A stretch of 60,057 bases of DNA, taken from positions 1 to 60,057 of the forward strand of contig JAEUPL010000019.1 of assembly GCA_016790165.1 (NCBI GenBank), in the 5' to 3' direction. The notes under the pieces were generated by a model. That model saw only the letters and a program-made list of their open reading frames with translations. It was not told the DNA's origin and made no database searches. This stretch comes from Burkholderiales bacterium. GTDB lineage: Bacteria; Pseudomonadota; Gammaproteobacteria; Burkholderiales; Casimicrobiaceae. Position numbers and translations under genes: made by a program. Below are positions 1 to 60,057 of the stretch, piece by piece (position 1 is the first letter of the stretch; each line of letters opens with the position of its first letter).

Positions 1-82
1 CAGGCCGACGACCGCTCGCCACCAGTTCAACTATCTGCTGCCGAAACGCCTCCGCGTACGGCGGCTTTGTCCTTCCACCCAT
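1..82 (-). CDS. IS3-family transposase OrfA, N-terminal fragment cut by window edge
   Basis: On the minus strand an ATG at 82-80 opens a frame reading MGGRTKPPYAEAFRQQIVEL, the typical start of IS3-family OrfA (a helix-turn-helix DNA-binding subunit made before the OrfAB transposase). The frame runs off the left edge, so only about 27 residues are visible. An IS3-like terminal repeat lies just upstream. The match to the family is by recognition of the N-terminal pattern; intactness of the element cannot be judged. Confidence 0.75.
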   Translation of the reverse strand, partial: MGGRTKPPYAEAFRQQIVELVASGRRP

Positions 83-140
83 TCCCTGACTCCTTCAATT
101 TCTTCAAACACGTAGTGTCCGTGAAATCGGGGTCAGTCCA
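1..140 (-). mobile_element. End of an IS3-type insertion sequence
   Basis: The sequence from about 115 to 140 (read on the minus strand TGGACTGACCCCGATTTCAC) resembles the terminal inverted repeats of IS3-family elements, which often carry TGACCCC near the tip. It sits directly upstream of the OrfA start. The element therefore ends about 84 bp before the first gene of the RNA-polymerase operon. Confidence 0.65.
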
Positions 141-158
141 GAGTAACCTCCTGAGTAT

Positions 159-183
159 GCATGCGCTAAGATCGCGCGCATGC
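159..183. repeat. Inverted repeat upstream of the RNA-polymerase operon
   Basis: GCATGCGC at 159-166 is followed by its perfect reverse complement GCGCATGC at 176-183, with 9 bp between. It lies about 40 bp before the first start codon of the operon and could be an operator, or could be chance. No regulator is assigned to it. Confidence 0.35.
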
Positions 184-189
184 TCTTGT

Positions 190-205
190 AGGCAGCGGAA
201 GTGCC
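190..205 (+). promoter_or_regulatory. Weak candidate sigma54 promoter (-24/-12)
   Basis: The string AGGCAGCGGAAGTGCC has GG at 191-192 and GC at 203-204 with the 10-bp gap required between the -24 GG and -12 GC of sigma54 promoters (consensus TGGCAC-N5-TTGCW). The match is partial, and the predicted transcript would start only about 8 nt before ATG 224. It is listed because the operon encodes a sigma54-activator-type AAA+ protein. Confidence 0.25.
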
Positions 206-223
206 ACAGCCGCACAGAAACCC

Positions 224-2935
224 ATGACTGGAACTCCAACTGAACAGATGCCGAAACAAGTCGCGCCACACTTCCTGTTCCGCCCGCTATTGGTTGTATT
301 TACCGAGGCCGCGCGCACAACTGATCGCCAGCAGATAGCCAAGGAGGGTTTGTTCGGTTGCACCGACTCCAGATCCGGAGAACAAGACGTCTGGGAGGCA
401 ATCGACATCCGGGTGCTCTATCGCACCGATTCGGAACAGGGCGGAAGCACTGCGGCGAAGCAATCGCATGCGCTGGAAGATGTCGCGGCTGCGATGGGGA
501 CCCCCTACCCGGAGGCAGTCAGCATGATGGTAGGGGACAGCGGTTGGGCGAGCGAGGGCGATGATAACTTCCTCAACAGCTCTGTGCGCCTCAAGGCGAC
601 CGTTGGGCTACCCTGCATTCCAACCCTTTGTTCGGCAGAAGCGGCGCCTGAGCCTTGGAAGTTCACAGCACTCGCCGCCGGTTCTTTACCGAAGCCCGTG
701 CACCTGGTCAATCATGTCGGACAACTGTTAACAGGAGCGGTTCGCGCACTTTATCGAACCTTGCCCACGCTGGGCGACAATAAACTTGCCGTGAGTGCGG
801 TTGAGCTACGCGAACAAGCGCACCGTGACGCTACGGTAGAGATGCTTGCGGCGATGGGGGCACCAAAACTGCTTGGCACGAACTCGCCTGAGCTGGCAGC
901 GCTGCAGCGCCTGGTGTTTCCCATTTCCGCCACCGCACCAAGCATGCGATTCGTAAAGTGCCTGAATGCCGGCAAATCGGGCGCCAAAGTGGCTGTACTC
1001 GAAGTAGAGGGCGAGGCCCCTGTCGTCGTCAAAATCGGCACACCACTCGCTTTGCAGTCCGAGCTGTATGGCTATAGCACGGTGATGGATCGCAAGTTGC
1101 GAACCGGGGTGGGTGCCAACGCACTTTATGGTCAGGGCCGCAATGGTCTGGTTATGGCCCAAGTAGTGCCCAGCGATGCTAGCCAAGTAGACGGAAGCTC
1201 AAAAGATGCGGTGGGTACGTGGTATGGCCTGTTGGCCTATGCCTACGCTGGCCCGCCTACGCGTGACACCCAATTGCGATCACTAGGGGACCAAGTCCGA
1301 AATGCGCTGAAAGACGCGAAGCGGCGTGACGAAGTGCTTGACTCGCTCAAGCACACGCTTGACAGCACGATTGCGGTGCTGCATCACGGTGCCCGTGCCC
1401 AGCGAAGAACGCTCTGGCAAAGTTTTGGTCAGGTATTGCCCCCGCTTTTGGCCATGCGGGTAAACCAATCCAGTGAACTGCAGACGTGCGCTGTCGTGAT
1501 GACCTTTGAGGAAGGCGCAGACAAGTCGTGGTACGCGGCCGATGCGGCACAGTTTCGTGCGGCGGCATCGGTTGCAGAACAAGCGAACGTGGCGGCACAG
1601 AAGCCGTTGATTCATCTGCGCCGCATGTCGCTCCATGATCTGGAAGGTTCGGGCCTAGAGGGCACCAAACCCAGTGCCCAGTTGCGCCACCCGCGTCTGG
1701 GCATGCGTATTCAGGTGCAGTTCGTTCCCTCTTTGCAAGCGCATTGCGACAGCCACGCCGCGCCAATTACCACGACCCTAGCGGCACAGTGGGCCAATCG
1801 ACCATGGATTCGTCGTGGCTGCCGGTTCGATGTCGCTGGTGAGGCGGTTTCCTGTCACGAGGTACTCCGTCGCGACGAACTGGATCGATTGCGTACGCCC
1901 GCAGCCGGATCGGGCATGGCGTGGGGCGCCCGCCACGTTTTCCTCACCGGGTCAATGACAACCAGCACACAATCCGGCGAAGGCGCGCGTCAACAGCATG
2001 ATAATTCCGACACGCCACCGAAGGGGGTTGACACGGCGCACGCGCTGCGACTGATCGACATTACCTTTCAAACAGCGGTTGGCGCGACCCACGGTGACCT
2101 GAATCTGGAGAACATCATGTTCTCCGCACAAGACAAGACCGGCTGGCTCATCGATTTCGAGCACTCGCGCAACGATGGCGCCATTGCTTATGACTACGCA
2201 AAACTCATCGTCGAGACCATCAACCACCATCTGCTGCCGCAAATTGACGATGTTTGCGGCGTTGTCTCCCGTCCGGCCTTCAGCCCGTCGAATCCCGACT
2301 CGGGCAAGCTGTTTTCATCGATGGCGACCATGCTGCTGGAAACCATTGCGGACTCCATGGCCATCGACATGGAACGCGGGCAAATCTCTACCCTCGCGCA
2401 ACACAAAATCACTCTGGCCGTGCGTAAAGGCGTCGATCTTGAGCGACCGCTCATCTTGCTGGACGACTATGAGAAGCCAACCTTGCCCGGTGGCATTGCC
2501 TTCTTGCTCGAAGTGATAGCCACCCTGCTGCGCGCTGCGCGCGCCGCCCTCAAGGCAGCGTACAACAACGATCAAGCGGCCCTGGCCAATCGCGACCTGG
2601 CGCGCGCGATCGGCGCATACGCCTTCGCGTCCAAGAAGTTCAAAAAAGGACCGGCGCTGTCTTCCCATCGGGCGGCGCTTGAAACGCTGGCGACCCGATG
2701 CTTGCAGATCGGGATTCCCGGGCTCGCCGCCTTGTTCGCCGGTGGTGGGTCTGGCGTGCCAAATGCGAGTGATCCCCACGCCTTCTTGATGTATTGGTTG
2801 AACTCACGATCAACGACGAAAGAAAACAGCAGCTCATATACGGGCGAGACGCCAGCCGAGTCTGCAACGTCTGCTTCCGACTCCCATCTGGCGGCAGAAC
2901 AAAATACCACCGCTCAAACGCAGGCCACAGCATGA
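224..2935 (+). CDS. Kinase-fold (TCAD9-like) protein
   Basis: This 903-residue protein carries features of a protein-kinase/aminoglycoside-phosphotransferase fold. A nucleotide-binding-like strand pair with VVVKIGTP lies near residue 265, a catalytic-loop motif HGDLNLENI near 622, and a metal-binding-like LIDFEHS near 641. It resembles kinase-like domains reported in bacterial ternary conflict systems (TCAD9), but I assign that from memory of the motif layout. The N-terminal 230 and C-terminal 200 residues are not recognised. It is first in a five-gene plus-strand operon; its TGA overlaps the ATG of the next gene (ATGA). A phosphorylation target, or whether it phosphorylates proteins, nucleosides or small molecules, cannot be read from sequence. 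Confidence 0.6.
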   Translation: MTGTPTEQMPKQVAPHFLFRPLLVVFTEAARTTDRQQIAKEGLFGCTDSRSGEQDVWEAIDIRVLYRTDSEQGGSTAAKQSHALEDVAAAMGTPYPEAVSMMVGDSGWASEGDDNFLNSSVRLKATVGLPCIPTLCSAEAAPEPWKFTALAAGSLPKPVHLVNHVGQLLTGAVRALYRTLPTLGDNKLAVSAVELREQAHRDATVEMLAAMGAPKLLGTNSPELAALQRLVFPISATAPSMRFVKCLNAGKSGAKVAVLEVEGEAPVVVKIGTPLALQSELYGYSTVMDRKLRTGVGANALYGQGRNGLVMAQVVPSDASQVDGSSKDAVGTWYGLLAYAYAGPPTRDTQLRSLGDQVRNALKDAKRRDEVLDSLKHTLDSTIAVLHHGARAQRRTLWQSFGQVLPPLLAMRVNQSSELQTCAVVMTFEEGADKSWYAADAAQFRAAASVAEQANVAAQKPLIHLRRMSLHDLEGSGLEGTKPSAQLRHPRLGMRIQVQFVPSLQAHCDSHAAPITTTLAAQWANRPWIRRGCRFDVAGEAVSCHEVLRRDELDRLRTPAAGSGMAWGARHVFLTGSMTTSTQSGEGARQQHDNSDTPPKGVDTAHALRLIDITFQTAVGATHGDLNLENIMFSAQDKTGWLIDFEHSRNDGAIAYDYAKLIVETINHHLLPQIDDVCGVVSRPAFSPSNPDSGKLFSSMATMLLETIADSMAIDMERGQISTLAQHKITLAVRKGVDLERPLILLDDYEKPTLPGGIAFLLEVIATLLRAARAALKAAYNNDQAALANRDLARAIGAYAFASKKFKKGPALSSHRAALETLATRCLQIGIPGLAALFAGGGSGVPNASDPHAFLMYWLNSRSTTKENSSSYTGETPAESATSASDSHLAAEQNTTAQTQATA

Positions 2936-4353
2936 CTGCGACCGAATCATCAGCCCCCCAGAACAACGGTACCCACAGCGAAACCGCGCAACAATTCTGT
3001 AACCTCGTGCGTGGGCACTTCGAAGCCGGCGACATCACCCCCTTGTTTTCCGCGACGAATACCGAAGAAGTGCAGTATTGGGATTTCGCCTCCACCGGGT
3101 CGATCGGGAATCTTTCCCCCTTCGTCGGCTACTTGTGGCTGATGGGTCGACATCGCGCACAAAAGACCAACCTTGCTGAGCCGAACATCTACATACCCAA
3201 AATCGCCAGCGAGGGCGCCGGCGGTGGTACGGTGGATACGTTGCGAGCGGGTGGCTATGAATTCCTCAGCGAACCCGACCTTGTCCGCGTATTGGTTCAA
3301 ACTGCGGGAGGTCGCTTTTTTCAGCAGCAGGCAGGCCTGACCGGGTACGACAAGCCGCTGATGAAGGCTCGCAAGGAGGTTGGACTGATGACCTCGGGTG
3401 AACTGGTGCTTGCCTCAATCCTCGCCAAGAAACTGGCCATTGGCACGACGCATGTCGTCATCGACGTCAAACTGGGCGCTGACGGCAAGATGTACCCAAG
3501 GCTCGGGGGTATCCCGATGCCTGAAGGCCTAAGTACGGAGGAAATTGCCCGCGAGGCGCGCGGTGAGACACTGTGCGATGGCAAAGCGGTGTTTGTTCCC
3601 GCGAGCCAGGTTCCCACCCTCGCGAAATGGCTGGCCGGATTGCTTGGTGGCGGCTACGACGAAAACGCAGAGTTCGTTACGGTTGAGTGGAAAGGGCCAT
3701 ATGGTCGAAGCGTATGGGTCCGGCTGATCTTCAGCAACGCCGACACACCGCAGTGTCGGGCAGTCGGACGGTTACTGATACTGCACCAGCTTGAGCAACT
3801 ATCCTCTGAGTTTTGCACGTTGCCCAAAGAAATGTGCGATTGGTATTGCAAACATGTTCCGAGCGCGGTGGATAGTGCCGCAGTAGCACAATCGACAATC
3901 CAAACCGAGTGGAAGCAGTTGAAGCATCTGCTGCCCAAACTCGACGACAAGAACTCCGACTACTTGACGATCAAGACGCATTTGGCCGCCGCAATGAAAC
4001 CGGGGACCAGCCACACTGACTCGCCCCGCGGATCAACCTCACTCGATTCCGTCACGGTGTACGGCGAGGAAGTGCCGCTTTGGGTCGATGCCAGCCTGAT
4101 TGGACGAACCATCGAGCGCATGCAGGCCTATCCTCTGGACACGCTGTTCGACTCGCTCGGTGGCATCAACCAGCACGATCCAGCGGTCGGTATTTGGCTG
4201 CATCGATTGCCCGGCGAAGTGGTCACAGAAAACGAGCCCGTGGTAACGGCTTTCTTTCGCCCCGTTGATGACGGGGCCAGACTCAAGCGCAAGCTGATCC
4301 GCTATCTCAGTGAGAACGTCACGTTCGTGCCGCCTGAAAGCAAATCAACCTGA
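2932..4353 (+). CDS. Thymidine/pyrimidine-nucleoside phosphorylase-like protein
   Basis: Start chosen at ATG 2932 because it overlaps the upstream stop; an upstream in-frame start would lie inside the previous gene. The 473-residue product shows the thymidine phosphorylase (DeoA)/AMP phosphorylase core: DFASTGSIGN (family KHSTGGVGD), GGTVDTLRAGGYEFL (family GGTLDKLE), QQAGLTGYDKPLMKARKEV (family QTGxLxPADKxLYxLRDV) and ASILAKKLAIGTTHVVIDVK. The arginine and SILAKK lysine match known active-site positions, but the phosphate-loop lysine and second glycine of KxSTGG are changed, so activity or substrate may differ. Known members cleave nucleosides with phosphate to give ribose-1-phosphates. Here it is coupled to a Nudix-RNA polymerase, which suggests nucleotide processing. 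Confidence 0.7.
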   Translation: MTATESSAPQNNGTHSETAQQFCNLVRGHFEAGDITPLFSATNTEEVQYWDFASTGSIGNLSPFVGYLWLMGRHRAQKTNLAEPNIYIPKIASEGAGGGTVDTLRAGGYEFLSEPDLVRVLVQTAGGRFFQQQAGLTGYDKPLMKARKEVGLMTSGELVLASILAKKLAIGTTHVVIDVKLGADGKMYPRLGGIPMPEGLSTEEIAREARGETLCDGKAVFVPASQVPTLAKWLAGLLGGGYDENAEFVTVEWKGPYGRSVWVRLIFSNADTPQCRAVGRLLILHQLEQLSSEFCTLPKEMCDWYCKHVPSAVDSAAVAQSTIQTEWKQLKHLLPKLDDKNSDYLTIKTHLAAAMKPGTSHTDSPRGSTSLDSVTVYGEEVPLWVDASLIGRTIERMQAYPLDTLFDSLGGINQHDPAVGIWLHRLPGEVVTENEPVVTAFFRPVDDGARLKRKLIRYLSENVTFVPPESKST

Positions 4354-4368
4354 AGGCGGTTTCGCCCT

Positions 4369-7300
4369 ATGAAACGCCTTGCATTCATCACACTCGTCGA
4401 GACGTCTGACCATGGCGACGCCGAGCGGTACTGGTTTATCTGGAATCAGCACATGCTGGCGCCGGGTTTTTTCGGGGGGAGCGTTGACGCAACGGATTCC
4501 TCCCCGCGTGCAGCAGTGCTCCGGGAGCTGCAGGAAGAACTGGGTGTTGCGGAGCTATTTTCGAGATACAAAGTCGCACTTCCAGGCGACCCGACGCTGA
4601 GCGACGAGCTAGCGTCGTTGGTCGATTCTGCAAGAGAGTGCGCGGTAGATCAGCCGTGGCCGATTTATTCATTGCGCGCTGCGAAGGAGGGCAAAACGGC
4701 AAACACCGTTCGTTCGGTGTCGCACTACGTCGCCCGGTTCGCAGCCATAGATTACCCTGCATTGAGTGCGAAGCTGCACACCTTGTCCGGACTGGAAATA
4801 CCTGCCAGTCTGCGCGCGAATGATGATAGCGCGAAGATATGCAGTCGATTCACCGCCGATGAGTTGATCGAACATGCCCCGCGATGGCACTATCAACCTT
4901 GGATTGCCAGCGCGCTCGCTTTCAAGGCGATTGAACTTCCGGCCACGATGTTGCCTTGGCAGTCCTGCGCGCTGCGAACCGCGGAGGCGATGCGCGCCAG
5001 GCTGCAGTACTATGCCCGACTCGGTGGTATCCGCGGCCACTTCGCCGTGCGCATCCTACCCGGTTACACGCCAGACGAACCACACGTTGACGATATAGGC
5101 AGTGCCGCCTGGCTCGATATACGTCATAGCGCGATTTCGCGCGACCCTAGCGAAGGCATCGACGATATTGCTGAGCCGCTCATTGCGCGGCTGATCGCGT
5201 GGTCGAGCGACTCAATCTTCCAGAGCACGGATTCGGAGGGCAAGACCAGCCTGCTGGTCTCGATCCCGCGGATGGTTCGCCGACGGGGCTTGTACGTGCG
5301 CCCAGAAAGTTATCCACTCGACGCGGACGAGCCTGTTTCTGACTTCGTATGGCCCTCTCTGCCATCGAGCGTCGGCGTGCGTACCGTACTCAGCGACCCG
5401 CCGGATATTGGTCTCATCAAGCGCTTTGAAACGGACTGGTTAGCCTGGTACCAAATCGTTCACACCCTGTTTGCCGAAAGAGGAACCGGCAACCTCGTCG
5501 ATGAGTCGCACCTCGATAGCTGGCGGGTACTGACGATTTCATCGCGTCTGTTATTGGCTCTTGATCACGTTGCCGTCGCACTGTTTCTTTCTCAGGCAAG
5601 ATGGGCGGAGCGGACCCAAACGGAAGCTGCCGAACACGGCGACAACTTTGTGCTGGCAACGGACATCCGTTCCCTGCAAACCGACAAAGCGCCACCTGAC
5701 CTCAAACTCGCGTTCATCCCCAACGCTGACACCATCGCTGTTGACCCTGCACGCTTTGCGGCTTGCCTCACCGATCGCCACACTAGTGACGGTCTCGCGC
5801 GAATCGCAACATTCATGCAACTGCTCGACGACCTTCGCCCCGACAACGCGCATTACCTGAGGGCGGGTAACGAACGTGTGGAACGACTCGACGCGTTGAA
5901 CCAAGCCGAGTTCGCCTCAGCACTGTGTCGCGTTGAGCGCTATGGCTATAGTGGTACGGGGCTGGATCATCTGCCTGCGAGTTTCCGCCAGTTGCACCCG
6001 TCCCATCGCGGCATTCTCTGCCCGTTCGAAACGCCCGAGTCCAAGCGCGTGGGTTTGACAGTTCATTTTGCAACCACCGCGCGCATAGATCCCTATGGCG
6101 GTCTCTCTGCTGCCGGTGAAACTGATGGTGAACTCGCCAGATCCCCCGCCACGCATCTGCTGCCACTCATCGGGCACAGCGACACGACGCGCACCTCCAT
6201 GTGTGCAAAAAATCTCAAGCAGGCGACAGCCATTGTGGGTGCCGAGCCGCCCCGGCTCAAGAGTGGAACCGCCGACGCCGCGCTCGCCCCCATTGAAGGC
6301 GTGCTCAAACGGCACGACGTACACCTCCCGCGCGACTGTGGACGCAATGTCATCGTCGCTTACATGCCTTGGCACGGACTGAACACAGACGACGCTATCG
6401 TTATCAGTCACAGCGCGCGCGATGCGTTCGCCTGGAAGCAGGCACGAACTTTGCGCTTTCGCGTCCTGCCTGGTTGGCGAATGTTGACGACCGCCGAGCG
6501 CACCGAACAAATGTCCCCGCTGACCGCGCAGCTCGCCACCCTGCACTACGAGGAGGCCGGACATATCAAGGCAGGCAGCATCGTGACCGAAGGCTGCGAG
6601 TTTGCCTGGTTCAAACATTCGACGGGCGCGATTCGTCCGCTGCGCCTGCGTGACATTGTGCATGGCGAGGTAAGCGCAGTACGCTGGCAGCCGACGACCA
6701 ATGCCACATGGCTCGGTCACACGCTTGAGGTCGATGTTGAGGCGCATTTGCCCCTTCTGCCAGGCGACAAACTGATGGGGCGTTACGGCAACAAGGGCGT
6801 CATCGCGCGCATCGTCGCCGACGAGGACATGCCACGTATCCCGGACACCGAGGCGGTGCCGAAGCCGCTGCGGGGCCGCCACGTCGAAGTGCTTCTCAAC
6901 CCGCTGGGCGTGGTGACCCGTCTCAATCTGGGGCAAGTCTTCGAAACGCATTTGACCTGGGCACAGGCCTTTCGCCCGCAAAATGGTTCGGAAGCGGTTC
7001 TTACCGCAGGCGCCGTCCTGACGAAGGAGCAGCGCGATGCGATTCAGCAACATCCGATGGTGAAGCTGTCGATTCCTGGTAGCAGCACTGGCGCGTCTGC
7101 GCCAATCACAACCATTTATCCCGTGACCGTAGGTTGGCAATATCTGTTTCGCCTCAAGCAGTCGCCGTCTCTGAAGGGACATTTCCGAGGCAAGGGTGCC
7201 GTGAGTGGTGGCGGGTATGCCGCGTTGACCGGCCAACCAACCAGGGGCCGCCGCCAGCGCGGAGGTCAAAGTTTCGGCGAGATGGAGCTTTGGGCGCTCA

Positions 7301-10300
7301 TGGCGCACGGCAGCGCCCACTTGCTGGCCGACGTCATCGGCCCCAGATCCACGCCGCCCGGCACCGGGAGTGGTATCCACCCGACTTGGGCGAGCATCTG
7401 CGCCCACCTCCAGGCGCTGGGCATCGACGTCGAACGAGACCATCGCGGGGCGCGCGCGAAGCGCATCACTCGCCCGAGCGACGGCGACGAGTGGTCGGGT
7501 GACCATACTTGGGCCGCAGCGAGCTGGCGCTGCAACCACTGTCGCACTGTGTACGAAGCACCCGACCAAGCGGCCGTTGCGGTTGCGACTACCGAACGCG
7601 GCGGCGACTACGCACCGCTATACGGCTGGTTGACCATAATCGCCCCTGAGCTTTTGCCCGTCGTCTCCGCATTACCCTTCGTCGCGGTCGCTCAAGGCAA
7701 GCGTGACGAGCCGGTTTCCGTCGCGTCTGACCGCTGGCGCGTGACGTTGAGTAGCACGCATGCCGGGGACGGGCGTGACCGGCTGCTTCCCCTGACCCTA
7801 GTCTTCGAACGTCAAGGCGACGCTGCTGCAGCGCCCGATGACCCGAGCACCGGATTTGTTTTCCGTCTGCCACGTCCGTCCGCCAAACTTAATTGGAAAG
7901 CGGGTTTTGCCTGGTGCTGCCCAAGGCACCCAACGCAGCCACTGGCGCGGCTTGCCCCCGTCGACGTGCAGGCGGCGCGAGAGTGCAACGTTCAGTGGAT
8001 CTCGCTAGCCAGGGTTAGCTCTGCTGACCCCGCAGAGCGCGGCCTTGTCGACGTGCCCGTGCTGCCAGCAATGTACCGACCGAGTGGCCACGACGGCAGC
8101 CCCGCGCCGCTCACTACTGCCTACCACGCACTGCTGAACGCGGCGCACCGCCCTGGCGGCGACGCACGCAAGCAGCAAATTCGTTGGCAGCTTGCGGTGA
8201 TTCAGGCACTACTCTGGCACCGCTTGACAGGCAATTTACGCCACCCTGGTTCGCTGCAGCCTCTGAACTCTGCCGATTCGCAGCCTGATGGCGTCTCTGC
8301 AGCAGAGACCCGCGTCGCGCATCAGCGTATGGCGCGCCATCTTCGTCAGCGCTTTGGGCTAACCGAACGGTCACCCAAATTTGGCCTGCTGCGCGGTGCT
8401 GGGCTACGCCGCCGTGTGGACTGGTCGGGGCGCTTTGTCATCATCCCGCGCCCGGACTTGCCGGTGGATCACTGCGCAGTGCCAGCCGCGGCGCTCGCCG
8501 TACTGCTCGGCGAAACCATCGCAGAGTGGATCCAAACGCCAGTGGCAATGGCGTCAATCACAGACATCGCAGCGGAGTCATCCGCTGACGTGCGCAAGCC
8601 GGAATACTGGCTCGGGCGCACGTTTCTTTCTACCCCCGCGGTCGTTGAGGGCGTTTCGGATGCACGATGGGCCACTCTGCGGGCAAGTAAGGCGATCATT
8701 GACGCCTACCTCGGCGCCCACCCCGACACATATGTACTGCTCAACCGCCAGCCATCACTCCACAAGCACAGCCTGCTTGCCTTCCGCCCCATTTCGGCTG
8801 AACTGGGCGAAGGTTGGACACTCGGCATCCACCCCTTAGTTTGCAAAGGATTTAACGCCGATTTTGATGGCGACGAGATGACAATACACGCCGTGCTCAC
8901 GCCAGAACAGCGGGCCGAGGCAGCACACCTCTTGCCGACACACGCCACCCAACTCACTATGGCCGCCAATCCCTCCAATCCGCTCTGGGAGTGCAAGCAA
9001 GACTTCGCGCTAGGAGCGTGGCTCGCGCGCGTCAACGCTGACGATGCTCTGCAGGCTCTGGCAAGAGCAGCGAACGCTGAGGTTTGCCATCGCGCTGGTC
9101 AGCAAACCCCGTCGGCGACGACGTCAGACGTGGTGGCACTCCTCAACGCTACCTACCAGCAAGCCTTGCGCACAGCGACGCAGGCGGGCGTTTCATTCAG
9201 CGCAATAGAACTGCTTCGGCTTGACGCAAAAGCCGTGGCCTGCCATCCGACACGCGACGGCGATGAGGCCGCTGCGTACGCAGGCAACCAGACCGACGGC
9301 GTGTCCGCCAGAAAGCAACTCGACGACGACAAAGACGTCGCTCCCAATTTGTATGCACTTTTCACCAGCAAGGCCCGAGGCAAAGTGGAGCAGCATGGTC
9401 GACAAATGTACGTTGCACGTGGCTATCTTGACCCGAATGAACTGACTCGAGGCGAGACCAAGGCGCTGGGCAGAGACCTGAAAACAGTGCAGATCGGCCG
9501 CCATCACTGCCCGGTCTCGCTGACACGCGGACAATCTGCGGACCAGCTGTTCTACGCCGCATTCGCGGGTCGAAGCGCCTTGGTCGACAAGAAGTTGTTG
9601 ACTCCCACCGCAGGTGCACTTACCCGGCGCATGATGCTCGCCGCGTGGGAGTGGTGCATTTTTGGGGACGACTGCCACGCACCCTCGCCCCAGTCTGCCA
9701 TCTCCTGCCAGCAATCGGCCAGAACGGGTCGGCACAAAGTGATCTGTCGCGCCTGTTACGGTGCCGGGGCACATCTTGCCGATGGTGCGCCGATCGGCGT
9801 ACTTGCGGCGCAAAGCGTGGGCGAACGCGGCACCCAGCTCTCGATGGAAAGCTACAAAGGCGACGGTCGTCGAGTGCGACCGAGCAACGTGGCACACCTC
9901 CTCACTGTGCTGCAGCAGATGGCAAAATGCGTTGCCAGCAACTTGTCTGCCACCGCTCCTACGCAGAAAAAAACTGACACCGTGCGGGCTCTTGCCAAAT
10001 ATGCTCGGGAGGGGGCCAGCGCCTCCGGTGTATGGACGGAAGTGGTTCAGCGGCATCTTGACGCGTGGCTTAACCAGACAACTGAACCCTCCTGCGAGCA
10101 ATGCGCCACCTTCGCTCAAACCTGGTTTGTCTTGGCCATCAACAGCATAGACGTGTACCAGGCGCTCGCCCGGTGGCATGTACCACTCATCGCTCGCGTC
10201 GTATTTGACGCCGCTTCCACCAGCGGTGGTTGGCTAACTGAGTGGCTGCATGGGAATGATCGCATTGCACGCTCACCGCATACCCGTTGGCGCGAAATAC

Positions 10301-10440
10301 TCGACGATCCGAATCAATTCGCTGAGCCGCTCGATAGCTGGATCGCACAACTGCTGCGGGGCGAACTCAGCCCACCAAGCGCAATAGTCCGCCAGGAAGC
10401 GTCCACCATAGAAATTGAATCCATCCGGCCGGATGCCTGA
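4369..10440 (+). CDS. Nudix-RpoB-RpoC fusion: single-chain RNA polymerase
   Basis: A 2023-residue chain. Residues 1-150 hold a Nudix-like hydrolase domain (Nudix box around 36-60 with LRELQEELGV). Residues about 500-990 match the catalytic half of RNA polymerase beta: HPSHRG (543), CPFETPESKRVGL (551), VAYMPWHGLNTDDAIVIS (663), GDKLMGRYGNKGVI (799), LNPLGVVTRLNLGQVFETHL (843) and GGQSFGEMELWALMAHG (965). Residues about 1335-1840 match beta-prime: RRVDWSGR (1348), LLNRQPSLH (1457), NADFDGDE (1496, three catalytic aspartates intact), a bridge-helix/trigger-loop-like stretch (1726-1764), ICRACYG zinc cysteines (1792) and GVLAAQSVGERGTQLSMESY (1810). The beta-prime clamp N-terminus and the usual lineage inserts seem absent. 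Housekeeping beta and beta-prime are separate and much larger in total. It lies 16 bp after the phosphorylase-like gene and 8 bp before the next. Confidence 0.9.
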   Translation: MKRLAFITLVETSDHGDAERYWFIWNQHMLAPGFFGGSVDATDSSPRAAVLRELQEELGVAELFSRYKVALPGDPTLSDELASLVDSARECAVDQPWPIYSLRAAKEGKTANTVRSVSHYVARFAAIDYPALSAKLHTLSGLEIPASLRANDDSAKICSRFTADELIEHAPRWHYQPWIASALAFKAIELPATMLPWQSCALRTAEAMRARLQYYARLGGIRGHFAVRILPGYTPDEPHVDDIGSAAWLDIRHSAISRDPSEGIDDIAEPLIARLIAWSSDSIFQSTDSEGKTSLLVSIPRMVRRRGLYVRPESYPLDADEPVSDFVWPSLPSSVGVRTVLSDPPDIGLIKRFETDWLAWYQIVHTLFAERGTGNLVDESHLDSWRVLTISSRLLLALDHVAVALFLSQARWAERTQTEAAEHGDNFVLATDIRSLQTDKAPPDLKLAFIPNADTIAVDPARFAACLTDRHTSDGLARIATFMQLLDDLRPDNAHYLRAGNERVERLDALNQAEFASALCRVERYGYSGTGLDHLPASFRQLHPSHRGILCPFETPESKRVGLTVHFATTARIDPYGGLSAAGETDGELARSPATHLLPLIGHSDTTRTSMCAKNLKQATAIVGAEPPRLKSGTADAALAPIEGVLKRHDVHLPRDCGRNVIVAYMPWHGLNTDDAIVISHSARDAFAWKQARTLRFRVLPGWRMLTTAERTEQMSPLTAQLATLHYEEAGHIKAGSIVTEGCEFAWFKHSTGAIRPLRLRDIVHGEVSAVRWQPTTNATWLGHTLEVDVEAHLPLLPGDKLMGRYGNKGVIARIVADEDMPRIPDTEAVPKPLRGRHVEVLLNPLGVVTRLNLGQVFETHLTWAQAFRPQNGSEAVLTAGAVLTKEQRDAIQQHPMVKLSIPGSSTGASAPITTIYPVTVGWQYLFRLKQSPSLKGHFRGKGAVSGGGYAALTGQPTRGRRQRGGQSFGEMELWALMAHGSAHLLADVIGPRSTPPGTGSGIHPTWASICAHLQALGIDVERDHRGARAKRITRPSDGDEWSGDHTWAAASWRCNHCRTVYEAPDQAAVAVATTERGGDYAPLYGWLTIIAPELLPVVSALPFVAVAQGKRDEPVSVASDRWRVTLSSTHAGDGRDRLLPLTLVFERQGDAAAAPDDPSTGFVFRLPRPSAKLNWKAGFAWCCPRHPTQPLARLAPVDVQAARECNVQWISLARVSSADPAERGLVDVPVLPAMYRPSGHDGSPAPLTTAYHALLNAAHRPGGDARKQQIRWQLAVIQALLWHRLTGNLRHPGSLQPLNSADSQPDGVSAAETRVAHQRMARHLRQRFGLTERSPKFGLLRGAGLRRRVDWSGRFVIIPRPDLPVDHCAVPAAALAVLLGETIAEWIQTPVAMASITDIAAESSADVRKPEYWLGRTFLSTPAVVEGVSDARWATLRASKAIIDAYLGAHPDTYVLLNRQPSLHKHSLLAFRPISAELGEGWTLGIHPLVCKGFNADFDGDEMTIHAVLTPEQRAEAAHLLPTHATQLTMAANPSNPLWECKQDFALGAWLARVNADDALQALARAANAEVCHRAGQQTPSATTSDVVALLNATYQQALRTATQAGVSFSAIELLRLDAKAVACHPTRDGDEAAAYAGNQTDGVSARKQLDDDKDVAPNLYALFTSKARGKVEQHGRQMYVARGYLDPNELTRGETKALGRDLKTVQIGRHHCPVSLTRGQSADQLFYAAFAGRSALVDKKLLTPTAGALTRRMMLAAWEWCIFGDDCHAPSPQSAISCQQSARTGRHKVICRACYGAGAHLADGAPIGVLAAQSVGERGTQLSMESYKGDGRRVRPSNVAHLLTVLQQMAKCVASNLSATAPTQKKTDTVRALAKYAREGASASGVWTEVVQRHLDAWLNQTTEPSCEQCATFAQTWFVLAINSIDVYQALARWHVPLIARVVFDAASTSGGWLTEWLHGNDRIARSPHTRWREILDDPNQFAEPLDSWIAQLLRGELSPPSAIVRQEASTIEIESIRPDA

Positions 10441-10448
10441 GGCCCACA

Positions 10449-11360
10449 ATGGCACTTGCACAACAACCCGTTCAGAACCGTCGGAAGCAACCGGAAGTCC
10501 AACAGCAGGCGGATCGGTACCACGGCACAGCCGCTGCGCGCAACGCGCTCGCCATCGCTAGCGCAGCGCAGCGAACCCAACGCTGGCGCAGCTCGCTCCG
10601 CGACCTGCAGACGATGGCGCAGGCTGCGTATGCCGCCGGCCCATGGGATGACGTCGAAAGCGCTGCGCCCGATCCTGACGCCAACGACCCGCTCGCTATC
10701 GAGGACGCGCTACTGACGGACGGCCCGGAGGATGATGCTGACGAAATCGCAAAAGGCGAGCCTGAGGCCGATGAGTTGCTCGCGTTTGAGCTGTTGTTGC
10801 GCGAGGACCACAACGCCGAGTCGCTGCGGGATACACCGCTCACTCTGCAGCTCGCTGACTGGCATGTGCTACGCGTGACATCGGGCGAGGGCAGACTGAC
10901 GGCATCGCCCCCCGAGTGCCGTTTCATTCCCAAGGCATGGATGCGTCAACTCACCTCGACTGATCCGAGCGATGACTTCGGTTTGTTTCTGTGTGAACTC
11001 AGCGCCACCTTCGACCAGATCGCTCGATCGATCGAACAGCGGTTGCCGACGTTTCTGGCGACGCCAGACCCGACCGCCTTGATGACCGACTGGCGGAGAC
11101 TGCAACGCAGCCTTCAGGCTGACTTACCAGGCAAGAATCTCGGCATGCTGGTCCCGACGGAGCAGGTGGGCTTTATCGAACTCGTCTTCCACGATGTGAG
11201 CGCGCTCGGCGACAGCGACAGTAGCCGGCGTGCACGCTTCAGCGACGTCATCGAACACAGCCTGCTGTACTGGCGCGACACCGGGTGTTTCATGCCGTTG
11301 CGGCAATGGTTTGACAACCCTGACTGGAAACGCCAAATCGCGCTCGCCTGTGCGGCCTAA
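10449..11360 (+). CDS. Acidic protein of unknown function in the RNA-polymerase operon
   Basis: I do not recognise this 303-residue protein. It starts 8 bp after the RNA-polymerase stop, so it is very probably co-translated. The N-terminus is glutamine-, arginine- and alanine-rich; residues about 75-118 are strongly acidic and low in complexity; the C-terminal 170 residues look like a folded helical domain with tryptophans near the end (MTDWRRLQRSL, LLYWRDTGCFMPLRQWF). Position suggests a dedicated subunit or specificity factor of the unusual polymerase, but no sigma region 2/4 motif or alpha-subunit signature is visible. Confidence 0.55.
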   Translation: MALAQQPVQNRRKQPEVQQQADRYHGTAAARNALAIASAAQRTQRWRSSLRDLQTMAQAAYAAGPWDDVESAAPDPDANDPLAIEDALLTDGPEDDADEIAKGEPEADELLAFELLLREDHNAESLRDTPLTLQLADWHVLRVTSGEGRLTASPPECRFIPKAWMRQLTSTDPSDDFGLFLCELSATFDQIARSIEQRLPTFLATPDPTALMTDWRRLQRSLQADLPGKNLGMLVPTEQVGFIELVFHDVSALGDSDSSRRARFSDVIEHSLLYWRDTGCFMPLRQWFDNPDWKRQIALACAA

Positions 11361-11406
11361 GTCCTACCTGTAGTCATCCCATCGTGCTCGCCAACCGACG
11401 GCCTTC

Positions 11407-13011
11407 ATGAACCCATCGCCCGCCGAACACAACGCTCAATCGCAGTCGGCCCCGGACTCGGGGACCGCCAACCGCCTCGCTTATATCACCGTGATCCGGG
11501 TCGCCGCCTCCCCCGAACTGGGGCAAAGCGCCGACTGCTCCTACCGCAGCGTATTGCGCGCCGCGGTCGAAGCGTCTGATCGGAAGCCTTTCACGGTTTA
11601 CGTCCTGCCCATGGGCGCTACGCTCACTATGCAGGCCACGCTGCGCGACGAACTCATCCGCAGCAATGCCGCCGCCCCGTGGGAAGTGCTGCGCACCTCG
11701 ACCGTTGATCAGGGTGACGACGATTTTCGTGCGCATGTCGCCCCCGCCTGGCCTCACCCTCAGGATTGCGCGACAAAATCCGAGCATCTCATCCAGATCG
11801 GCAGCGTGGCGCCTCTCGGGAAGTACGACGCGCAGCCGCACGAAGTGCTGTTCGCGGGTACAGGAATGGAGTCAGTCGTGGCGCAGCTTGATCGTGTGCG
11901 CACCGATATGCGTCGCCTGCTGTGGGTTTTTGACAAGGACATCGGTGAGCGTCGTCGCGATGTGCTGGCGGATTTTGCTGCTTTGGTTAACGCGCGCATC
12001 GCTACGGCCCCTTGGGCTGATGACCAACCGGCGCCCGCTTTCGCTTATCTGAATGGCGCACCACCCAAGGGCAGGAATAACGGCAAGCTGTTCGGCGTAT
12101 GGATCACCGAAGCTGAGGCAAAGTGGCCATGGGGTACGCTGCGTGACAAAGTGTTTACCGCATTGCATTCAAGGTTGCACCAGACCCTGCAAGAGGGAAA
12201 ATTCACCAACGTGGCTGCCACTCGCGCGTTGCCACGTGTGCTGATCCTCGGGGAATCGGGAGCGGGCAAATCACTCGCGGTAGACTACCTAGCGCGTCGC
12301 GTCAGCGACCCCGGCCTACGTCGCTTGCAGCGCGTATCGGTGCCCGACTACGTCGGTGCCGAAGCCAGTTTGAAGCACGAATTGTTCGGCTATATGCCTG
12401 GCAGTTTCACCGGCGCAGCCGAGCGAGGCGATCCGGGCCTGTTGCTAAGCAATATCGGCGGCGTGATCTTCCTCGATGAAATCGGCGACGCCTCACCCGA
12501 GCTGCAGGCCAAGCTACTGGCCTACCTCGACGACTTTTGCGTGCGCCCGGTCGGCTACAACGATACCCCTCTGCCTTGCCCCACGCTGGTAGTCGCCGCC
12601 ACGAATCGCCCAATTGAGCAATGGGCTCAGTCACACCGAGAAGGACGGATCGACCCCGGCCAAAGCGGCAATTTCCGCCACGACCTCCTCGAGCGCTTCG
12701 ACACTGTGGTGCGCTTGCCCTCGCTCAACCAACGAATCAAGCAAGGCGAATTGCCGGCCATCGTCGACGCCCTCCTCCAAACCGAGGCTGTCAATCCGAT
12801 CATGGATACTGCCGCAGGTACACGGCGCGTAGCCGCTATCGACGGTGACGCTCTCGCTAATCTCGCACAGCGCGACTACGAAGGCGCCAATCTGCGCAAA
12901 CTCACGCGCCTGCTCAGTCACGCTGTTCAGCGTGCACAAGCCTGCGATCGGACATACCTGACGTCGGGGGACGTTCCCTTTGAGGTGACGAGCGCTCATG
13001 CATCTGCGTGA
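11407..13011 (+). CDS. Sigma54-activator-type AAA+ ATPase without DNA-binding domain
   Basis: A 534-residue protein whose residues about 270-500 are an NtrC-family AAA+ core. Walker A is LGESGAGKS near 281. The loop that contacts sigma54 reads FGYMPGSFTGA near 331, where the family has GAFTGA. Walker B is IFLDEIGD near 354, sensor I AATNRP near 397. The protein stops soon after the lid (no Fis-type helix-turn-helix). The N-terminal 250 residues form an unrecognised domain that in position recalls the sensory domain of RtcR, but no CARF motif is clear. Such ATPases remodel sigma54-RNA polymerase; here the partner may be the operon's own polymerase. It follows the previous gene by 46 bp and closes the operon. 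Confidence 0.8.
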   Translation: MNPSPAEHNAQSQSAPDSGTANRLAYITVIRVAASPELGQSADCSYRSVLRAAVEASDRKPFTVYVLPMGATLTMQATLRDELIRSNAAAPWEVLRTSTVDQGDDDFRAHVAPAWPHPQDCATKSEHLIQIGSVAPLGKYDAQPHEVLFAGTGMESVVAQLDRVRTDMRRLLWVFDKDIGERRRDVLADFAALVNARIATAPWADDQPAPAFAYLNGAPPKGRNNGKLFGVWITEAEAKWPWGTLRDKVFTALHSRLHQTLQEGKFTNVAATRALPRVLILGESGAGKSLAVDYLARRVSDPGLRRLQRVSVPDYVGAEASLKHELFGYMPGSFTGAAERGDPGLLLSNIGGVIFLDEIGDASPELQAKLLAYLDDFCVRPVGYNDTPLPCPTLVVAATNRPIEQWAQSHREGRIDPGQSGNFRHDLLERFDTVVRLPSLNQRIKQGELPAIVDALLQTEAVNPIMDTAAGTRRVAAIDGDALANLAQRDYEGANLRKLTRLLSHAVQRAQACDRTYLTSGDVPFEVTSAHASA

Positions 13012-13017
13012 GTGCTC

Positions 13018-13278
13018 CTAAAAGGTTCCAGAAGTCTTCCGTGCTGAAACAATTGTCACGAGCCATGAGTACACCCAAAGAGTAGTAGGTCGCCAGAGGC
13101 CCCAACGTGCACTCATATTGAAGGCCCATCGGCCACGAACAATCGCGAAATAAATTGCGACTCCAATGCTCACAATGACCATCCCGAAACTTGGGCCGAA
13201 AGCATACAGAGAAAGAATTGCACCCAGCAGTATTGGTAGAGCGCAGACAGCACCCACTAGCAGTACAAACAAATCCAC
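13018..13278 (-). CDS. Small membrane protein
   Basis: An 86-residue frame with a GTG start preceded by GGAGAG 5-6 nt upstream. Two hydrophobic helices are evident (LFVLLVGAVCALPILLGAIL and GMVIVSIGVAIYFAIV) and a shorter hydrophobic patch near the C-terminus. It lies 29 bp downstream of the TIR-STAND gene on the same strand, so it is likely the last gene of that operon and could be its membrane partner. No family is recognised. Confidence 0.5.
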   Translation of the reverse strand: MDLFVLLVGAVCALPILLGAILSLYAFGPSFGMVIVSIGVAIYFAIVRGRWAFNMSARWGLWRPTTLWVYSWLVTIVSARKTSGTF

Positions 13279-13307
13279 GACACTCTCCGAATGATCGATT
13301 CCCTATC

Positions 13308-16300
13308 TCACGCTGCAGGCTGTGCAGCGCGCGAAACTAGCGACGCGGCAGTTCGCTGAATCACTAACGCTCCGAGTTCAGAAAGTGCATTAGCGGGCAC
13401 CTTCGACCTGTTGCGTTCCAGGTACTGAGTAAATTCACGTACCAGCGTCGGAATTAGCAACGCTCCCGATTGAGGATCAACCAGTCGCGTCATGATGTTC
13501 ACAATCAGGCGTTCAAAGAGCCATGAGCTTAGGTCCTCATTAAAGCCGGCCTGCTCACGCGACCATGCATTCGCTCGCGCCTTGTGGATGTGCTGGACGA
13601 GGTTTCGCACAGAGTTCTCCACATTAAGACCTGATCGGTCGGCCAGGCATTCATCCACGGTCCTAGGGTAAAAGCTTGCAACACGGACGAATGCGTCGCC
13701 TAGGCGCGAGCAGAAATCCGTGTAGCAAGATTCGTACGTCCGGTCGCCCACCCATGTAGACTGCACGACGATACTCGAAAACCGTTCGTGATTGGTCAAC
13801 GCGCGAACGCCAAGCTGAAACATCTTGTTCACGACCCGTTGATTCCCACGCTCGAGAACGGCGATCAACGCCAGATCAGTGATCAAGACGGTCGCAAGCT
13901 CGAAGTCCTCGCTACACCAATGGTGACGGTCCGGAAGATTTCCTACCAGGCTATCAATGTGTAGGAATGCTTTCTCAGACTCGTCTGCATGCAGCATCGA
14001 GCGTATTGTCGTGCCGATAATATTCGTTGTCACCGGACGTCCATCCGAGTCGACGTATGCTGTGCCTCCGGTTTTGACCATTTCCTCAGCCAATTTGACG
14101 TTCAGGGAGGTAGCCTCTGACATCGGGTGCAGATCTTCCGCGAAACTATTCGCGTGGTATAGCCCCAGGCTAACGGAGTACTGAAGCGCGACGAAAGACT
14201 CCCGACACATCGATCCGCTCGCGCATAACTCCCGAGCCTGCTGGAGCAGTGCGGGTAGCATTTGTAGAACTTCCGGTTCGACGTCGCGGCTTCGAGTTCG
14301 TGACTCGAAGTAGCGGCAGGAAATCGCGAAGGCAAGATTTTCAATCAGAAATGCGTTGGGGACCTGTTCACAAAATCGGGCAAGAATAGTGTCAGGCACT
14401 AGCTTGTGATCGGGATCAACCCATAGGCAGCTCTCAATGAATTTTGAGCCAGCTTCGGCATCATTACAAATGTTGCGCCACTGCCGAAGATTCACGGGCA
14501 TTCGATTCGCTCGCAACATTGTGCTGAACACGACATCGAGCAAACGGCGAGCCACTAGTTGGCGCGTCGATGAACTTTCAAATCGGCGCGCCTGATCCGC
14601 AAGGATGGATTGCAAGTGGTTGAGTAGTTCGTCCCTGACCCGCCTTCCCTCTCCGGTTCGGCCGGCGGCGCTGTGCATGAATTCATGGAGGAGCAACAGT
14701 AGCTTGCGAAGTGACCCGAGCGCGTACCCTGCGCGGAGGTACCCTGTCCCCCAGGCGCCGAGCCAACGGGCCGCCAAAGTCTGCACCATCAGGCTCAACA
14801 AATTGCGGTTGCGGATCTCTCCGATCACGTACTCAAAGTTGCTCAAGCAGGCATTGACGTACGCCGGATCGTTGATGAGCGTGGCGATCGCAATGCACCC
14901 TTGATCATTGACCTGGGTGTCACCTGAAATCAGGGTGGATCGCATCGCTTTGACGAGGCGACTGGTACTCTTTTGGCGCTCGTCGCTGGAGTTTTCGCCA
15001 TAGTATGCAGAGCTGTTTTGCAGGCAATCGATAGCGAGTTGAATCGCCCAGACTCGGGTCTTAGGGCTAGCCGTTTCGATACACTCCGAAAGAACACTGC
15101 ACAATGCCGACGCGGACCTTTCGTCTGCTGCAAATACGATGACAAACGCCCTCTTGAAGAGAGTCGCACAAAACAGATACTCGTCATCCGAAAATGCATC
15201 GTCGCGATCACGTGGTCGTGTGAAATCAAACAACCTTCGCAGTCGCGCCGTGGAGTCCGCTTCAGCACCGGATATCGCGAGACGCGCGATCGCCTTTGCG
15301 AGACCGAGGCTCGTTCCCTGAGCATGGACTTCGTCCATTTTCCAAAGTGCATCAGAATCGAGACTCGCCCCGCCCGCATCGTAGCGCGCAGTGACCAATT
15401 TCATCGCTTCAGCCAAGATGCGCGAACCTGACGACAGAGCGGGGTCACCATCACTGCGGGCGAGTACCGCGCCAATAGGAGCAACCAGCAGCACGGCAAA
15501 GTGTGCCTCTGCAACGCGATCGTATCGAAATCGGTACGTCGCGTCACCAGTACTTCGCTGCGGCGCACCGATTTCTTCAAGTACATCGCTGTCCTGCACT
15601 CGCCTCATCAATTCATCAACAACGTCGCGAACGGTGGTCGCTGTGGCGCCGGCCATCAAACCTGTCGCAATCGATGTCGCGATTTCCCGCAGGCGCGCTC
15701 TGTTGATGATCTGACTCTTTCGGATCAAGAGGTCTGCGGCAACATGCAACAGGAAGTCGCCGATTAGGCCGTGCCGCTGTTCGTGCTGATCTGCCAAAGT
15801 ACGCCAACTACCACTGATTTCCTCGATGGTCTGAACGGCAATGAGTTCCGCGATCTGAACAGCCTGCTGATCGGTGTCCCTCAGCTTCCGCCCAATGAGA
15901 CGGAAGTACACCGGTACCCGAAGCAAAAGCCGGAACAGCTCTGGCGCCAGAGCGCCGCTCTTGGGTAACGAATATGACGTGGACAGACGATACTTCTCGT
16001 ACGCCTTCTCACGGCAGCGCTGTCGCTTTTCGTTGTTGGCCTCCTCGTCGAACAACAAGTCTGGCAAGTCGAAACGCATGGCCATCGGATCGATGTAGCC
16101 ACCACTGGGCGTGAGTAGTTTGCTTCCGATTTCGGTTTCGATTGCTTTGAATGTGTTCGGTCTAGTCGTGATGATGATGTTGACGGCACACTGGACTTCG
16201 TTGCATCGCCTAATAAAGGGCTCGAGCGCGTCGATGATGCGTGATCGATCAAATGAATTCCATTGATTGAAACCATCGATAACAAGGCAAGGTGCGTCCG

Positions 16301-17255
16301 ACCTCCACCTCTCACCGGTAATGCTCGAACCTCTGACATGTTGTGCAAGACGCCAAGTCAGGTCAAGCTTAGTATCCAGCACGGCACTGTCTCCTTCACT
16401 GAGCGACTGAGCGCCATCGATCCGGACGAGAGGATGGCTGAGAAACCAGCTGCATCCAAGCGAGTCGTCTCGCTCGCCAGCTTGGAGATTCGACTGCTTG
16501 TTCTGGCGCTCGTGCAATCTCGCAATACAAAAGTTGTTCACATAAGTAGTCTTTCCGACGCCCGATGCCGCGACAATGAAGTGAATTCGGGCGTGACCAT
16601 CACCTTCCTGTGTCCATCTGTCGTCGAATCTGACGACGTTGTGGCCATTGTGCTCCCGTCTGAATGGCATTCGCAGTGTGTACGTATTTGTGTCGCTTCT
16701 TTTGCATTCACTCCAAATGCGATCCAACTCGTGTGAGTAGTCGACATGCAGGCGCAACACGTCCGCATGCGTCTGGAGAGCTTTTAGAATCGCTGCGGCG
16801 CGACCATTAAGATCATTTGTGTTAACGCTGGCGATGGTCGTGTAACGCGCCAATCGTTCCCAGCTGGGCGATGCCGCCTCGCCCGGTGGAAATGCTGTTT
16901 GCGTGATCAATTGCTCAAACGTGAACGCCAGCATCGGCTTCTTGCTGGCCATGGCGCACTCGAGCTCAATCTCAAGTATTGAGAGTTCGCGCCCTTCGTG
17001 TGTGAACTTCTGTTTGGAGACCTCTGACGGCAGCAGTACCAACACGATGTCGCTGGCGGCCACGCACTGCTTCGAAGTAAACAACGGATTTGCGATCTGA
17101 GGATTTTCAGTATCCAGACGATCTAGCTGAAAACGTTTATCGCCGTTCAGGCCGTTGACTAGCGCATCGACCAGTTTGCCGTCTAGGCAAAAGCGATGTG
17201 AAACGAAAATCCTTATCGGATCAACTGTACGCTTGAAGTATTGCCGATCAGTCAT
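13308..17255 (-). CDS. TIR-STAND NTPase, predicted antiphage sensor/effector
   Basis: A 1315-residue protein. Residues about 12-120 form a TIR-like domain (IRIFVSHRF, SDIVLVLLPSEVS, and glutamates in LSILEIELECA that could include the catalytic one). A STAND-type P-loop NTPase follows: Walker A AASGVGKTT (229-237), Walker B CLVIDGFNQW (323-332) and IIITTRP sensor (360-366). The remaining 900 residues are helical and likely form the repeat sensor region. Bacterial TIR domains typically cleave NAD+, and STAND proteins oligomerise on sensing a trigger; both are family knowledge. Its ATG overlaps the stop of the upstream EEP gene (ATGA), so the two are translationally coupled. The exact ligand is unknown. 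Confidence 0.8.
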   Translation of the reverse strand: MTDRQYFKRTVDPIRIFVSHRFCLDGKLVDALVNGLNGDKRFQLDRLDTENPQIANPLFTSKQCVAASDIVLVLLPSEVSKQKFTHEGRELSILEIELECAMASKKPMLAFTFEQLITQTAFPPGEAASPSWERLARYTTIASVNTNDLNGRAAAILKALQTHADVLRLHVDYSHELDRIWSECKRSDTNTYTLRMPFRREHNGHNVVRFDDRWTQEGDGHARIHFIVAASGVGKTTYVNNFCIARLHERQNKQSNLQAGERDDSLGCSWFLSHPLVRIDGAQSLSEGDSAVLDTKLDLTWRLAQHVRGSSITGERWRSDAPCLVIDGFNQWNSFDRSRIIDALEPFIRRCNEVQCAVNIIITTRPNTFKAIETEIGSKLLTPSGGYIDPMAMRFDLPDLLFDEEANNEKRQRCREKAYEKYRLSTSYSLPKSGALAPELFRLLLRVPVYFRLIGRKLRDTDQQAVQIAELIAVQTIEEISGSWRTLADQHEQRHGLIGDFLLHVAADLLIRKSQIINRARLREIATSIATGLMAGATATTVRDVVDELMRRVQDSDVLEEIGAPQRSTGDATYRFRYDRVAEAHFAVLLVAPIGAVLARSDGDPALSSGSRILAEAMKLVTARYDAGGASLDSDALWKMDEVHAQGTSLGLAKAIARLAISGAEADSTARLRRLFDFTRPRDRDDAFSDDEYLFCATLFKRAFVIVFAADERSASALCSVLSECIETASPKTRVWAIQLAIDCLQNSSAYYGENSSDERQKSTSRLVKAMRSTLISGDTQVNDQGCIAIATLINDPAYVNACLSNFEYVIGEIRNRNLLSLMVQTLAARWLGAWGTGYLRAGYALGSLRKLLLLLHEFMHSAAGRTGEGRRVRDELLNHLQSILADQARRFESSSTRQLVARRLLDVVFSTMLRANRMPVNLRQWRNICNDAEAGSKFIESCLWVDPDHKLVPDTILARFCEQVPNAFLIENLAFAISCRYFESRTRSRDVEPEVLQMLPALLQQARELCASGSMCRESFVALQYSVSLGLYHANSFAEDLHPMSEATSLNVKLAEEMVKTGGTAYVDSDGRPVTTNIIGTTIRSMLHADESEKAFLHIDSLVGNLPDRHHWCSEDFELATVLITDLALIAVLERGNQRVVNKMFQLGVRALTNHERFSSIVVQSTWVGDRTYESCYTDFCSRLGDAFVRVASFYPRTVDECLADRSGLNVENSVRNLVQHIHKARANAWSREQAGFNEDLSSWLFERLIVNIMTRLVDPQSGALLIPTLVREFTQYLERNRSKVPANALSELGALVIQRTAASLVSRAAQPAA

Positions 17256-18184
17256 CCGGCGCGCTCCAGGTTCGCGTAATAACCATAGTGATCCGACAGC
17301 GGCACGAGATGATCTTGATCGACGCGAACCAATGGGGACGCGAATATGATTGCGCCTTGTGTTGGCACCAGCTCGTGCCGCCGATAGAAGAAGTGATCAA
17401 GCCGCTGGGGAGGACAACCCCACGAAGCATGGCCACCGCCAACATTCAAATTGTTTTGTGTCGGACTCCAGGTAGCTTGTTCCGGTAAGCCCAGGCTACT
17501 GAAGCTGTCTGTATATCCTCGTTCCGCCATCATCTCGTAGTTGCGCATGGAGACGCGACGATCCGTGGGGATGTGCAGCTTACGCAGCTTGATCGCCGAA
17601 ATGGGTAGCTCCGACTCCGCGACTGCAGGGCCGCAGTTGAAGTCTCCGCCTAGCAGCACGCTATGTTCGCCAGGGTACGATTCGGCGAAATCGATGACTT
17701 GCCGCAGCTGTTGTTGTCGAACGTCATCAACCCGCGGATCCTCAGGGTGGGTGAACACGCCTGCGGTGGTATGTACGTTGCAAACCAAAACGGGGCCAAC
17801 GGACGTGTCCGGCAAATAGGCGTAATAAAAGCCCTTGGTGTCGAGAAGCTTTTCGTCCCAACGTCCTGCGTTGAAACGCACAAATCCCGAATCCGAAATT
17901 GGATAGGTCGACAGAATCATCAGCGAGTCGTGTAGCAGCCGAAGGCGACCGCGCTCGCGACCATACGCAGAGTATGGGAGCCATGTCTGCAGTCGAGCCT
18001 TAAGCTCGTCCTTGTGCTCAGTGCGGTAAACCTCTTGCAGTAGCAATATGTCTGGCCGTTCCATCAACAGGTGATCGGGTAGCGCTCGCAACCGCTCTTC
18101 CACCCAGTCAGCGGGTTGAACTTTGATCAGTCCTCTAAGCACGCTGATGCTTAGCAAGCCGGCATTCAAGGTGAGGCACTTCAT
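17252..18184 (-). CDS. Endonuclease/exonuclease/phosphatase (EEP) family protein
   Basis: Start taken at ATG 18184 (MKCLTLNAG), where GGAAAA precedes it; the only upstream in-frame start is a TTG. The 310-residue product has the EEP signature set: N in LTLNAG, LLLQEVY (metal glutamate), NVHTT, GGDFN and a terminal SDHYG. The family includes metal-dependent nucleases and phospholipid or phosphoester hydrolases; the substrate cannot be chosen from the sequence. It is the first gene of a minus-strand operon and overlaps the TIR-STAND gene by 4 nt, so it is probably an effector or accessory of that defence protein. Confidence 0.8.
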   Translation of the reverse strand: MKCLTLNAGLLSISVLRGLIKVQPADWVEERLRALPDHLLMERPDILLLQEVYRTEHKDELKARLQTWLPYSAYGRERGRLRLLHDSLMILSTYPISDSGFVRFNAGRWDEKLLDTKGFYYAYLPDTSVGPVLVCNVHTTAGVFTHPEDPRVDDVRQQQLRQVIDFAESYPGEHSVLLGGDFNCGPAVAESELPISAIKLRKLHIPTDRRVSMRNYEMMAERGYTDSFSSLGLPEQATWSPTQNNLNVGGGHASWGCPPQRLDHFFYRRHELVPTQGAIIFASPLVRVDQDHLVPLSDHYGYYANLERAG

Positions 18185-18611
18185 CGGTTTTCCATGTGAT
18201 GAGAAATTCAAGCAACAGAATCATTACTGCAATGCAATGCCGCCACGAAAGCGTTCAGACAGCGCCGCATTGGTCGGTGGCGAACACGCGCTCAGCACGA
18301 CAATGTTCAGGGCTGGCAAAGTCGATGACCCACACGGAACCACATTTTCTCTTCTGGCGTGATCGACAAGTGCGAATGCGAACTTTGAGGCATGTTGGCG
18401 CGAAGCAGCAAGACGCAGCAGATACGCAGCACCAGGTTTGACGATTCAGACATGACGATGCAACTTACGACTCAGTGGCTGCGCACGGCGTAGCCTCCGA
18501 CGACTGAGACCCACGGTGAATATAGTCTGCCGTGCGAGTGCTACGCACGCTGCCATGCGTTCGAGCGGGATTTGCCGTCATCCTGCTAACGACAAGTCCC
18601 ACCGCACTGCG
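18185..18611. other. 427-bp stretch with no gene recognised
   Basis: This gap separates the start of the EEP operon from the 47-residue peptide gene that ends the ubiquitin-like cluster. Short open frames exist but none has a convincing start site or coding character. It presumably contains the promoter of the EEP-TIR-STAND operon (minus strand) and the terminator of the cluster to its right; neither could be pinned down. Confidence 0.4.
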
Positions 18612-18755
18612 CTACTTGCGTTTGCCGAGCGTATCGACGACGCGCTGCTCAATGCGATTGCGGACGTCGAACGCTTTCGGATCCGGCTTGCTGCCTGAGT
18701 TGCCGTTATTGCCCTGAGACTTGTTGTTGCCCGAATTGCTGTTGTTATTCAACAT
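18612..18755 (-). CDS. 47-residue Asn/Gly/Ser-rich peptide
   Basis: The frame reads MLNNNSNSGNNKSQGNNGNS at its start and ends with a charged helix-forming tail (DVRNRIEQRVVDTLGKRK). GGAG lies about 9 nt before the ATG. The disordered head and basic helical tail are unlike shadow frames. It is the last gene of the ubiquitin-like cluster, about 209 bp after the DUF4407 gene. Function unknown. Confidence 0.45.
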   Translation of the reverse strand: MLNNNSNSGNNKSQGNNGNSGSKPDPKAFDVRNRIEQRVVDTLGKRK

Positions 18756-18963
18756 GGTAGAGACTCCGTTAAAGTTGTTGACATATTCATTTCCCTGCGG
18801 AGCAGCTTTCGTTTAGATCACGAAAGTCGCCGCCGTGAGCCCGCAAATTTGGAGAAGACATGGGAACGCCATGTCCTCGCACGTTGCAGGGTACCTGCCA
18901 CTACAGCCGATTGCACAATTCGGGCTGTCGCTGCCACTATTGGATTGCGCTACTTCGAAGCGC

Positions 18964-20310
18964 TTAGCTGTAGCTCTTCGTCAAGCGTTCGAAAGCACGC
19001 GCTTGGGCCTCCAAAAATGCGGTGTGCAACGCGTCAAAGTTCGGGTCGCGGCTTTGGCGGCGCACACGCGAAGCCAACCCCTCGCTTTGCTGCAACAGAT
19101 GATCGAACGCGTGCAGCGGTGCGGCGGCGTTTTGCGCCGCGAGGATCTGCTTGACCGCCTCCTGGACCGCAGCATCACCCGCGAGCGTCTGGCAGTACAA
19201 CACTTCGAACTGCGCGGTCTGCGCGGCCTTCATGCGATTACGCGACGCGTCTTCCTGCAACTGCCGCTGCGCCTCAGCGGCGATCGGGTTGTGCACGGCA
19301 AGCGACTTGGCGAGTAGCGGGGCGAGCTCAATCACAAGCAACACAATCCAGAGCACCAGCGCGGCGCGGCGAATGTCGGGCCGCTCGGCCTTCACCCGCT
19401 CAAAGGCCGCCTGACGCGACGAGCCGTCCGACCACATGGCGGCGCTCGAGGAACCGGCGCGTGCCGATTCCTCGTCCGCGCTGCGTTTGGATGCGCTGAG
19501 CGTATTGCCCGCCTCGGTCGCGGCGGTCCGCGCCTTTTCGATAGCCGCGTCCTTGTCGCGGTAGAACTCGGCCTTTGCAGCCGCGGCCTCGCCGCTCTGA
19601 CGCGCGCAGTCGCGGCGCTTGTTGGCGATCGCCTGGCCCAGGCTCGCCAAAGCGGAGGCGAGACGATCATCCTCTGCCGCTCGGTCGCGCAACGTGGCAT
19701 AGCGCTTGCTCATCGCTTCGCGCTCGCTGGCGCAACGCGTCGCGCCGGCCTGGAGGTCAAGCACGTTTTGCGGCAGCGTGTCGCGCTCCGCGCGGAGCGC
19801 ACTAACCACGATCTCACCTGCAACAGCGGCTTTCTCTTTGCCAGCGAGATCGTGAATGGCATCAAGCTTCTTGCGCGCACTTTCGCGCGCTTCCAGAGAG
19901 AGCTTTTGCGCTGCGTCAGCGATTGGAGCGCGGTAGAACCACAGGATGATCTGGTCGGACACCAGCCAGGAGAGGAACAGCGCCAGCAGGGTGCGAAAGG
20001 CAAGCATCGCCCAGCGCGCGAGCCCCTTGCCCGCAGCGTCCGCCAGCACGATCAGGCTACGATCCAGCGCGACGATGATGCTCGCCCAGAGCAACGCCAC
20101 CACCGCCGTGATGGTGACTCGCGTGCCGCTCGCCATGTCCGGCGTGACAAAGTAGGCTTGGGCAAAGCTGGCGGCACCGGCGGCGGCGAATATGCCGGTG
20201 ATGACGAGCACCGTGGCGATGCTCACGTAGAGGCTGCGCGCAGCCGGGCTGGCGTCGTGCGCTGCATCGGCGGGTGCGCCCGCAAACCGGAGGATGGCAT
20301 TGGAGTTCAT
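18964..20310 (-). CDS. DUF4407-family membrane protein
   Basis: This 448-residue protein has the DUF4407 layout: three hydrophobic helices in the first 150 residues (LYVSIATVLVITGIFAAAGA, VTITAVVALLWASIIVALDR, FRTLLALFLSWLVSDQIILW), a long charged, alanine-rich coiled-coil-like section, and a fourth helix (AALVLWIVLLVIELAPLLAK) near residue 330. The family is of unknown function and is often seen near conflict or mobile genes. Here it is near the end of the ubiquitin-like cluster and could anchor it to the membrane or be an effector. Confidence 0.75.
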   Translation of the reverse strand: MNSNAILRFAGAPADAAHDASPAARSLYVSIATVLVITGIFAAAGAASFAQAYFVTPDMASGTRVTITAVVALLWASIIVALDRSLIVLADAAGKGLARWAMLAFRTLLALFLSWLVSDQIILWFYRAPIADAAQKLSLEARESARKKLDAIHDLAGKEKAAVAGEIVVSALRAERDTLPQNVLDLQAGATRCASEREAMSKRYATLRDRAAEDDRLASALASLGQAIANKRRDCARQSGEAAAAKAEFYRDKDAAIEKARTAATEAGNTLSASKRSADEESARAGSSSAAMWSDGSSRQAAFERVKAERPDIRRAALVLWIVLLVIELAPLLAKSLAVHNPIAAEAQRQLQEDASRNRMKAAQTAQFEVLYCQTLAGDAAVQEAVKQILAAQNAAAPLHAFDHLLQQSEGLASRVRRQSRDPNFDALHTAFLEAQARAFERLTKSYS

Positions 20311-20346
20311 GGGATCTTTCTTCCGCGCGTTGGTTGTTGACTGATG

Positions 20347-20856
20347 TCAGGAGCCGCGCACGCCGTCGGCGGCACTGGCGTTGTCAGCGGCCGCCCCGGC
20401 AAGGCGAGCCACGTCGTGCGCGGCGAGCGAGTCCTCGGCAGCGATGCGCTGCAGACGCGCCGCCAGCTGGTCGCACAGTCGTTGCTGGCTACGCGCTAGG
20501 TCATCTCGCAGCGCCTGAGCGATGCGATTCACTTCGTCTAGCTGCTCAGGGTCTGCGTCTGTGGGCGACGTGACGCGCTGGGCAAAGCGCCGGTCAATAC
20601 TGTCGGCCACAACACGATGAGCGGCGCGCAAGCGGTTTTCGGCCGCGGTGTAGGCTTCGCGAGCGTGCGTGAGGGACGTATCTTTCGCCGAGCGACCCGC
20701 CGCGAGGTACTGCCCCTCGTGCGGTCGCGCTGAGGAGGTGTCGGTGGGGGCAAGCGAATGACTGGAGGCGGAACTGCTGGCTCGCCCCGCGTCTGTGCCG
20801 AGGGTTTCATCAGACACAGCGCTGTTATTGGATGGCGCGCTAGAAGAACTGTTCAT
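20347..20856 (-). CDS. Helical protein of unknown function
   Basis: Start at ATG 20856 (MNSSSSAPSNN) preceded by CGGAGCC; an upstream frame extension lacks a site. The 169-residue product has a Ser/Ala-rich disordered head of about 60 residues and then a charged helical region (THAREAYTAAENRLRAAHRV, LDEVNRIAQALRDDLARSQQ). It lies 36 bp before the DUF4407 gene and resembles its other neighbour at 21023-21619 in head composition and helical content. Not recognised. Confidence 0.5.
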   Translation of the reverse strand: MNSSSSAPSNNSAVSDETLGTDAGRASSSASSHSLAPTDTSSARPHEGQYLAAGRSAKDTSLTHAREAYTAAENRLRAAHRVVADSIDRRFAQRVTSPTDADPEQLDEVNRIAQALRDDLARSQQRLCDQLAARLQRIAAEDSLAAHDVARLAGAAADNASAADGVRGS

Positions 20857-21022
20857 GGCGAGGCTCCGAATTCGATGGTTGTGAGAAATGGGCGGGAATA
20901 GCGCTGCGAGGCTGTTGAAATTGGCAACCAGCGGCCCGCGGGGACGCGGCGCGTCCTCGCTGCCCGTCGACAGTCGACGGTGCCAACCCTGTACCTGCCG
21001 CGCTCGGGGAACGGCATTGGGA

Positions 21023-21619
21023 CTAGCGGGCGCGCTCTGCGCCGCGTGCGATGTGTCCGGCGGCCGCTTCCGCGAGGTCACTGACGACGTCTTTCACGTG
21101 AGTCGCTGCGTCCTGCGTGCGCTGGCTGTCATGCGCAATCAGGCGAGCCACTTGATCGAGCGCCGCTTCAAGCTCATCGTCCGTCAGCAGACCACGCGAA
21201 TGCGCTGCCTTGGTTGCCTCGATGTGGCGGCCGCGCTGCTCGACCTGGCGTACAAACGCTTCAAACTGCACGTCGGTCAGCTGCGCCTGCACCACGCCGG
21301 TACGCAGCAGCAGCTCCTGCGCGATTGCGCCGTAGCGAATGACGCCCGCAGCCGCCAATGCCGCCAGTTGCTCGGCCCGGCGATGTTCGATCGCGGTGAG
21401 CGTGATTTCGGTGCTGGCGGCCAACGCGGCAGACTCAATGTCCCGCACGGCTTCCACTGTTTGTGCCCGTATAGCGCGATCGACCTTGAGGGCTGAGAAA
21501 AGTCCCAAGCGCGCGCGTAACGGAGATTGCGCTGCGATGGCAACAGCTTCGGTCGCCGCGGTGGGTGAACCCACCGCGGTGTTAGCAGTCGACGCGGAAC
21601 GGCTAGATGTCTTGAGCAT
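21023..21619 (-). CDS. Helical protein of unknown function, Ser/Thr-rich head
   Basis: ATG 21619 has AGAAGGAGCCC just upstream, a strong ribosome-binding site, so the longer frame is rejected. The 198-residue product starts MLKTSSRSASTANTAVGSPT and continues as alanine-rich amphipathic helices. It belongs to the minus-strand ubiquitin-like cluster. No catalytic motif is seen; a structural or adaptor role is possible. Confidence 0.5.
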   Translation of the reverse strand: MLKTSSRSASTANTAVGSPTAATEAVAIAAQSPLRARLGLFSALKVDRAIRAQTVEAVRDIESAALAASTEITLTAIEHRRAEQLAALAAAGVIRYGAIAQELLLRTGVVQAQLTDVQFEAFVRQVEQRGRHIEATKAAHSRGLLTDDELEAALDQVARLIAHDSQRTQDAATHVKDVVSDLAEAAAGHIARGAERAR

Positions 21620-21669
21620 GGTTGGGCTCCTTCTCTGGTGATGTGGATTGAAAAACGAGAGACAGCAAC

Positions 21670-21780
21670 TCAGCGCCGCAGCAGCCGAAACAGGCCGCGC
21701 AGAAGCAGAAGTACGATGTAGCCGAACAGACCAACGAGTACGATCACCGTCGCAGCGGCGAACAGCAGGGCTTTGAGCAT
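21670..21780 (-). CDS. 36-residue single-span membrane peptide
   Basis: The frame encodes MLKALLFAAATVIVLVGLFG, then YIVLLLLRGLFRLLRR and a stop. A hydrophobic stretch of about 25 residues with an arginine-rich C-terminus fits a small membrane peptide. It sits between two genes of the cluster on the same strand. It is too short for strong statistical support. Confidence 0.4.
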   Translation of the reverse strand: MLKALLFAAATVIVLVGLFGYIVLLLLRGLFRLLRR

Positions 21781-21877
21781 TGGACCGGTCCTTCAGCAAG
21801 GGGGAATCAGCGGGCACGTGTCTGGCAGATCTGCGCACCCCGGCGCGCACGAGCGCTGCCGGGGTGGCCGCTACAAA

Positions 21878-22036
21878 CTAGCGGAACGTGCCCGGCGGAA
21901 TCTGGTCACCCCCCCGGAACGTGCCAGGCGGAATCTGGTCACCGCCGCGGAACGACCCGGGCGGAATCTGATCACCGCCGAAAGGGGTACGTGAAGTCGG
22001 AATAGACCGCAGTGAATTGGTGTTTTTCATAGTCAT
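21878..22036 (-). CDS. 52-residue peptide with three GGDQIPPG repeats
   Basis: The frame (ATG 22036, or a second ATG at 22030) gives a polar head and then three 11-residue repeats GGDQIPPG[S/T]FR, at residues 20-30, 31-41 and 42-52, ending at the stop. The repeats are conserved in protein and in DNA. The 138-residue neighbour at 26022-26438 ends GDMVPPGNFYIR after an RGG, so the motif is shared. With a JAB peptidase and an E1 enzyme in the same cluster, the peptide may be a processed or conjugated tag; this is inference. No strong Shine-Dalgarno is visible. Confidence 0.5.
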   Translation of the reverse strand: MTMKNTNSLRSIPTSRTPFGGDQIPPGSFRGGDQIPPGTFRGGDQIPPGTFR

Positions 22037-22233
22037 GAGATGTTGCAATGGTGGTTGAACAATCGAGTCACGCGCTTGCGCGGCGTGACCCCGGTCACGT
22101 CCGGTGGACTACAGGGACGGTTACCGAGCCGGTGCGACGGCCCAGTCGCGCCGCACTTCCGGACGCATCACTGCATCCGTCAGCAGGCGGCGACGTTCGG
22201 GGGCGTAGCCACAACAAGCGGCGACGCGAATAA

Positions 22234-22247
22234 ATGCAACTCGCAAA
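22234..22247 (-). promoter_or_regulatory. 14-bp motif copy 1 (TTTGCGAGTTGCAT)
   Basis: On the minus strand the string TTTGCGAGTTGCAT lies about 197 nt before the 52-residue repeat peptide. Exact copies occur at three other intergenic sites in this cluster, always in the same orientation relative to the genes. It may be a promoter or operator element. Confidence 0.5.
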
Positions 22248-22277
22248 TATGGCGCTGACCCGTGTACTTTGCTGGGA

Positions 22278-22538
22278 TCAAGCACGACGAACGAGCGCCA
22301 TGTCCGCCGTCATTCCATCGCGAAGCAATTGATTGAGCTTGGAAAGGACGGTGGCACACGATTGTTTCTTGCGGCCGTTGACACGAATGCGACGATTCAT
22401 CGCGGGGTGGATGTAGACCACCTCGCCAGTGCATGGCTGCGGCACGATCAAGCCGCCGACATTGCGCCATTCACGATCAAGACTACGGCGATCGCTCGTG
22501 GCAACGACCGGAAAGGTCTTTCTGGAATCAGTTTTCAT
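22278..22538 (-). CDS. 86-residue protein of unknown function
   Basis: ATG 22538 is preceded by GAAGGAG at good spacing. The product contains GGLIVPQPCTGEVVYIHPAM and a basic segment RRIRVNGRKKQS followed by a short helix. It might adopt a small beta-rich fold with a helix, but no family is recognised. It lies downstream of the ClpB-like gene and has its own copy of the 14-bp motif 55 nt upstream. Confidence 0.5.
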   Translation of the reverse strand: MKTDSRKTFPVVATSDRRSLDREWRNVGGLIVPQPCTGEVVYIHPAMNRRIRVNGRKKQSCATVLSKLNQLLRDGMTADMALVRRA

Positions 22539-22593
22539 GGCAACTCCTTCAGTGTGGTGGCATGACAATCACCGGCGCGCACCGGGCGAAACT

Positions 22594-22607
22594 ATGCAAC
22601 TCGCAAA
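22594..22607 (-). promoter_or_regulatory. 14-bp motif copy 2
   Basis: TTTGCGAGTTGCAT on the minus strand, 55 nt before the start of the 86-residue protein. Same string and orientation as the copies at 22234, 25999 and 27867. Confidence 0.5.
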
Positions 22608-22781
22608 CGCAAGTCACGAGAGTTCCTGAATGCTGCGCTCCAGTGACTGCCAAGCCCCCGGAGGCGAAGTCTGAGCAGGCAGTGCGCGAGTACCAACGAC
22701 ATCACAATTTGGCCAATCGGGGTAACCAGTCCCCTTGCGCGGGACGTTGCGCATCGTGTGGCCGCTATACCCAATCGATGG

Positions 22782-24191
22782 TCAGCGTTCTGGAAGGTCA
22801 ACGTAACCGTCTGGGGACTCCCCGGCTGTCGCTGAGGTTGCATCGTTGATCGCGACTGCGCGCAGCGGCGCCGCCACCACCCGGGCTCGCGTGGCACCTT
22901 CCGAAGCCAGTTGTGCGAACTGCTGCCCAAGCAATGCATCAATCCGATACTCGTCGGTACGCGCCCCGAGCCGCGCCTCTTGTCCACCCACGATTTCGGC
23001 GAGCGCGGCGGGTTCCACCGATACGATTTGCAAGCCGAATTCATGGGCTACCGCCGCTAAGCCAGACAGCGCGATCTGCAAGCGCGCTTCGTCGCTGATC
23101 GGCCGGAACACTGCATAAGTCGAAATGCGGCCAATCAACTCGGGCGGCACCCGCTGATCACGCAAATGACGCTGGCAAATCGCCGACACGAGATCGCTGC
23201 GTCCAGCATCGGCGGCGGGCAGTGCCGCCACTTCGCGCACGATACCGTCGGCACTCAGATTGCTGGTGAAGGCGAAGATCGCCTGCCTGCAGTCGATCTC
23301 ATGCTGCCCATCGATCGCTGTAGCGGAGCTCAGGCGCCCGCTGTCCATTGCGTTCATCAATGCGAGAAAGATGTCCGGATGTGCCTTCTCGATCTCGTCG
23401 AAGAGCACAATGGTGCGCGGATGTCTCGCCAGCTGGCGGGTCAACTGTGCTCCCTCGCCGAAACCCACATACCCTTGCGGCGAGCCAATCAGTTGCGAAA
23501 TGCGGTGCGCCTCGCGGTATTCGTTCATGTCCAATCGCAAATATTGCCAACGCGCTGCGCTGTCCGCCTCGCCGTTGAGCACCTCGGGCAGGCATTCAGC
23601 CGTACGCGTTTTGCCAACGCCCGTTGGTCCGACGAAGAACAGCGTTGCGGGTCGCCTTGGCGCCACGCGGTTGCAGTGCGCTGCCACGCGCTCGGCTACG
23701 GCAGCCAGCGCAGCGGGCTGGCCGTGCACTCGAGCAGCCAACCCAGACTGGATCGCGGCCGCTGTCTGCACGCTGCGACGATTGCCCTGCCGCAAAATTC
23801 GACTCGCAGTCGCGACATCGCTGCGTGGCGGTGCGATGCAGGTGGTCGGCGACGTCTCGCCATCGGGCGCAGCAGTGCGCGACGAGTTGGTCTCGAACCA
23901 GTTGCGCAGATCGGTGCGGCAAAAGCCTGTGAAATCGGTGAGACTCGCAAACGATTTGCTGCCGCTTTGCAGCCATTGCCGAACGGCGGCGTTTGCGCCG
24001 GCGTAGCGAATGCCGGTCTGTACCAGTAGCACCAGGCCGTCGCCACTCGCCGGCGCTTCGAAGCCGATGTCGGCGCGCGCGGGCGTGCAACCCGGTGGCA
24101 ACTGCGAATTACGAAAACGAAGGCAAGAGCCGCGGCTGTTGCGATACAGGTCCTCGAACTGCTGCGCCGTCCCGTCAATGAATTGAAGCAT
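22782..24191 (-). CDS. ClpB/ClpA D2-like AAA+ unfoldase
   Basis: Start at ATG 24191 (MLQFIDGTAQQF). The 469-residue product has one AAA+ module of the Clp/Hsp100 second-domain type: Walker A GPTGVGKT near 187, then RLDMNEYREAHRISQLIGSP and GYVGFGEG, Walker B TIVLFDEIEKAHPD near 261, and a Clp C-terminal small domain. The first 130 residues are unrelated to ClpB and unrecognised. Such ATPases unfold proteins by threading; next to JAB-E1 it could unfold tagged substrates, much as the proteasome ATPases do with ubiquitin. That role is inferred from context. Confidence 0.8.
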   Translation of the reverse strand: MLQFIDGTAQQFEDLYRNSRGSCLRFRNSQLPPGCTPARADIGFEAPASGDGLVLLVQTGIRYAGANAAVRQWLQSGSKSFASLTDFTGFCRTDLRNWFETNSSRTAAPDGETSPTTCIAPPRSDVATASRILRQGNRRSVQTAAAIQSGLAARVHGQPAALAAVAERVAAHCNRVAPRRPATLFFVGPTGVGKTRTAECLPEVLNGEADSAARWQYLRLDMNEYREAHRISQLIGSPQGYVGFGEGAQLTRQLARHPRTIVLFDEIEKAHPDIFLALMNAMDSGRLSSATAIDGQHEIDCRQAIFAFTSNLSADGIVREVAALPAADAGRSDLVSAICQRHLRDQRVPPELIGRISTYAVFRPISDEARLQIALSGLAAVAHEFGLQIVSVEPAALAEIVGGQEARLGARTDEYRIDALLGQQFAQLASEGATRARVVAAPLRAVAINDATSATAGESPDGYVDLPER

Positions 24192-24306
24192 GATGTTGTG
24201 TTCCGAGTGAGTTGGGAAAGGATGAGCCGCCGACCCGGGCGCCGCTGCCGGCCACCCGGAAAGTGGTCGACACCGGCATCCGGAAATGCCACGGCAGCGT
24301 TGAGTG

Positions 24307-25926
24307 CTACGCGACCCTGTCGCCTGGCGTCGGATCGCCGCGCAGCGCATCGGGAACTTCACGACGAACCTGTTGCAGCGCGCCGTCAAACGTGCCTTTG
24401 GCGCGATACAAATCCCCCAAGCCGCCACAATCCGGGCATTGCGCCCAGGCCGGATTGTTCTTTGGGTGGTCGCCCGGTTGCGGGCACCAGACAGTGCACG
24501 GACCGATCAACCGCTCGCGATCCGCGTTTGCCAACGCACCATCGATCGACGGCAAGGTGAAGTCGGGCCACAGCCTGCCGAGCACCAGATTGCGGTTGCC
24601 GATGCTTTTGAGCAGTCCACCCCAACGCGGATGCGCGCTACCGTGATGCATGACCGCCAGCGTCACGTACTCGATCACGCCGTTGAACTGCTCGATGGCG
24701 CAGTAGGGCGTGCCGTGCGACGTGGTGTCGTTCACGAAGTCGCGGTCCAGATACGCTGCATACTGCGACGAGAGCGCGCAGCGGTGGCAGGCCGGCGTGA
24801 CCTCCGGGTGCGTGAAGGTCACGTTAAAGCCGTCGCCCTGCTTGAACATGCCCGCCGCGACCGAGGGCACGCCGTAGTTCAACGCAAGACGGTGACCCAA
24901 TGCCTGCGCGTAAAAGTCATCCGCCATCGCCAGCAGCGTGACGTGTTCGATGTCTCCCTCCGGAGTCAGAAGCCGTGCCCAGTTCTGCTCGGAAATCGAC
25001 TCGGCGCGACGTGGCAGCAAACGAATGCGCGCATACGGATTAATCTCGAGAACGCGGGCCGCCAGCGCCGCGACCTTGGGCGTGCCAATCTCGCTCACAT
25101 AAGCGGCCTGTGTGGCCACGTTGCTCGCGGACGACTGGTCGTGATCGATCAACACAAACTCGCCCACAAACGCGCGGGCCAGCCCCTCGATCACGCCACG
25201 GGCGCCGCCGACTCCGATCACCACCACCCGGGTGCGCGCGAGTCGCGGACCGTCGTAGGCCGCCACCACGCGCGCGCGCAGCTCGTCAAGCGCGACGGCG
25301 GGCGCGGCGCTGGCGGCGGCGCCCGCGTCGGGCTTTTTTGCGGCCTGCTCCTCGCCCACACTGATCTTGGCAACCGAATCAAGCGCCGAATTGACGGTGA
25401 TGCACGCGGGCACCACCTCCGCATGCGTCCCCTCGGCTCGCACCGCCGCATAGGCGAGCAGCTCATAGCGCCCCGTATCCGGCACTGTCATCACGATGGG
25501 CATCAGCATCGCATCCAGCCCCGGCATCGCACTGAGAATGCGACCGGCATATTCCTGGTCGGCCGTCGATGGACGGCGAATACCACTGGGGTGGGAATGC
25601 ACGAAGCCGAGAAACTCAATCCCCTCGCCCTCCCACTGTTTCAGCACGCAGTTGAGTGTGTCGACGTCTGGCGAATACTCCGCACCAGCGGTGCGCGCCG
25701 ACAGATCAATGTGAACCGCCGTGACCTCTCCGCGGGCACGATTGCCTCCGAGCATCGCACCGCGCTCGGCGCGGTGCTGGCCAATGTGGGTTTCGATCAC
25801 TTCGAGCACCGCCGACGACGCCGTGAACGGGATCGCCTCGCGCGCCTCGGGCAGAGCAAGCGACCACGACGGGAAGAACGGGTTGAGCGGGAAAGACGCA
25901 AATGGGTGACGGTGTTGCTTGCGCAT
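24307..25926 (-). CDS. JAB peptidase-E1 (ThiF) fusion
   Basis: Start at ATG 25926 (MRKQHRH) with AAGGAA 11 nt before it. Residues about 30-180 are a JAB/JAMM metalloprotease: HSHPSG (110-115) with the downstream serine and D123 of the H-x-H-x7-S-x2-D zinc motif. From about 230 on is a ThiF/E1 adenylation domain with the nucleotide loop VVVIGVGGARG, LIDHDQSSASNV and a CHRC zinc-type pair. E1 enzymes activate the C-terminus of ubiquitin-like proteins; JAB enzymes remove or trim them. Having both in one chain indicates a self-contained tagging and detagging system. The start region is matched by a spacer of CRISPR array 1. Confidence 0.85.
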   Translation of the reverse strand: MRKQHRHPFASFPLNPFFPSWSLALPEAREAIPFTASSAVLEVIETHIGQHRAERGAMLGGNRARGEVTAVHIDLSARTAGAEYSPDVDTLNCVLKQWEGEGIEFLGFVHSHPSGIRRPSTADQEYAGRILSAMPGLDAMLMPIVMTVPDTGRYELLAYAAVRAEGTHAEVVPACITVNSALDSVAKISVGEEQAAKKPDAGAAASAAPAVALDELRARVVAAYDGPRLARTRVVVIGVGGARGVIEGLARAFVGEFVLIDHDQSSASNVATQAAYVSEIGTPKVAALAARVLEINPYARIRLLPRRAESISEQNWARLLTPEGDIEHVTLLAMADDFYAQALGHRLALNYGVPSVAAGMFKQGDGFNVTFTHPEVTPACHRCALSSQYAAYLDRDFVNDTTSHGTPYCAIEQFNGVIEYVTLAVMHHGSAHPRWGGLLKSIGNRNLVLGRLWPDFTLPSIDGALANADRERLIGPCTVWCPQPGDHPKNNPAWAQCPDCGGLGDLYRAKGTFDGALQQVRREVPDALRGDPTPGDRVA

Positions 25927-25951
25927 GATGATGCAATTCCTTGATGATTGG
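25922..25951 (-). other. Protospacer-like match at the JAB-E1 translation start
   Basis: Thirty bases covering the ribosome-binding site, start codon and second codon of the JAB-E1 gene are identical to bases 28474-28503 of array 1. The mRNA strand equals the plus-strand spacer, so with the array read leftwards the crRNA would be antisense to this mRNA. Confidence 0.9.
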
Positions 25952-25998
25952 TGAGGGCGAAGCGGTGAGCGCAACCGCTGGGGTGGCGTTCAAACAAT

Positions 25999-26012
25999 AT
26001 GCAACTCGCAAA
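25999..26012 (-). promoter_or_regulatory. 14-bp motif copy 3
   Basis: TTTGCGAGTTGCAT on the minus strand, 72 nt before the JAB-E1 start and just after the stop of the 138-residue gene. Same orientation as the other three copies. Confidence 0.5.
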
Positions 26013-26021
26013 TGGCACCGA

Positions 26022-26438
26022 CTAACGAATGTAAAAGTTGCCGGGCGGAACCATGTCGCCAGGTCTAGGCACGTAGACCGGCGCGGGATCCACCTGGCCG
26101 CCCCGAACGTTGATACGACGCGCAACGTCCGGCCTCCGACCCGGTCGCGGCAACACCTCGAGCGTGCCATCAAACCAGTAGGCAATCAGGCCATGCGGGC
26201 AGCCGGGAAAGAAGCGCTCAAGCCCGCCCTCGCCATCGACGTGACGCAGATACAGCAGGTCGTTCATGATTTCATAGCGATCCACGTAGACAATGGGACT
26301 GCCATCGCGTTCGTACACGAACGGATCAGCCATGCCAGCCTTGGCGAAATACTGCTGCAGCGGCGAGTTGGCGAGCGGGTATTCGATGCCGCCGATGCGA
26401 ATCCAGTCGCAGGCGGGCGTCAAGCGATCGCGTGTCAT
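26022..26438 (-). CDS. 138-residue protein with RGG and PPG-type C-terminal tail
   Basis: Start at ATG 26438 with AAGGAG 8 nt upstream (MTRDRLTPACDW). The main body (about 110 residues) is unrecognised but mixed alpha/beta. The last 30 residues contain INVRGGQVDP and end RPGDMVPPGNFYIR, closely resembling the repeat unit of the 52-residue peptide. A ubiquitin-like domain ending in RGG with a removable tail is possible, as a JAB-E1 gene lies immediately downstream, but the fold is not established. It is about 64 bp after the paralogue at 26503-26859. Confidence 0.55.
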   Translation of the reverse strand: MTRDRLTPACDWIRIGGIEYPLANSPLQQYFAKAGMADPFVYERDGSPIVYVDRYEIMNDLLYLRHVDGEGGLERFFPGCPHGLIAYWFDGTLEVLPRPGRRPDVARRINVRGGQVDPAPVYVPRPGDMVPPGNFYIR

Positions 26439-26502
26439 GAAGGGACTCCTTGAAACAAAAGAAATGAGGAAACGCGGATAGCTCCCGGGGACGGGATATC
26501 CG

Positions 26503-26859
26503 TTACACGAACAGTTCGCCGTAGCAGCAGTAGCGCGTAGTCTTCTCTGCCCATAGCGCTGCAACGGCACGCGCAGCGTCCCTGCGTTGTGGGGCTGGTT
26601 GGCGGTCAACAAAATACTGCCCGCGATCGCAGTCGAAGTTGCGATGAGTTGTCGACAAATCGGCCGCGCGCCCCGCGTAGTCCGGCTGATCCAGAATGTA
26701 GGCACGCCACCCCTCTTTCGCCCGCCGCAGATGAAAGCGGTATCGTCCGCCACTGGGCGGAACGCAGTCAAAAACCACCTCGCGCGAAAACGGGTTGGCT
26801 AAGCCACGCAAAGTCGCGACCGCGACGGCAATACCGCTGGCCGTAGCACTTGATCTCAT
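26503..26859 (-). CDS. Paralogue C of a three-copy small protein family
   Basis: A 118-residue protein (ATG 26859, upstream GGAGGG) with a hydrophobic head and the core YRFHLRRAKEGWRAYILDQP, then HRNFD, QYFVDRQPAP and WAEKTTRY. Two neighbours share this core. Where the others have YYVC or YICF, this one has YFVD, so a cysteine is lost. No known family is recognised; an E2-like role is conceivable in this context but the canonical E2 motif is not visible. Confidence 0.6.
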   Translation of the reverse strand: MRSSATASGIAVAVATLRGLANPFSREVVFDCVPPSGGRYRFHLRRAKEGWRAYILDQPDYAGRAADLSTTHRNFDCDRGQYFVDRQPAPQRRDAARAVAALWAEKTTRYCCYGELFV

Positions 26860-27054
26860 AGAAAACAACCCTCCATGATGGTGATGGGGCTGCGAATCGC
26901 CGCAACGGCCGACGGCCGTTGCGCCAAGGCAGAGAACTGAGTTTGTGCGCCGTCCCGACGTGGCCATGCCATTGCCGCAATCGCCACGGGGGAACGGCTC
27001 ACGCTTCTTGCGACGCCTTGCCCAACAAGCAGCAGAGTCACGCCGGAACCAACG

Positions 27055-27393
27055 TCAGGCAAACGAAGCACCATGACGGCAATAGCGCGTCGTCTTTTCC
27101 GCCCACAACTTTGAAACCGCCCGCGCCGCCTCTTTCGTGCGCGGCGCGGGCTCCCAGCAAACGTAGTACTGCGAGCGCGCCGAGTCGTAGTAGCGATGTG
27201 AACTGTGACCGTCGCTCGCGCGGCCGGCGTATCCCGGCTGCTCAAGAATGTACGCGCGCCACTCGCCATTCACCTCGCGCAGTTGAAAGCGGTATTTCCC
27301 GCCGCTGGGCGGGGTGTAACTGTAGGTGTCGCTTCCGCCAGCGACGAACGCGGCGGCCAGCGCTCCGCCAACGAGCAGGGTAATCGGATCCAT
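27055..27393 (-). CDS. Paralogue B of a three-copy small protein family
   Basis: A 112-residue protein (ATG 27393 with AGGAG 9 nt before it). A hydrophobic N-terminal segment (ITLLVGGALAAAFVAGG) may be a membrane anchor. The core reads YRFQLREVNGEWRAYILEQP, GYAGRASDGHSSHRYYDSAR, QYYVCWEPAPRT, LWAEKTTRYC. The conserved histidine in SHR and cysteine in YYVC are candidate functional residues. It is closest to paralogue C. Confidence 0.6.
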   Translation of the reverse strand: MDPITLLVGGALAAAFVAGGSDTYSYTPPSGGKYRFQLREVNGEWRAYILEQPGYAGRASDGHSSHRYYDSARSQYYVCWEPAPRTKEAARAVSKLWAEKTTRYCRHGASFA

Positions 27394-27437
27394 GCGAATT
27401 TCTCCTGTGTAGAGTTGGTGAAAGGAGGCCGCAGCGA

Positions 27438-27761
27438 TCAGAAGGTGCGGCCGGTAGCGATATAGCGTTGTGTGTTCTCGGCCCAGCCAGACGCAACGTT
27501 GAAGGCGTCGCGCAGGGTGCGCGGCTCAGGGTCAAAGCAGATGTAGTGCAGGTTGCGCGCCGAATCAGTGAACCGGTGCGTGGAGTGCGCATCACTGGCG
27601 CGCGAACCGTAGTCCATGCCGCTCAGGATGTAGACGCGGTAAACCGGCCCGACCTTGACGAACTCAAACTTGAAAAAGTGGCGCCCATCGTTGGTGCGAT
27701 AGGTTTGGACAGAAACGTTCGGCGCGTCTGTCAGATCATGGACGTCGGTGCGTTGTGTCAT
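27438..27761 (-). CDS. Paralogue A of a three-copy small protein family
   Basis: A 107-residue protein (ATG 27761, GGAG about 11 nt before). It lacks the hydrophobic head of B and C but keeps VYRVYILSGMDYGSRASDAH, STHRFTDSARNLHYICFDPE and WAENTQRY. It is the first gene of the ubiquitin-like cluster and follows a copy of the 14-bp motif by 105 nt and the trailer of CRISPR array 1 by about 150 nt. Confidence 0.6.
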   Translation of the reverse strand: MTQRTDVHDLTDAPNVSVQTYRTNDGRHFFKFEFVKVGPVYRVYILSGMDYGSRASDAHSTHRFTDSARNLHYICFDPEPRTLRDAFNVASGWAENTQRYIATGRTF

Positions 27762-27866
27762 GGTAGAAAAGGCTCCAGAGTGCGTTGGATTAAGCGGCAG
27801 CATCAGAATTGCTGCGCCGCGCAACAGCGCCGCCGTGAGCAACAGCGCTGGCGTTACCGCACTTGT

Positions 27867-27880
27867 ATGCAACTCGCAAA
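27867..27880 (-). promoter_or_regulatory. 14-bp motif copy 4, candidate start of cluster transcription
   Basis: TTTGCGAGTTGCAT on the minus strand, 105 nt before paralogue A and about 30 bp from the last (degenerate) repeat of array 1. Being upstream of the first gene, this copy is the best candidate for a main promoter or operator. Confidence 0.5.
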
Positions 27881-27909
27881 AATTAACCGACCGTACCGAC
27901 CTGAAGGGC

Positions 27910-29331
27910 GGGACAAGGCACAAACGCGAGATATCTGCACGGACCAAATGCGTGGAATACGGCCCAGAGTGGAAGTCGCAAGGCCCGAAGGCCAGATGTC
28001 TGCGCGGACGAAATGCCGCGTGGTAGTGCGACAGAGGTCGGTCGCAAGGCCCGAAGGCCAGATGTCTGCGCGGACAATCGGAAGCAGTCAACCAGGAGAA
28101 ATCTATGGTCGCAAGGCCCGAAGGCCAGATGTCTGCGCGGACGGCAAGTTGCACGTGTGTATGACATCAAAGGGTCGCAAGGCCCGAAGGCCAGATGTCT
28201 GCGCGGACGTCACGCTTCCGAACTTTGGTCGCTGAAAGGGGTCGCAAGGCCCGAAGGCCAGATGTCTGCGCGGACGTGTCACAGCGCTTTCCACCTTCGC
28301 TATGGGGTCGCAAGGCCCGAAGGCCAGATGTCTGCGCGGACCACAAAACGAGGCAGTGTTCATAAGAGAAAGTGTCGCAAGGCCCGAAGGCCAGATGTCT
28401 GCGCGGACGTACAAAAGCAAAAAAAGCCAGTTACTACGGTCGCAAGGCCCGAAGGCCAGATGTCTGCGCGGACCCAATCATCAAGGAATTGCATCATCAT
28501 GCGTTTGTCGCAAGGCCCGAAGGCCAGATGTCTGCGCGGACGTACGAAATTGCAACAGCGTAAAGGAGGTGGTCGCAAGGCCCGAAGGCCAGATGTCTGC
28601 GCGGACACGCGGTGAATCAGACAGAAGAAGGACAGCTTGTCGCAAGGCCCGAAGGCCAGATGTCTGCGCGGACTGAACACCTGTGGCACAGTCTCCTGGG
28701 CCTCCGTCGCAAGGCCCGAAGGCCAGATGTCTGCGCGGACGTGAGCGTGCTCGCCGTAAGGCAGCTAAGGCAGTCGCAAGGCCCGAAGGCCAGATGTCTG
28801 CGCGGACGCGCGCCGCGCATGACGTGGCTCGCCTTGCCGGTCGCAAGGCCCGAAGGCCAGATGTCTGCGCGGACGAAGTAGTGGAAAGTGTTAATTAAAT
28901 CCTGTCGCAAGGCCCGAAGGCCAGATGTCTGCGCGGACTCGCCTCGAAGCAGGTAAGGAGTACAAACTTGTCGCAAGGCCCGAAGGCCAGATGTCTGCGC
29001 GGACGGCATACATATGATTCGTGAGAAGAGAACGGTCGCAAGGCCCGAAGGCCAGATGTCTGCGCGGACTCGGCGAAGGGGCAAGCATCGGCGAAGGGGT
29101 CGCAAGGCCCGAAGGCCAGATGTCTGCGCGGACTGCTCAAGGGCGAGTGATTCCAACCAAAGCTTGTCGCAAGGCCCGAAGGCCAGATGTCTGCGCGGAC
29201 GCAATATAACGTGACGCGTAGCAATGCTATCGTCGCAAGGCCCGAAGGCCAGATGTCTGCGCGGACGCGCGGCGCGCCCCGCTCGCCCAGCATCACGTCG
29301 CAAGGCCCGAAGGCCAGATGTCTGCGCGGAC
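27910..29331 (-). CRISPR. CRISPR array 1: 22 repeats of 35 bp, 21 spacers
   Basis: Twenty-one identical 35-bp repeats (plus-strand start GTCGCAAGGCCCGAAGGCC, end TGTCTGCGCGGAC) plus one degenerate copy (26/35 identical) at 27910-27944. Spacers are 29-33 bp. The degenerate repeat marks the left end as the trailer and the conserved leader lies on the right, so the array is transcribed on the minus strand. The repeat contains the hairpin GGCC-TTCG-GGCC and ends, in transcript sense, with CTTGCGAC, a plausible 8-nt 5-prime handle after Cas6 cleavage. Several spacers contain a Shine-Dalgarno and ATG on the plus strand (28076, 28474, 29005 and others). One spacer (28474-28506) matches the JAB-E1 gene of this window. 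Confidence 0.97.
28474..28506 (-). other. Self-matching spacer
   Basis: This 33-bp spacer is identical over its first 30 plus-strand bases to minus-strand sequence of 25922-25951, the start region of the JAB-E1 gene. The last three bases (TTT against CAA) differ; they would be the first three guide bases next to the crRNA 5-prime handle. Confidence 0.92.
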
Positions 29332-29469
29332 TGCTGCGATTCTAGGCCGCATCAGGCTTGGGTTCCAGCCCGATTTTCGGGTCATACGGTCGTTTGAGAT
29401 TGGGGCATGTTGATAAACCTGTGTGTAAGTAAAAATTCCCCAGAAAAATCAGCTAACTGCGCAGGATTG
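29332..29469 (-). promoter_or_regulatory. Leader of CRISPR array 1
   Basis: AT-richer sequence between the last repeat and cas2. It shares long blocks with the leader of array 2, such as GGCTTGGGTTCCAG, CGATTTTCGGG, CATACGGTCGTTT and GATAAACCTGTG, at nearly the same spacing. Conservation and position identify it as the leader (array promoter and integration signal). Confidence 0.85.
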
Positions 29470-29862
29470 TCATGACACCCAGTAGTCCGACGGTTGATCG
29501 GCGTACTGCGCCAGTCTCGAATGCGCGGGCTGGCCAGTGGCACCGCACTGAAAGATTCGAACGTCGTCCGCCCGTGTATCGATCAGTCGGTCAAGCGCCC
29601 GCGAGAGCCGCAATAACTCTTGGCCATTGACCACACATTCGAATACGCTCCACTGCACCCTCACGCCCCATGCGCTCAGCAAGCGTGCAAACTCGCGACG
29701 ACGAACGTCACTCGGCGTGTCGTAGCAAACCAGGTAGCGTCGTGTTCGCGCGGCAAGTTGCACTGCGGGTGCACCCGCTCGTCGTGGACTGGCTGTGCGC
29801 GGCTGACGCGCTGCCAGGGCCGTATCCTGGGTGTGAGCATTGCTGACAAGCCGCACAAACAT
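29470..29862 (-). CDS. cas2: Cas2 (first of two), N-terminally extended
   Basis: A 130-residue protein whose residues about 40-130 are Cas2: RRYLVCYDTPSDVRRREFAR, VRVQWSVFECVV and LDRLID. Cas2 is the dimeric scaffold of the spacer-integration complex with Cas1. The 40-residue basic, Ala/Arg-rich N-terminal extension is unusual for Cas2 (typically 85-110 residues). It lies 19 bp after the second cas2 and next to the array 1 leader. Confidence 0.85.
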   Translation of the reverse strand: MFVRLVSNAHTQDTALAARQPRTASPRRAGAPAVQLAARTRRYLVCYDTPSDVRRREFARLLSAWGVRVQWSVFECVVNGQELLRLSRALDRLIDTRADDVRIFQCGATGQPAHSRLAQYADQPSDYWVS

Positions 29863-29881
29863 TGCCCTTCGACCTCCGCAA

Positions 29882-30163
29882 TCACAACACCCAATAGTCG
29901 GGCACCCGCGTAGCGCGTTGCCGCGACTGCCAGGCCGGGGTCAGGCCGGCATTCTCGACCACGGGATAGGCCATCAGGCGGTCATCGGATTGAAGCGCTT
30001 CGGCGTCCAGCCGCGTCATGAGACGGGCCAATTCATGCTGGCTCGATTCAACGACGAATACGCTGCGCTGAAGACGCACGCCGTGCCCCTGCAGCGCAAG
30101 CGCAATACGGCGCCGCACTCGATCTACGCCAATATCGTAGGCCACAATGAAACGCCGATTCAA
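29882..30163 (-). CDS. cas2: Cas2 (second of two)
   Basis: A 93-residue Cas2-family protein with RRFIVAYDIGVDRVRRRIAL, GVRLQRSVFVVES and the ferredoxin-like pattern. The start is TTG at 30163, with GAGCTGGCGG upstream and no better ATG. It begins 10 bp after the RT-Cas1 stop, so it is probably coupled. The two Cas2 proteins share only the family pattern, so they are diverged paralogues and could form a heterodimer. Confidence 0.85.
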   Translation of the reverse strand: MNRRFIVAYDIGVDRVRRRIALALQGHGVRLQRSVFVVESSQHELARLMTRLDAEALQSDDRLMAYPVVENAGLTPAWQSRQRATRVPDYWVL

Positions 30164-30173
30164 TGCCGCCAGC

Positions 30174-32306
30174 TCAAGCTTTCAGACGAAACGGCAAGTA
30201 TTGTGCATAGCTTCCGTCGAGAACGCCACAGAGATGAAGCACTTGAGCATCCATGCGGCGCCGAAAGTCCATCCCGACCGCCTCGCCCGCGAGCTTGAAT
30301 GGCTTGTTCAGACGGCGTTCGAAGGCGTGCACATAGGCGCGCCTTGCGGCGCCGCTCATCAGGCACGGTTCGTCTGCTGCCGTGGGCCAACTGAAGTCTT
30401 CCGGGGTTAACCTGCCGTGGGACACGATGTCAAGCACCAGGCCGTCGACAATCGGCGCGCGAAACTCCTCCATCAAGTCTGACACGAGGGCATAGTGCCC
30501 GCTGCGCGTGGCGTGAAAGAAGCCGAGATGCGGGTGTAGCCCGCGGCTGACCACCAGTGTCAACAGGTTGTAATAAAGCAGCACATAGCCGTACGAGAGC
30601 AGGCTGTTGACCGGGTCTGGCGGGGGTTGCCGCTTGCGCCCGGCGAACCCCCACGCTGCGGGCACCATCGCGGCAACGGCACCGAAGTATTCCGCCGCAG
30701 CGGCGCCTTCGATACCGCGCAGTGTCGCTTCGGTGTCGGCGTTGTGTGCAGTGTTGGCGGCCAACGCTACGCGCTCAACGGCGCCGTCAAGCACAGGCGA
30801 ATTTCGCGATCGCGCCCAGCGGCGGAGCATCTGCGCACTGTTGTGCAGCTTGCCACTGATCATGCCATTGCGCAGGCGTCGGCACATGGCATCGTCGTCG
30901 AGCGCGTTGAATTGCGCCCGTTGCCGCGCAACGTTGTCGATCCGGATCGGATCAATCACTCCGAAGTACTTGCCACGCCCCGCCAGCAGCATCACCGGAA
31001 TGTTTTGCTCCAGACACAGAGCGATGGCACCACTGGTGAGATTGGTCTCGCCGAATGCCATCACCTGATGCAGGCGGGCGGCTGGAATACGAATGGTCTC
31101 ACGGCCCGGCGCGATAGCAACCAGCGTGCCGCCATCGCGCTCGAGCGTCACGCGCGGCTCCAGCAGATACAGCGTGCGCAGTAGCGGTTCGGCAGATTCA
31201 GCCTCGTCTCTGCTTCCGTCCACCAAAGGCGCACCATCATCTGCGCCGGGCGTTCCTGCACCGTCAATGGTACGCTGCGCATCAGCGGTCGAAGGCACTT
31301 CTCGCGTGGTCGGTCCGGCGGGGGTGTGTTCAATCGCGTTCGAGATCTCCGTTCTGTCTGCCGCAAATCCAAATTCGGTCACGGGCAGGCGTTCGCGACT
31401 GTCGGCGCCCATCTCTGCAGCGGCCACCGCATTCTCGTCGGGCTGCGTGAACGCCGCCGTGTCGGGTTCTCCGCCGAATTCGGCACCGAGAAACCGAAAC
31501 CCGGCGTCGACTGCGATCACGCGCGTCTTTTTCGGGTGCAGGCTAAGGCCCAGTGGATTCAATGTCGCCTGCGCCAATGCCTGTGCTGCTGCCGCCCCGG
31601 CTTCGTCGTCTGCGAAAGCGACGAAATCGTCTGCATACCGAACGAAGTGAACGCCGTTTGCAGCGAAGGCCTCGTCCAGCGCGTGCAATGTGACGTTGCA
31701 CAGCAGCGGTGACAGCGGCGAGCCTTGTGGCAGGCCGCGCGCCAGGCAAAACGGGCCTGCGGCCACTGCGGGTGGCATCGGGGGCGCGACTTCCGCTCGC
31801 AGCACGCGTCGCAGCAACGCGGCCGTCTGGTGCTGCCATACGCCAAGGGTCTTCAGGCGCTCGATCAACGGCGCGTGCAGTATCTCGTCAAAACACGACC
31901 GGATATCGGCGTCCAGCACCCAACGATGACCGGCTGCGAGGGCCGCATGCACGCTCGCCCGCGCCGCCTGAACGCTTCGTCGCGGGCGATACGCAAAGCT
32001 CTGATCATGAAACGTGTTGTCGAGTACGTCTGTCAAGCGCGCCGCGAGCGCTGACTGCACCAGTCGGTCCAGCAGGCACGGCACCATCAGCGTGCGAGTA
32101 CCGCCGTCCGGCTTGGGCAGCGCCGTCACGCGCAGGGGCTGCGGCCGATAACTGCCCTCTTTTACCTGTGCCGCCAGCACATGACACACGCCGGTCGGAT
32201 TGTGTTCGAGCCGAACGCGCACGGCGCGATCAAAACGATACTGTTCCCGCGCCACGGTCCTGGCGAGGCGCTGCCAAGCCGCAAGCAATGCCGCTTCTTC
32301 GATCAT
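30174..32306 (-). CDS. cas1: Reverse transcriptase-Cas1 fusion
   Basis: A 710-residue protein. Residues 1-310 are a group-II-intron-like reverse transcriptase (LPKPDGGTRTLMVPCLLDRL, QSFAYRPRRSVQAA, GLPQGSPLSPLLCNV, catalytic YADD at 224-227). A 65-residue acidic linker follows. From about 375 on is Cas1 (LYLLEPRVTLERDGG, VMAFGETNLTSGAIALCLEQ, DPVNSLLSYGYVLLYYNLLT, GLHPHLGFFHATRSGHYALV, SDLMEEFRAPIVDGLVLD), with the metal-site glutamate, histidine and aspartate region intact. There is no Cas6 domain at the N-terminus as some RT-Cas1 proteins have; cas6 is separate here. Known RT-Cas1 complexes can take spacers from RNA. The gene lies between the two arrays and heads the adaptation operon. Confidence 0.95.
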   Translation of the reverse strand: MIEEAALLAAWQRLARTVAREQYRFDRAVRVRLEHNPTGVCHVLAAQVKEGSYRPQPLRVTALPKPDGGTRTLMVPCLLDRLVQSALAARLTDVLDNTFHDQSFAYRPRRSVQAARASVHAALAAGHRWVLDADIRSCFDEILHAPLIERLKTLGVWQHQTAALLRRVLRAEVAPPMPPAVAAGPFCLARGLPQGSPLSPLLCNVTLHALDEAFAANGVHFVRYADDFVAFADDEAGAAAAQALAQATLNPLGLSLHPKKTRVIAVDAGFRFLGAEFGGEPDTAAFTQPDENAVAAAEMGADSRERLPVTEFGFAADRTEISNAIEHTPAGPTTREVPSTADAQRTIDGAGTPGADDGAPLVDGSRDEAESAEPLLRTLYLLEPRVTLERDGGTLVAIAPGRETIRIPAARLHQVMAFGETNLTSGAIALCLEQNIPVMLLAGRGKYFGVIDPIRIDNVARQRAQFNALDDDAMCRRLRNGMISGKLHNSAQMLRRWARSRNSPVLDGAVERVALAANTAHNADTEATLRGIEGAAAAEYFGAVAAMVPAAWGFAGRKRQPPPDPVNSLLSYGYVLLYYNLLTLVVSRGLHPHLGFFHATRSGHYALVSDLMEEFRAPIVDGLVLDIVSHGRLTPEDFSWPTAADEPCLMSGAARRAYVHAFERRLNKPFKLAGEAVGMDFRRRMDAQVLHLCGVLDGSYAQYLPFRLKA

Positions 32307-32383
32307 CTGCCTCTCGTGCGCGCGACCACCTGACGGTACATGCTATCCAATCGAGCGCAACGAGCGGGTATCGCGCACTTCGA

Positions 32384-34725
32384 GTTACAAGGCCCGAAGG
32401 CCAGCGATCCGCGCGGACCAAGCCGATGGTCGGTTCATCCCGACCAAAAAGTCGCAAGGCCCGAAGGCCAGTGATCCGCGCGGACGATGGGAGGGGGAAA
32501 CCCTATGAATATCACACGTCGCAAGGCCCGAAGGCCAGTGATCCGCGCGGACGAGACAAGGAAGTAAAACAAAAACTGTTCTTTTGTCGCAAGGCCCGAA
32601 GGCCAGTGATCCGCGCGGACTCGTCGACGTGCACTGACCGCCACAAAAACCGTCGCAAGGCCCGAAGGCCAGTGATCCGCGCGGACCGGCGTCGAATTCC
32701 ACAAGTAAAGGAACCGTCCGTCGCAAGGCCCGAAGGCCAGTGATCCGCGCGGACGGAGTTATCAAAAACGGAGATTTGTACTTGTCGCAAGGCCCGAAGG
32801 CCAGTGATCCGCGCGGACAAAAGCCTGGACATATCCGTGGTCAACCCAGTCGCAAGGCCCGAAGGCCAGTGATCCGCGCGGACGATGCATTCCCTAAGGA
32901 GGGAAAATGTCGCGGGTCGCAAGGCCCGAAGGCCAGTGATCCGCGCGGACGTCACGCCAAATTTACACCTGCAACGACCAACCGTCGCAAGGCCCGAAGG
33001 CCAGTGATCCGCGCGGACCTGTCTTGCAGCAACGGTCAACAGCCCCCGCGTCGCAAGGCCCGAAGGCCAGTGATCCGCGCGGACACATTTACAAGGCAGC
33101 TACGGGACAAAACAGTCGCAAGGCCCGAAGGCCAGTGATCCGCGCGGACTCCCTAAGGAGGGAAGATGTCTCATAAAGTCGCAAGGCCCGAAGGCCAGTG
33201 ATCCGCGCGGACCTCACTCGGATCATGAAGGTGACCCGAACAAGCGTCGCAAGGCCCGAAGGCCAGTGATCCGCGCGGACATCGTCTTAGCGTGAATTTT
33301 GGCTATGACGTCGCAAGGCCCGAAGGCCAGTGATCCGCGCGGACTTGCAGCGCAACTTCCACCTCCTGGCAAAGTGTCGCAAGGCCCGAAGGCCAGTGAT
33401 CCGCGCGGACAAGTCAATAAACTGGTCGAGCAATTCCGTGCCGTCGCAAGGCCCGAAGGCCAGTGATCCGCGCGGACCAATGCAATCCGTAAAAGACCAT
33501 TGGGCTGTCGAAAGGCCCGAAGGCCAGTGATCCGCGCGGACGTTAACCATCAAAAAGATATACGATCTTCGTCGCAAGGCCCGAAGGCCAGTGATCCGCG
33601 CGGACCTTTCACTTCTGGAAGTATCGCAAGTGGATGGGTCGCAAGGCCCGAAGGCCAGTGATCCGCGCGGACTCCCATGGGAATGCAAAGACTGACAATC
33701 TCTCGTCGCAAGGCCCGAAGGCCAGTGATCCGCGCGGACCGCGCCTCGGCGCGGCGTCCCAATCGGCAACGTCGCAAGGCCCGAAGGCCAGTGATCCGCG
33801 CGGACATGACAAAGCCGCTGCCAAGATGCTCGCTCGTCGCAAGGCCCGAAGGCCAGTGATCCGCGCGGACAAAAGGGAAATCACATGAAACGTATCGCTT
33901 TTTGTCGCAAGGCCCGAAGGCCAGTGATCCGCGCGGACCTCTGTCATGAAATCACGTAACATTCTTGTCGCAAGGCCCGAAGGCCAGTGATCCGCGCGGA
34001 CTCAAGCGATGTACCGCTATTGATCATCTTGTCGCAAGGCCCGAAGGCCAGTGATCCGCGCGGACTACGTCCTACATCTAGCTCACTCAGTAGTGGGTCG
34101 CAAGGCCCGAAGGCCAGTGATCCGCGCGGACGTGAAGCCGGCGAAACCCGCCGTTCCGGCAAGTCGCAAGGCCCGAAGGCCAGTGATCCGCGCGGACCAG
34201 TTGCGGTCGAGTTCGTCCACTATGGAAACGTCGCAAGGCCCGAAGGCCAGTGATCCGCGCGGACATCGACAGCGCGATCGACAAGCTAGACAACCGTCGC
34301 AAGGCCCGAAGGCCAGTGATCCGCGCGGACTCGAGAAGCCGGCAGTAAAGGCGCTGAATAGTCGCAAGGCCCGAAGGCCAGTGATCCGCGCGGACCCAAG
34401 GGCGACGAAAAGATTTATTCTGACAGGTCGCAAGGCCCGAAGGCCAGTGATCCGCGCGGACAAATAAGGCGGCAACATTATAGAGTACAGAGTCGCAAGG
34501 CCCGAAGGCCAGTGATCCGCGCGGACGGGTAAGCCCCGTAATAGCCGATGGTCGGTTCAGTCGCAAGGCCCGAAGGCCAGTGATCCGCGCGGACGCGATA
34601 TCGCGTTCCGTGCAGTTTCCGTCGGTCGCAAGGCCCGAAGGCCAGTGATCCGCGCGGACCACGTACATGCCTCTCGACAGCCTGCACTACGTCGCAAGGC
34701 CCGAAGGCCAGTGATCCGCGCGGAC
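32384..34725 (-). CRISPR. CRISPR array 2: 36 repeats of 35 bp, 35 spacers
   Basis: Thirty-six repeats (plus-strand start GTCGCAAGGCCCGAAGGCC, end AGTGATCCGCGCGGAC); they differ from array 1 only in a short block in the middle-right of the repeat. The leftmost copy (32384-32418) has three mismatches and 33507-33541 has one (GTCGAAAGG). Spacers are 28-33 bp. The conserved leader is on the right, so the array is read leftwards towards RT-Cas1. Spacers at 32486, 32884, 33150, 33871 and 33939 look like gene starts on the plus strand. Spacers 32884 and 33150 share TCCCTAAGGAGGGAA; 32419 and 34527 share AGCCGATGGTCGGTTCA. Confidence 0.97.
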
Positions 34726-34881
34726 AGCACCGATTTTAGGCCGCGCCAGGCTTGGGTTCCAGAGCGATTTTCGGGGCATACGGTCGTTTTAGAAATCGGC
34801 ACGTGGATAAACCTGTGAATAAATCGATATTGACCTTACAAACCAATCAGTTGCGCACTATTTCTTACAAGCGGGTACATG
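34726..34881 (-). promoter_or_regulatory. Leader of CRISPR array 2
   Basis: Sequence between the last repeat and cmr6. It shares blocks GGCTTGGGTTCCAG, CGATTTTCGGGGCATACGG and GATAAACCTGTG with the leader of array 1. Conservation of both leaders means the single adaptation module probably feeds both arrays. Confidence 0.85.
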
Positions 34882-35700
34882 TCAGCGCAGCTGCCCGTAC
34901 TCTGGCGTGCGCGCACCTACGCCTTCAAAGCGCAACGCAAGCTTGAGGTATTCAGCGGCGTAGGGAGCCCATGCCCGATACGCCTTGAGGCGCGGCGCGA
35001 CGGCGACGAGAAATTTACCGTGCGTGGCCAGTTGTGGTACCGGCCGGGGCGAATCGAACGGCGTCGCCTCAGCGCAACCCTGTGTATCGAGAAATTCCGG
35101 ATGGTGCGGCGTGGTGACTTCGCGTACCAGCGGGTAGTCTGGCCCACGGTGCCGCAGCCCCAGCGCAGGTGGTGCGCTCGCTGGCACCCACCAGGCATCG
35201 TGCAAAACGACCAAGCCCGCGCCAGCGCCCTCGCCCGCAGCTGCGCCGAAAAGATGCTGAAATGCCTGAGCGCTTAGATAGCCTTGTTTGAGCGCTTCCG
35301 CGTCAGCCGGGTCGGCGATGAGGTAGCGTTCGATGTAGTGGCGCAGGCTGCCTTTGGTGGACGAACCCGGGATCCACGGCGTACCGTACACCGGGTTCAG
35401 GTAGAGGTTGGTCTCCCAGAGGCTGGGCTGCGACAAGCCGATGAGCAGGCGAATGTCAACCGTCGCCTCGAAGCAGGTGGCGCCCATCGTGGCGAGTGCC
35501 CGCCGCCAACGATCATAGGCAAACGCGTAGTCGCTGCTCGCGGGGATGCGACAGAGGCCATTGAAGTGTTCGGCGATCTGCTCGCTGTCAAAGTTGCCGC
35601 CTAACTCCGCGAAGCAGTGATGCAGTTCGAACGCGGCATTGCGAGCCGCATGATCGTCGAGCTCGATTGCGCCGTGTTGCAAGTGGTATACGGTGGCCAT
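34882..35700 (-). CDS. cmr6: Type III-B effector subunit Cmr6
   Basis: Start at ATG 35700 (MATVYHLQHG) with GGAGTAAGGG upstream and only 4 bp after cmr5. The 272-residue RAMP protein has the typical glycine-rich signature TPWIPGSSTKGSLRHYIERY and a C-terminal half with loop motifs like Cmr6. Cmr6 caps the Cmr complex at the 3-prime end of the crRNA. It is the last gene of the cmr operon and abuts the array 2 leader. Confidence 0.88.
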   Translation of the reverse strand: MATVYHLQHGAIELDDHAARNAAFELHHCFAELGGNFDSEQIAEHFNGLCRIPASSDYAFAYDRWRRALATMGATCFEATVDIRLLIGLSQPSLWETNLYLNPVYGTPWIPGSSTKGSLRHYIERYLIADPADAEALKQGYLSAQAFQHLFGAAAGEGAGAGLVVLHDAWWVPASAPPALGLRHRGPDYPLVREVTTPHHPEFLDTQGCAEATPFDSPRPVPQLATHGKFLVAVAPRLKAYRAWAPYAAEYLKLALRFEGVGARTPEYGQLR

Positions 35701-35704
35701 GCCC

Positions 35705-36097
35705 TTACTCCATTGCGTTGACAGGAGGGGAGGCTGGCTGCGGCGATGCGGCATCCTGTGGCTTGCGAATCACGCCATCGAGCAGGTGCAGTGCAGCGTC
35801 GAGGAAATCGAGTGCCACGCCCGTCCGGATAGCCGTGCGCGAGGCGCCTGCCGCAGCATCAGCCACGCCGCGAAGGTGCCCGGCCAGACTGGCAAGCATC
35901 GTCTTATCTGGCCCGGCATGGGGCGAAGCGCCGCGAGCGGCCCACACACGGAGCACGGGTTCGAGGCCATGCGCACGAATGAGCGCTGGCAGTGCCAGCA
36001 CCGCCTTGCGCTTGTCTTCGTTAGGCACGTTCGGGTGCTGCGTCGCCAACGCGGCGAGAAAGGCATGTGCTGCCGCAAGGTGTTGAAGATGGCTCAT
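35705..36097 (-). CDS. cmr5: Type III-B small subunit Cmr5
   Basis: A 130-residue all-helical protein (AAAHAFLAALATQHPNVPNE, YLR-like helices, conserved KRKAVLALPALIRAHGLEPV). Cmr5 forms the inner filament lining the target RNA. Its ATG overlaps the cmr4 stop by 4 nt. Confidence 0.85.
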   Translation of the reverse strand: MSHLQHLAAAHAFLAALATQHPNVPNEDKRKAVLALPALIRAHGLEPVLRVWAARGASPHAGPDKTMLASLAGHLRGVADAAAGASRTAIRTGVALDFLDAALHLLDGVIRKPQDAASPQPASPPVNAME

Positions 36098-37146
36098 CGT
36101 GGGTACACCACGCGCTCACCAATGCCCGGCCGAGCGGCCACGGGTGTCGGGGTCGGCGCTGGCGACGTGTTGCGATTGGCGGCAGCGCCACCGGCGCTTG
36201 CGACCGTTTCGGGCATCACGGTTGACGGCTCCGCCGGGACAATGACTATGCGCGCAAGCCCCTTGCCAACGGTCGCCTTGCCGCCGAACTGTGCAATCCG
36301 CTCGCTGCCAAGTGCCCTGCAGAATCGGTTGAGCGTTGTCGCGCCATCCTGGCCATTGATGTGATCCGCCATGACAGCGCCCCAGAAAATGGTCTCAACC
36401 GGGGCGTATTCTTCGCTCCACAGCGCACCGTCCTTGACGCGTTTTGACTCCAGCTCGAGCGAGTTACGCATGCGCACCTCGCAGCCAACGGTGCTGAGGT
36501 GAACAAGATCTTCGTCGGAGACAACTGCGAAACGTCTCGCAAAATTTTTACGCTCGTCGTCCACGGTCGGCGTGCCTGCATCTCCGGGAAAAATCAACGC
36601 AGCGAGCGCGTCACCCAAAGCGCGTGCGGCGTCCGTGGACCTAGCGTCGGAATCCACCGTCAGTGCCAAATCGTGCAGATACGCCTTTTTCGCACCGTTC
36701 TGCGGGCCAACCATCAAGGCCTGCGCGGTCGTGACAGCCTGCCCAACGCTTACGTTTGGCGCAGCAGGACAGGCGGCGGTAAAGCGGCGTAGCCGATGAA
36801 TGGCGTAGGGCGAGGTCACCCAGGCAAATACACCGGCAAGGGACCGGACCGGAAAGGCCAGTAGCAGGCCATCGCCAAAACTGACCGCACCTTGTGCTCG
36901 CTCCGCATCCTGCTCACCCGGCTCGGCCCCGAGCGCGTGCCTGAACTGCTTGGCGTCATCAGGCTGACCATACTGGCCGCGCAGAATGTCTTTCACCACC
37001 CCTTTGATACCGGAGCCCGGCGCGTTGGGTAGTCGCGTGTTGGTCTCCCGCGAGATCGGCAAGTCGATTGCGCCCACCGCAACGCCAGTACCAAAGTGCA
37101 AAGGTGAGAGTGCGTGAAAAATGTAGTGCGTGGTAACCGCCGGCAT
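36094..37146 (-). CDS. cmr4: Type III-B backbone RNase subunit Cmr4
   Basis: Start at ATG 37146 (MPAVTTHYIFHALSPLHFGT) with AGGAAT upstream. The 350-residue RAMP protein has the family N-terminus: GTGVAVGAIDLPISRETNT, with D28 at the position of the catalytic aspartate that cuts target RNA at 6-nt steps, and LPNAPGSGIKGVVKDILRG. Several copies form the Cmr filament along the crRNA. The aspartate is present, so RNA cleavage should be active. Confidence 0.92.
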   Translation of the reverse strand: MPAVTTHYIFHALSPLHFGTGVAVGAIDLPISRETNTRLPNAPGSGIKGVVKDILRGQYGQPDDAKQFRHALGAEPGEQDAERAQGAVSFGDGLLLAFPVRSLAGVFAWVTSPYAIHRLRRFTAACPAAPNVSVGQAVTTAQALMVGPQNGAKKAYLHDLALTVDSDARSTDAARALGDALAALIFPGDAGTPTVDDERKNFARRFAVVSDEDLVHLSTVGCEVRMRNSLELESKRVKDGALWSEEYAPVETIFWGAVMADHINGQDGATTLNRFCRALGSERIAQFGGKATVGKGLARIVIVPAEPSTVMPETVASAGGAAANRNTSPAPTPTPVAARPGIGERVVYPR

Positions 37147-37230
37147 GGCGCTATTCCTCTCGTTTGATGCGAAGGGCGCGACGCAGGCCGCGCGGTGCAA
37201 AACAACCCGGCGCTAGACGACGGCGCCGCA

Positions 37231-38454
37231 TTACGCCACCCCAACCAATCCAAAGCCCCAGCCATCGTGGGCGTGGTGCGGTTCGCAGAGCGATTGCGCG
37301 TGCAGGGAGCACGGATCGCCAGAGCGTATTTCAAGCCAGTAAACAGTCCCAGCAGGCAGCACGCGCGTGGGTAGGCCTGGACCGGGTGGCCTGCCTTCGG
37401 CGCCTGGTCGCCACCCTGAGTAGGATTGCGCCCGCGGAATCGCCGCCGCCACAATGCGGCACTCAACGCCGTGCCGCTCAAACCAGCCGTCGTGCGGCGC
37501 TCCGCGCGTCTGACGAGCTACTGCCTCATGTGGCCCCCAGCCAGCGTCAAAGACCGCAGGCGTCACAAATACAAAACGAACACGCTGAGGTTTTTCTGTT
37601 TGCGTTGCTGCATAGAGTGACGCAGGAGGCCTTGGCAAGGTTGTCGAAGCCGCCCGCCGTATCAATGCGAAACGCCCCTCCCCTCCCACGCGCCGGGCGA
37701 CACCATCGAGCCGATCGCCGTCGGGAGGCACGAACTGAACCGCGATCGCGTACTCATGACGAGTGGCACCCGGCCGATCATTGTCGGCGTGGTGCATCCG
37801 CGCCAGCCGCGCGCCAAAGTCGCGTCCGGTACTGCGAAAAATCTGTCCAGCGGACGTCCCTTTGGATTGCCCGTCAATGACAACGTGCGTACGCCGGTCT
37901 GCGCCCGTCCCCTCGTCGCCGGTAGGGGCAGGAAAAGGCACCGCCGGGTTGCGCTCAAGCCAGCGTTCCATATCGCATGCCGTCCACCAATCGCGCGATT
38001 CGTCCGGTTTGAGGTCACCTGCCGGCGCGACCTGCAATCTGAGGAGGTCGAGGGAGCCAGCTCCGGCGCGATTCACATCGTCGACATCATCGAGATCGGT
38101 GTAAACGTCAACTGCTTTGGGCGCGGTTACCAGCGCGTGAACCGTGCGCTGGGAGGAATTGAAGCACACAGCATCGGCCGGCCGCGCGAACAGCAGCTCT
38201 AGTCGATCCCCACCCACATCAGCGCGCGCGAGCAGCGCGGGTCCCATTGCAGCGCTCCGGGGCTGGAAGGGGTCGGCATCCCTCCCTTGCGTCGTCTCAT
38301 ACGCCGCACGTAGCGCCCCGGCAAGCGTGGGCGGAAAGGGAAAGTCGAGACTGTCGCCGCCCAGGCCAAAGTCGAGCGGCTTTCCGGCACCGAACGCCAA
38401 CGGGGCGGCTGGAAACAGGACGTAGTTGAGCGTCATGGGGTCGTGCGCTGGCAT
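37231..38454 (-). CDS. cmr3: Type III-B subunit Cmr3
   Basis: A 407-residue RAMP protein with the Cmr3 pattern PLAFGAGKPLDFG and FPFPPTLAGALRAAYE, and a C-terminal half with a glycine-rich RPGAEGRPPGPGLPTRVLPA. Start at ATG 38454 with GAGGAAT upstream, inside the end of cmr2. Cmr3 holds the 5-prime handle of the crRNA next to Cmr2. Confidence 0.85.
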   Translation of the reverse strand: MPAHDPMTLNYVLFPAAPLAFGAGKPLDFGLGGDSLDFPFPPTLAGALRAAYETTQGRDADPFQPRSAAMGPALLARADVGGDRLELLFARPADAVCFNSSQRTVHALVTAPKAVDVYTDLDDVDDVNRAGAGSLDLLRLQVAPAGDLKPDESRDWWTACDMERWLERNPAVPFPAPTGDEGTGADRRTHVVIDGQSKGTSAGQIFRSTGRDFGARLARMHHADNDRPGATRHEYAIAVQFVPPDGDRLDGVARRVGGEGRFALIRRAASTTLPRPPASLYAATQTEKPQRVRFVFVTPAVFDAGWGPHEAVARQTRGAPHDGWFERHGVECRIVAAAIPRAQSYSGWRPGAEGRPPGPGLPTRVLPAGTVYWLEIRSGDPCSLHAQSLCEPHHAHDGWGFGLVGVA

Positions 38455-38456
38455 CG

Positions 38457-40472
38457 TTACGATTCCTCCGCTTGTTCGGTGTGGCCGGCGAGCCAGCGTG
38501 CGACGGCAAATTCGCAGCAGCGTTGCCCGACTTGCTCCCAGCCCAAGGACTCTGTCGCGGAATCGCCCTGCGCCGTGAGCCAGGTGACGACTTGCTGGCG
38601 GTCTCCAGCCAGAAGCGACGATCCATCATCGAGGCGCTTCCTGCCCAGTAGTGTTTCAAGCGCACCTGAAAAGAGGGTGAGACGAAGGTCGTGCTGGACG
38701 CCTGCAGACTGCTGCTGGGCAGGAAGCGCAGCGAAAGATTGGTACAAGGCGCCCACCTCATTGGGCAAGCCACTCGGGAGGCGCTGCGGCGCAGCCGACA
38801 GATACGCAATCTGATCACGCAGCCGCTGAACCGCCTGCTGGTCGTCCCAACGCAAACGCAGCGCCAAACCGGCGCCGGAACGCGGCTGTAACCAAACGCC
38901 AAGCGCGTTACCCTGCTCGCCGGGTGGAAGCGGAGCCCCGGTCCCATATTTGGCGACATCGCCAGCACGTTTGGCCGCTTCTCGCACGTCGGCCAGTGGC
39001 ATCAGGTAGTGAGCAATGACAATACCCACACGCAGGGTTGGCTGCGCTTTCGGATCGGTGATGCCGCAGTCTTTGGCTGCCGGGCTCATGGCCTCACGAA
39101 ACGCGCTTTGAAGCGCGTCGGCACACGCGACCGCTTGATCCAATCCCACCAGGGCCAGCACATCGTCGCCGCCAGCGTAAATCGACGCGCCCTGATGTTT
39201 GTTCAAGATGCCCGGCACGGCCTCCGCGAACGTCGAGAGCGACTGGCTGACGCTTCGCTGCGCTTCGGCCCCGAAAGTGGCACTGGCGCGCACGAGTTTG
39301 CCCATGCGATCTCCGTCGGCGTAGATCATCGCGTAGTAGCGTTGCGGTGAACCGAGGGCCGTCCAGAGCGGCTTGAGCGCTTCGAGCAATGCGTCTGCAA
39401 TCGCGACAAGTGAGTTATTGCGCTGGTCCGACGTCGCGCCGTACTCTGCGCTGTCCGCTTCCATCGCTTGACGCGCCGCGATGAGCGCCGCATCAATGCG
39501 AGGGGGATAGAGCAGCTGGGCATCGTAGGGAAACTTTCTGACCCAAGGGTAACGTTCGCTGGTGCCGGGTCCGAGGTCGGTACCGAGGTAGTCCGCGACG
39601 TCGCTGTCGCACGCCGCATCATAGGCTTTGACCAACACATCAAATTGTCTTGGATACTGCTGCTGCGCCTGCGCCAACCACAGTTCCGACGCCACCCTCG
39701 CTACCGGCACAAACGCCCGGCCGCGACCGACGACACGCTTCACGATACCTGCAGCGTCAAGCTGCTCGGCCGGCTCAATCCCCATCCGGCGACGGGTTCG
39801 TGCAATCAGCGTGCGGTTGTCGGTACGGGCCTCCTGAATCGCAGTCGATTGCGCACCATCAAGCGACGACTTTGGCAGGGCGAGCGCCGGCGCACTGCGT
39901 TCGGCATATTGGCGGAAAACGTGCGTTCGCTTGCGTGCGGCGAGCAAATCGTCCAGCCGCTGACTCGCCTTGGCATAGGCATCGTTGCTGTCGTCGGCCA
40001 GCGGTACAGCAGCGGCGATGTAGTCGACAACGTCCTCAAGCTGTGCCGTCCACACGTCTTCGCGCAGAAACTCCTGCGCATTCGCTGAGTCGCGGCGACG
40101 CCTGCCCCCTGCGGCGCTCGCGGCGGTGATCTTCGCTCGCGCGTCTGCAGCGAAGGCTTGCCATTTTTCACTCACAGCAGTCTTGGCGGTCCTCAGCACT
40201 GCGGCACAACCGGCCTTGTCATTACACGTCAAAACCGCAACGACATTGGCGACCGAAAAGCGTTCGTCGTGCCAATTCAGCGCACCGTTACAGGATGCGC
40301 CGCGTTCGACTGGAAACACTAGGCACCCTGGCTGAACTTGCCGCAAATGAAGCGCCGCAGCCTTGCTAAGTTCACTCAAAACAAACGAGCCGAACCAAAG
40401 ATCACGGGTGCGCCGCGCCGCGCCAATGAAACCCTGGATGTTCCCGAGGGTGATGTGGACTAAGAACTTCAT
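38457..40472 (-). CDS. cmr2: Cas10/Cmr2, cyclase-competent and lacking the HD domain
   Basis: A 671-residue Cas10. The N-terminus begins directly at the first palm-like region (GNIQGFIGAARRTRDLWFGS), so the HD nuclease domain that precedes it in longer homologues is absent. The second palm has YADGDRMG near 382 and an intact GGDD at 434-437. This predicts cyclic-oligoadenylate synthesis from ATP on target binding but no Cas10 ssDNase. It is three bases after cmr1 in the operon. No CARF-type effector is visible within the cmr operon itself. Confidence 0.93.
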   Translation of the reverse strand: MKFLVHITLGNIQGFIGAARRTRDLWFGSFVLSELSKAAALHLRQVQPGCLVFPVERGASCNGALNWHDERFSVANVVAVLTCNDKAGCAAVLRTAKTAVSEKWQAFAADARAKITAASAAGGRRRRDSANAQEFLREDVWTAQLEDVVDYIAAAVPLADDSNDAYAKASQRLDDLLAARKRTHVFRQYAERSAPALALPKSSLDGAQSTAIQEARTDNRTLIARTRRRMGIEPAEQLDAAGIVKRVVGRGRAFVPVARVASELWLAQAQQQYPRQFDVLVKAYDAACDSDVADYLGTDLGPGTSERYPWVRKFPYDAQLLYPPRIDAALIAARQAMEADSAEYGATSDQRNNSLVAIADALLEALKPLWTALGSPQRYYAMIYADGDRMGKLVRASATFGAEAQRSVSQSLSTFAEAVPGILNKHQGASIYAGGDDVLALVGLDQAVACADALQSAFREAMSPAAKDCGITDPKAQPTLRVGIVIAHYLMPLADVREAAKRAGDVAKYGTGAPLPPGEQGNALGVWLQPRSGAGLALRLRWDDQQAVQRLRDQIAYLSAAPQRLPSGLPNEVGALYQSFAALPAQQQSAGVQHDLRLTLFSGALETLLGRKRLDDGSSLLAGDRQQVVTWLTAQGDSATESLGWEQVGQRCCEFAVARWLAGHTEQAEES

Positions 40473-40474
40473 CG

Positions 40475-42004
40475 TTAGTAGTCCGTTCCGGGTCGGCGTT
40501 CGTCAAAGTAATTCAGGAACATATCGATCGGGTCGGTCGCACCTTTCGCCGCGCTCACGAGATGCGCCCGTGGATCGTTGACAAGCGCGTCATGCCTCAG
40601 AGGTGGAATATTCGCCAGCATTGCCGCGGCTGCGGCCTTGCTGTTGAACCACCACATTGCGTACTCCTTGACATCGCCGCCGATGTCCGCTGATTTGCCG
40701 TCAACGTCTGAATGGAATGGCAACACAAACGCCGCAGCGTAGTACCGATCGCCAATGCAGATCGGACGCAGCGTGAGCGGGCTGGCGTATCGCTCCATAC
40801 CAGAGAATCCAATCGTGCACTTGTTTCGACCATCAGCACTCACTTCAATCGGTGCGCCGAAGAAAAGCTCTGGCAGCGGCAAGTGCTCGGCACGCACGCT
40901 CCGGTGATGCACTTCATGTACATCTCTTTCGTGCAATCGCCCAAGCTGGCGAAGCACATCGACCTTGGGCCAATAACTGCGTGCCGGCTTACCCCCAGGA
41001 CGACGAGTCTGCCTCGCCTGTCGGAAATTCTTGTACCGGTCAATCGCCGATTCCCAAGCAGACAATGGGTTGGTAGAGGAGTAATCGTCAAACACGATTC
41101 GAGCGCCCGGCATCCGACAGCTCACCCAATCCTCAATGCCATCCGTACCGGCCCATGCTTGAATCGGCAGCGTTGTCGCCCATCTCGCAGAGTTAGTATT
41201 CTCTCCTGTGACACGCAGTGCGCCCAATCCTCGACTAGTTCGCGAACCAACGCCACCGATTAAGATCCAGAAAAGCGCAGCGCTCTTGACGCTTTCAAAG
41301 CGATCCTCGTCAAGGTCGGCTCCCACGCTCAGACGGAGTGAAAACTTCAGAGTGGGTGTCAGAATCACACTCGGCGGCCTCTTGAACCACGGCGTCAGGT
41401 TCGCATTCCCGGTAAACGGCACAAGCGTTTGACCTTCTTTCGCCCCCAGAGAGTTGAGGAGCGCATTCCAACTTCCTTTGTTCTGCTGCACTTCGCCCTT
41501 GGCCGAAAACAGCGCATAACTCCACGGGTGACCTTGCTTTTGGACCCAGGCATGCTGCGCCCTGCCGGGACCGGGGCCACGCCAAGGGAAATACCAGTTC
41601 ATGGAATTTCGCACGCACGCGATATCAGGCCCGGTAGCACGGATTCGCACCGCGCCCGCCCCTCCCGCGTCGCGCGTTGCCGCGCCACCGAAGAGCATCG
41701 TCATTTCGGCGTATAGCGCTTGAGGATTCCCGGTAAAGCGGGAGCGATTGAGCAACCACCACCAATGGCGAATCGCGTTCTTGATGGCCCTCGGACGAAA
41801 CGGCGCCAATGCGTCAATTTCGCCGGCAATCGTGCCTCCGCCAAAGACGGGGGTGATGGTTTCCAGTTCGAGTTCGACTGTTTCCCACTGCGTGTCGTGC
41901 CGGTCTCGAGCCGTCGAGGCCAGCGTGGACGCGAATTCAGCAGACGGTAACCAGTCGCCGTTCACGTCAGCACCGTATGGTTGACCAGGATTGAAATGAC
42001 TCAC
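40475..42004 (-). CDS. cmr1: Type III-B subunit Cmr1
   Basis: A RAMP protein of about 509 residues. The N-terminal region matches Cmr1: ELELETITPVFGGG, LAPFRPRAIKNAIRHWWWLL, ALYAEMTMLFGG; GGVGSRTSRGLGAL is the glycine-rich loop. I use GTG 42004 (GTGAGTCATTTC, with GAGAGCG upstream); ATG at 42055 would leave only 17 bp to the divergent cas6 start. First gene of the cmr operon. Cmr1 sits at the 3-prime end of the complex with Cmr6. Confidence 0.88.
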   Translation of the reverse strand: MSHFNPGQPYGADVNGDWLPSAEFASTLASTARDRHDTQWETVELELETITPVFGGGTIAGEIDALAPFRPRAIKNAIRHWWWLLNRSRFTGNPQALYAEMTMLFGGAATRDAGGAGAVRIRATGPDIACVRNSMNWYFPWRGPGPGRAQHAWVQKQGHPWSYALFSAKGEVQQNKGSWNALLNSLGAKEGQTLVPFTGNANLTPWFKRPPSVILTPTLKFSLRLSVGADLDEDRFESVKSAALFWILIGGVGSRTSRGLGALRVTGENTNSARWATTLPIQAWAGTDGIEDWVSCRMPGARIVFDDYSSTNPLSAWESAIDRYKNFRQARQTRRPGGKPARSYWPKVDVLRQLGRLHERDVHEVHHRSVRAEHLPLPELFFGAPIEVSADGRNKCTIGFSGMERYASPLTLRPICIGDRYYAAAFVLPFHSDVDGKSADIGGDVKEYAMWWFNSKAAAAAMLANIPPLRHDALVNDPRAHLVSAAKGATDPIDMFLNYFDERRPGTDY

Positions 42005-42072
42005 GCTCTCGCTCTCAAGATGATGCCGACAAGCAACGACAAACCCTGATCGCATTATGGAATACTTCTGCC

Positions 42073-43167
42073 ATGTCCGCACAAGTCATACTGACGACGA
42101 ACGGGGATGTCCGTTGCGATGCCACTCCGGGCACGGCAACACGGGCAGGGGCGCCACGCGATTTGCAAGAGGCAGCCGTTTTTTTCGCGCGCGAACTGCC
42201 AAAGGTACTTTCGTTGCGCTTGCGGTTCAGGTGCGGACCTCTGGTCGTTCCGTCCCTTGCCCTGGCGCAACAGTGGCGCGGCGCGATCAAGCGTGGACTG
42301 GAGCGAATGTCGCCGACGACGATCGGCGGGTTGTTTGCGCCGGAGACCGAGGCCGCCTGCCGAACGAATCCTGAGGACGACTCTTCCCGCCGATCCCGGC
42401 ACAACGCTAACTCTGTGACTCCTGGCTTCGCGTTGTTCGTCGAACATGACGTCAATGATGCGTCAGTCCACACCCTGTATCTGACCTTCTTCGAACGGGC
42501 GAGCGATTGCGTGCCGGCGGTGTTGCAAGCGATCATGATGCAACAGGCAGAAGGACTAGGTGAGCGCCGCCTCGCCTTCGAGATGATGCAGATTGAGGGG
42601 TTTCGACCGGGTTTGGGCTGGACGTCGTTGCCGGGGCTATTGTCAGCCGTGGATGCGGCGCAGTGGCTATTCGCAACACATTCAGCGTCATCGCCCGACC
42701 GGGTGAAACATGAGGGCGGGAGTGACGTGTTCGCAATCTGCCTGCGTTCGCGAGCCGTTCTCACGCGGGTAGGGCGCAGCCTCGCGGCGATCGAAGCGTG
42801 GCCGGACATCGGCGATGCGGCCATCCGTCGCGCAACGCAGATCCGGCGTGCGTGGCTTCCTGCAGAAGCGCCCGACGCCGATACCCATGCATGGCAGGCG
42901 GCATGCCGCTGCGTGCAGGCGTCTTCGTCGCGCATGCGGTTGCTGGACTCCTCGGTCTCTGTAGATCGTGGCCAACTTTTGTCAGGTCGACAGAAGACGC
43001 GCTACGCCAGCGTGGGGCTGATCGGCACGACCGTGTGGCAGGCACCCTGTGACGTCATCGCGGCCTGGCTACCCCTGCTTGTGTTCGCCGAGGCCGTGCA
43101 GTTAGGGCAGCAGACAACGGTGGGAATGGGGCAAATTGCGGTCCTGGTTCGTTCAGCACTACCATGA
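42073..43167 (+). CDS. cas6: Cas6-family crRNA-processing endonuclease
   Basis: A 364-residue protein. The C-terminal part has the Cas6 signature: YASVGLIGTTVWQA, WLPLLVFAEAVQLGQQTTVG and a GMGQIAVL end; this glycine-rich loop binds RNA. The N-terminal half (LSLRLRFRCGPLVVPS) fits the first ferredoxin-like domain. It should cut at the base of the repeat hairpin GGCCTTCGGGCC. It is divergent from cmr1 with a shared short promoter region, and its stop overlaps the next ATG (ATGA). Confidence 0.82.
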   Translation: MSAQVILTTNGDVRCDATPGTATRAGAPRDLQEAAVFFARELPKVLSLRLRFRCGPLVVPSLALAQQWRGAIKRGLERMSPTTIGGLFAPETEAACRTNPEDDSSRRSRHNANSVTPGFALFVEHDVNDASVHTLYLTFFERASDCVPAVLQAIMMQQAEGLGERRLAFEMMQIEGFRPGLGWTSLPGLLSAVDAAQWLFATHSASSPDRVKHEGGSDVFAICLRSRAVLTRVGRSLAAIEAWPDIGDAAIRRATQIRRAWLPAEAPDADTHAWQAACRCVQASSSRMRLLDSSVSVDRGQLLSGRQKTRYASVGLIGTTVWQAPCDVIAAWLPLLVFAEAVQLGQQTTVGMGQIAVLVRSALP

Positions 43168-43835
43168 AGTTCAGTGAGGTCAATCAGAAAATTGCGGTGT
43201 GTTGGTTCGACGGACGGACGCCGTCGGCACAAGTCGATGATTGCGACTCGCGTGCTACCTGGCGACACAAGCTCGAGTGCCTGTTTTTCGTCACAGCTTT
43301 TTTCCTCGTCTGTTTCTACGGTGCAGACCGCGTGGCCGAATTTCGCGCTGTCAAGATCGATTTTTCGATGCAGTTTGAACCGCTCGTCCCGTTCGTAGCG
43401 TACTCGTTTGTCGTCTATGCCTCTGCGCCAGTCTTCTGCCTTGTACTCCTTGCATCCGAACGGCGCAGTCGGGCACTCCTCGCCTGGCGAAATGCGATGT
43501 GCACGGCTATCTGTCTGGCTGCGATCGCATTTATCGCAATGCCATCTGCACCGTTCCTTTCGAATTTGCACCGATTCGCGCCAGAATTTGAACGTGTGAT
43601 TCTGCTGTTAACCGGCCAACACAACCATTTTCCGAGTCTTCACGTCACACTCACAGTTGCTTCGCTCGTCCTGTTGATACCCGTACGCGAACGACGGAGG
43701 CGCCGGTTGTTTTGCCTGTGGGCGATCGGGATTGTGGCTTCTACACTTTCGACCCATCAGCACACTCTCCTCGACGTGGCCGGTGGATTGGTGTTGGCAG
43801 TCCTCGTGGTCTATCGGTTCGGCGACTTACGCTAA
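43164..43835 (+). CDS. PAP2-type membrane phosphatase coupled to cas6
   Basis: A 223-residue protein with about six hydrophobic segments. The C-terminal half contains the PAP2 phosphatase motifs FPSLHVTLTV and STHQHTLLDVAGG (histidine and aspartate of the third motif); the first motif (KxxxxxxRP) is not clear. PAP2 enzymes dephosphorylate lipid phosphates or undecaprenyl pyrophosphate. Its ATG overlaps the cas6 stop, so translation is coupled, which is not usual for type III loci. A membrane-acting CRISPR accessory is possible; it lacks a CARF domain. Confidence 0.72.
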   Translation: MKFSEVNQKIAVCWFDGRTPSAQVDDCDSRATWRHKLECLFFVTAFFLVCFYGADRVAEFRAVKIDFSMQFEPLVPFVAYSFVVYASAPVFCLVLLASERRSRALLAWRNAMCTAICLAAIAFIAMPSAPFLSNLHRFAPEFERVILLLTGQHNHFPSLHVTLTVASLVLLIPVRERRRRRLFCLWAIGIVASTLSTHQHTLLDVAGGLVLAVLVVYRFGDLR

Positions 43836-43935
43836 TGCTTATGTTCCGATTCACCCTTAGTGACGTGTCGCGGCCGCGTGACGCAGCCTCTTCATTTGTC
43901 CAGCCCCTGACCCCACGAGCGATTTAGCGGCGCGC

Positions 43936-45240
43936 ATGAAAGTATTCATCTCCTATCGCCGAAGCGATGCGGCACACGCTACGCACGCTGTGAGGCTATT
44001 CCTGTCTGAAAGGTTAGGTTCAGACAACGTTTTCATGGACGTTAAGTTTCCAGCCGGTGAGGCGTGGCAGTCGTCCTTGGGGCGCTTCGTTGCCGACTGC
44101 GACGCGCTGGTTGTGGTGATCGGCGACAAGTTCGTCGCCTCACGGTCCGTCGAAACGCAGTTCGCGCTCGAGGACGACGCAGTCCGTTGGGAAATTGAGC
44201 AGTTCATTGCGCAACACAAGCCCGTTTTCCCGCTGCTCGTGGGTCGCAATGCCGAGATGCCATCGGCAGCATCCCTGCCCGAGAGTTTGCGGCCATTTGC
44301 GAATGCACAGGCAACCTATGCGGCGCATCAAGCCTTTGACTTCGGCTTGCAGGTACTACTCGAGGCCATGCACAGGCGTACAGGCAAGCGAGAGCCCTCT
44401 CGACCGAAGGCGCGCGAAACGCGTATGCTACGAAACGCGCGTGTCGCTTTCGCGGCGTTCGGAGTACTGTTTTGCGCGGCATTTTGCGGATTCGTGATTG
44501 AACGTATTGCTACCAGTGCGGGCTTGCACGAACGAGTCCTGCTTAGCCAGACCGCTGAGCTTGCGATCGCACTCTGGCGTGGCGCGCAGTTCCTGGTTGC
44601 CACCTGCATTTTTGGGTACGGTCCCTACGCAATCTTCAAGTTGATCTCCATATTCCGCGCCGAGTTGAGACGCCCAATCGTCACGAAGATGTCGATCATG
44701 CTTTCAGCGAATTTGTGGCTACTTGGCTCGTTTGCTTGCGCGTTTCTTTTGCTATCCACGATTCCAGATTGGCGGTTGCGTCCGATTGGCACAAGTCTCG
44801 TGGAGGACCTCACTGCCTGGCAATATGTCGCATTGGCGTCCAGTCTCGCCGCATGGGCAACTATGGTGCCCGTGACGGCAATGATCGAGAATTGGTGCGA
44901 GAGGCAAGCGCTGGCGCGCGGCATTGCCTATCTTCCGGTTGCTGGACAGGCCCTTTGCATTTGTGCGGGCGGGTGCATGTGGTGGTCGCTGGTTCGCTCC
45001 GTGCCGGTGCAAATTGCGGACGACGAGGTCGCGCTGGTCGGATACCTTTGCCTCGTGCCCATGGCATCGGTTCTGCAGGGATTCTTCAGGAATACCTTGA
45101 CACTCCACTTTCCTCTGGTGACGCGTACAAAGATTTACGAGGCGTCCTGGTGGTGCGCCTGGGTACTCTGGTTTACCGCCACAATGGCCTTGTACGGGCT
45201 CTCTCGGTCGCGAGAGTGCTACTGTAGTCGGTCGCTTTGA
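43936..45240 (+). CDS. TIR domain fused to a multispan membrane region
   Basis: Residues 1-145 are a TIR_2 domain (MKVFISYRRSDAAHATHAV, NVFMDVKFPAGEAW, DALVVVIGDKF, RWEIEQFIAQHKPVFPLLVG), with the glutamate in RWEIE at the usual catalytic position. The rest has six or seven hydrophobic helices (VAFAAFGVLFCAAFCGFVI, QFLVATCIFGYGPYAIFKL, ANLWLLGSFACAFLLL and more). Such TIR proteins may make NAD-derived signals or degrade NAD+. It lies 53 bp before the SLOG-SLATT gene and likely works with it. Confidence 0.78.
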   Translation: MKVFISYRRSDAAHATHAVRLFLSERLGSDNVFMDVKFPAGEAWQSSLGRFVADCDALVVVIGDKFVASRSVETQFALEDDAVRWEIEQFIAQHKPVFPLLVGRNAEMPSAASLPESLRPFANAQATYAAHQAFDFGLQVLLEAMHRRTGKREPSRPKARETRMLRNARVAFAAFGVLFCAAFCGFVIERIATSAGLHERVLLSQTAELAIALWRGAQFLVATCIFGYGPYAIFKLISIFRAELRRPIVTKMSIMLSANLWLLGSFACAFLLLSTIPDWRLRPIGTSLVEDLTAWQYVALASSLAAWATMVPVTAMIENWCERQALARGIAYLPVAGQALCICAGGCMWWSLVRSVPVQIADDEVALVGYLCLVPMASVLQGFFRNTLTLHFPLVTRTKIYEASWWCAWVLWFTATMALYGLSRSRECYCSRSL

Positions 45241-45293
45241 GGCTGAATATTGGACCATCGCCGGTCACCCTGAGACAACGAGGAGCAGCGCTC

Positions 45294-47483
45294 ATGGCGA
45301 TGCGTGATTTCGATGCGTCGTTTGATCCCCCGCCAATCGGCAGCATTCCGTTCGCAATCGGCGTGACGGGGCACCGTGATGTGCACCCGGACGATCATGC
45401 GAGGGTGAGCGCGGCGGTCGTCGACATTCTGCGACTGACATGCGCGGCACTACCCGCTACGCCGGTGCTGCTGATTTCTGCGCTCGCTCAGGGGGCGGAC
45501 AGGATCGCAGCGCGTGCACTGCTTGATCTTCGCGAGCGTGAGCCTGATCGCTTTGGCGAACGGCTGTCCCTGTGCGTTCCCCTGCCGATGCGCCGCTCAG
45601 CATACGTAGAGGATTTTAGTGGCGAGATCGAGTGTGCGCTGAATCGTGGTAACTGGCAGTCATTGCCCCCCGAGACCGGTGCCCAGTGGCGGATGCATGC
45701 CGTGACAGAGTTTGATGAGCTGCTGGCGCGGATCGGGCCAAACGACTCGTTTTTCGAGATTCCCAACAATGCGCTGGTGGCGCCCCGAACGGGTAGTTGG
45801 GACGAGCCACACAGCGCACCGTATGCCCTGCTTGCTGACTACTTGAATGTGCACTGTCACGCACTCATCGCCATCTGGGACGGTGACGAGCGACCGGAGC
45901 GGCGCAAGCGCGGCGGTACTGCCGATGTGGTGCTCTCAAGGCTCAACGGGTTCACGCGATCCAGCGATCGCAAGAGCGCACGCTCGCTAGCTCCACTTGA
46001 ACGTAGCTCGGTCATTCATGTCCCCGTGCGTCGCGTGTGTGATCTCGATCCACGACCAGCCGCCGCGATTGACACTCATGCGGTGCCCGATTGGCTGCGT
46101 CCCCGTGGACAGCAAGCGACCAAGATAGCTGAACGACCGCGTGTCAGTGAGTGGGTGACAACTCCATTGCTCGCGATCAAGCAACGGCGGGAACATGCCG
46201 AGTGGGCGAAAACGGCCCAGCGGCTGAAGTATGCCCTGGGCCCACGCTCCGGGGGCAACGCGGCAGAGTGGATCGCACTGGGTGCCGAATTGTGGACGGA
46301 CGGTCGCGCCATCGCGCAATTTAACGCCGCTCACCAGGCGCAGTGGATACTTCCAGACTATCGTGCCGAAGTATTGCGTGGCGGGAGCGTGTTGCAATCA
46401 TTGCCTGAGAACGTCGCACTTTCGGATGGAGGCGTCGTTTCAGCTGATCCCGCTGCGCTAGCTAGTCTGGCATCTGACCTTCGAGCTCTGCTGGCGACAC
46501 AGGCGGCAGCGAGCTTGTTGGCGCAGCAGCAGAAACGGATTTGGGACCTACGTTGGCTGTTCATCGCGATTGCCGCCGGCGTCGCGGGTGGATCCTCAGC
46601 AATGAAGGCGGTCGTCGCCGCGCTATTCGGGCCGGCCAGCGGCGAGGCCATTGAAGCGGCAACTTTTGCTGTCGTAACGCTGATCGCTATTGGTCTGTAC
46701 TTGAGGGTAACCACGTCGCCGCTACGCAACGCGTACCTTGAGTATCGTGCATTGGCAGAGGGGTTACGCTTTCAGGCATACTGGCTGGCAGCGGGCATGC
46801 GTGAACTCGTCACCAACCACTACGTGATGAAATTGCGCAGCGAGCTGGGCTGGGTGCGCGGTGCAATTGACGCCACCATGCTGCTACCGGCATTGAGGCC
46901 ACTCAGCCCCTGCACCGTCGCGTGGGGCTGGATCATCGACCAGGCCAGCTACGTGGGGCGGCCCGCTGCTCCCGACAAAGCGCCGTCAACGTCGCTCGTG
47001 GGCGGCCAATGGGCAGACGCTGCCGACTGGATGGATGGTGGCCGGTTCCCAGGCGGGCGCACTGTCGCGTTGCGCCGACGCCAGAACGCAACCGCAACAT
47101 CGATGGGGAATCGATTTCTCGTCCTCGGCGCGTGCTTTGGAGTCGGCACCCTGCTGCTGGTGGGGCTCGGCATGCCGCCTATCATCGTGGGCGCTACCGG
47201 CGTGCTGATGAAACTGCTGCCCGTGATCGGCGCTACAGTACTCTCGCTGAACAGCAAACGTGGCCACAGCGAGTTTCTGAAACAGGCGGATCACTTAAAG
47301 TCCGTCTATGCACGGGCCATGCAGACGCTAAGCGAGCTTCTGAACGATTCCGCCATCTCGGCAGAGGAACGGGATGAACGCGTCCGTCACCTGCTGCTCG
47401 CACTTGGCAAGGAGTCACTTGCTGAAAACGCGAACTGGCTAGCCCTATTTATGCAACGCAAAGTGACTTGGCACGGAAAGTAA
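45294..47483 (+). CDS. SLOG-SLATT membrane effector
   Basis: Start at ATG 45294 with AGGAG 8 nt upstream; the TTG at 45237 is rejected. Residues about 15-240 are a SLOG-type Rossmann domain (IPFAIGVTGHRDVH, VLLISALAQGADRIAARALL, ALIAIWDGDE), which in other systems binds NAD-derived or nucleotide signals. From about 405 there is a SLATT-type region: QQQKRIWDLRWLFIAI, two hydrophobic helices, and a helical tail. A second hydrophobic pair lies near 620-650. SLATT domains are thought to form pores. The pair with the upstream TIR gene suggests sensing of a TIR product; convergent with the next gene. Confidence 0.78.
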   Translation: MAMRDFDASFDPPPIGSIPFAIGVTGHRDVHPDDHARVSAAVVDILRLTCAALPATPVLLISALAQGADRIAARALLDLREREPDRFGERLSLCVPLPMRRSAYVEDFSGEIECALNRGNWQSLPPETGAQWRMHAVTEFDELLARIGPNDSFFEIPNNALVAPRTGSWDEPHSAPYALLADYLNVHCHALIAIWDGDERPERRKRGGTADVVLSRLNGFTRSSDRKSARSLAPLERSSVIHVPVRRVCDLDPRPAAAIDTHAVPDWLRPRGQQATKIAERPRVSEWVTTPLLAIKQRREHAEWAKTAQRLKYALGPRSGGNAAEWIALGAELWTDGRAIAQFNAAHQAQWILPDYRAEVLRGGSVLQSLPENVALSDGGVVSADPAALASLASDLRALLATQAAASLLAQQQKRIWDLRWLFIAIAAGVAGGSSAMKAVVAALFGPASGEAIEAATFAVVTLIAIGLYLRVTTSPLRNAYLEYRALAEGLRFQAYWLAAGMRELVTNHYVMKLRSELGWVRGAIDATMLLPALRPLSPCTVAWGWIIDQASYVGRPAAPDKAPSTSLVGGQWADAADWMDGGRFPGGRTVALRRRQNATATSMGNRFLVLGACFGVGTLLLVGLGMPPIIVGATGVLMKLLPVIGATVLSLNSKRGHSEFLKQADHLKSVYARAMQTLSELLNDSAISAEERDERVRHLLLALGKESLAENANWLALFMQRKVTWHGK

Positions 47484-47487
47484 GGGA

Positions 47488-48387
47488 CTACCTTGCGCCA
47501 GTTTTTCGGTCTGACTCCGAGAATGTCGCAACCAGCGGTTGGTGATCCGATTCGGTGGCTTCGCAATCAACCACGATGTCGCTGATCGCATCAACACTCT
47601 GCCCGTCGCCAAAAATGAAGTCGTAGCAGATCGGGTGGAATTCCGGTCGTGCCCGGTGATGCACAGAAAGTGTCGCCACGTGTGGGCGATGTCCATGTAC
47701 TTTTTGCCACAGATCCCGATAGCCAGCATCGCCAAGCGCGTTGAACTCCACCCCGCCAGGCGGACTATTGAAGTCGCCAACAATGAGCGACGCGCACGCG
47801 TGGGGCACGGCGCTGACGGGCGTTCGCCGATCAAACATGTCGACGCGGCGGTGCGCGCGTTCATCAGCCGTCGCGAGCGCTATCTGCAAGGTCGGGCCCT
47901 GCTGCAATCCGGCCACGTATTCCACCTGCGCCCTGCGTTGTACGAAGGACCCATATTCGAGGTGGGTAGAGACTATGCGGTAGAGACCAATCGGGGTATC
48001 GATCCACACCTCGGCGGCGCTCCGCGCGCCGGATATCCCAGCGGCTCCCGCATCGCGCGGCGACGGCAGCAGGTGCACTCGCGAACAGAGCAAGGGGAAG
48101 CGAGACAGGACCATATTTCCAAAGCGCTGCACTTTGCCGGGAACGTACCAATCAGTGGTCGGCGCAAAAACGCTTTGGTAATCCGGGAACGCGATCTGCA
48201 GCAACGCAAGCTGATCCTCATCACGACCATCGGTGTTGGCGGGAAAGTTGACACAGACTTCTTGCAAACAAATCACGTCGGGTGACCAATAGCGGATTCG
48301 CGATATGGTTTCTTCCAGGCGCACGGTGCGCGGCCCGTCGGGTCCGACCCCGCGTCCCCATTGAATGTTCCAGGTCATTAGACGCAT
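47488..48387 (-). CDS. Endonuclease/exonuclease/phosphatase (EEP) family protein, second copy
   Basis: A 299-residue EEP protein: MTWNIQWGRG, VICLQEVCVNFPA (metal glutamate), STHLEYGSF, LIVGDFNSPP, FIFGDGQ and ESDHQPLVA. The canonical asparagine, glutamate, aspartate and histidine positions are all present. It is convergent with SLOG-SLATT (4 bp apart) and has GAGAAG 6 nt before its ATG. It is not a close copy of the EEP at 17252-18184. Substrate unknown. Confidence 0.8.
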   Translation of the reverse strand: MRLMTWNIQWGRGVGPDGPRTVRLEETISRIRYWSPDVICLQEVCVNFPANTDGRDEDQLALLQIAFPDYQSVFAPTTDWYVPGKVQRFGNMVLSRFPLLCSRVHLLPSPRDAGAAGISGARSAAEVWIDTPIGLYRIVSTHLEYGSFVQRRAQVEYVAGLQQGPTLQIALATADERAHRRVDMFDRRTPVSAVPHACASLIVGDFNSPPGGVEFNALGDAGYRDLWQKVHGHRPHVATLSVHHRARPEFHPICYDFIFGDGQSVDAISDIVVDCEATESDHQPLVATFSESDRKTGAR

Positions 48388-48554
48388 AGTGGTCTTCTCA
48401 CATTCGACTTCACGTGGTCACGCGCCGTTTCACCCAGTATTGCGTATCGGTGAGAGGAACACAGGCCGCTCCAGGCAGCATCGACCCCAATCTCAATGCG
48501 CATCGTCGCAACACAGCAAATGCGGGCAGGGCACTACCAAGGGTCGGGCGATCA

Positions 48555-49760
48555 TCACGCCACCAAACGGAGCATTCGATGAAATGCCTGTCCGGCGCGG
48601 GCGCAAGGACCGGGCAGATGCGCGTACTTTCGCTGCAACATCGAAAGTGATCGCTCTGCTTCCGGGTCACCGCACGCAAGTTGTGCTTGTGTCAAAGCAA
48701 AAGCCGTCCACATTGGTAGCTCGCGCGGCGCCAGGCGCTGTTGAAGCCACTCAATCCGACCGCATAGCGCCTCAGCGACCGCCCGCGCCTCTCGTTTCTG
48801 CCCCAACTGCAAGAGGTACTGCACGACGTTAATGCCGGGGTAGGTGTTCCACGGTTGTGCTGCAAACACGCGTCGATAGATTGCGAGCGCCTCTCGGCGC
48901 ATCGCCTCACCCGCGGGTGCAAGCTGCGAATCGCTCAGGCGCCCGAGCGCTCCGGCAAAGATCGATAGTGACTCCGCCCAGTCAAAGTCAGCGCGCCTTG
49001 CCGTTGGTTCGTCTTCCCCCAAGTACCCCGCGCGCTGGAGTTCAATCCGAAGAAAGTTCACTGCACCAAGCGAATCCCCCGCGCGACTAAGTCGTAACGC
49101 TCGGAGACGGCTTGGGGGCCCAACCTTCCCAGGATCACGTCGTATCGGGTCGCTCCACAGATCACCTTCGCCTTGAAACTCGCTGCGCAATAACTTGTCA
49201 ACAAGCGACCAGTGTTCGACATCTATCGCCCGCTCAATTAGCGGCCACTTCAGCGCCTTCGCACTCGCGCTACCCCACGTAGCCCGCGCGGCTTCCATAC
49301 TTGAAACCCTGTCGGCCAAAGCTCCCAAAATGTTGCAGTCCGCATCAGTCAATTGGCTAAACAAGCCCTCGACATCAGCATCTCCTTCAGGCAATGAATC
49401 AACACCGTCGGGCAAGACCAACTCGAGTACGTTGGTGAGTCCGATCACGGCTCGCGCACAGCGCGCACGATCCAGTTCATCCGGGAGCGGACTCCCATGG
49501 CGCGCATCGTTTCCAAGCAAGCGAATGAAATGTGCACACAGCGATTGCTTGCCGTCAAGTAGGCCAATGTCCCTTGCAATGTGTAGTCCCACATCGACGC
49601 CGTGCTTTCCCTTGACGAAATTACTTACCTCGCTCTTCAGCCAGAGTTCTAGCAAGCGGGCTGACGCGAAGATCGCAAACACGGGCGGTACCGAACGGTT
49701 CGTCAACGCCGCAATTACCAGTTGCCGCTCGGGGCCTAGATCACAAGTGGAATTGGGCAT
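48555..49760 (-). CDS. HEPN/DUF4145-like helical-repeat protein
   Basis: Start at ATG 49760 (MPNSTCDLGPERQ). The 401-residue product opens with a helical module that includes ARLLELWLKSEV and LGNDARHGSPLPD near residue 80, resembling DUF4145/HEPN-type regions where RN/GNxARHG is common. The C-terminal 250 residues look like TPR helices (WSLVDKLL, AVNFLRIELQRAG, ALAIYRRVFAAQPW). It is 37 bp after the WYL regulator on the same strand and could be in one operon. Function unknown, but defence context is likely. Confidence 0.55.
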   Translation of the reverse strand: MPNSTCDLGPERQLVIAALTNRSVPPVFAIFASARLLELWLKSEVSNFVKGKHGVDVGLHIARDIGLLDGKQSLCAHFIRLLGNDARHGSPLPDELDRARCARAVIGLTNVLELVLPDGVDSLPEGDADVEGLFSQLTDADCNILGALADRVSSMEAARATWGSASAKALKWPLIERAIDVEHWSLVDKLLRSEFQGEGDLWSDPIRRDPGKVGPPSRLRALRLSRAGDSLGAVNFLRIELQRAGYLGEDEPTARRADFDWAESLSIFAGALGRLSDSQLAPAGEAMRREALAIYRRVFAAQPWNTYPGINVVQYLLQLGQKREARAVAEALCGRIEWLQQRLAPRELPMWTAFALTQAQLACGDPEAERSLSMLQRKYAHLPGPCARAGQAFHRMLRLVA

Positions 49761-49797
49761 GGAAGAGTGGCTGCTCAATCGGAGAGGCAAGAGCACT

Positions 49798-50547
49798 TTA
49801 CTTTTCGAGGAGTTTATCCAAAGCAAGTGCTCGCCACACCGTGGCAGGATGCTTATCCCGCGCGCGGTCATCAACGTCCACGGCCGCATCGGTTGAAACA
49901 GATACCTCTGTCAACGCATCCAGCGAAAATGTCCGTAAGTTCTCGCGCAGATGGCACCATGCATCGAGATACCAATTGTCGCGATAGCTGACGAGTCGTT
50001 GTGGCGAGAGGATGCGAGTTGTTTCGCGTTGGGATATCCGATTCACGGAAGTCACGTCGAGTCGGCGGCGATTGAAGAGTGACTCTGCGACACGTTCAAA
50101 GACTACGCCATCGACCGCGCGGCGATGCATCGGTAACACGCGAACCCGCCGCACTGCCTCCTTCGAAATCGCCACTTCAGCCACTGAGCCTTGTAGCAAT
50201 TGTTCTGTTCGTCGCCGGATCGGACCCAGGGCATCACCCAGGACGCGGGGCTCAATCTGTTGCAACAATTGCTCGATCGCGAGGAGTGCCGCCAATTCGC
50301 GAGAATCCAGCCAGAGCCCAGGAAGCGGTTCACGCGGGATGATCTGGTCAGCGGCAGATCGCAGGCGGTAGCCTCGTTCCTCGGTACTCCATTCGATAGG
50401 CACGTTAAGTCGATCACGCAGGTATTCGAGGTCGCGCTTAAAGGTCGCCGGTGAAATCTCGAGCGTCTCCAAAAATCGCTCGCGCGGGATCGCCCGCCCA
50501 GATTCAAGCATCTTCAAAATACGAATACTTCGCTCGGATTGCTGCAT
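49798..50547 (-). CDS. HTH-WYL transcriptional regulator
   Basis: Start at ATG 50547 (MQQSERSIRIL). The 249-residue protein has an N-terminal helix-turn-helix (RERFLETLEISPATFKRDLE, YLRDRLNVPIEWS) and a WYL domain with the named residues in SYRDNWYLDAWCHLRENLRT. WYL regulators are often repressors of phage-defence genes that respond to nucleic acids or nucleotides. It is divergent from the tandem AAA gene; repeats in the intergenic region are candidate binding sites. Confidence 0.85.
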   Translation of the reverse strand: MQQSERSIRILKMLESGRAIPRERFLETLEISPATFKRDLEYLRDRLNVPIEWSTEERGYRLRSAADQIIPREPLPGLWLDSRELAALLAIEQLLQQIEPRVLGDALGPIRRRTEQLLQGSVAEVAISKEAVRRVRVLPMHRRAVDGVVFERVAESLFNRRRLDVTSVNRISQRETTRILSPQRLVSYRDNWYLDAWCHLRENLRTFSLDALTEVSVSTDAAVDVDDRARDKHPATVWRALALDKLLEK

Positions 50548-50592
50548 ATCGGCGTGCTTCTGAATCGGTGACGTCGAGTAGAGCAGACGGAC

Positions 50593-50645
50593 CCGCAAGT
50601 CAAATTGCGCCAAGGCAAATTGCGAGCCGCAAGTCAACTTGACAC
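50593..50645. promoter_or_regulatory. Repeated half-sites between the WYL regulator and AAA gene
   Basis: The divergent intergenic region contains AAGTCAAATTGCG, then AAGGCAAATTGCG, then AAGTCAACTTGAC, spaced about 16-22 bp. Similar units in a divergent promoter suggest operator sites, most simply for the WYL regulator. The third is a near-palindrome (AAGTCAACTTGAC). Confidence 0.55.
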
Positions 50646-50704
50646 CCCAAAAACCCGGTGTACCGTGAAATTCATCAACCCGATGAAACGGAGACACCGT
50701 CATC

Positions 50705-53128
50705 ATGGAAACCAAGCCACCGATCGAAGCCTTCTGGTCCGATCTGCAACCCCTGCTCGATCGCAGCACAATCGTCGCTGCTAAGCGTCGCGAACAACGT
50801 GACCAGGCCATCGCCGCCACTGCAAGGCGGCTCAGCGATCAACTCCGTTGCCTCCTGCAGACGCTCAACCCTCAGGCGCTGGCATCACGCTGCCGGCAAA
50901 GCGACCCACCGCTACCTGCCGGGCACGTCACCGATCTGCACGACCCCGGCCGCTGGCAACGCTACGGCGAGTTCTACCTGCGTGCCTTCTTCGTACTCAG
51001 TCGCGTGCGGGACGGCAAACGCATCCTGGCCCTGTCCAGCACGGATCACTGGAGCCCCGGCTGTGTCGGATGGCACTACGACGACGCCGAATTCCGCGGC
51101 TATATCCCCACCGCCCTGCTCGAACTGGTCTACCCTCGCAATGGCACCCACCAAAGCAGCGACGGTCAGCGCTACATCCTCTTCCTGCACGCCGACCGCG
51201 TCCGGTTCTCCGGCTGCGACGAGGTCTGGAATGACACCCCATTACAAGCCGCACTTCAGGGATTGACGCACAGCTATCGCGATCTTGACCGGCTGAACCG
51301 CCAAACCCGTCCGCTGCTTCCAACGCGTCCCTTGCCCACGGCGGCGTCACTCGAAACCCACTGGTCCAGGGTCGTCCTGCCGACCGTGCAGAAAGAAGCG
51401 CTCGCTCGTCTGCAATGCCGATGGCTGGTCAACGAGCCGGGGAGCCCTCGCAGTGTGCTGATCAGTGGCCCAACCGGCGTCGGCAAGAGTTGCATCGCCC
51501 GCGCACTGGCGGATAAATCCCTTGCGCGCTGTATCCACCTGGACGACCTGCTGACCGAGCATGACACCAGCAAGGCCGCGATCGAGCAGATTGAGCAGCT
51601 GTGGACCGGCCCGGAGTCACTCGACGACGGCGAGGTTGACACCCGACCTCTGGTGTTGCTGCTGGAAGACTGTGAACAGTGGTTCGGGGTCCAGAGCGAG
51701 GGTCGACAGGACCTCCTGCCGAGTGCCATCCTGCTGCGTAGCCTGCTGCGTTGCTGGGATCAGGCACTTCGCGAGCGTGACGTCCCCATCGGAGAAAGTG
51801 ATGGCAGCAGCGACGGGATGCAGCCACCGCGCGTATTGCTGGTCGCCATCACACGCCATCCGGAGCGGCTTGATCCTGCAATTCGCTCTCGGTTCGATCA
51901 ACACCTCGCCATCGAGGTTCCAGATGCAGTGGAACGTGAAGCCCTCTTACGTCAGGCACTCGCCGACACGTTCGGTGTGGGTGGTGCCGTCGACGCGCTT
52001 GAAGAAACTTCCGGTCAGCCTATCGATGCACTGGTCAACGCAAGCCGGGGCATGAGCGGCCGCAACCTGATTGCGCTGGTGAAAGGCGGGACAGGTGAAC
52101 CCGGCGATTGCGCGTCGGAGGCCGTGAGCCGGGCGCTGACTACCCTCAAAGCGCAACGGCAGCGAGACAACCCGACGGTGGACGTCTCCGCCCGGTGGGA
52201 TCGATTGGTCCTGCCCACCGCAACACGGGAGGCACTGGAGGACTTGGTGTTTCAGCTACAGGAAGCCCAAGCACTACGCAAGGCCGGGTTCAAACCGGCG
52301 ACGGCCGTGCTGCTGCACGGTCCCCCGGGCACCGGCAAGACGCAGAGTGCCCGGACACTAGCCAATGAGGCGGGGATGGCCTTTATTGCGGCCAGTACCG
52401 CAGAGCTCAAAGCGGGATACATCGGCCAGAGTGGCGAACGGGTGCGGCAACTCTTCGCGTCAGCCCGCGAGCGGGCACCAGCGATCCTGTTTCTCGATGA
52501 ACTCGATGCGGTGGCAACCCACCGGGAGAGCGCCAGCACCGATAGCTTCAACCGCGAGGTGGTGACCCAGCTACTTCAGGAGATTGATGGAGTTCGCGAC
52601 CATAGCGCGGCGCCGGTGCTGGTGATTGCGGCAACCAATCGGATGGAGGTGCTGGATCCGGCCATTCTGTCTCGCTTCCGCGAGACGCTGTTGATCGATC
52701 TGCCGACGGCCGGTGAACGGGTGCGCCTGCTGGACCTCCTGCTCACCAGCGTGACGGTGGATGCAGACGCTGCGGCGTGGATGCGACGTTACGTGCAAGC
52801 AGGACACGAAGGGACACCCCCACCGGCATCGCATCGTGATGTTGAACAGTGGTTCCACCGCGTGCTGGCGATGAGCTTGCGACGAATTCGGCGGGAACGA
52901 GTTCAGGGTCGATCCTTGGCGGTTGACGCGAACACAGATACGGCGCCTGAACCGATGAACGAATTGACGAGTAAGACGGCGACTGACACGAAGAATCAAG
53001 CCTCAATCGCCGCCTGCCTACGGGTGACCCTCCACGATGTCGTGGCCAGTCTCGCCGTGGCGACGGACAACGACTCAGCGACGGTCCCACCGGGTCAATC
53101 CATCGAGCCGTTACGCGAGGCGGCATGA
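50705..53128 (+). CDS. Tandem AAA+ ATPase (FtsH/Cdc48-like second domain)
   Basis: An 807-residue protein. Residues 1-220 are an unrecognised domain (a GRWQRYGEFYLRAFFVLSRV region). First AAA: GPTGVGKSCIARALADKS near 254, VLLLEDCEQWFG near 315, AITRHPERLDPAIRSRFDQH. Second AAA, of classical type: LHGPPGTGKTQSARTLANEA near 538, ILFLDELDAVATHRE near 595, AATNRMEVLDPAILSRF, with arginine fingers. The first P-loop has an acidic Walker B that is not the usual DE, so it may be regulatory. It is regulated by the divergent WYL gene and overlaps a small membrane protein. Likely a remodelling ATPase of a defence system. Confidence 0.8.
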   Translation: METKPPIEAFWSDLQPLLDRSTIVAAKRREQRDQAIAATARRLSDQLRCLLQTLNPQALASRCRQSDPPLPAGHVTDLHDPGRWQRYGEFYLRAFFVLSRVRDGKRILALSSTDHWSPGCVGWHYDDAEFRGYIPTALLELVYPRNGTHQSSDGQRYILFLHADRVRFSGCDEVWNDTPLQAALQGLTHSYRDLDRLNRQTRPLLPTRPLPTAASLETHWSRVVLPTVQKEALARLQCRWLVNEPGSPRSVLISGPTGVGKSCIARALADKSLARCIHLDDLLTEHDTSKAAIEQIEQLWTGPESLDDGEVDTRPLVLLLEDCEQWFGVQSEGRQDLLPSAILLRSLLRCWDQALRERDVPIGESDGSSDGMQPPRVLLVAITRHPERLDPAIRSRFDQHLAIEVPDAVEREALLRQALADTFGVGGAVDALEETSGQPIDALVNASRGMSGRNLIALVKGGTGEPGDCASEAVSRALTTLKAQRQRDNPTVDVSARWDRLVLPTATREALEDLVFQLQEAQALRKAGFKPATAVLLHGPPGTGKTQSARTLANEAGMAFIAASTAELKAGYIGQSGERVRQLFASARERAPAILFLDELDAVATHRESASTDSFNREVVTQLLQEIDGVRDHSAAPVLVIAATNRMEVLDPAILSRFRETLLIDLPTAGERVRLLDLLLTSVTVDADAAAWMRRYVQAGHEGTPPPASHRDVEQWFHRVLAMSLRRIRRERVQGRSLAVDANTDTAPEPMNELTSKTATDTKNQASIAACLRVTLHDVVASLAVATDNDSATVPPGQSIEPLREAA

Positions 53129-53445
53129 GCAGTTGGCCGGGTTGGCAGCCGTTGGGCGATGGCTGGGTGGCGGATGCACTGGCATTGGCCTATGCGGCTT
53201 GCTGCATTGCGCTGGCGCTCTGTCACGGGGTGGATCGGGCCGCGACGTGGATTCGGTCCCGGCTACCCCAACGCCTGCTACCCACGTCCGCCGACGATCC
53301 ACTGTGCGACGCTTGGCGCGATCTGGCGCTGGGGCTCTTCCTCGGCGCGGCGCTGGCGTGGGCGAATGCCGAGTATGTCGCCGCGCTGGCGATGGCGGCG
53401 TTGGGATTGTTTTGCAGTGTCCTGGCTTCACGCCCGCGCAAGTAA
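53125..53445 (+). CDS. Small two-span membrane protein
   Basis: A 106-residue protein whose ATG overlaps the AAA stop (ATGA). Hydrophobic helices ADALALAYAACCIALALCHG and LALGLFLGAALAWANAEYVA with AALAMAALGLFCSVLASRP fit two or three spans. It may anchor the AAA protein to the membrane or be its effector. No family recognised. Confidence 0.6.
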   Translation: MSSWPGWQPLGDGWVADALALAYAACCIALALCHGVDRAATWIRSRLPQRLLPTSADDPLCDAWRDLALGLFLGAALAWANAEYVAALAMAALGLFCSVLASRPRK

Positions 53446-53559
53446 CCTGGAGCGCGTCGGATGGAGTGGCGGTTGTCGCACGGTACGCACGCAAGCGTCG
53501 AGCGAAGTATCACTTGTCATCCACCCCGCCGACGCGCAAGTGCTTCGAAGATTCGGCAG

Positions 53560-54900
53560 CTACAGGTTCTGCCAAATTCGAGAGAAGCTGTCGCGCGGCA
53601 AGTCCAGGCAATCAAATCTGCCCGCTTCAAGATTCTGAGCCGCACGCTCTAAAACCTCGCCCGCCGAGTAGCAATGAAGCTCGTCAATTCTGCTCAGGAT
53701 GTCCTCCAGCGACTGTACGTTGACGTCCGCAATCAGTTTGAGCGCCATCCGCCGATCACGAACTGGTAGCGCCGTGCGATCAACCTGTTTGGCAACGGCA
53801 CGCAAGAGCGTTAGCTGACATCGAACCGGGCACACACCAGCAATCAATGCCAAGAAGTGCGCGTGAAGTCGCAGCAACGCGTAGCCAACCGGTGTACGAT
53901 CATCGTCGTTGAGCGCGTTGCCGTATGGATCGCTATGACCGAAGGCGACCCAATATCGTCGCAGAAACTCGTCGCGAAATGCGCTCGGTTGACACCCCGA
54001 CACGCCACTCAATCCTGCCGCCCGCAAGGCCGGTTGTACTAGCGCGTGGACCGCATGAATTGTTGTTCCGTGAAAGAGTACTTCTGTCCGCCGACAGCAA
54101 ATCCGCGATGCGATCTCGATCGACTGCTTCGCCGCTTCATAGAGTTCGGGCATGTCTGGTGGGAACACGACCCACCGACTCGCGCAATCGTCAATTGTTT
54201 GATATGTGAGTCGCACGCACCGCGCGCGCTGGAGGCGCTCCGCTTCGCGCCTTGGGGCAAAGCGCGCCACCTCACGCGTGTTCGCACCCGTTGTCAACGC
54301 GAGCGCGAAGATCGCGCTGACCCGCTCTCCTTGGCGTGAGGCCGCCCGAAGCCTGCCAATAACATCCTCGTGGGAGAGTTTCTGCGGTTCTCCCCTTTGA
54401 TGCAGAACGCAGCAGTTGCCCAGCGCGGTCGCCTTTTCTGCCGATGCCGGAAAATAGTCCCGGAATCGCCGTACGATCTCGCCTTTGTTCAGGATGACGC
54501 GATAGAAGCGACTGACAGTCGCAAAATCATTTCGTTTTGATTTTTCGCGAAGCGGAGGCTGCCGCTCACGCAGGAAGCGGAAATACCGTTCGAGGTGATA
54601 CCGATTCAAATTGTCAATATGGATTGGGGCGATGCCGTCCCGTTCGAGGAACGCGAAGAACTTCCGCATGTTCTGCGCGTGTGACAGGAGGGTGGGCAAC
54701 GTGGTTGGCTTGCCTGACGCTTTTCCGTTGGGAAGCAAATTGATGCGTCTGAGCGCCTCAGCGAACAACTCAACTTGCGTGTTTACCGCGCCGGCGTCGG
54801 CGCTGCGATTTTCCGGCTGCGCGAGAGCGTATACGCCCCACTCATTGATGCCAATTGCGTGCTTACGTACCCGTACCGTACGTCGTTTCTTCCCTTGCAT
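53560..54900 (-). CDS. Tyrosine-recombinase-like integrase, diverged
   Basis: A 446-residue protein with a SAM-like N-terminal core-binding region (LLSHAQNMRKFFAFLERDGI, HLERYFRFLRER) and a catalytic-type half containing FALALTTGANTREVARF, which fits the first catalytic arginine box. The HxxR and terminal tyrosine boxes are hard to find, so it may be a diverged or inactive member. A perfect 18-bp inverted repeat lies 61 bp upstream of its start. It probably belongs to a mobile element that carried this island. Confidence 0.55.
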   Translation of the reverse strand: MQGKKRRTVRVRKHAIGINEWGVYALAQPENRSADAGAVNTQVELFAEALRRINLLPNGKASGKPTTLPTLLSHAQNMRKFFAFLERDGIAPIHIDNLNRYHLERYFRFLRERQPPLREKSKRNDFATVSRFYRVILNKGEIVRRFRDYFPASAEKATALGNCCVLHQRGEPQKLSHEDVIGRLRAASRQGERVSAIFALALTTGANTREVARFAPRREAERLQRARCVRLTYQTIDDCASRWVVFPPDMPELYEAAKQSIEIASRICCRRTEVLFHGTTIHAVHALVQPALRAAGLSGVSGCQPSAFRDEFLRRYWVAFGHSDPYGNALNDDDRTPVGYALLRLHAHFLALIAGVCPVRCQLTLLRAVAKQVDRTALPVRDRRMALKLIADVNVQSLEDILSRIDELHCYSAGEVLERAAQNLEAGRFDCLDLPRDSFSRIWQNL

Positions 54901-54960
54901 TGCTAGCCTCGTTCTTCAAGTTGTCGACGGAACGAGCGTATTCGGCTTTTCTGCAAAAGG

Positions 54961-55000
54961 GATCGTCTAATCACGTGCGTAGGCACGTGATTAGACGATC
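54961..55000. repeat. Perfect 18-bp inverted repeat with CACGTG core
   Basis: GATCGTCTAATCACGTGC at 54961-54978, loop GTAG, then the exact reverse complement to 55000. It is centred about 80 bp upstream of the recombinase-like start at 54900. A very similar hairpin lies at 57821-57850 at the same distance before another gene. Confidence 0.85.
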
Positions 55001-55223
55001 ACAGATTTCCTTCATTGTGTTACGTCGCTGGTCGCGCTTCGACGGTCTCCGTGGCATAGAGGCGTTGAGCGGGGCGCATACGCGTTCACCCGATCGACTT
55101 AGCCAACTGCATTTGACAGCCCCTTTTTCGGGTGTAGCTTGAATTTGCCTCCCCGCTGCTTTGGTCGACCGCAGCGGGAGAGGCAACTCAACTACTCAAC
55201 ACCCCGAAAGGATGCGTTCAATC

Positions 55224-57278
55224 ATGAACACACAGACCCCGCGACGGCACCCTGTCGTCGCACCGACCGCTTCCGTGGCTCGCGCCGCGTCCCCTACCCC
55301 AGCGCCGCATGGCCTCCGTCACGTCCGCGACGTCATTCACGAGCACTGGCCCGATTCATCGGGCTCCACCCTCCGCCGTCCGGATCCGGAGGCACTGCCG
55401 CCCTCCCCCGCTGCATTCACTGCGCCACTCGCTGCGCTGTTCGCCGTGTTGCTGTTCGTCGTCCTCTGCGCATCGTCTGCGTTTGCCGACGGGCTGACAA
55501 CGGAAGTGGTCCCTGCTCCCGCCCCGGCACTTCGGCTATACGTTGCTGAGCCCGGCGAGTGCAGCCGCGTCCTGAACCCGGCGATTGTCAATTCCTCGGT
55601 CGAACGCCAGCGCCTGGCGTCTGCCCGATCCGATGCCGTCAGGCGCGTGAGTACTGCGCTGGATGTGGCGGCCTCCGCGGGTGGCAGCGCGGACATCGCC
55701 AAACTTGACCGCCTGAGCTTTGTCTCCGGCCCACCGACCTTGCGAACCGATAGCGCCGGCCGCTACATCCTGCGTATCGGCTTTCTCGCCTCTGACAAGG
55801 CGTGGACTCGCTATGGTGAGGCTCGGATTCGTAGTGATGCGCAGGCGGCGCTGGTGGAGGTCAACAAGCAGTTTGCCGAGTCCGGCGTGCCGATCGTGTT
55901 CGAGTACGCGGCCGCTGAGCGCTACGCCGGCAAGGTCGATGAGGCGAACCTCAATCTGAGTGACATCTACGATTCCGTCACGGCGCCGCTTTATTACTAC
56001 TACGGCTTCGTTGAAGGCAACTACGACGCCCTGCTCGACTTTCGGGCGCGCAATGCTGCCAACGTGGCGGTGTTCATGGCGCTCCCGGTCAACTCGGGAG
56101 TATCGGGACTGACTGATCGTGGACTTGGCAGCTTCGCGTATTCGGACTTCACGCTGGCCATTGACAGCGGCCGCAGTGAGTCGGTGACCACGGTGTTTGC
56201 CAATCTGCTCACGCATGAGCTGGGTCATGTGCTGGGTTTGCGTCACGGTGTGTCGCAGGACCTGGCACCGTCTGGGTTGGATCGGGACCCCGAGGAAGTG
56301 ATCAAGTACCGCTTGTCGACCAACTACCCGTATGGCGCCGGCGCCGTGGTGCAGGATGACACGGGTGCGGGGGTGGCGTCGATGATGACCAATGGCTGGT
56401 ACAGGACTCCAACCCAGTTTCCGGCGACGCAGCCGACGTTTGTGAAGCGGTTTTCGGATCCGACCGTCAGCGTGGCCGTGATAGGTGGCGATGGCAAGAC
56501 GAAGCGCTTTGCGCTCGGGGTGCCGGATCAGGAGGATAGTGTGCGTGCGCTGCGCCAGGATGCGCGCAGTTTTGCGATTGCGTCCACCCCGATGCTGGCC
56601 GCGTGGCCGGTCACCATCGTGGAGTATTTCCATGCCGGGTTGAACCAGTACTTCATGACGGCCAATACCGAGCAGATTGATCTGCTGGATTCACTGGGTC
56701 ATGACAAGACGGGCTGGGCACGTACCGGGGAGACGATGAAGGGGGTGAGTGCCTGGGGCGATATCTGGAAGATTTCCGCCGGGGGGATACCGACCGAGCC
56801 GCGCAACGTGATTCGCTTCTACGGCAGTCCGCTCGGCCCGAACACCCATTTCTATACGGCGGAGGTCTATGGCTATTGTGGTCACTACGCTCCCGATGGC
56901 AAGACCTGGTTGACCGATACCTGTGAGGAGGAGATTCTGCGCCGAGTCGAGATTGCGAATGCAGGCAATCCGCATACGCTGCACTACGAGGGCGTGGACT
57001 TCCGCACCTATGTGACGGTGCGCGGCTCGCCTGGCAATTGGATCAATCCGCCCGTGGATTGCAGTTTGACCGACTACTACTATCCGAACGAGAAGCCGAT
57101 GCGAACGGTGTATCGCCTCTACAACGGTGAGAACGGGACGCGAACCCGCGCCGATGGTTCACGCATCGATGGCAATCATCGCTATACGACGAGCATGACG
57201 ACTGCGGATCGGATGGTCGCTCAGGGCTGGACCTTCGAGGGGCCGGTTTGGTGTGAGCGGGGGTTTGAGGCGCGATAA
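55224..57278 (+). CDS. Secreted zinc metallopeptidase with DUF5648-like repeats
   Basis: Start at ATG 55224 (MNTQTPRRHP) with AAGGA upstream. An unusually long N-terminus precedes a hydrophobic signal-type helix (ALFAVLLFVVLCASSAFADG) near residue 75-93. The catalytic motif HELGHVLGLRH is at 330-340. The C-terminal 200 residues have repeats of the DUF5648 kind (VEYFHAGLNQYFMTANTEQI, FYGSPLGPNTHFYTAE, MYRLYNG-like), common in Betaproteobacteria. It is unrelated to the defence genes and probably host or cargo. 684 residues. Confidence 0.8.
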   Translation: MNTQTPRRHPVVAPTASVARAASPTPAPHGLRHVRDVIHEHWPDSSGSTLRRPDPEALPPSPAAFTAPLAALFAVLLFVVLCASSAFADGLTTEVVPAPAPALRLYVAEPGECSRVLNPAIVNSSVERQRLASARSDAVRRVSTALDVAASAGGSADIAKLDRLSFVSGPPTLRTDSAGRYILRIGFLASDKAWTRYGEARIRSDAQAALVEVNKQFAESGVPIVFEYAAAERYAGKVDEANLNLSDIYDSVTAPLYYYYGFVEGNYDALLDFRARNAANVAVFMALPVNSGVSGLTDRGLGSFAYSDFTLAIDSGRSESVTTVFANLLTHELGHVLGLRHGVSQDLAPSGLDRDPEEVIKYRLSTNYPYGAGAVVQDDTGAGVASMMTNGWYRTPTQFPATQPTFVKRFSDPTVSVAVIGGDGKTKRFALGVPDQEDSVRALRQDARSFAIASTPMLAAWPVTIVEYFHAGLNQYFMTANTEQIDLLDSLGHDKTGWARTGETMKGVSAWGDIWKISAGGIPTEPRNVIRFYGSPLGPNTHFYTAEVYGYCGHYAPDGKTWLTDTCEEEILRRVEIANAGNPHTLHYEGVDFRTYVTVRGSPGNWINPPVDCSLTDYYYPNEKPMRTVYRLYNGENGTRTRADGSRIDGNHRYTTSMTTADRMVAQGWTFEGPVWCERGFEAR

Positions 57279-57375
57279 GCGCAACGAGGGGCGGCGGGCG
57301 GTGGAGTTGCTCATCGCCCGCAGCTACGAACAAACGCAAACAACAGCAAATACAAGCCAATCGTCGGCTTCGGCG

Positions 57376-57753
57376 TCATTTCGACCGGGCACACTGCGAT
57401 TTACGCAGTATCCACGCCAACAACTCTGAGAAAAGCAATCGCTTCACTCCGGAGGAAAGACGAACGGCCTCCGGAAAGGTCGGGTCGTCTTGCCGAAACC
57501 GGAAAAGCGTCGAGCGTGAGACGTTGAGAAGAGTCTCCGCCTGTCCGAGGGTCACGAATTGGGCCTCAGCACTTACAACTTGCCGCAACCGCCGCGCATT
57601 CGGGCGCGTCTCCGCGCTTGCCTTTGCTTTGGCCCCTGCCCTTGAGATAGGGTTGCCCAACGTTCCCGCTCCTTGGTCCACCTGCTCACTGGCAGTATCA
57701 ACACAATCGGAATCGGCTCGATTCTCGATGTCAGACTTGCGTGGTTTGGACAT
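57376..57753 (-). CDS. AlpA-like helix-turn-helix regulator
   Basis: A 125-residue protein with a polar 60-residue head and a C-terminal AlpA/excisionase-type winged helix (LGQAETLLNVSRSTLFRFRQ, PEAVRLSSGVKRLLFSELLA, WILRK). AlpA-type proteins control integrase expression or act as excision factors. A CACGTG hairpin lies about 80 bp before its start, matching the one upstream of the recombinase at 53560, so it could autoregulate both. Confidence 0.75.
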   Translation of the reverse strand: MSKPRKSDIENRADSDCVDTASEQVDQGAGTLGNPISRAGAKAKASAETRPNARRLRQVVSAEAQFVTLGQAETLLNVSRSTLFRFRQDDPTFPEAVRLSSGVKRLLFSELLAWILRKSQCARSK

Positions 57754-57820
57754 ATTTTGTCGCCCTTTGTTGAGAGTGGTAGAGCAGCCAGCTTAGATGA
57801 AAAATCGACAAAAAAAGTCG

Positions 57821-57850
57821 CCTAATTACGTGCCGTGGCACGTGATTAGG
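57821..57850. repeat. Inverted repeat with CACGTG core, one mismatch
   Basis: CCTAATTACGTGCC, loop GT, GGCACGTGATTAGG. The arms pair over 14 bp with one G-T position, and share TAATCACGTGC with the hairpin at 54961-55000. Centre about 82 bp upstream of the AlpA-like start. Confidence 0.8.
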
Positions 57851-58043
57851 GGTGGGCCGTTGTGACAAGCCAGTCCGTATGCAAGTGCATACGCTTGCGC
57901 CCCCCATTTGGCAGACTGATCTCTCACAACACAGATTGGGTTCGCCCATTTGATTAGTTCCGCGTACGAATCTGCAGGGCAAAGGCCGTCAGACCGAGTT
58001 GTCGGCCTGGAACGGCTGCGTATTTTGGTTGGGCGGGCACGCG

Positions 58044-58997
58044 CTAGCCAAGCAGTTCCGTAAGTGGCACCAGTTCCAACGGTTTCATCACCGGTGCCCT
58101 AGGGGCGGCCGCACCCAAATAGGTCTTACTGATCGACGGCCGCTGATGCCCAAGTTCCTGCGCGATCAGAATGCGCACATTGAGGTCTCTTGCGACTTGT
58201 TCCGGCGTCATTTCTCCGCGAAGCGGGCCGCCCGAAAGGGGGCAGCTCATCATCGCCAGTGCGGCGTATTGGTCTTGTGCGTATGCGTGTCGCAAACCGT
58301 GGCGCGCGGACAGGCCGAGTTCATTGCAAGTATTGATCAACGCACGCCGCGCCGCTATGTAGTCTATTCCCGGGGCAGTCAGAGAACCGTCGCCCGCTAC
58401 CTGCAGCGCGTGGTGGATCGCATCCAACTGTTCGCGAGTACGTATCGGCACCGCGCGCGGCTTCCCGTTCTTACACCAACTCCCATGCATTCGGAGCTCG
58501 GTCTTATAGTAGGCAAGAACTGGTACTACTTTCATCGACTCTTCAAGTCGTAGCCCAAACGCCCGCATGAGGCGTACGCTCGCTCCGGTCCACGGGCTCC
58601 GCACATCCAACTGGGCGATGGTCTCGTCGGAGACGCGCGATGCGCGAGACGTGGTCGGAACGTAGCATCTCTGCGCAATCCCCAACGCTGCGTTGTCTTT
58701 CGGCAACAGGTTCTCCTTACCGATTCGATGCAGGAGCGTGCGAAGTGCAGATAGCATGTTCTTGACAGTTGCCGCTTCCGGAGCAGCACCGCCAGGCGAG
58801 AGGTGTCCGGCGCGGTACTTGGCCACGAACCAGTCAATGTGTTTTCCGCCCAAATTTTGTAGCTCCAATCTGTGAAATTCCTTCGCAACCGCGCGACTGA
58901 AGAAGCGCATCATGCGCGCGCGGTCGGCGCGGGCACTAATGGATCCACGCCTTATCTTCTTGGCCAGTTTGTTTACTTCGTAGGTCAGGGGGTCCAA
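58044..58997 (-). CDS. Tyrosine-type integrase
   Basis: A 317-residue protein with the full catalytic set of tyrosine recombinases: R in FGLRLEESM near 148, K in WCKNGKPRAVPI, HxxR-type HGLRHAYA near 232, H in ELGHQRPSISKTYLG near 283, and the nucleophile tyrosine at its end. The N-terminal 110 residues form the core-binding domain. It resembles integrases of plasmid and integrative elements. CACGTG-containing sites at 59261-59279 lie upstream. Confidence 0.8.
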   Translation of the reverse strand: MDPLTYEVNKLAKKIRRGSISARADRARMMRFFSRAVAKEFHRLELQNLGGKHIDWFVAKYRAGHLSPGGAAPEAATVKNMLSALRTLLHRIGKENLLPKDNAALGIAQRCYVPTTSRASRVSDETIAQLDVRSPWTGASVRLMRAFGLRLEESMKVVPVLAYYKTELRMHGSWCKNGKPRAVPIRTREQLDAIHHALQVAGDGSLTAPGIDYIAARRALINTCNELGLSARHGLRHAYAQDQYAALAMMSCPLSGGPLRGEMTPEQVARDLNVRILIAQELGHQRPSISKTYLGAAAPRAPVMKPLELVPLTELLG

Positions 58998-58999
58998 TC

Positions 59000-59939
59000 G
59001 CGTCTCCCGAAATGGGTTGAGCCCGCGCCAGTAGGCGCGGAGGGGCTACCGCAACAACCGGTGCGGCGAACGGGCACGATCCTCGTGCGGGGGCGACAAA
59101 CTCTGTTTAGTGTTGCTGCCGACAACGTCGACGCGCGCCGTCGCAAGGCGCGTGAGCCGATGGCTCCTTCAAATGAAGAGTGACTTTTTTTGGGAGCGGT
59201 CGTCACTGAACCGCCAATTGACTTGGTTCCGATGTGTCCTTTTGCCGCTTCACACCTTCCGTCACGTGGTTGTCACGTGATGGGCGGTCTCGCAGATGGC
59301 TTGCGGATGCGGGTTAGCGCCCGGTTATAGGACGCGTCACTGTTTTTTGATCACGCGATGCGCGACCGTTTCTTCCACTGCGTTGATCGCACATTGCGTC
59401 GGTAAGTCGGCGCCGTCTGGCCAACAAACTCGATTCGCTCGTGGGGATGGATTCCGTTTGGCATCGCTGATGCCAATTGCTGACATATGAGATTCAACAA
59501 TGTCGGCTAAGCGTGCGCGACCGACTTGAGCCGGCGCGAAGTCTTCAACCGGACCTCGTGAACGTTCGACTTGTAGCGATGTATTCACTCGAAGCTATAG
59601 GGTCGGGCAATGCGCCGTAAACGGGGCACCACGCGATGGCTCGAACGAAGGATTTGCAGGTCGGAGACCTGTCAACCGTGTGGTCGCCCGGGGGGCGACA
59701 TCTTGCGCGATTCCGTCACGCGGCGGGAAAAATTTGCGTGAGCCACAGACAGTGCGGCTCAGTGAAAATTTCTCCGCGCGGTGCGTACGTGCGCAATCGG
59801 CGTCGAGAATGTCTGTCGGCCGTGGTCAAGGCCAACCTTCATTCACTCAGTCGATAACGCGAGTCCGATTCCAGGGCGACTTTCGTTGCCGGGAATGTCT
59901 GGGGCGCAGTAGACGACTAGATGTGATGTTTCAATAGGT
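59000..59939. other. 940-bp stretch with no confident gene
   Basis: Between the integrase start and the IS481 end only short frames occur, none with a recognisable domain and a good ribosome-binding site. Two direct copies of GTCACGTG at 59261 and 59272 are the one notable element. A possible decayed gene cannot be excluded. Confidence 0.4.
59261..59279. repeat. Tandem GTCACGTG sites upstream of the integrase
   Basis: GTCACGTGGTTGTCACGTG contains two copies of the palindromic core CACGTG 11 bp apart. The same core is the centre of the two hairpins at 54961 and 57821, so these may be sites for one DNA-binding protein. Confidence 0.55.
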
Positions 59940-60057
59940 TGTTCACCTGAAAGATTCTGGGAGACTGGAGTTAGCACGCTTCAGAACTCTCAGAGGAAAT
60001 CAACCAGGTGAACAGCCATAAGAATGCCAGATTGACCGTGGAAGGACGCAAGTTGCT
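59940..60057 (+). mobile_element. Left end of an IS481-type insertion sequence
   Basis: TGTTCACCTGAAAGATTCTG at 59940 fits a terminal repeat beginning TGT, and an IS481-type transposase start follows 68 bp later. The element continues beyond the window. Confidence 0.65.
60008..60057 (+). CDS. IS481-family transposase, N-terminal fragment at window edge
   Basis: From GTG 60008 the frame reads VNSHKNARLTVEGRKLL, matching the highly conserved N-terminus of IS481-family transposases (M-N-x-H-K-N-A-R-L-T). It is cut by the right edge, so the DDE domain is not seen. Confidence 0.8.
   Translation, partial: MNSHKNARLTVEGRKL

What the first reader, a model, noticed from the sequence alone, without database searches (positions are those of the whole stretch)
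224..13011. Five-gene operon around a single-chain Nudix-RNA polymerase
The sequence shows beta and beta-prime catalytic regions joined in one chain with an N-terminal Nudix domain. It keeps NADFDGD and the key beta motifs but lacks the large accessory domains of housekeeping enzymes. The gene is tightly packed with kinase-fold, nucleoside-phosphorylase-like, unknown acidic and NtrC-type AAA+ genes. RNA polymerase core enzymes are not expected in an accessory operon between IS and defence genes. One idea: an alternative polymerase makes a special RNA or uses modified nucleotides, with phosphorylase and Nudix handling substrates or products, the kinase sensing and the AAA+ ATPase activating. 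The composite function is inference.
Basis: partly seen in the sequence, partly recalled or inferred. Interest (0 to 1): 0.95.

Follow-up and report, generated by a model that had tools for sequence, protein, structure and literature searches.

The report
Phage-like RNA polymerase in defence island
A bacterium carries, beside its normal RNA polymerase, a second one made as a single very long protein with an extra Nudix domain, in a five-gene operon within an island of anti-virus genes; its core looks more like polymerases of certain bacterial viruses than like the cell's own, and what it does is not yet known.

Summary
Confirmed: 224-13011 holds five tightly packed + strand genes: TCAD9/APH-type kinase, thymidine-phosphorylase-like protein, a 2,023-aa Nudix-beta-beta' RNA polymerase, a 303-aa orphan and an RtcR-like AAA+ ATPase. 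The genome has separate housekeeping rpoB/rpoC. The polymerase looks functional: of 63 columns near-universal in 104 cellular and phage polymerases it keeps 55, including NADFDGD and both beta lysines; its trigger loop is odd (H936 to K, R933 to E). New here: trees reject grouping it with bacterial housekeeping enzymes (AU p 0.011 and 0.0036) and put it beside phage split-subunit RNAPs (87/68; 99/98 without the outgroup), but on a very long branch. No locus with the same architecture was found in the collections searched, so conservation of the operon could not be tested. The TP-like protein lacks the catalytic H85/K84 equivalents; no CARF domain was detected in the AAA+ protein. The contig also holds a type III-B CRISPR-Cas system with RT-Cas1. 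One paper lists, without detail in the passages seen, an 'RNAPol + CARF' system (UAS-58). Most likely an infection-gated accessory transcription module; the mechanism is inference.

The parts
224..2935 (+). 903-aa protein: unknown N-terminal ~240 aa, then TCAD9 / APH-like kinase fold with intact catalytic motifs (VVVKIG at residue 267; HGDLNLENIM...IDF at residue 623)
   Evidence: (TCAD9 E 5.2e-22, above cut-off; APH 23.8 against 23.2)
2932..4353 (+). 473-aa thymidine/pyrimidine-nucleoside-phosphorylase-like protein; 4-base start/stop overlap with the kinase; base-pocket residues kept, catalytic His and phosphate Lys equivalents replaced (A53, F52)
   Evidence: (NF004490 7.7e-14, under cut-off)
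4369..10440 (+). 2,023-aa single-chain Nudix-beta-beta' RNA polymerase
4522..4545 (+). Nudix box RELQEELG (residues 52-59); the Glu further upstream in the consensus reads Asp or is shifted
   Evidence: (NUDIX 23.4 bits, cut-off 21.1)
5887..7338 (+). beta core (residues 507-990), K801 and K809 = E. coli beta K1065 and K1073 (numbers recalled)
7531..7542 (+). CNHC motif (residues 1055-1058) in the beta/beta' linker; no convincing alignment with housekeeping beta' from about 1033 to 1230 and low model confidence in most of it; no clamp coiled coil recognisable
8356..9882 (+). beta' core (residues 1330-1838): GLRRRVDWSGR, NRQPSLHK, NADFDGD, bridge helix, trigger loop
8854..8874 (+). NADFDGD catalytic Mg2+ loop (residues 1496-1502)
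9538..9645 (+). bridge helix (residues 1724-1759), one 36-residue helix in the model; T790 equivalent kept
9844..9858 (+). trigger-loop residues M1826-E1827-S1828-Y1829-K1830 (E. coli M932-R933-T934-F935-H936): R to E, H to K
10449..11360 (+). 303-aa orphan protein, no Pfam, NCBIfam, PADLOC or PHROG match
11407..13011 (+). 534-aa RtcR-like AAA+ ATPase (GSFTGA at residues 332-337, 12400-12417); N-terminal 265 aa of unknown type; no HTH match

Best explanation
The operon encodes a self-contained accessory RNA-synthesis module inside a defence island. Shown: a single-chain beta-beta' polymerase with a Nudix domain and conserved catalytic residues, tightly packed with an intact kinase, a phosphorylase-fold protein and a sigma-54-activator-type AAA+ ATPase. 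Supported, with a long-branch caveat: the polymerase core descends from, or shares a deep ancestor with, phage multisubunit RNAPs rather than the cell's own rpoBC. Inferred: the unknown N-terminal domain of the AAA+ protein, the TCAD9 kinase, or both sense infection; the ATPase licenses the polymerase, which transcribes invader or island DNA or makes a signalling RNA; the TP-like protein binds a nucleoside or nucleotide; the Nudix domain trims NTP-derived or capped products.
For: Domain order and packing. Separate housekeeping rpoB and rpoC in the genome. 55 of 63 columns that are invariant in 6 bacterial enzymes and conserved in at least 95% of 104 polymerases are kept (31 of 37 beta, 24 of 26 beta'). 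The AF2 model of the beta' half (72 sequences, mean pLDDT 59) shows a bridge helix and trigger-loop helices and matches solved beta' chains (best E 2.0e-17) and viral proteins (best E 1.2e-16, unnamed). Placing it with six bacterial enzymes is rejected in two draws of rows (p-AU 0.0106; 0.0036); it joins phage split RNAPs with 87/68 and 99/98. Kinase and AAA+ active motifs intact. rpoN present. On the contig: type III-B Cmr proteins with RT-Cas1, Cas6 and 55 spacers, TIR and ThiF-JAB genes. A paper lists 'RNAPol + CARF (UAS-58)' near type III CRISPR, and TCAD9 in the legend of its CRISPR-linked CARF/SAVED panel (PMC10910872, passages read).
Against: No other locus carrying this operon was found, so the five genes are not shown to be a functional unit. 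The polymerase's branch is very long (2.79 and 2.45 changes per column, both warning that its place is unsure); in the concatenated alignment its raw identity is slightly highest to bacterial enzymes (29%), and NCBIfam ranks bacterial models first. Which phage group is nearest is not settled (grouping with the single-chain phage clade: p 0.084; p 0.045). Trigger-loop R933 to E and H936 to K could mean slow or altered catalysis. No strict sigma-54 promoter lies in the 223 upstream bases, only two loose GG-N10-GC sites at 191 and 197. No CARF-like N-terminus was detected in the AAA+ protein. No vWA partner typical of TCAD systems was found in the five proteins.
Confidence: 0.4

Rival explanations
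1. Transcription system of the mobile element itself: the polymerase, phage-derived, serves expression of the island's or an integrated element's own genes, as YonO does for SPbeta late genes, and has no defence role.
For: Phage-like lineage; two tyrosine-recombinase-like ORFs lie on the contig (53560-54900, 58044-58997, judged by eye); YonO transcribes an operon of SPbeta late genes (PMC5467207, passages read).
Against: No phage structural genes were recognised by eye in the ORFs listed (no structural-gene search was run); kinase, AAA+ and Nudix partners are not expected of a simple late-gene polymerase; 0 of 77 viral single-chain RNAP ORFs shows a RExxEExG Nudix-like string in its first 500 residues (three of them are cut at the locus edge).
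Confidence: 0.25
2. Signal module of the type III-B CRISPR system on the same contig: the AAA+ protein or the kinase senses cyclic oligoadenylate from Cas10 and switches on the polymerase (a form of UAS-58, RNAPol + CARF).
For: Arrays, RT-Cas1, Cas10 with a GGDD motif, and Cas6 lie 15-30 kb downstream; AAA+ closest to RtcR and to PADLOC CARF_AAA_HTH models; paper passage naming UAS-58.
Against: The match to CARF_AAA models covers only the AAA part; the N-terminus against an RtcR N-terminal profile (7 sequences; 5 of 12 loci gave none) has probability 0.1%, no better than 5 shuffles (0.1-7%), while the AAA part scores 98.8%; no Pfam match; the operon is not adjacent to the cas genes.
Confidence: 0.2
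3. Diverged duplicate of cellular rpoBC, fused after duplication and co-opted.
For: Highest raw identity in the concatenated alignment is to bacterial enzymes (29%); NCBIfam ranks bacterial models first; at least ten genomes of the same order, two of them of the same genus, have rpoB/rpoC matches in open frames of 2,599-2,886 codons, so fusions of the housekeeping pair may occur nearby (not followed up).
Against: AU test rejects it with the housekeeping group in both row draws (p 0.0106; p 0.0036), though long branches can sway the test; phage-like NRQPSLHK and GERGTQ motifs.
Confidence: 0.12
4. Inactive relic under no selection.
For: Trigger-loop substitutions; no relatives with this architecture found.
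Against: 2,023 codons without a stop, codon-position GC bias throughout, 55 of 63 near-universal columns kept.
Confidence: 0.03

Closest known systems
Phage split multisubunit RNAPs in IMG/VR (beta' median 906 aa, beta median 1,014 aa; perhaps the mReC lineage of Weinheimer and Aylward 2020, PMC7481178, passages read; identity with mReC not tested)
   Same: Sister in the best tree of both draws; NRQPSLHK and GERGTQ in L072; compact
   Different: Two ORFs, in most loci beta' before beta; phage context; 19-23% identity; no Nudix fusion looked for in them
Phage single-chain beta-beta' RNAPs (77 of 160 viral loci fetched; 53 of 77 are 2,000-2,200 aa)
   Same: One chain, same order beta then beta', similar length; TPES and KGFNADFDGD motifs in some
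   Different: Grouping with their main clade is borderline: p 0.084 and 0.045 (the p 0.011 held in L188, which does not group with the others); no Nudix string; trigger-loop His in 45 of 54
Bacterial RpoB/RpoC
   Same: Domains of the catalytic core
   Different: The fused enzyme is roughly 750 residues shorter than the host's two subunits together although it carries a Nudix domain; clamp coiled coil and N-terminal Zn site not recognisable; grouping rejected
YonO of SPbeta (PMC5467207, passages read)
   Same: Single-chain RNAP outside the housekeeping set
   Different: YonO has no detectable trigger-loop homology; this protein aligns along most of beta and beta' and has a trigger loop
UAS-58 'two-component RNAPol + CARF' of Altae-Tran 2023 (PMC10910872, passages read)
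   Same: An RNAP gene with a possible sensor near type III CRISPR
   Different: No architecture in the passages read; CARF not demonstrated here; three further genes here
RtcR
   Same: AAA+ domain, GAFTGA-type loop
   Different: N-terminus not matched by profile; no HTH match; operon partners are not RtcA/RtcB by the families found

Membership tests
Two-barrel multisubunit-type RNA polymerase | beta' NADFDGD Mg2+ loop and beta lysines K1065/K1073 | tested here: met
Two-barrel multisubunit-type RNA polymerase | bridge helix and trigger loop | tested here: met
   alignment, model; but TL R933 to E and H936 to K
Two-barrel multisubunit-type RNA polymerase | RNA synthesis | not testable with these tools
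   needs an assay
Bacterial housekeeping RNAP | groups with RpoB/RpoC | tested here: not met
   AU p 0.0106, p 0.0036, six bacterial enzymes; long-branch caveat
Bacterial housekeeping RNAP | sigma-binding clamp coiled coil of beta' | tested here: inconclusive
   not recognisable in the alignment; no long helix pair modelled before VPVLPA, but much of that region has pLDDT under 50
Phage split-subunit RNAP lineage | one side of a branch with them | tested here: inconclusive
   87/68 with outgroup, 99/98 without; long branch
Phage split-subunit RNAP lineage | beta and beta' in separate ORFs in a phage genome | tested here: not met
   single chain, contig of a bacterial assembly
Phage single-chain RNAP clade | one side of a branch with them | tested here: inconclusive
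   p 0.084, p 0.045
Nudix hydrolase | Nudix box with REUXEEXGU | tested here: met
   RELQEELGV at residues 52-60; NUDIX 23.4 bits against cut-off 21.1; the upstream Glu is not met as such
Thymidine/pyrimidine phosphorylase | catalytic His and phosphate-binding Lys (E. coli H85, K84) | tested here: not met
   A53 and F52 in a pairwise alignment (residue roles recalled)
RtcR / CARF-AAA | CARF N-terminal domain | tested here: inconclusive
   no match: probability 0.1%, within 5 shuffles, no Pfam match; but a single query sequence against 7 RtcR sequences is a weak test
Sigma-54 activator (bEBP) | AAA+ with GAFTGA loop | tested here: met
   GSFTGA, Walker motifs; Sigma54_activat 1.7e-25
Sigma-54 activator (bEBP) | C-terminal HTH DNA-binding domain | tested here: not met
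   no HTH family in Pfam at E up to 1
vWA-MoxR-TCAD ternary system | TCAD domain | tested here: met
   PF19974 79 bits, cut-off 40
vWA-MoxR-TCAD ternary system | vWA protein and MoxR-type AAA+ | tested here: not met
   no vWA match in the five proteins; AAA+ is bEBP type
UAS-58 RNAPol + CARF | CARF protein beside an RNAP near type III CRISPR | tested here: inconclusive

The most novel reading that the evidence does not exclude
A bacterium has captured a phage-lineage RNA polymerase, fused it into one chain with a Nudix domain and turned it into the effector or signal-maker of an immune operon: an RNAP whose product, not its gene expression, is the weapon or alarm, gated by a sigma-54-activator-type ATPase and a kinase. 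None of the papers listed by the searches run here (titles and abstract starts) describes an immune system driven by its own two-barrel RNA polymerase; UAS-58 is a bare mention in the passages read.
Probability: 0.3. Interest if true: 0.92.

Novelty: new variant of a known kind. Interest (0 to 1): 0.75.

Why it matters
Cells are generally thought to run on one core RNAP. A second, phage-like two-barrel polymerase with conserved catalytic residues kept in a defence island would point to polymerase flow between phage and host, and would make testable whether bacteria use dedicated RNA synthesis as an immune effector. Its altered trigger loop is a natural experiment on transcription chemistry.

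Tried and rejected
Relatives: the search for related loci with the whole protein in genome contigs (20 pattern stretches, none confirmed) and viral contigs (none); with a 65-aa beta stretch (13 stretches, none confirmed) and a 70-aa beta' stretch (9 stretches, 1 confirmed, L064, giant-virus-like); a degenerate NADFDGDE pattern in viral contigs (0) and in genome contigs (1 match, L060, a chance antisense match in what looks like a trigger-factor gene). The genome search with the polymerase: order, 300 genomes (272 matched at 1e-10; the listing is cut, but it is sorted and the best match other than the window's own has 60.9 bits); family, 64 (the one extra match, G667, is an rpoB-rpoC pair in two ORFs); class, 369 and phylum, 397, only self at 1e-22. 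The sets overlap, each includes the window's genome, and outside the family search at most two candidates per genome were scored. Plasmids and phages by tblastn: 65 and 43 records (30 and 20 rows shown), best 208 and 182 summed bits, none covering 80% of the query. The kinase had no match in plasmids; the TP-like protein hit thymidine phosphorylases. TCAD9 in 349 phylum genomes: 3 over the cut-off; the two others, G444 and G447, are large proteins (frames of 1,471 and 1,495 aa) with no match to the other operon proteins on the fetched stretches.

Structure: the single-sequence model of the AAA+ protein is useless (mean pLDDT 33.7); nothing was drawn from it. In the beta' half model 369 of 1,039 residues lie below pLDDT 50. 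Global TM-scores in the fold searches are low (about 0.3), so only the core is supported.

Considered and rejected or weakened: chance assembly of ORFs; simple rpoBC duplicate (AU tests); active thymidine phosphorylase (catalytic residues replaced); RtcR membership. With the giant-virus outgroup the polymerase is the first branch next to it in FastTree, which I read as long-branch attraction; trees without the outgroup were therefore used too. In one search the housekeeping group was not monophyletic. The p 0.011 against grouping with single-chain phage RNAPs used a set that is itself not a clade (L188); one search repeats it without L188 (p 0.045). Of 77 single-chain ORFs 54 entered the trees' pool (too short, near-identical or motif-less ones dropped), of 80 split loci 44; each careful tree used a quarter of these plus a few named rows.

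Papers: led to PMC10910872; searches gave nothing closer in their listings.
Full report
What is there. The window is one whole contig of a 3.76-Mb draft genome in 41 contigs. No 16S was found in it; its housekeeping rpoBC is nearest to Neisseria among plasmid-collection records at 71%, which fits a betaproteobacterium but does not prove it. Bases 224-13011 carry five genes on the + strand with spacings of -4, 15, 8 and 46 bases: a kinase with Pfam TCAD9 and APH matches, a thymidine-phosphorylase-like protein, the 2,023-aa polymerase, a 303-aa orphan, and an AAA+ ATPase of the sigma-54 activator type. All five frames show a low G+C at the second codon position and a higher one at the first and third, as coding frames do.

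The polymerase. Pfam places NUDIX, Rpb2_3, Rpb2_6, Rpb2_7, Rpb1_2 and Rpb1_5 in that order in one open frame. The genome has an ordinary rpoB and rpoC on another contig. Against columns invariant in the housekeeping proteins used, it keeps 110 of 316 in beta (six proteins; 48 of the 316 fall in gaps) and 120 of 285 in beta' (seven proteins; 33 in gaps), concentrated round the active centre: 19 of 23 in residues 800-849 and 22 of 29 in 1450-1499. Over the core columns it keeps 40% of housekeeping-invariant sites, a little under the phage enzymes' means (48% for 54 single-chain, 50% for 44 split). Of the 63 columns that are invariant in 6 bacterial enzymes and at least 95% conserved in all 104 (6 bacterial, 54 phage single-chain, 44 phage split) it keeps 55. 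Kept: NADFDGD, R425, K1065, K1073, D814, T790, Q929, M932 equivalents (E. coli numbers recalled). Changed: R933 to E and H936 to K in the trigger loop; position 936 is His in 6 of 6 bacterial, 45 of 54 single-chain and 44 of 44 split phage enzymes. E813 is D; R540 is I; K789 is L; A791 is P. So decay is unlikely, but the chemistry may differ.

Descent. Of these 160, 77 carry beta and beta' in one ORF (53 of them 2,000-2,200 aa) and 80 carry them as two ORFs. Mixture-model trees were made on two different draws of rows. With 37 rows including the giant-virus-like outgroup, the window protein lies beside the split phage enzymes (87/68, not starred); grouping with the six bacterial enzymes is rejected (p 0.0106), grouping with the main single-chain phage clade is not (p 0.084). 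With 35 rows without the outgroup the split-phage grouping has 99/98, bacteria are rejected (p 0.0036), and the main single-chain clade is borderline (p 0.045). Against this: the window branch is 2.79 and 2.45 changes per column, composition is unusual, both trees carry a warning that its place is unsure, raw identity over the concatenated columns is a little higher to bacterial enzymes (29%), and NCBIfam ranks bacterial models first. I read it as a deep lineage nearer to phage RNAPs than to the host enzyme; which phage group is its sister, and whether its fusion is independent of theirs, stays open. The split group may be the mReC of Weinheimer and Aylward (PMC7481178; passages read), an identification not tested.

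Missing and extra parts. Between the beta end and VPVLPA (about residues 1033-1230) I see no convincing match to the beta' zinc site and to the clamp coiled coil that binds sigma; the stretch has its own CNHC and CC motifs. The model of residues 985-2023 (72 sequences) predicts the bridge helix (1724-1759) and helices on both sides of the trigger loop, but is below pLDDT 50 over much of this stretch. Whether sigma can bind is open. The N-terminal Nudix keeps RELQEELG.

Partners. The kinase keeps VVVKIG, HGDLNLENIM and IDF. TCAD9 is described as belonging with vWA-MoxR-VMAP systems (PMC10910872 legend), but no vWA match is present here. The phosphorylase-like protein keeps base-pocket residues and loses the equivalents of K84 and H85, so a ligand-binding role is more likely than ordinary phosphorolysis. 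Nucleoside-phosphorylase and Nudix domains have been predicted as parts of NTP-dependent conflict systems (PMC7159879, passages read). The ATPase has Walker motifs and GSFTGA; its best named relative is RtcR, yet its first 265 residues do not match the N-terminal profile of 7 RtcR proteins (hhalign probability 0.1%; five shuffles 0.1-7%; three other activators' N-termini 0.1-0.2%; the AAA part 98.8%), Pfam or PDB sequences. With one query sequence this is a weak negative. rpoN is present in the genome; no strict -24/-12 site lies in the 223 upstream bases, only two loose GG-N10-GC sites.

Setting. The same contig carries Cmr1, Cas10, Cmr3, Cmr4 and Cmr6, Cas6, an RT-Cas1 fusion, two arrays with 55 spacers, a TIR protein, a ThiF-JAB protein, a WYL regulator and an IetA-like ATPase. 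[quoted passage not shown] passages read); its details are in supplements not readable here.

How it may work. Shown: composition and integrity of catalytic sites. Supported: phage-like descent. Inferred: sensing by the ATPase or kinase, licensing of the polymerase, and RNA made as product or signal, with Nudix and TP-like proteins acting on or binding nucleotides. I give the defence-effector reading about 0.4, element-own transcription 0.25, CRISPR signal output 0.2.

Limits. No locus with the same operon was found. In the 64 family genomes the 303-aa protein, the ATPase N-terminus and the kinase occur only in the window's genome; the TP-like protein was not searched there. Genome searches with the polymerase were samples of one order, class and phylum; the collection-wide scans of genome contigs could only find exact short peptides or one motif.

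Noticed in passing
window 28474-28503 and 28808-28839 (array A) against 25922-25951 and 20397-20425: Two of 55 spacers match other ORFs of the same contig: 30 of 30 bases near the start of the ThiF-JAB ORF (24307-25974 -) and 28 of 29 in ORF 20347-21081 (-); a third match (16 bases, 28939 against 35463) may be chance. With an RT-Cas1 fusion this could be acquisition from own transcripts or from a rival element.
   Followed up: partly
window 30174-32306 (-) and 34882-43167: Type III-B Cmr system with RT-Cas1 fusion, Cas6 and two arrays with 35-base repeats that differ only in a short inner block.
   Followed up: partly
window 13308-17255 (-): 1,315-aa protein with a TIR-like N-terminus and NTPase-like middle (by eye), only a sub-threshold nSTAND3 match.
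   Followed up: no
window 43936-47483 (+): TIR protein followed by a 748-aa protein without Pfam match at E up to 0.1 that looks SLOG-like by eye.
   Followed up: no
IMG/VR loci L122-L231: A large group of single-chain beta-beta' RNAPs in viral contigs (77 of 160 loci; 53 of 77 are 2,000-2,200 aa); Vibrio phage D69 (L071) has a related 1,546-codon frame annotated 'hypothetical' with ADYDGD.
   Followed up: partly
G163, G288 (same genus), G001, G051, G096, G174 (same order): Housekeeping-type rpoB/rpoC matches lie in single open frames of 2,655-2,886 codons, suggesting natural rpoBC fusions in relatives of the window's genome.
   Followed up: no
L035/L054 and L036/L055: TCAD9 domains in frames of 1,471 and 1,495 aa with STAND/TPR-like parts (by eye) in other genomes of the phylum.
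   Followed up: no
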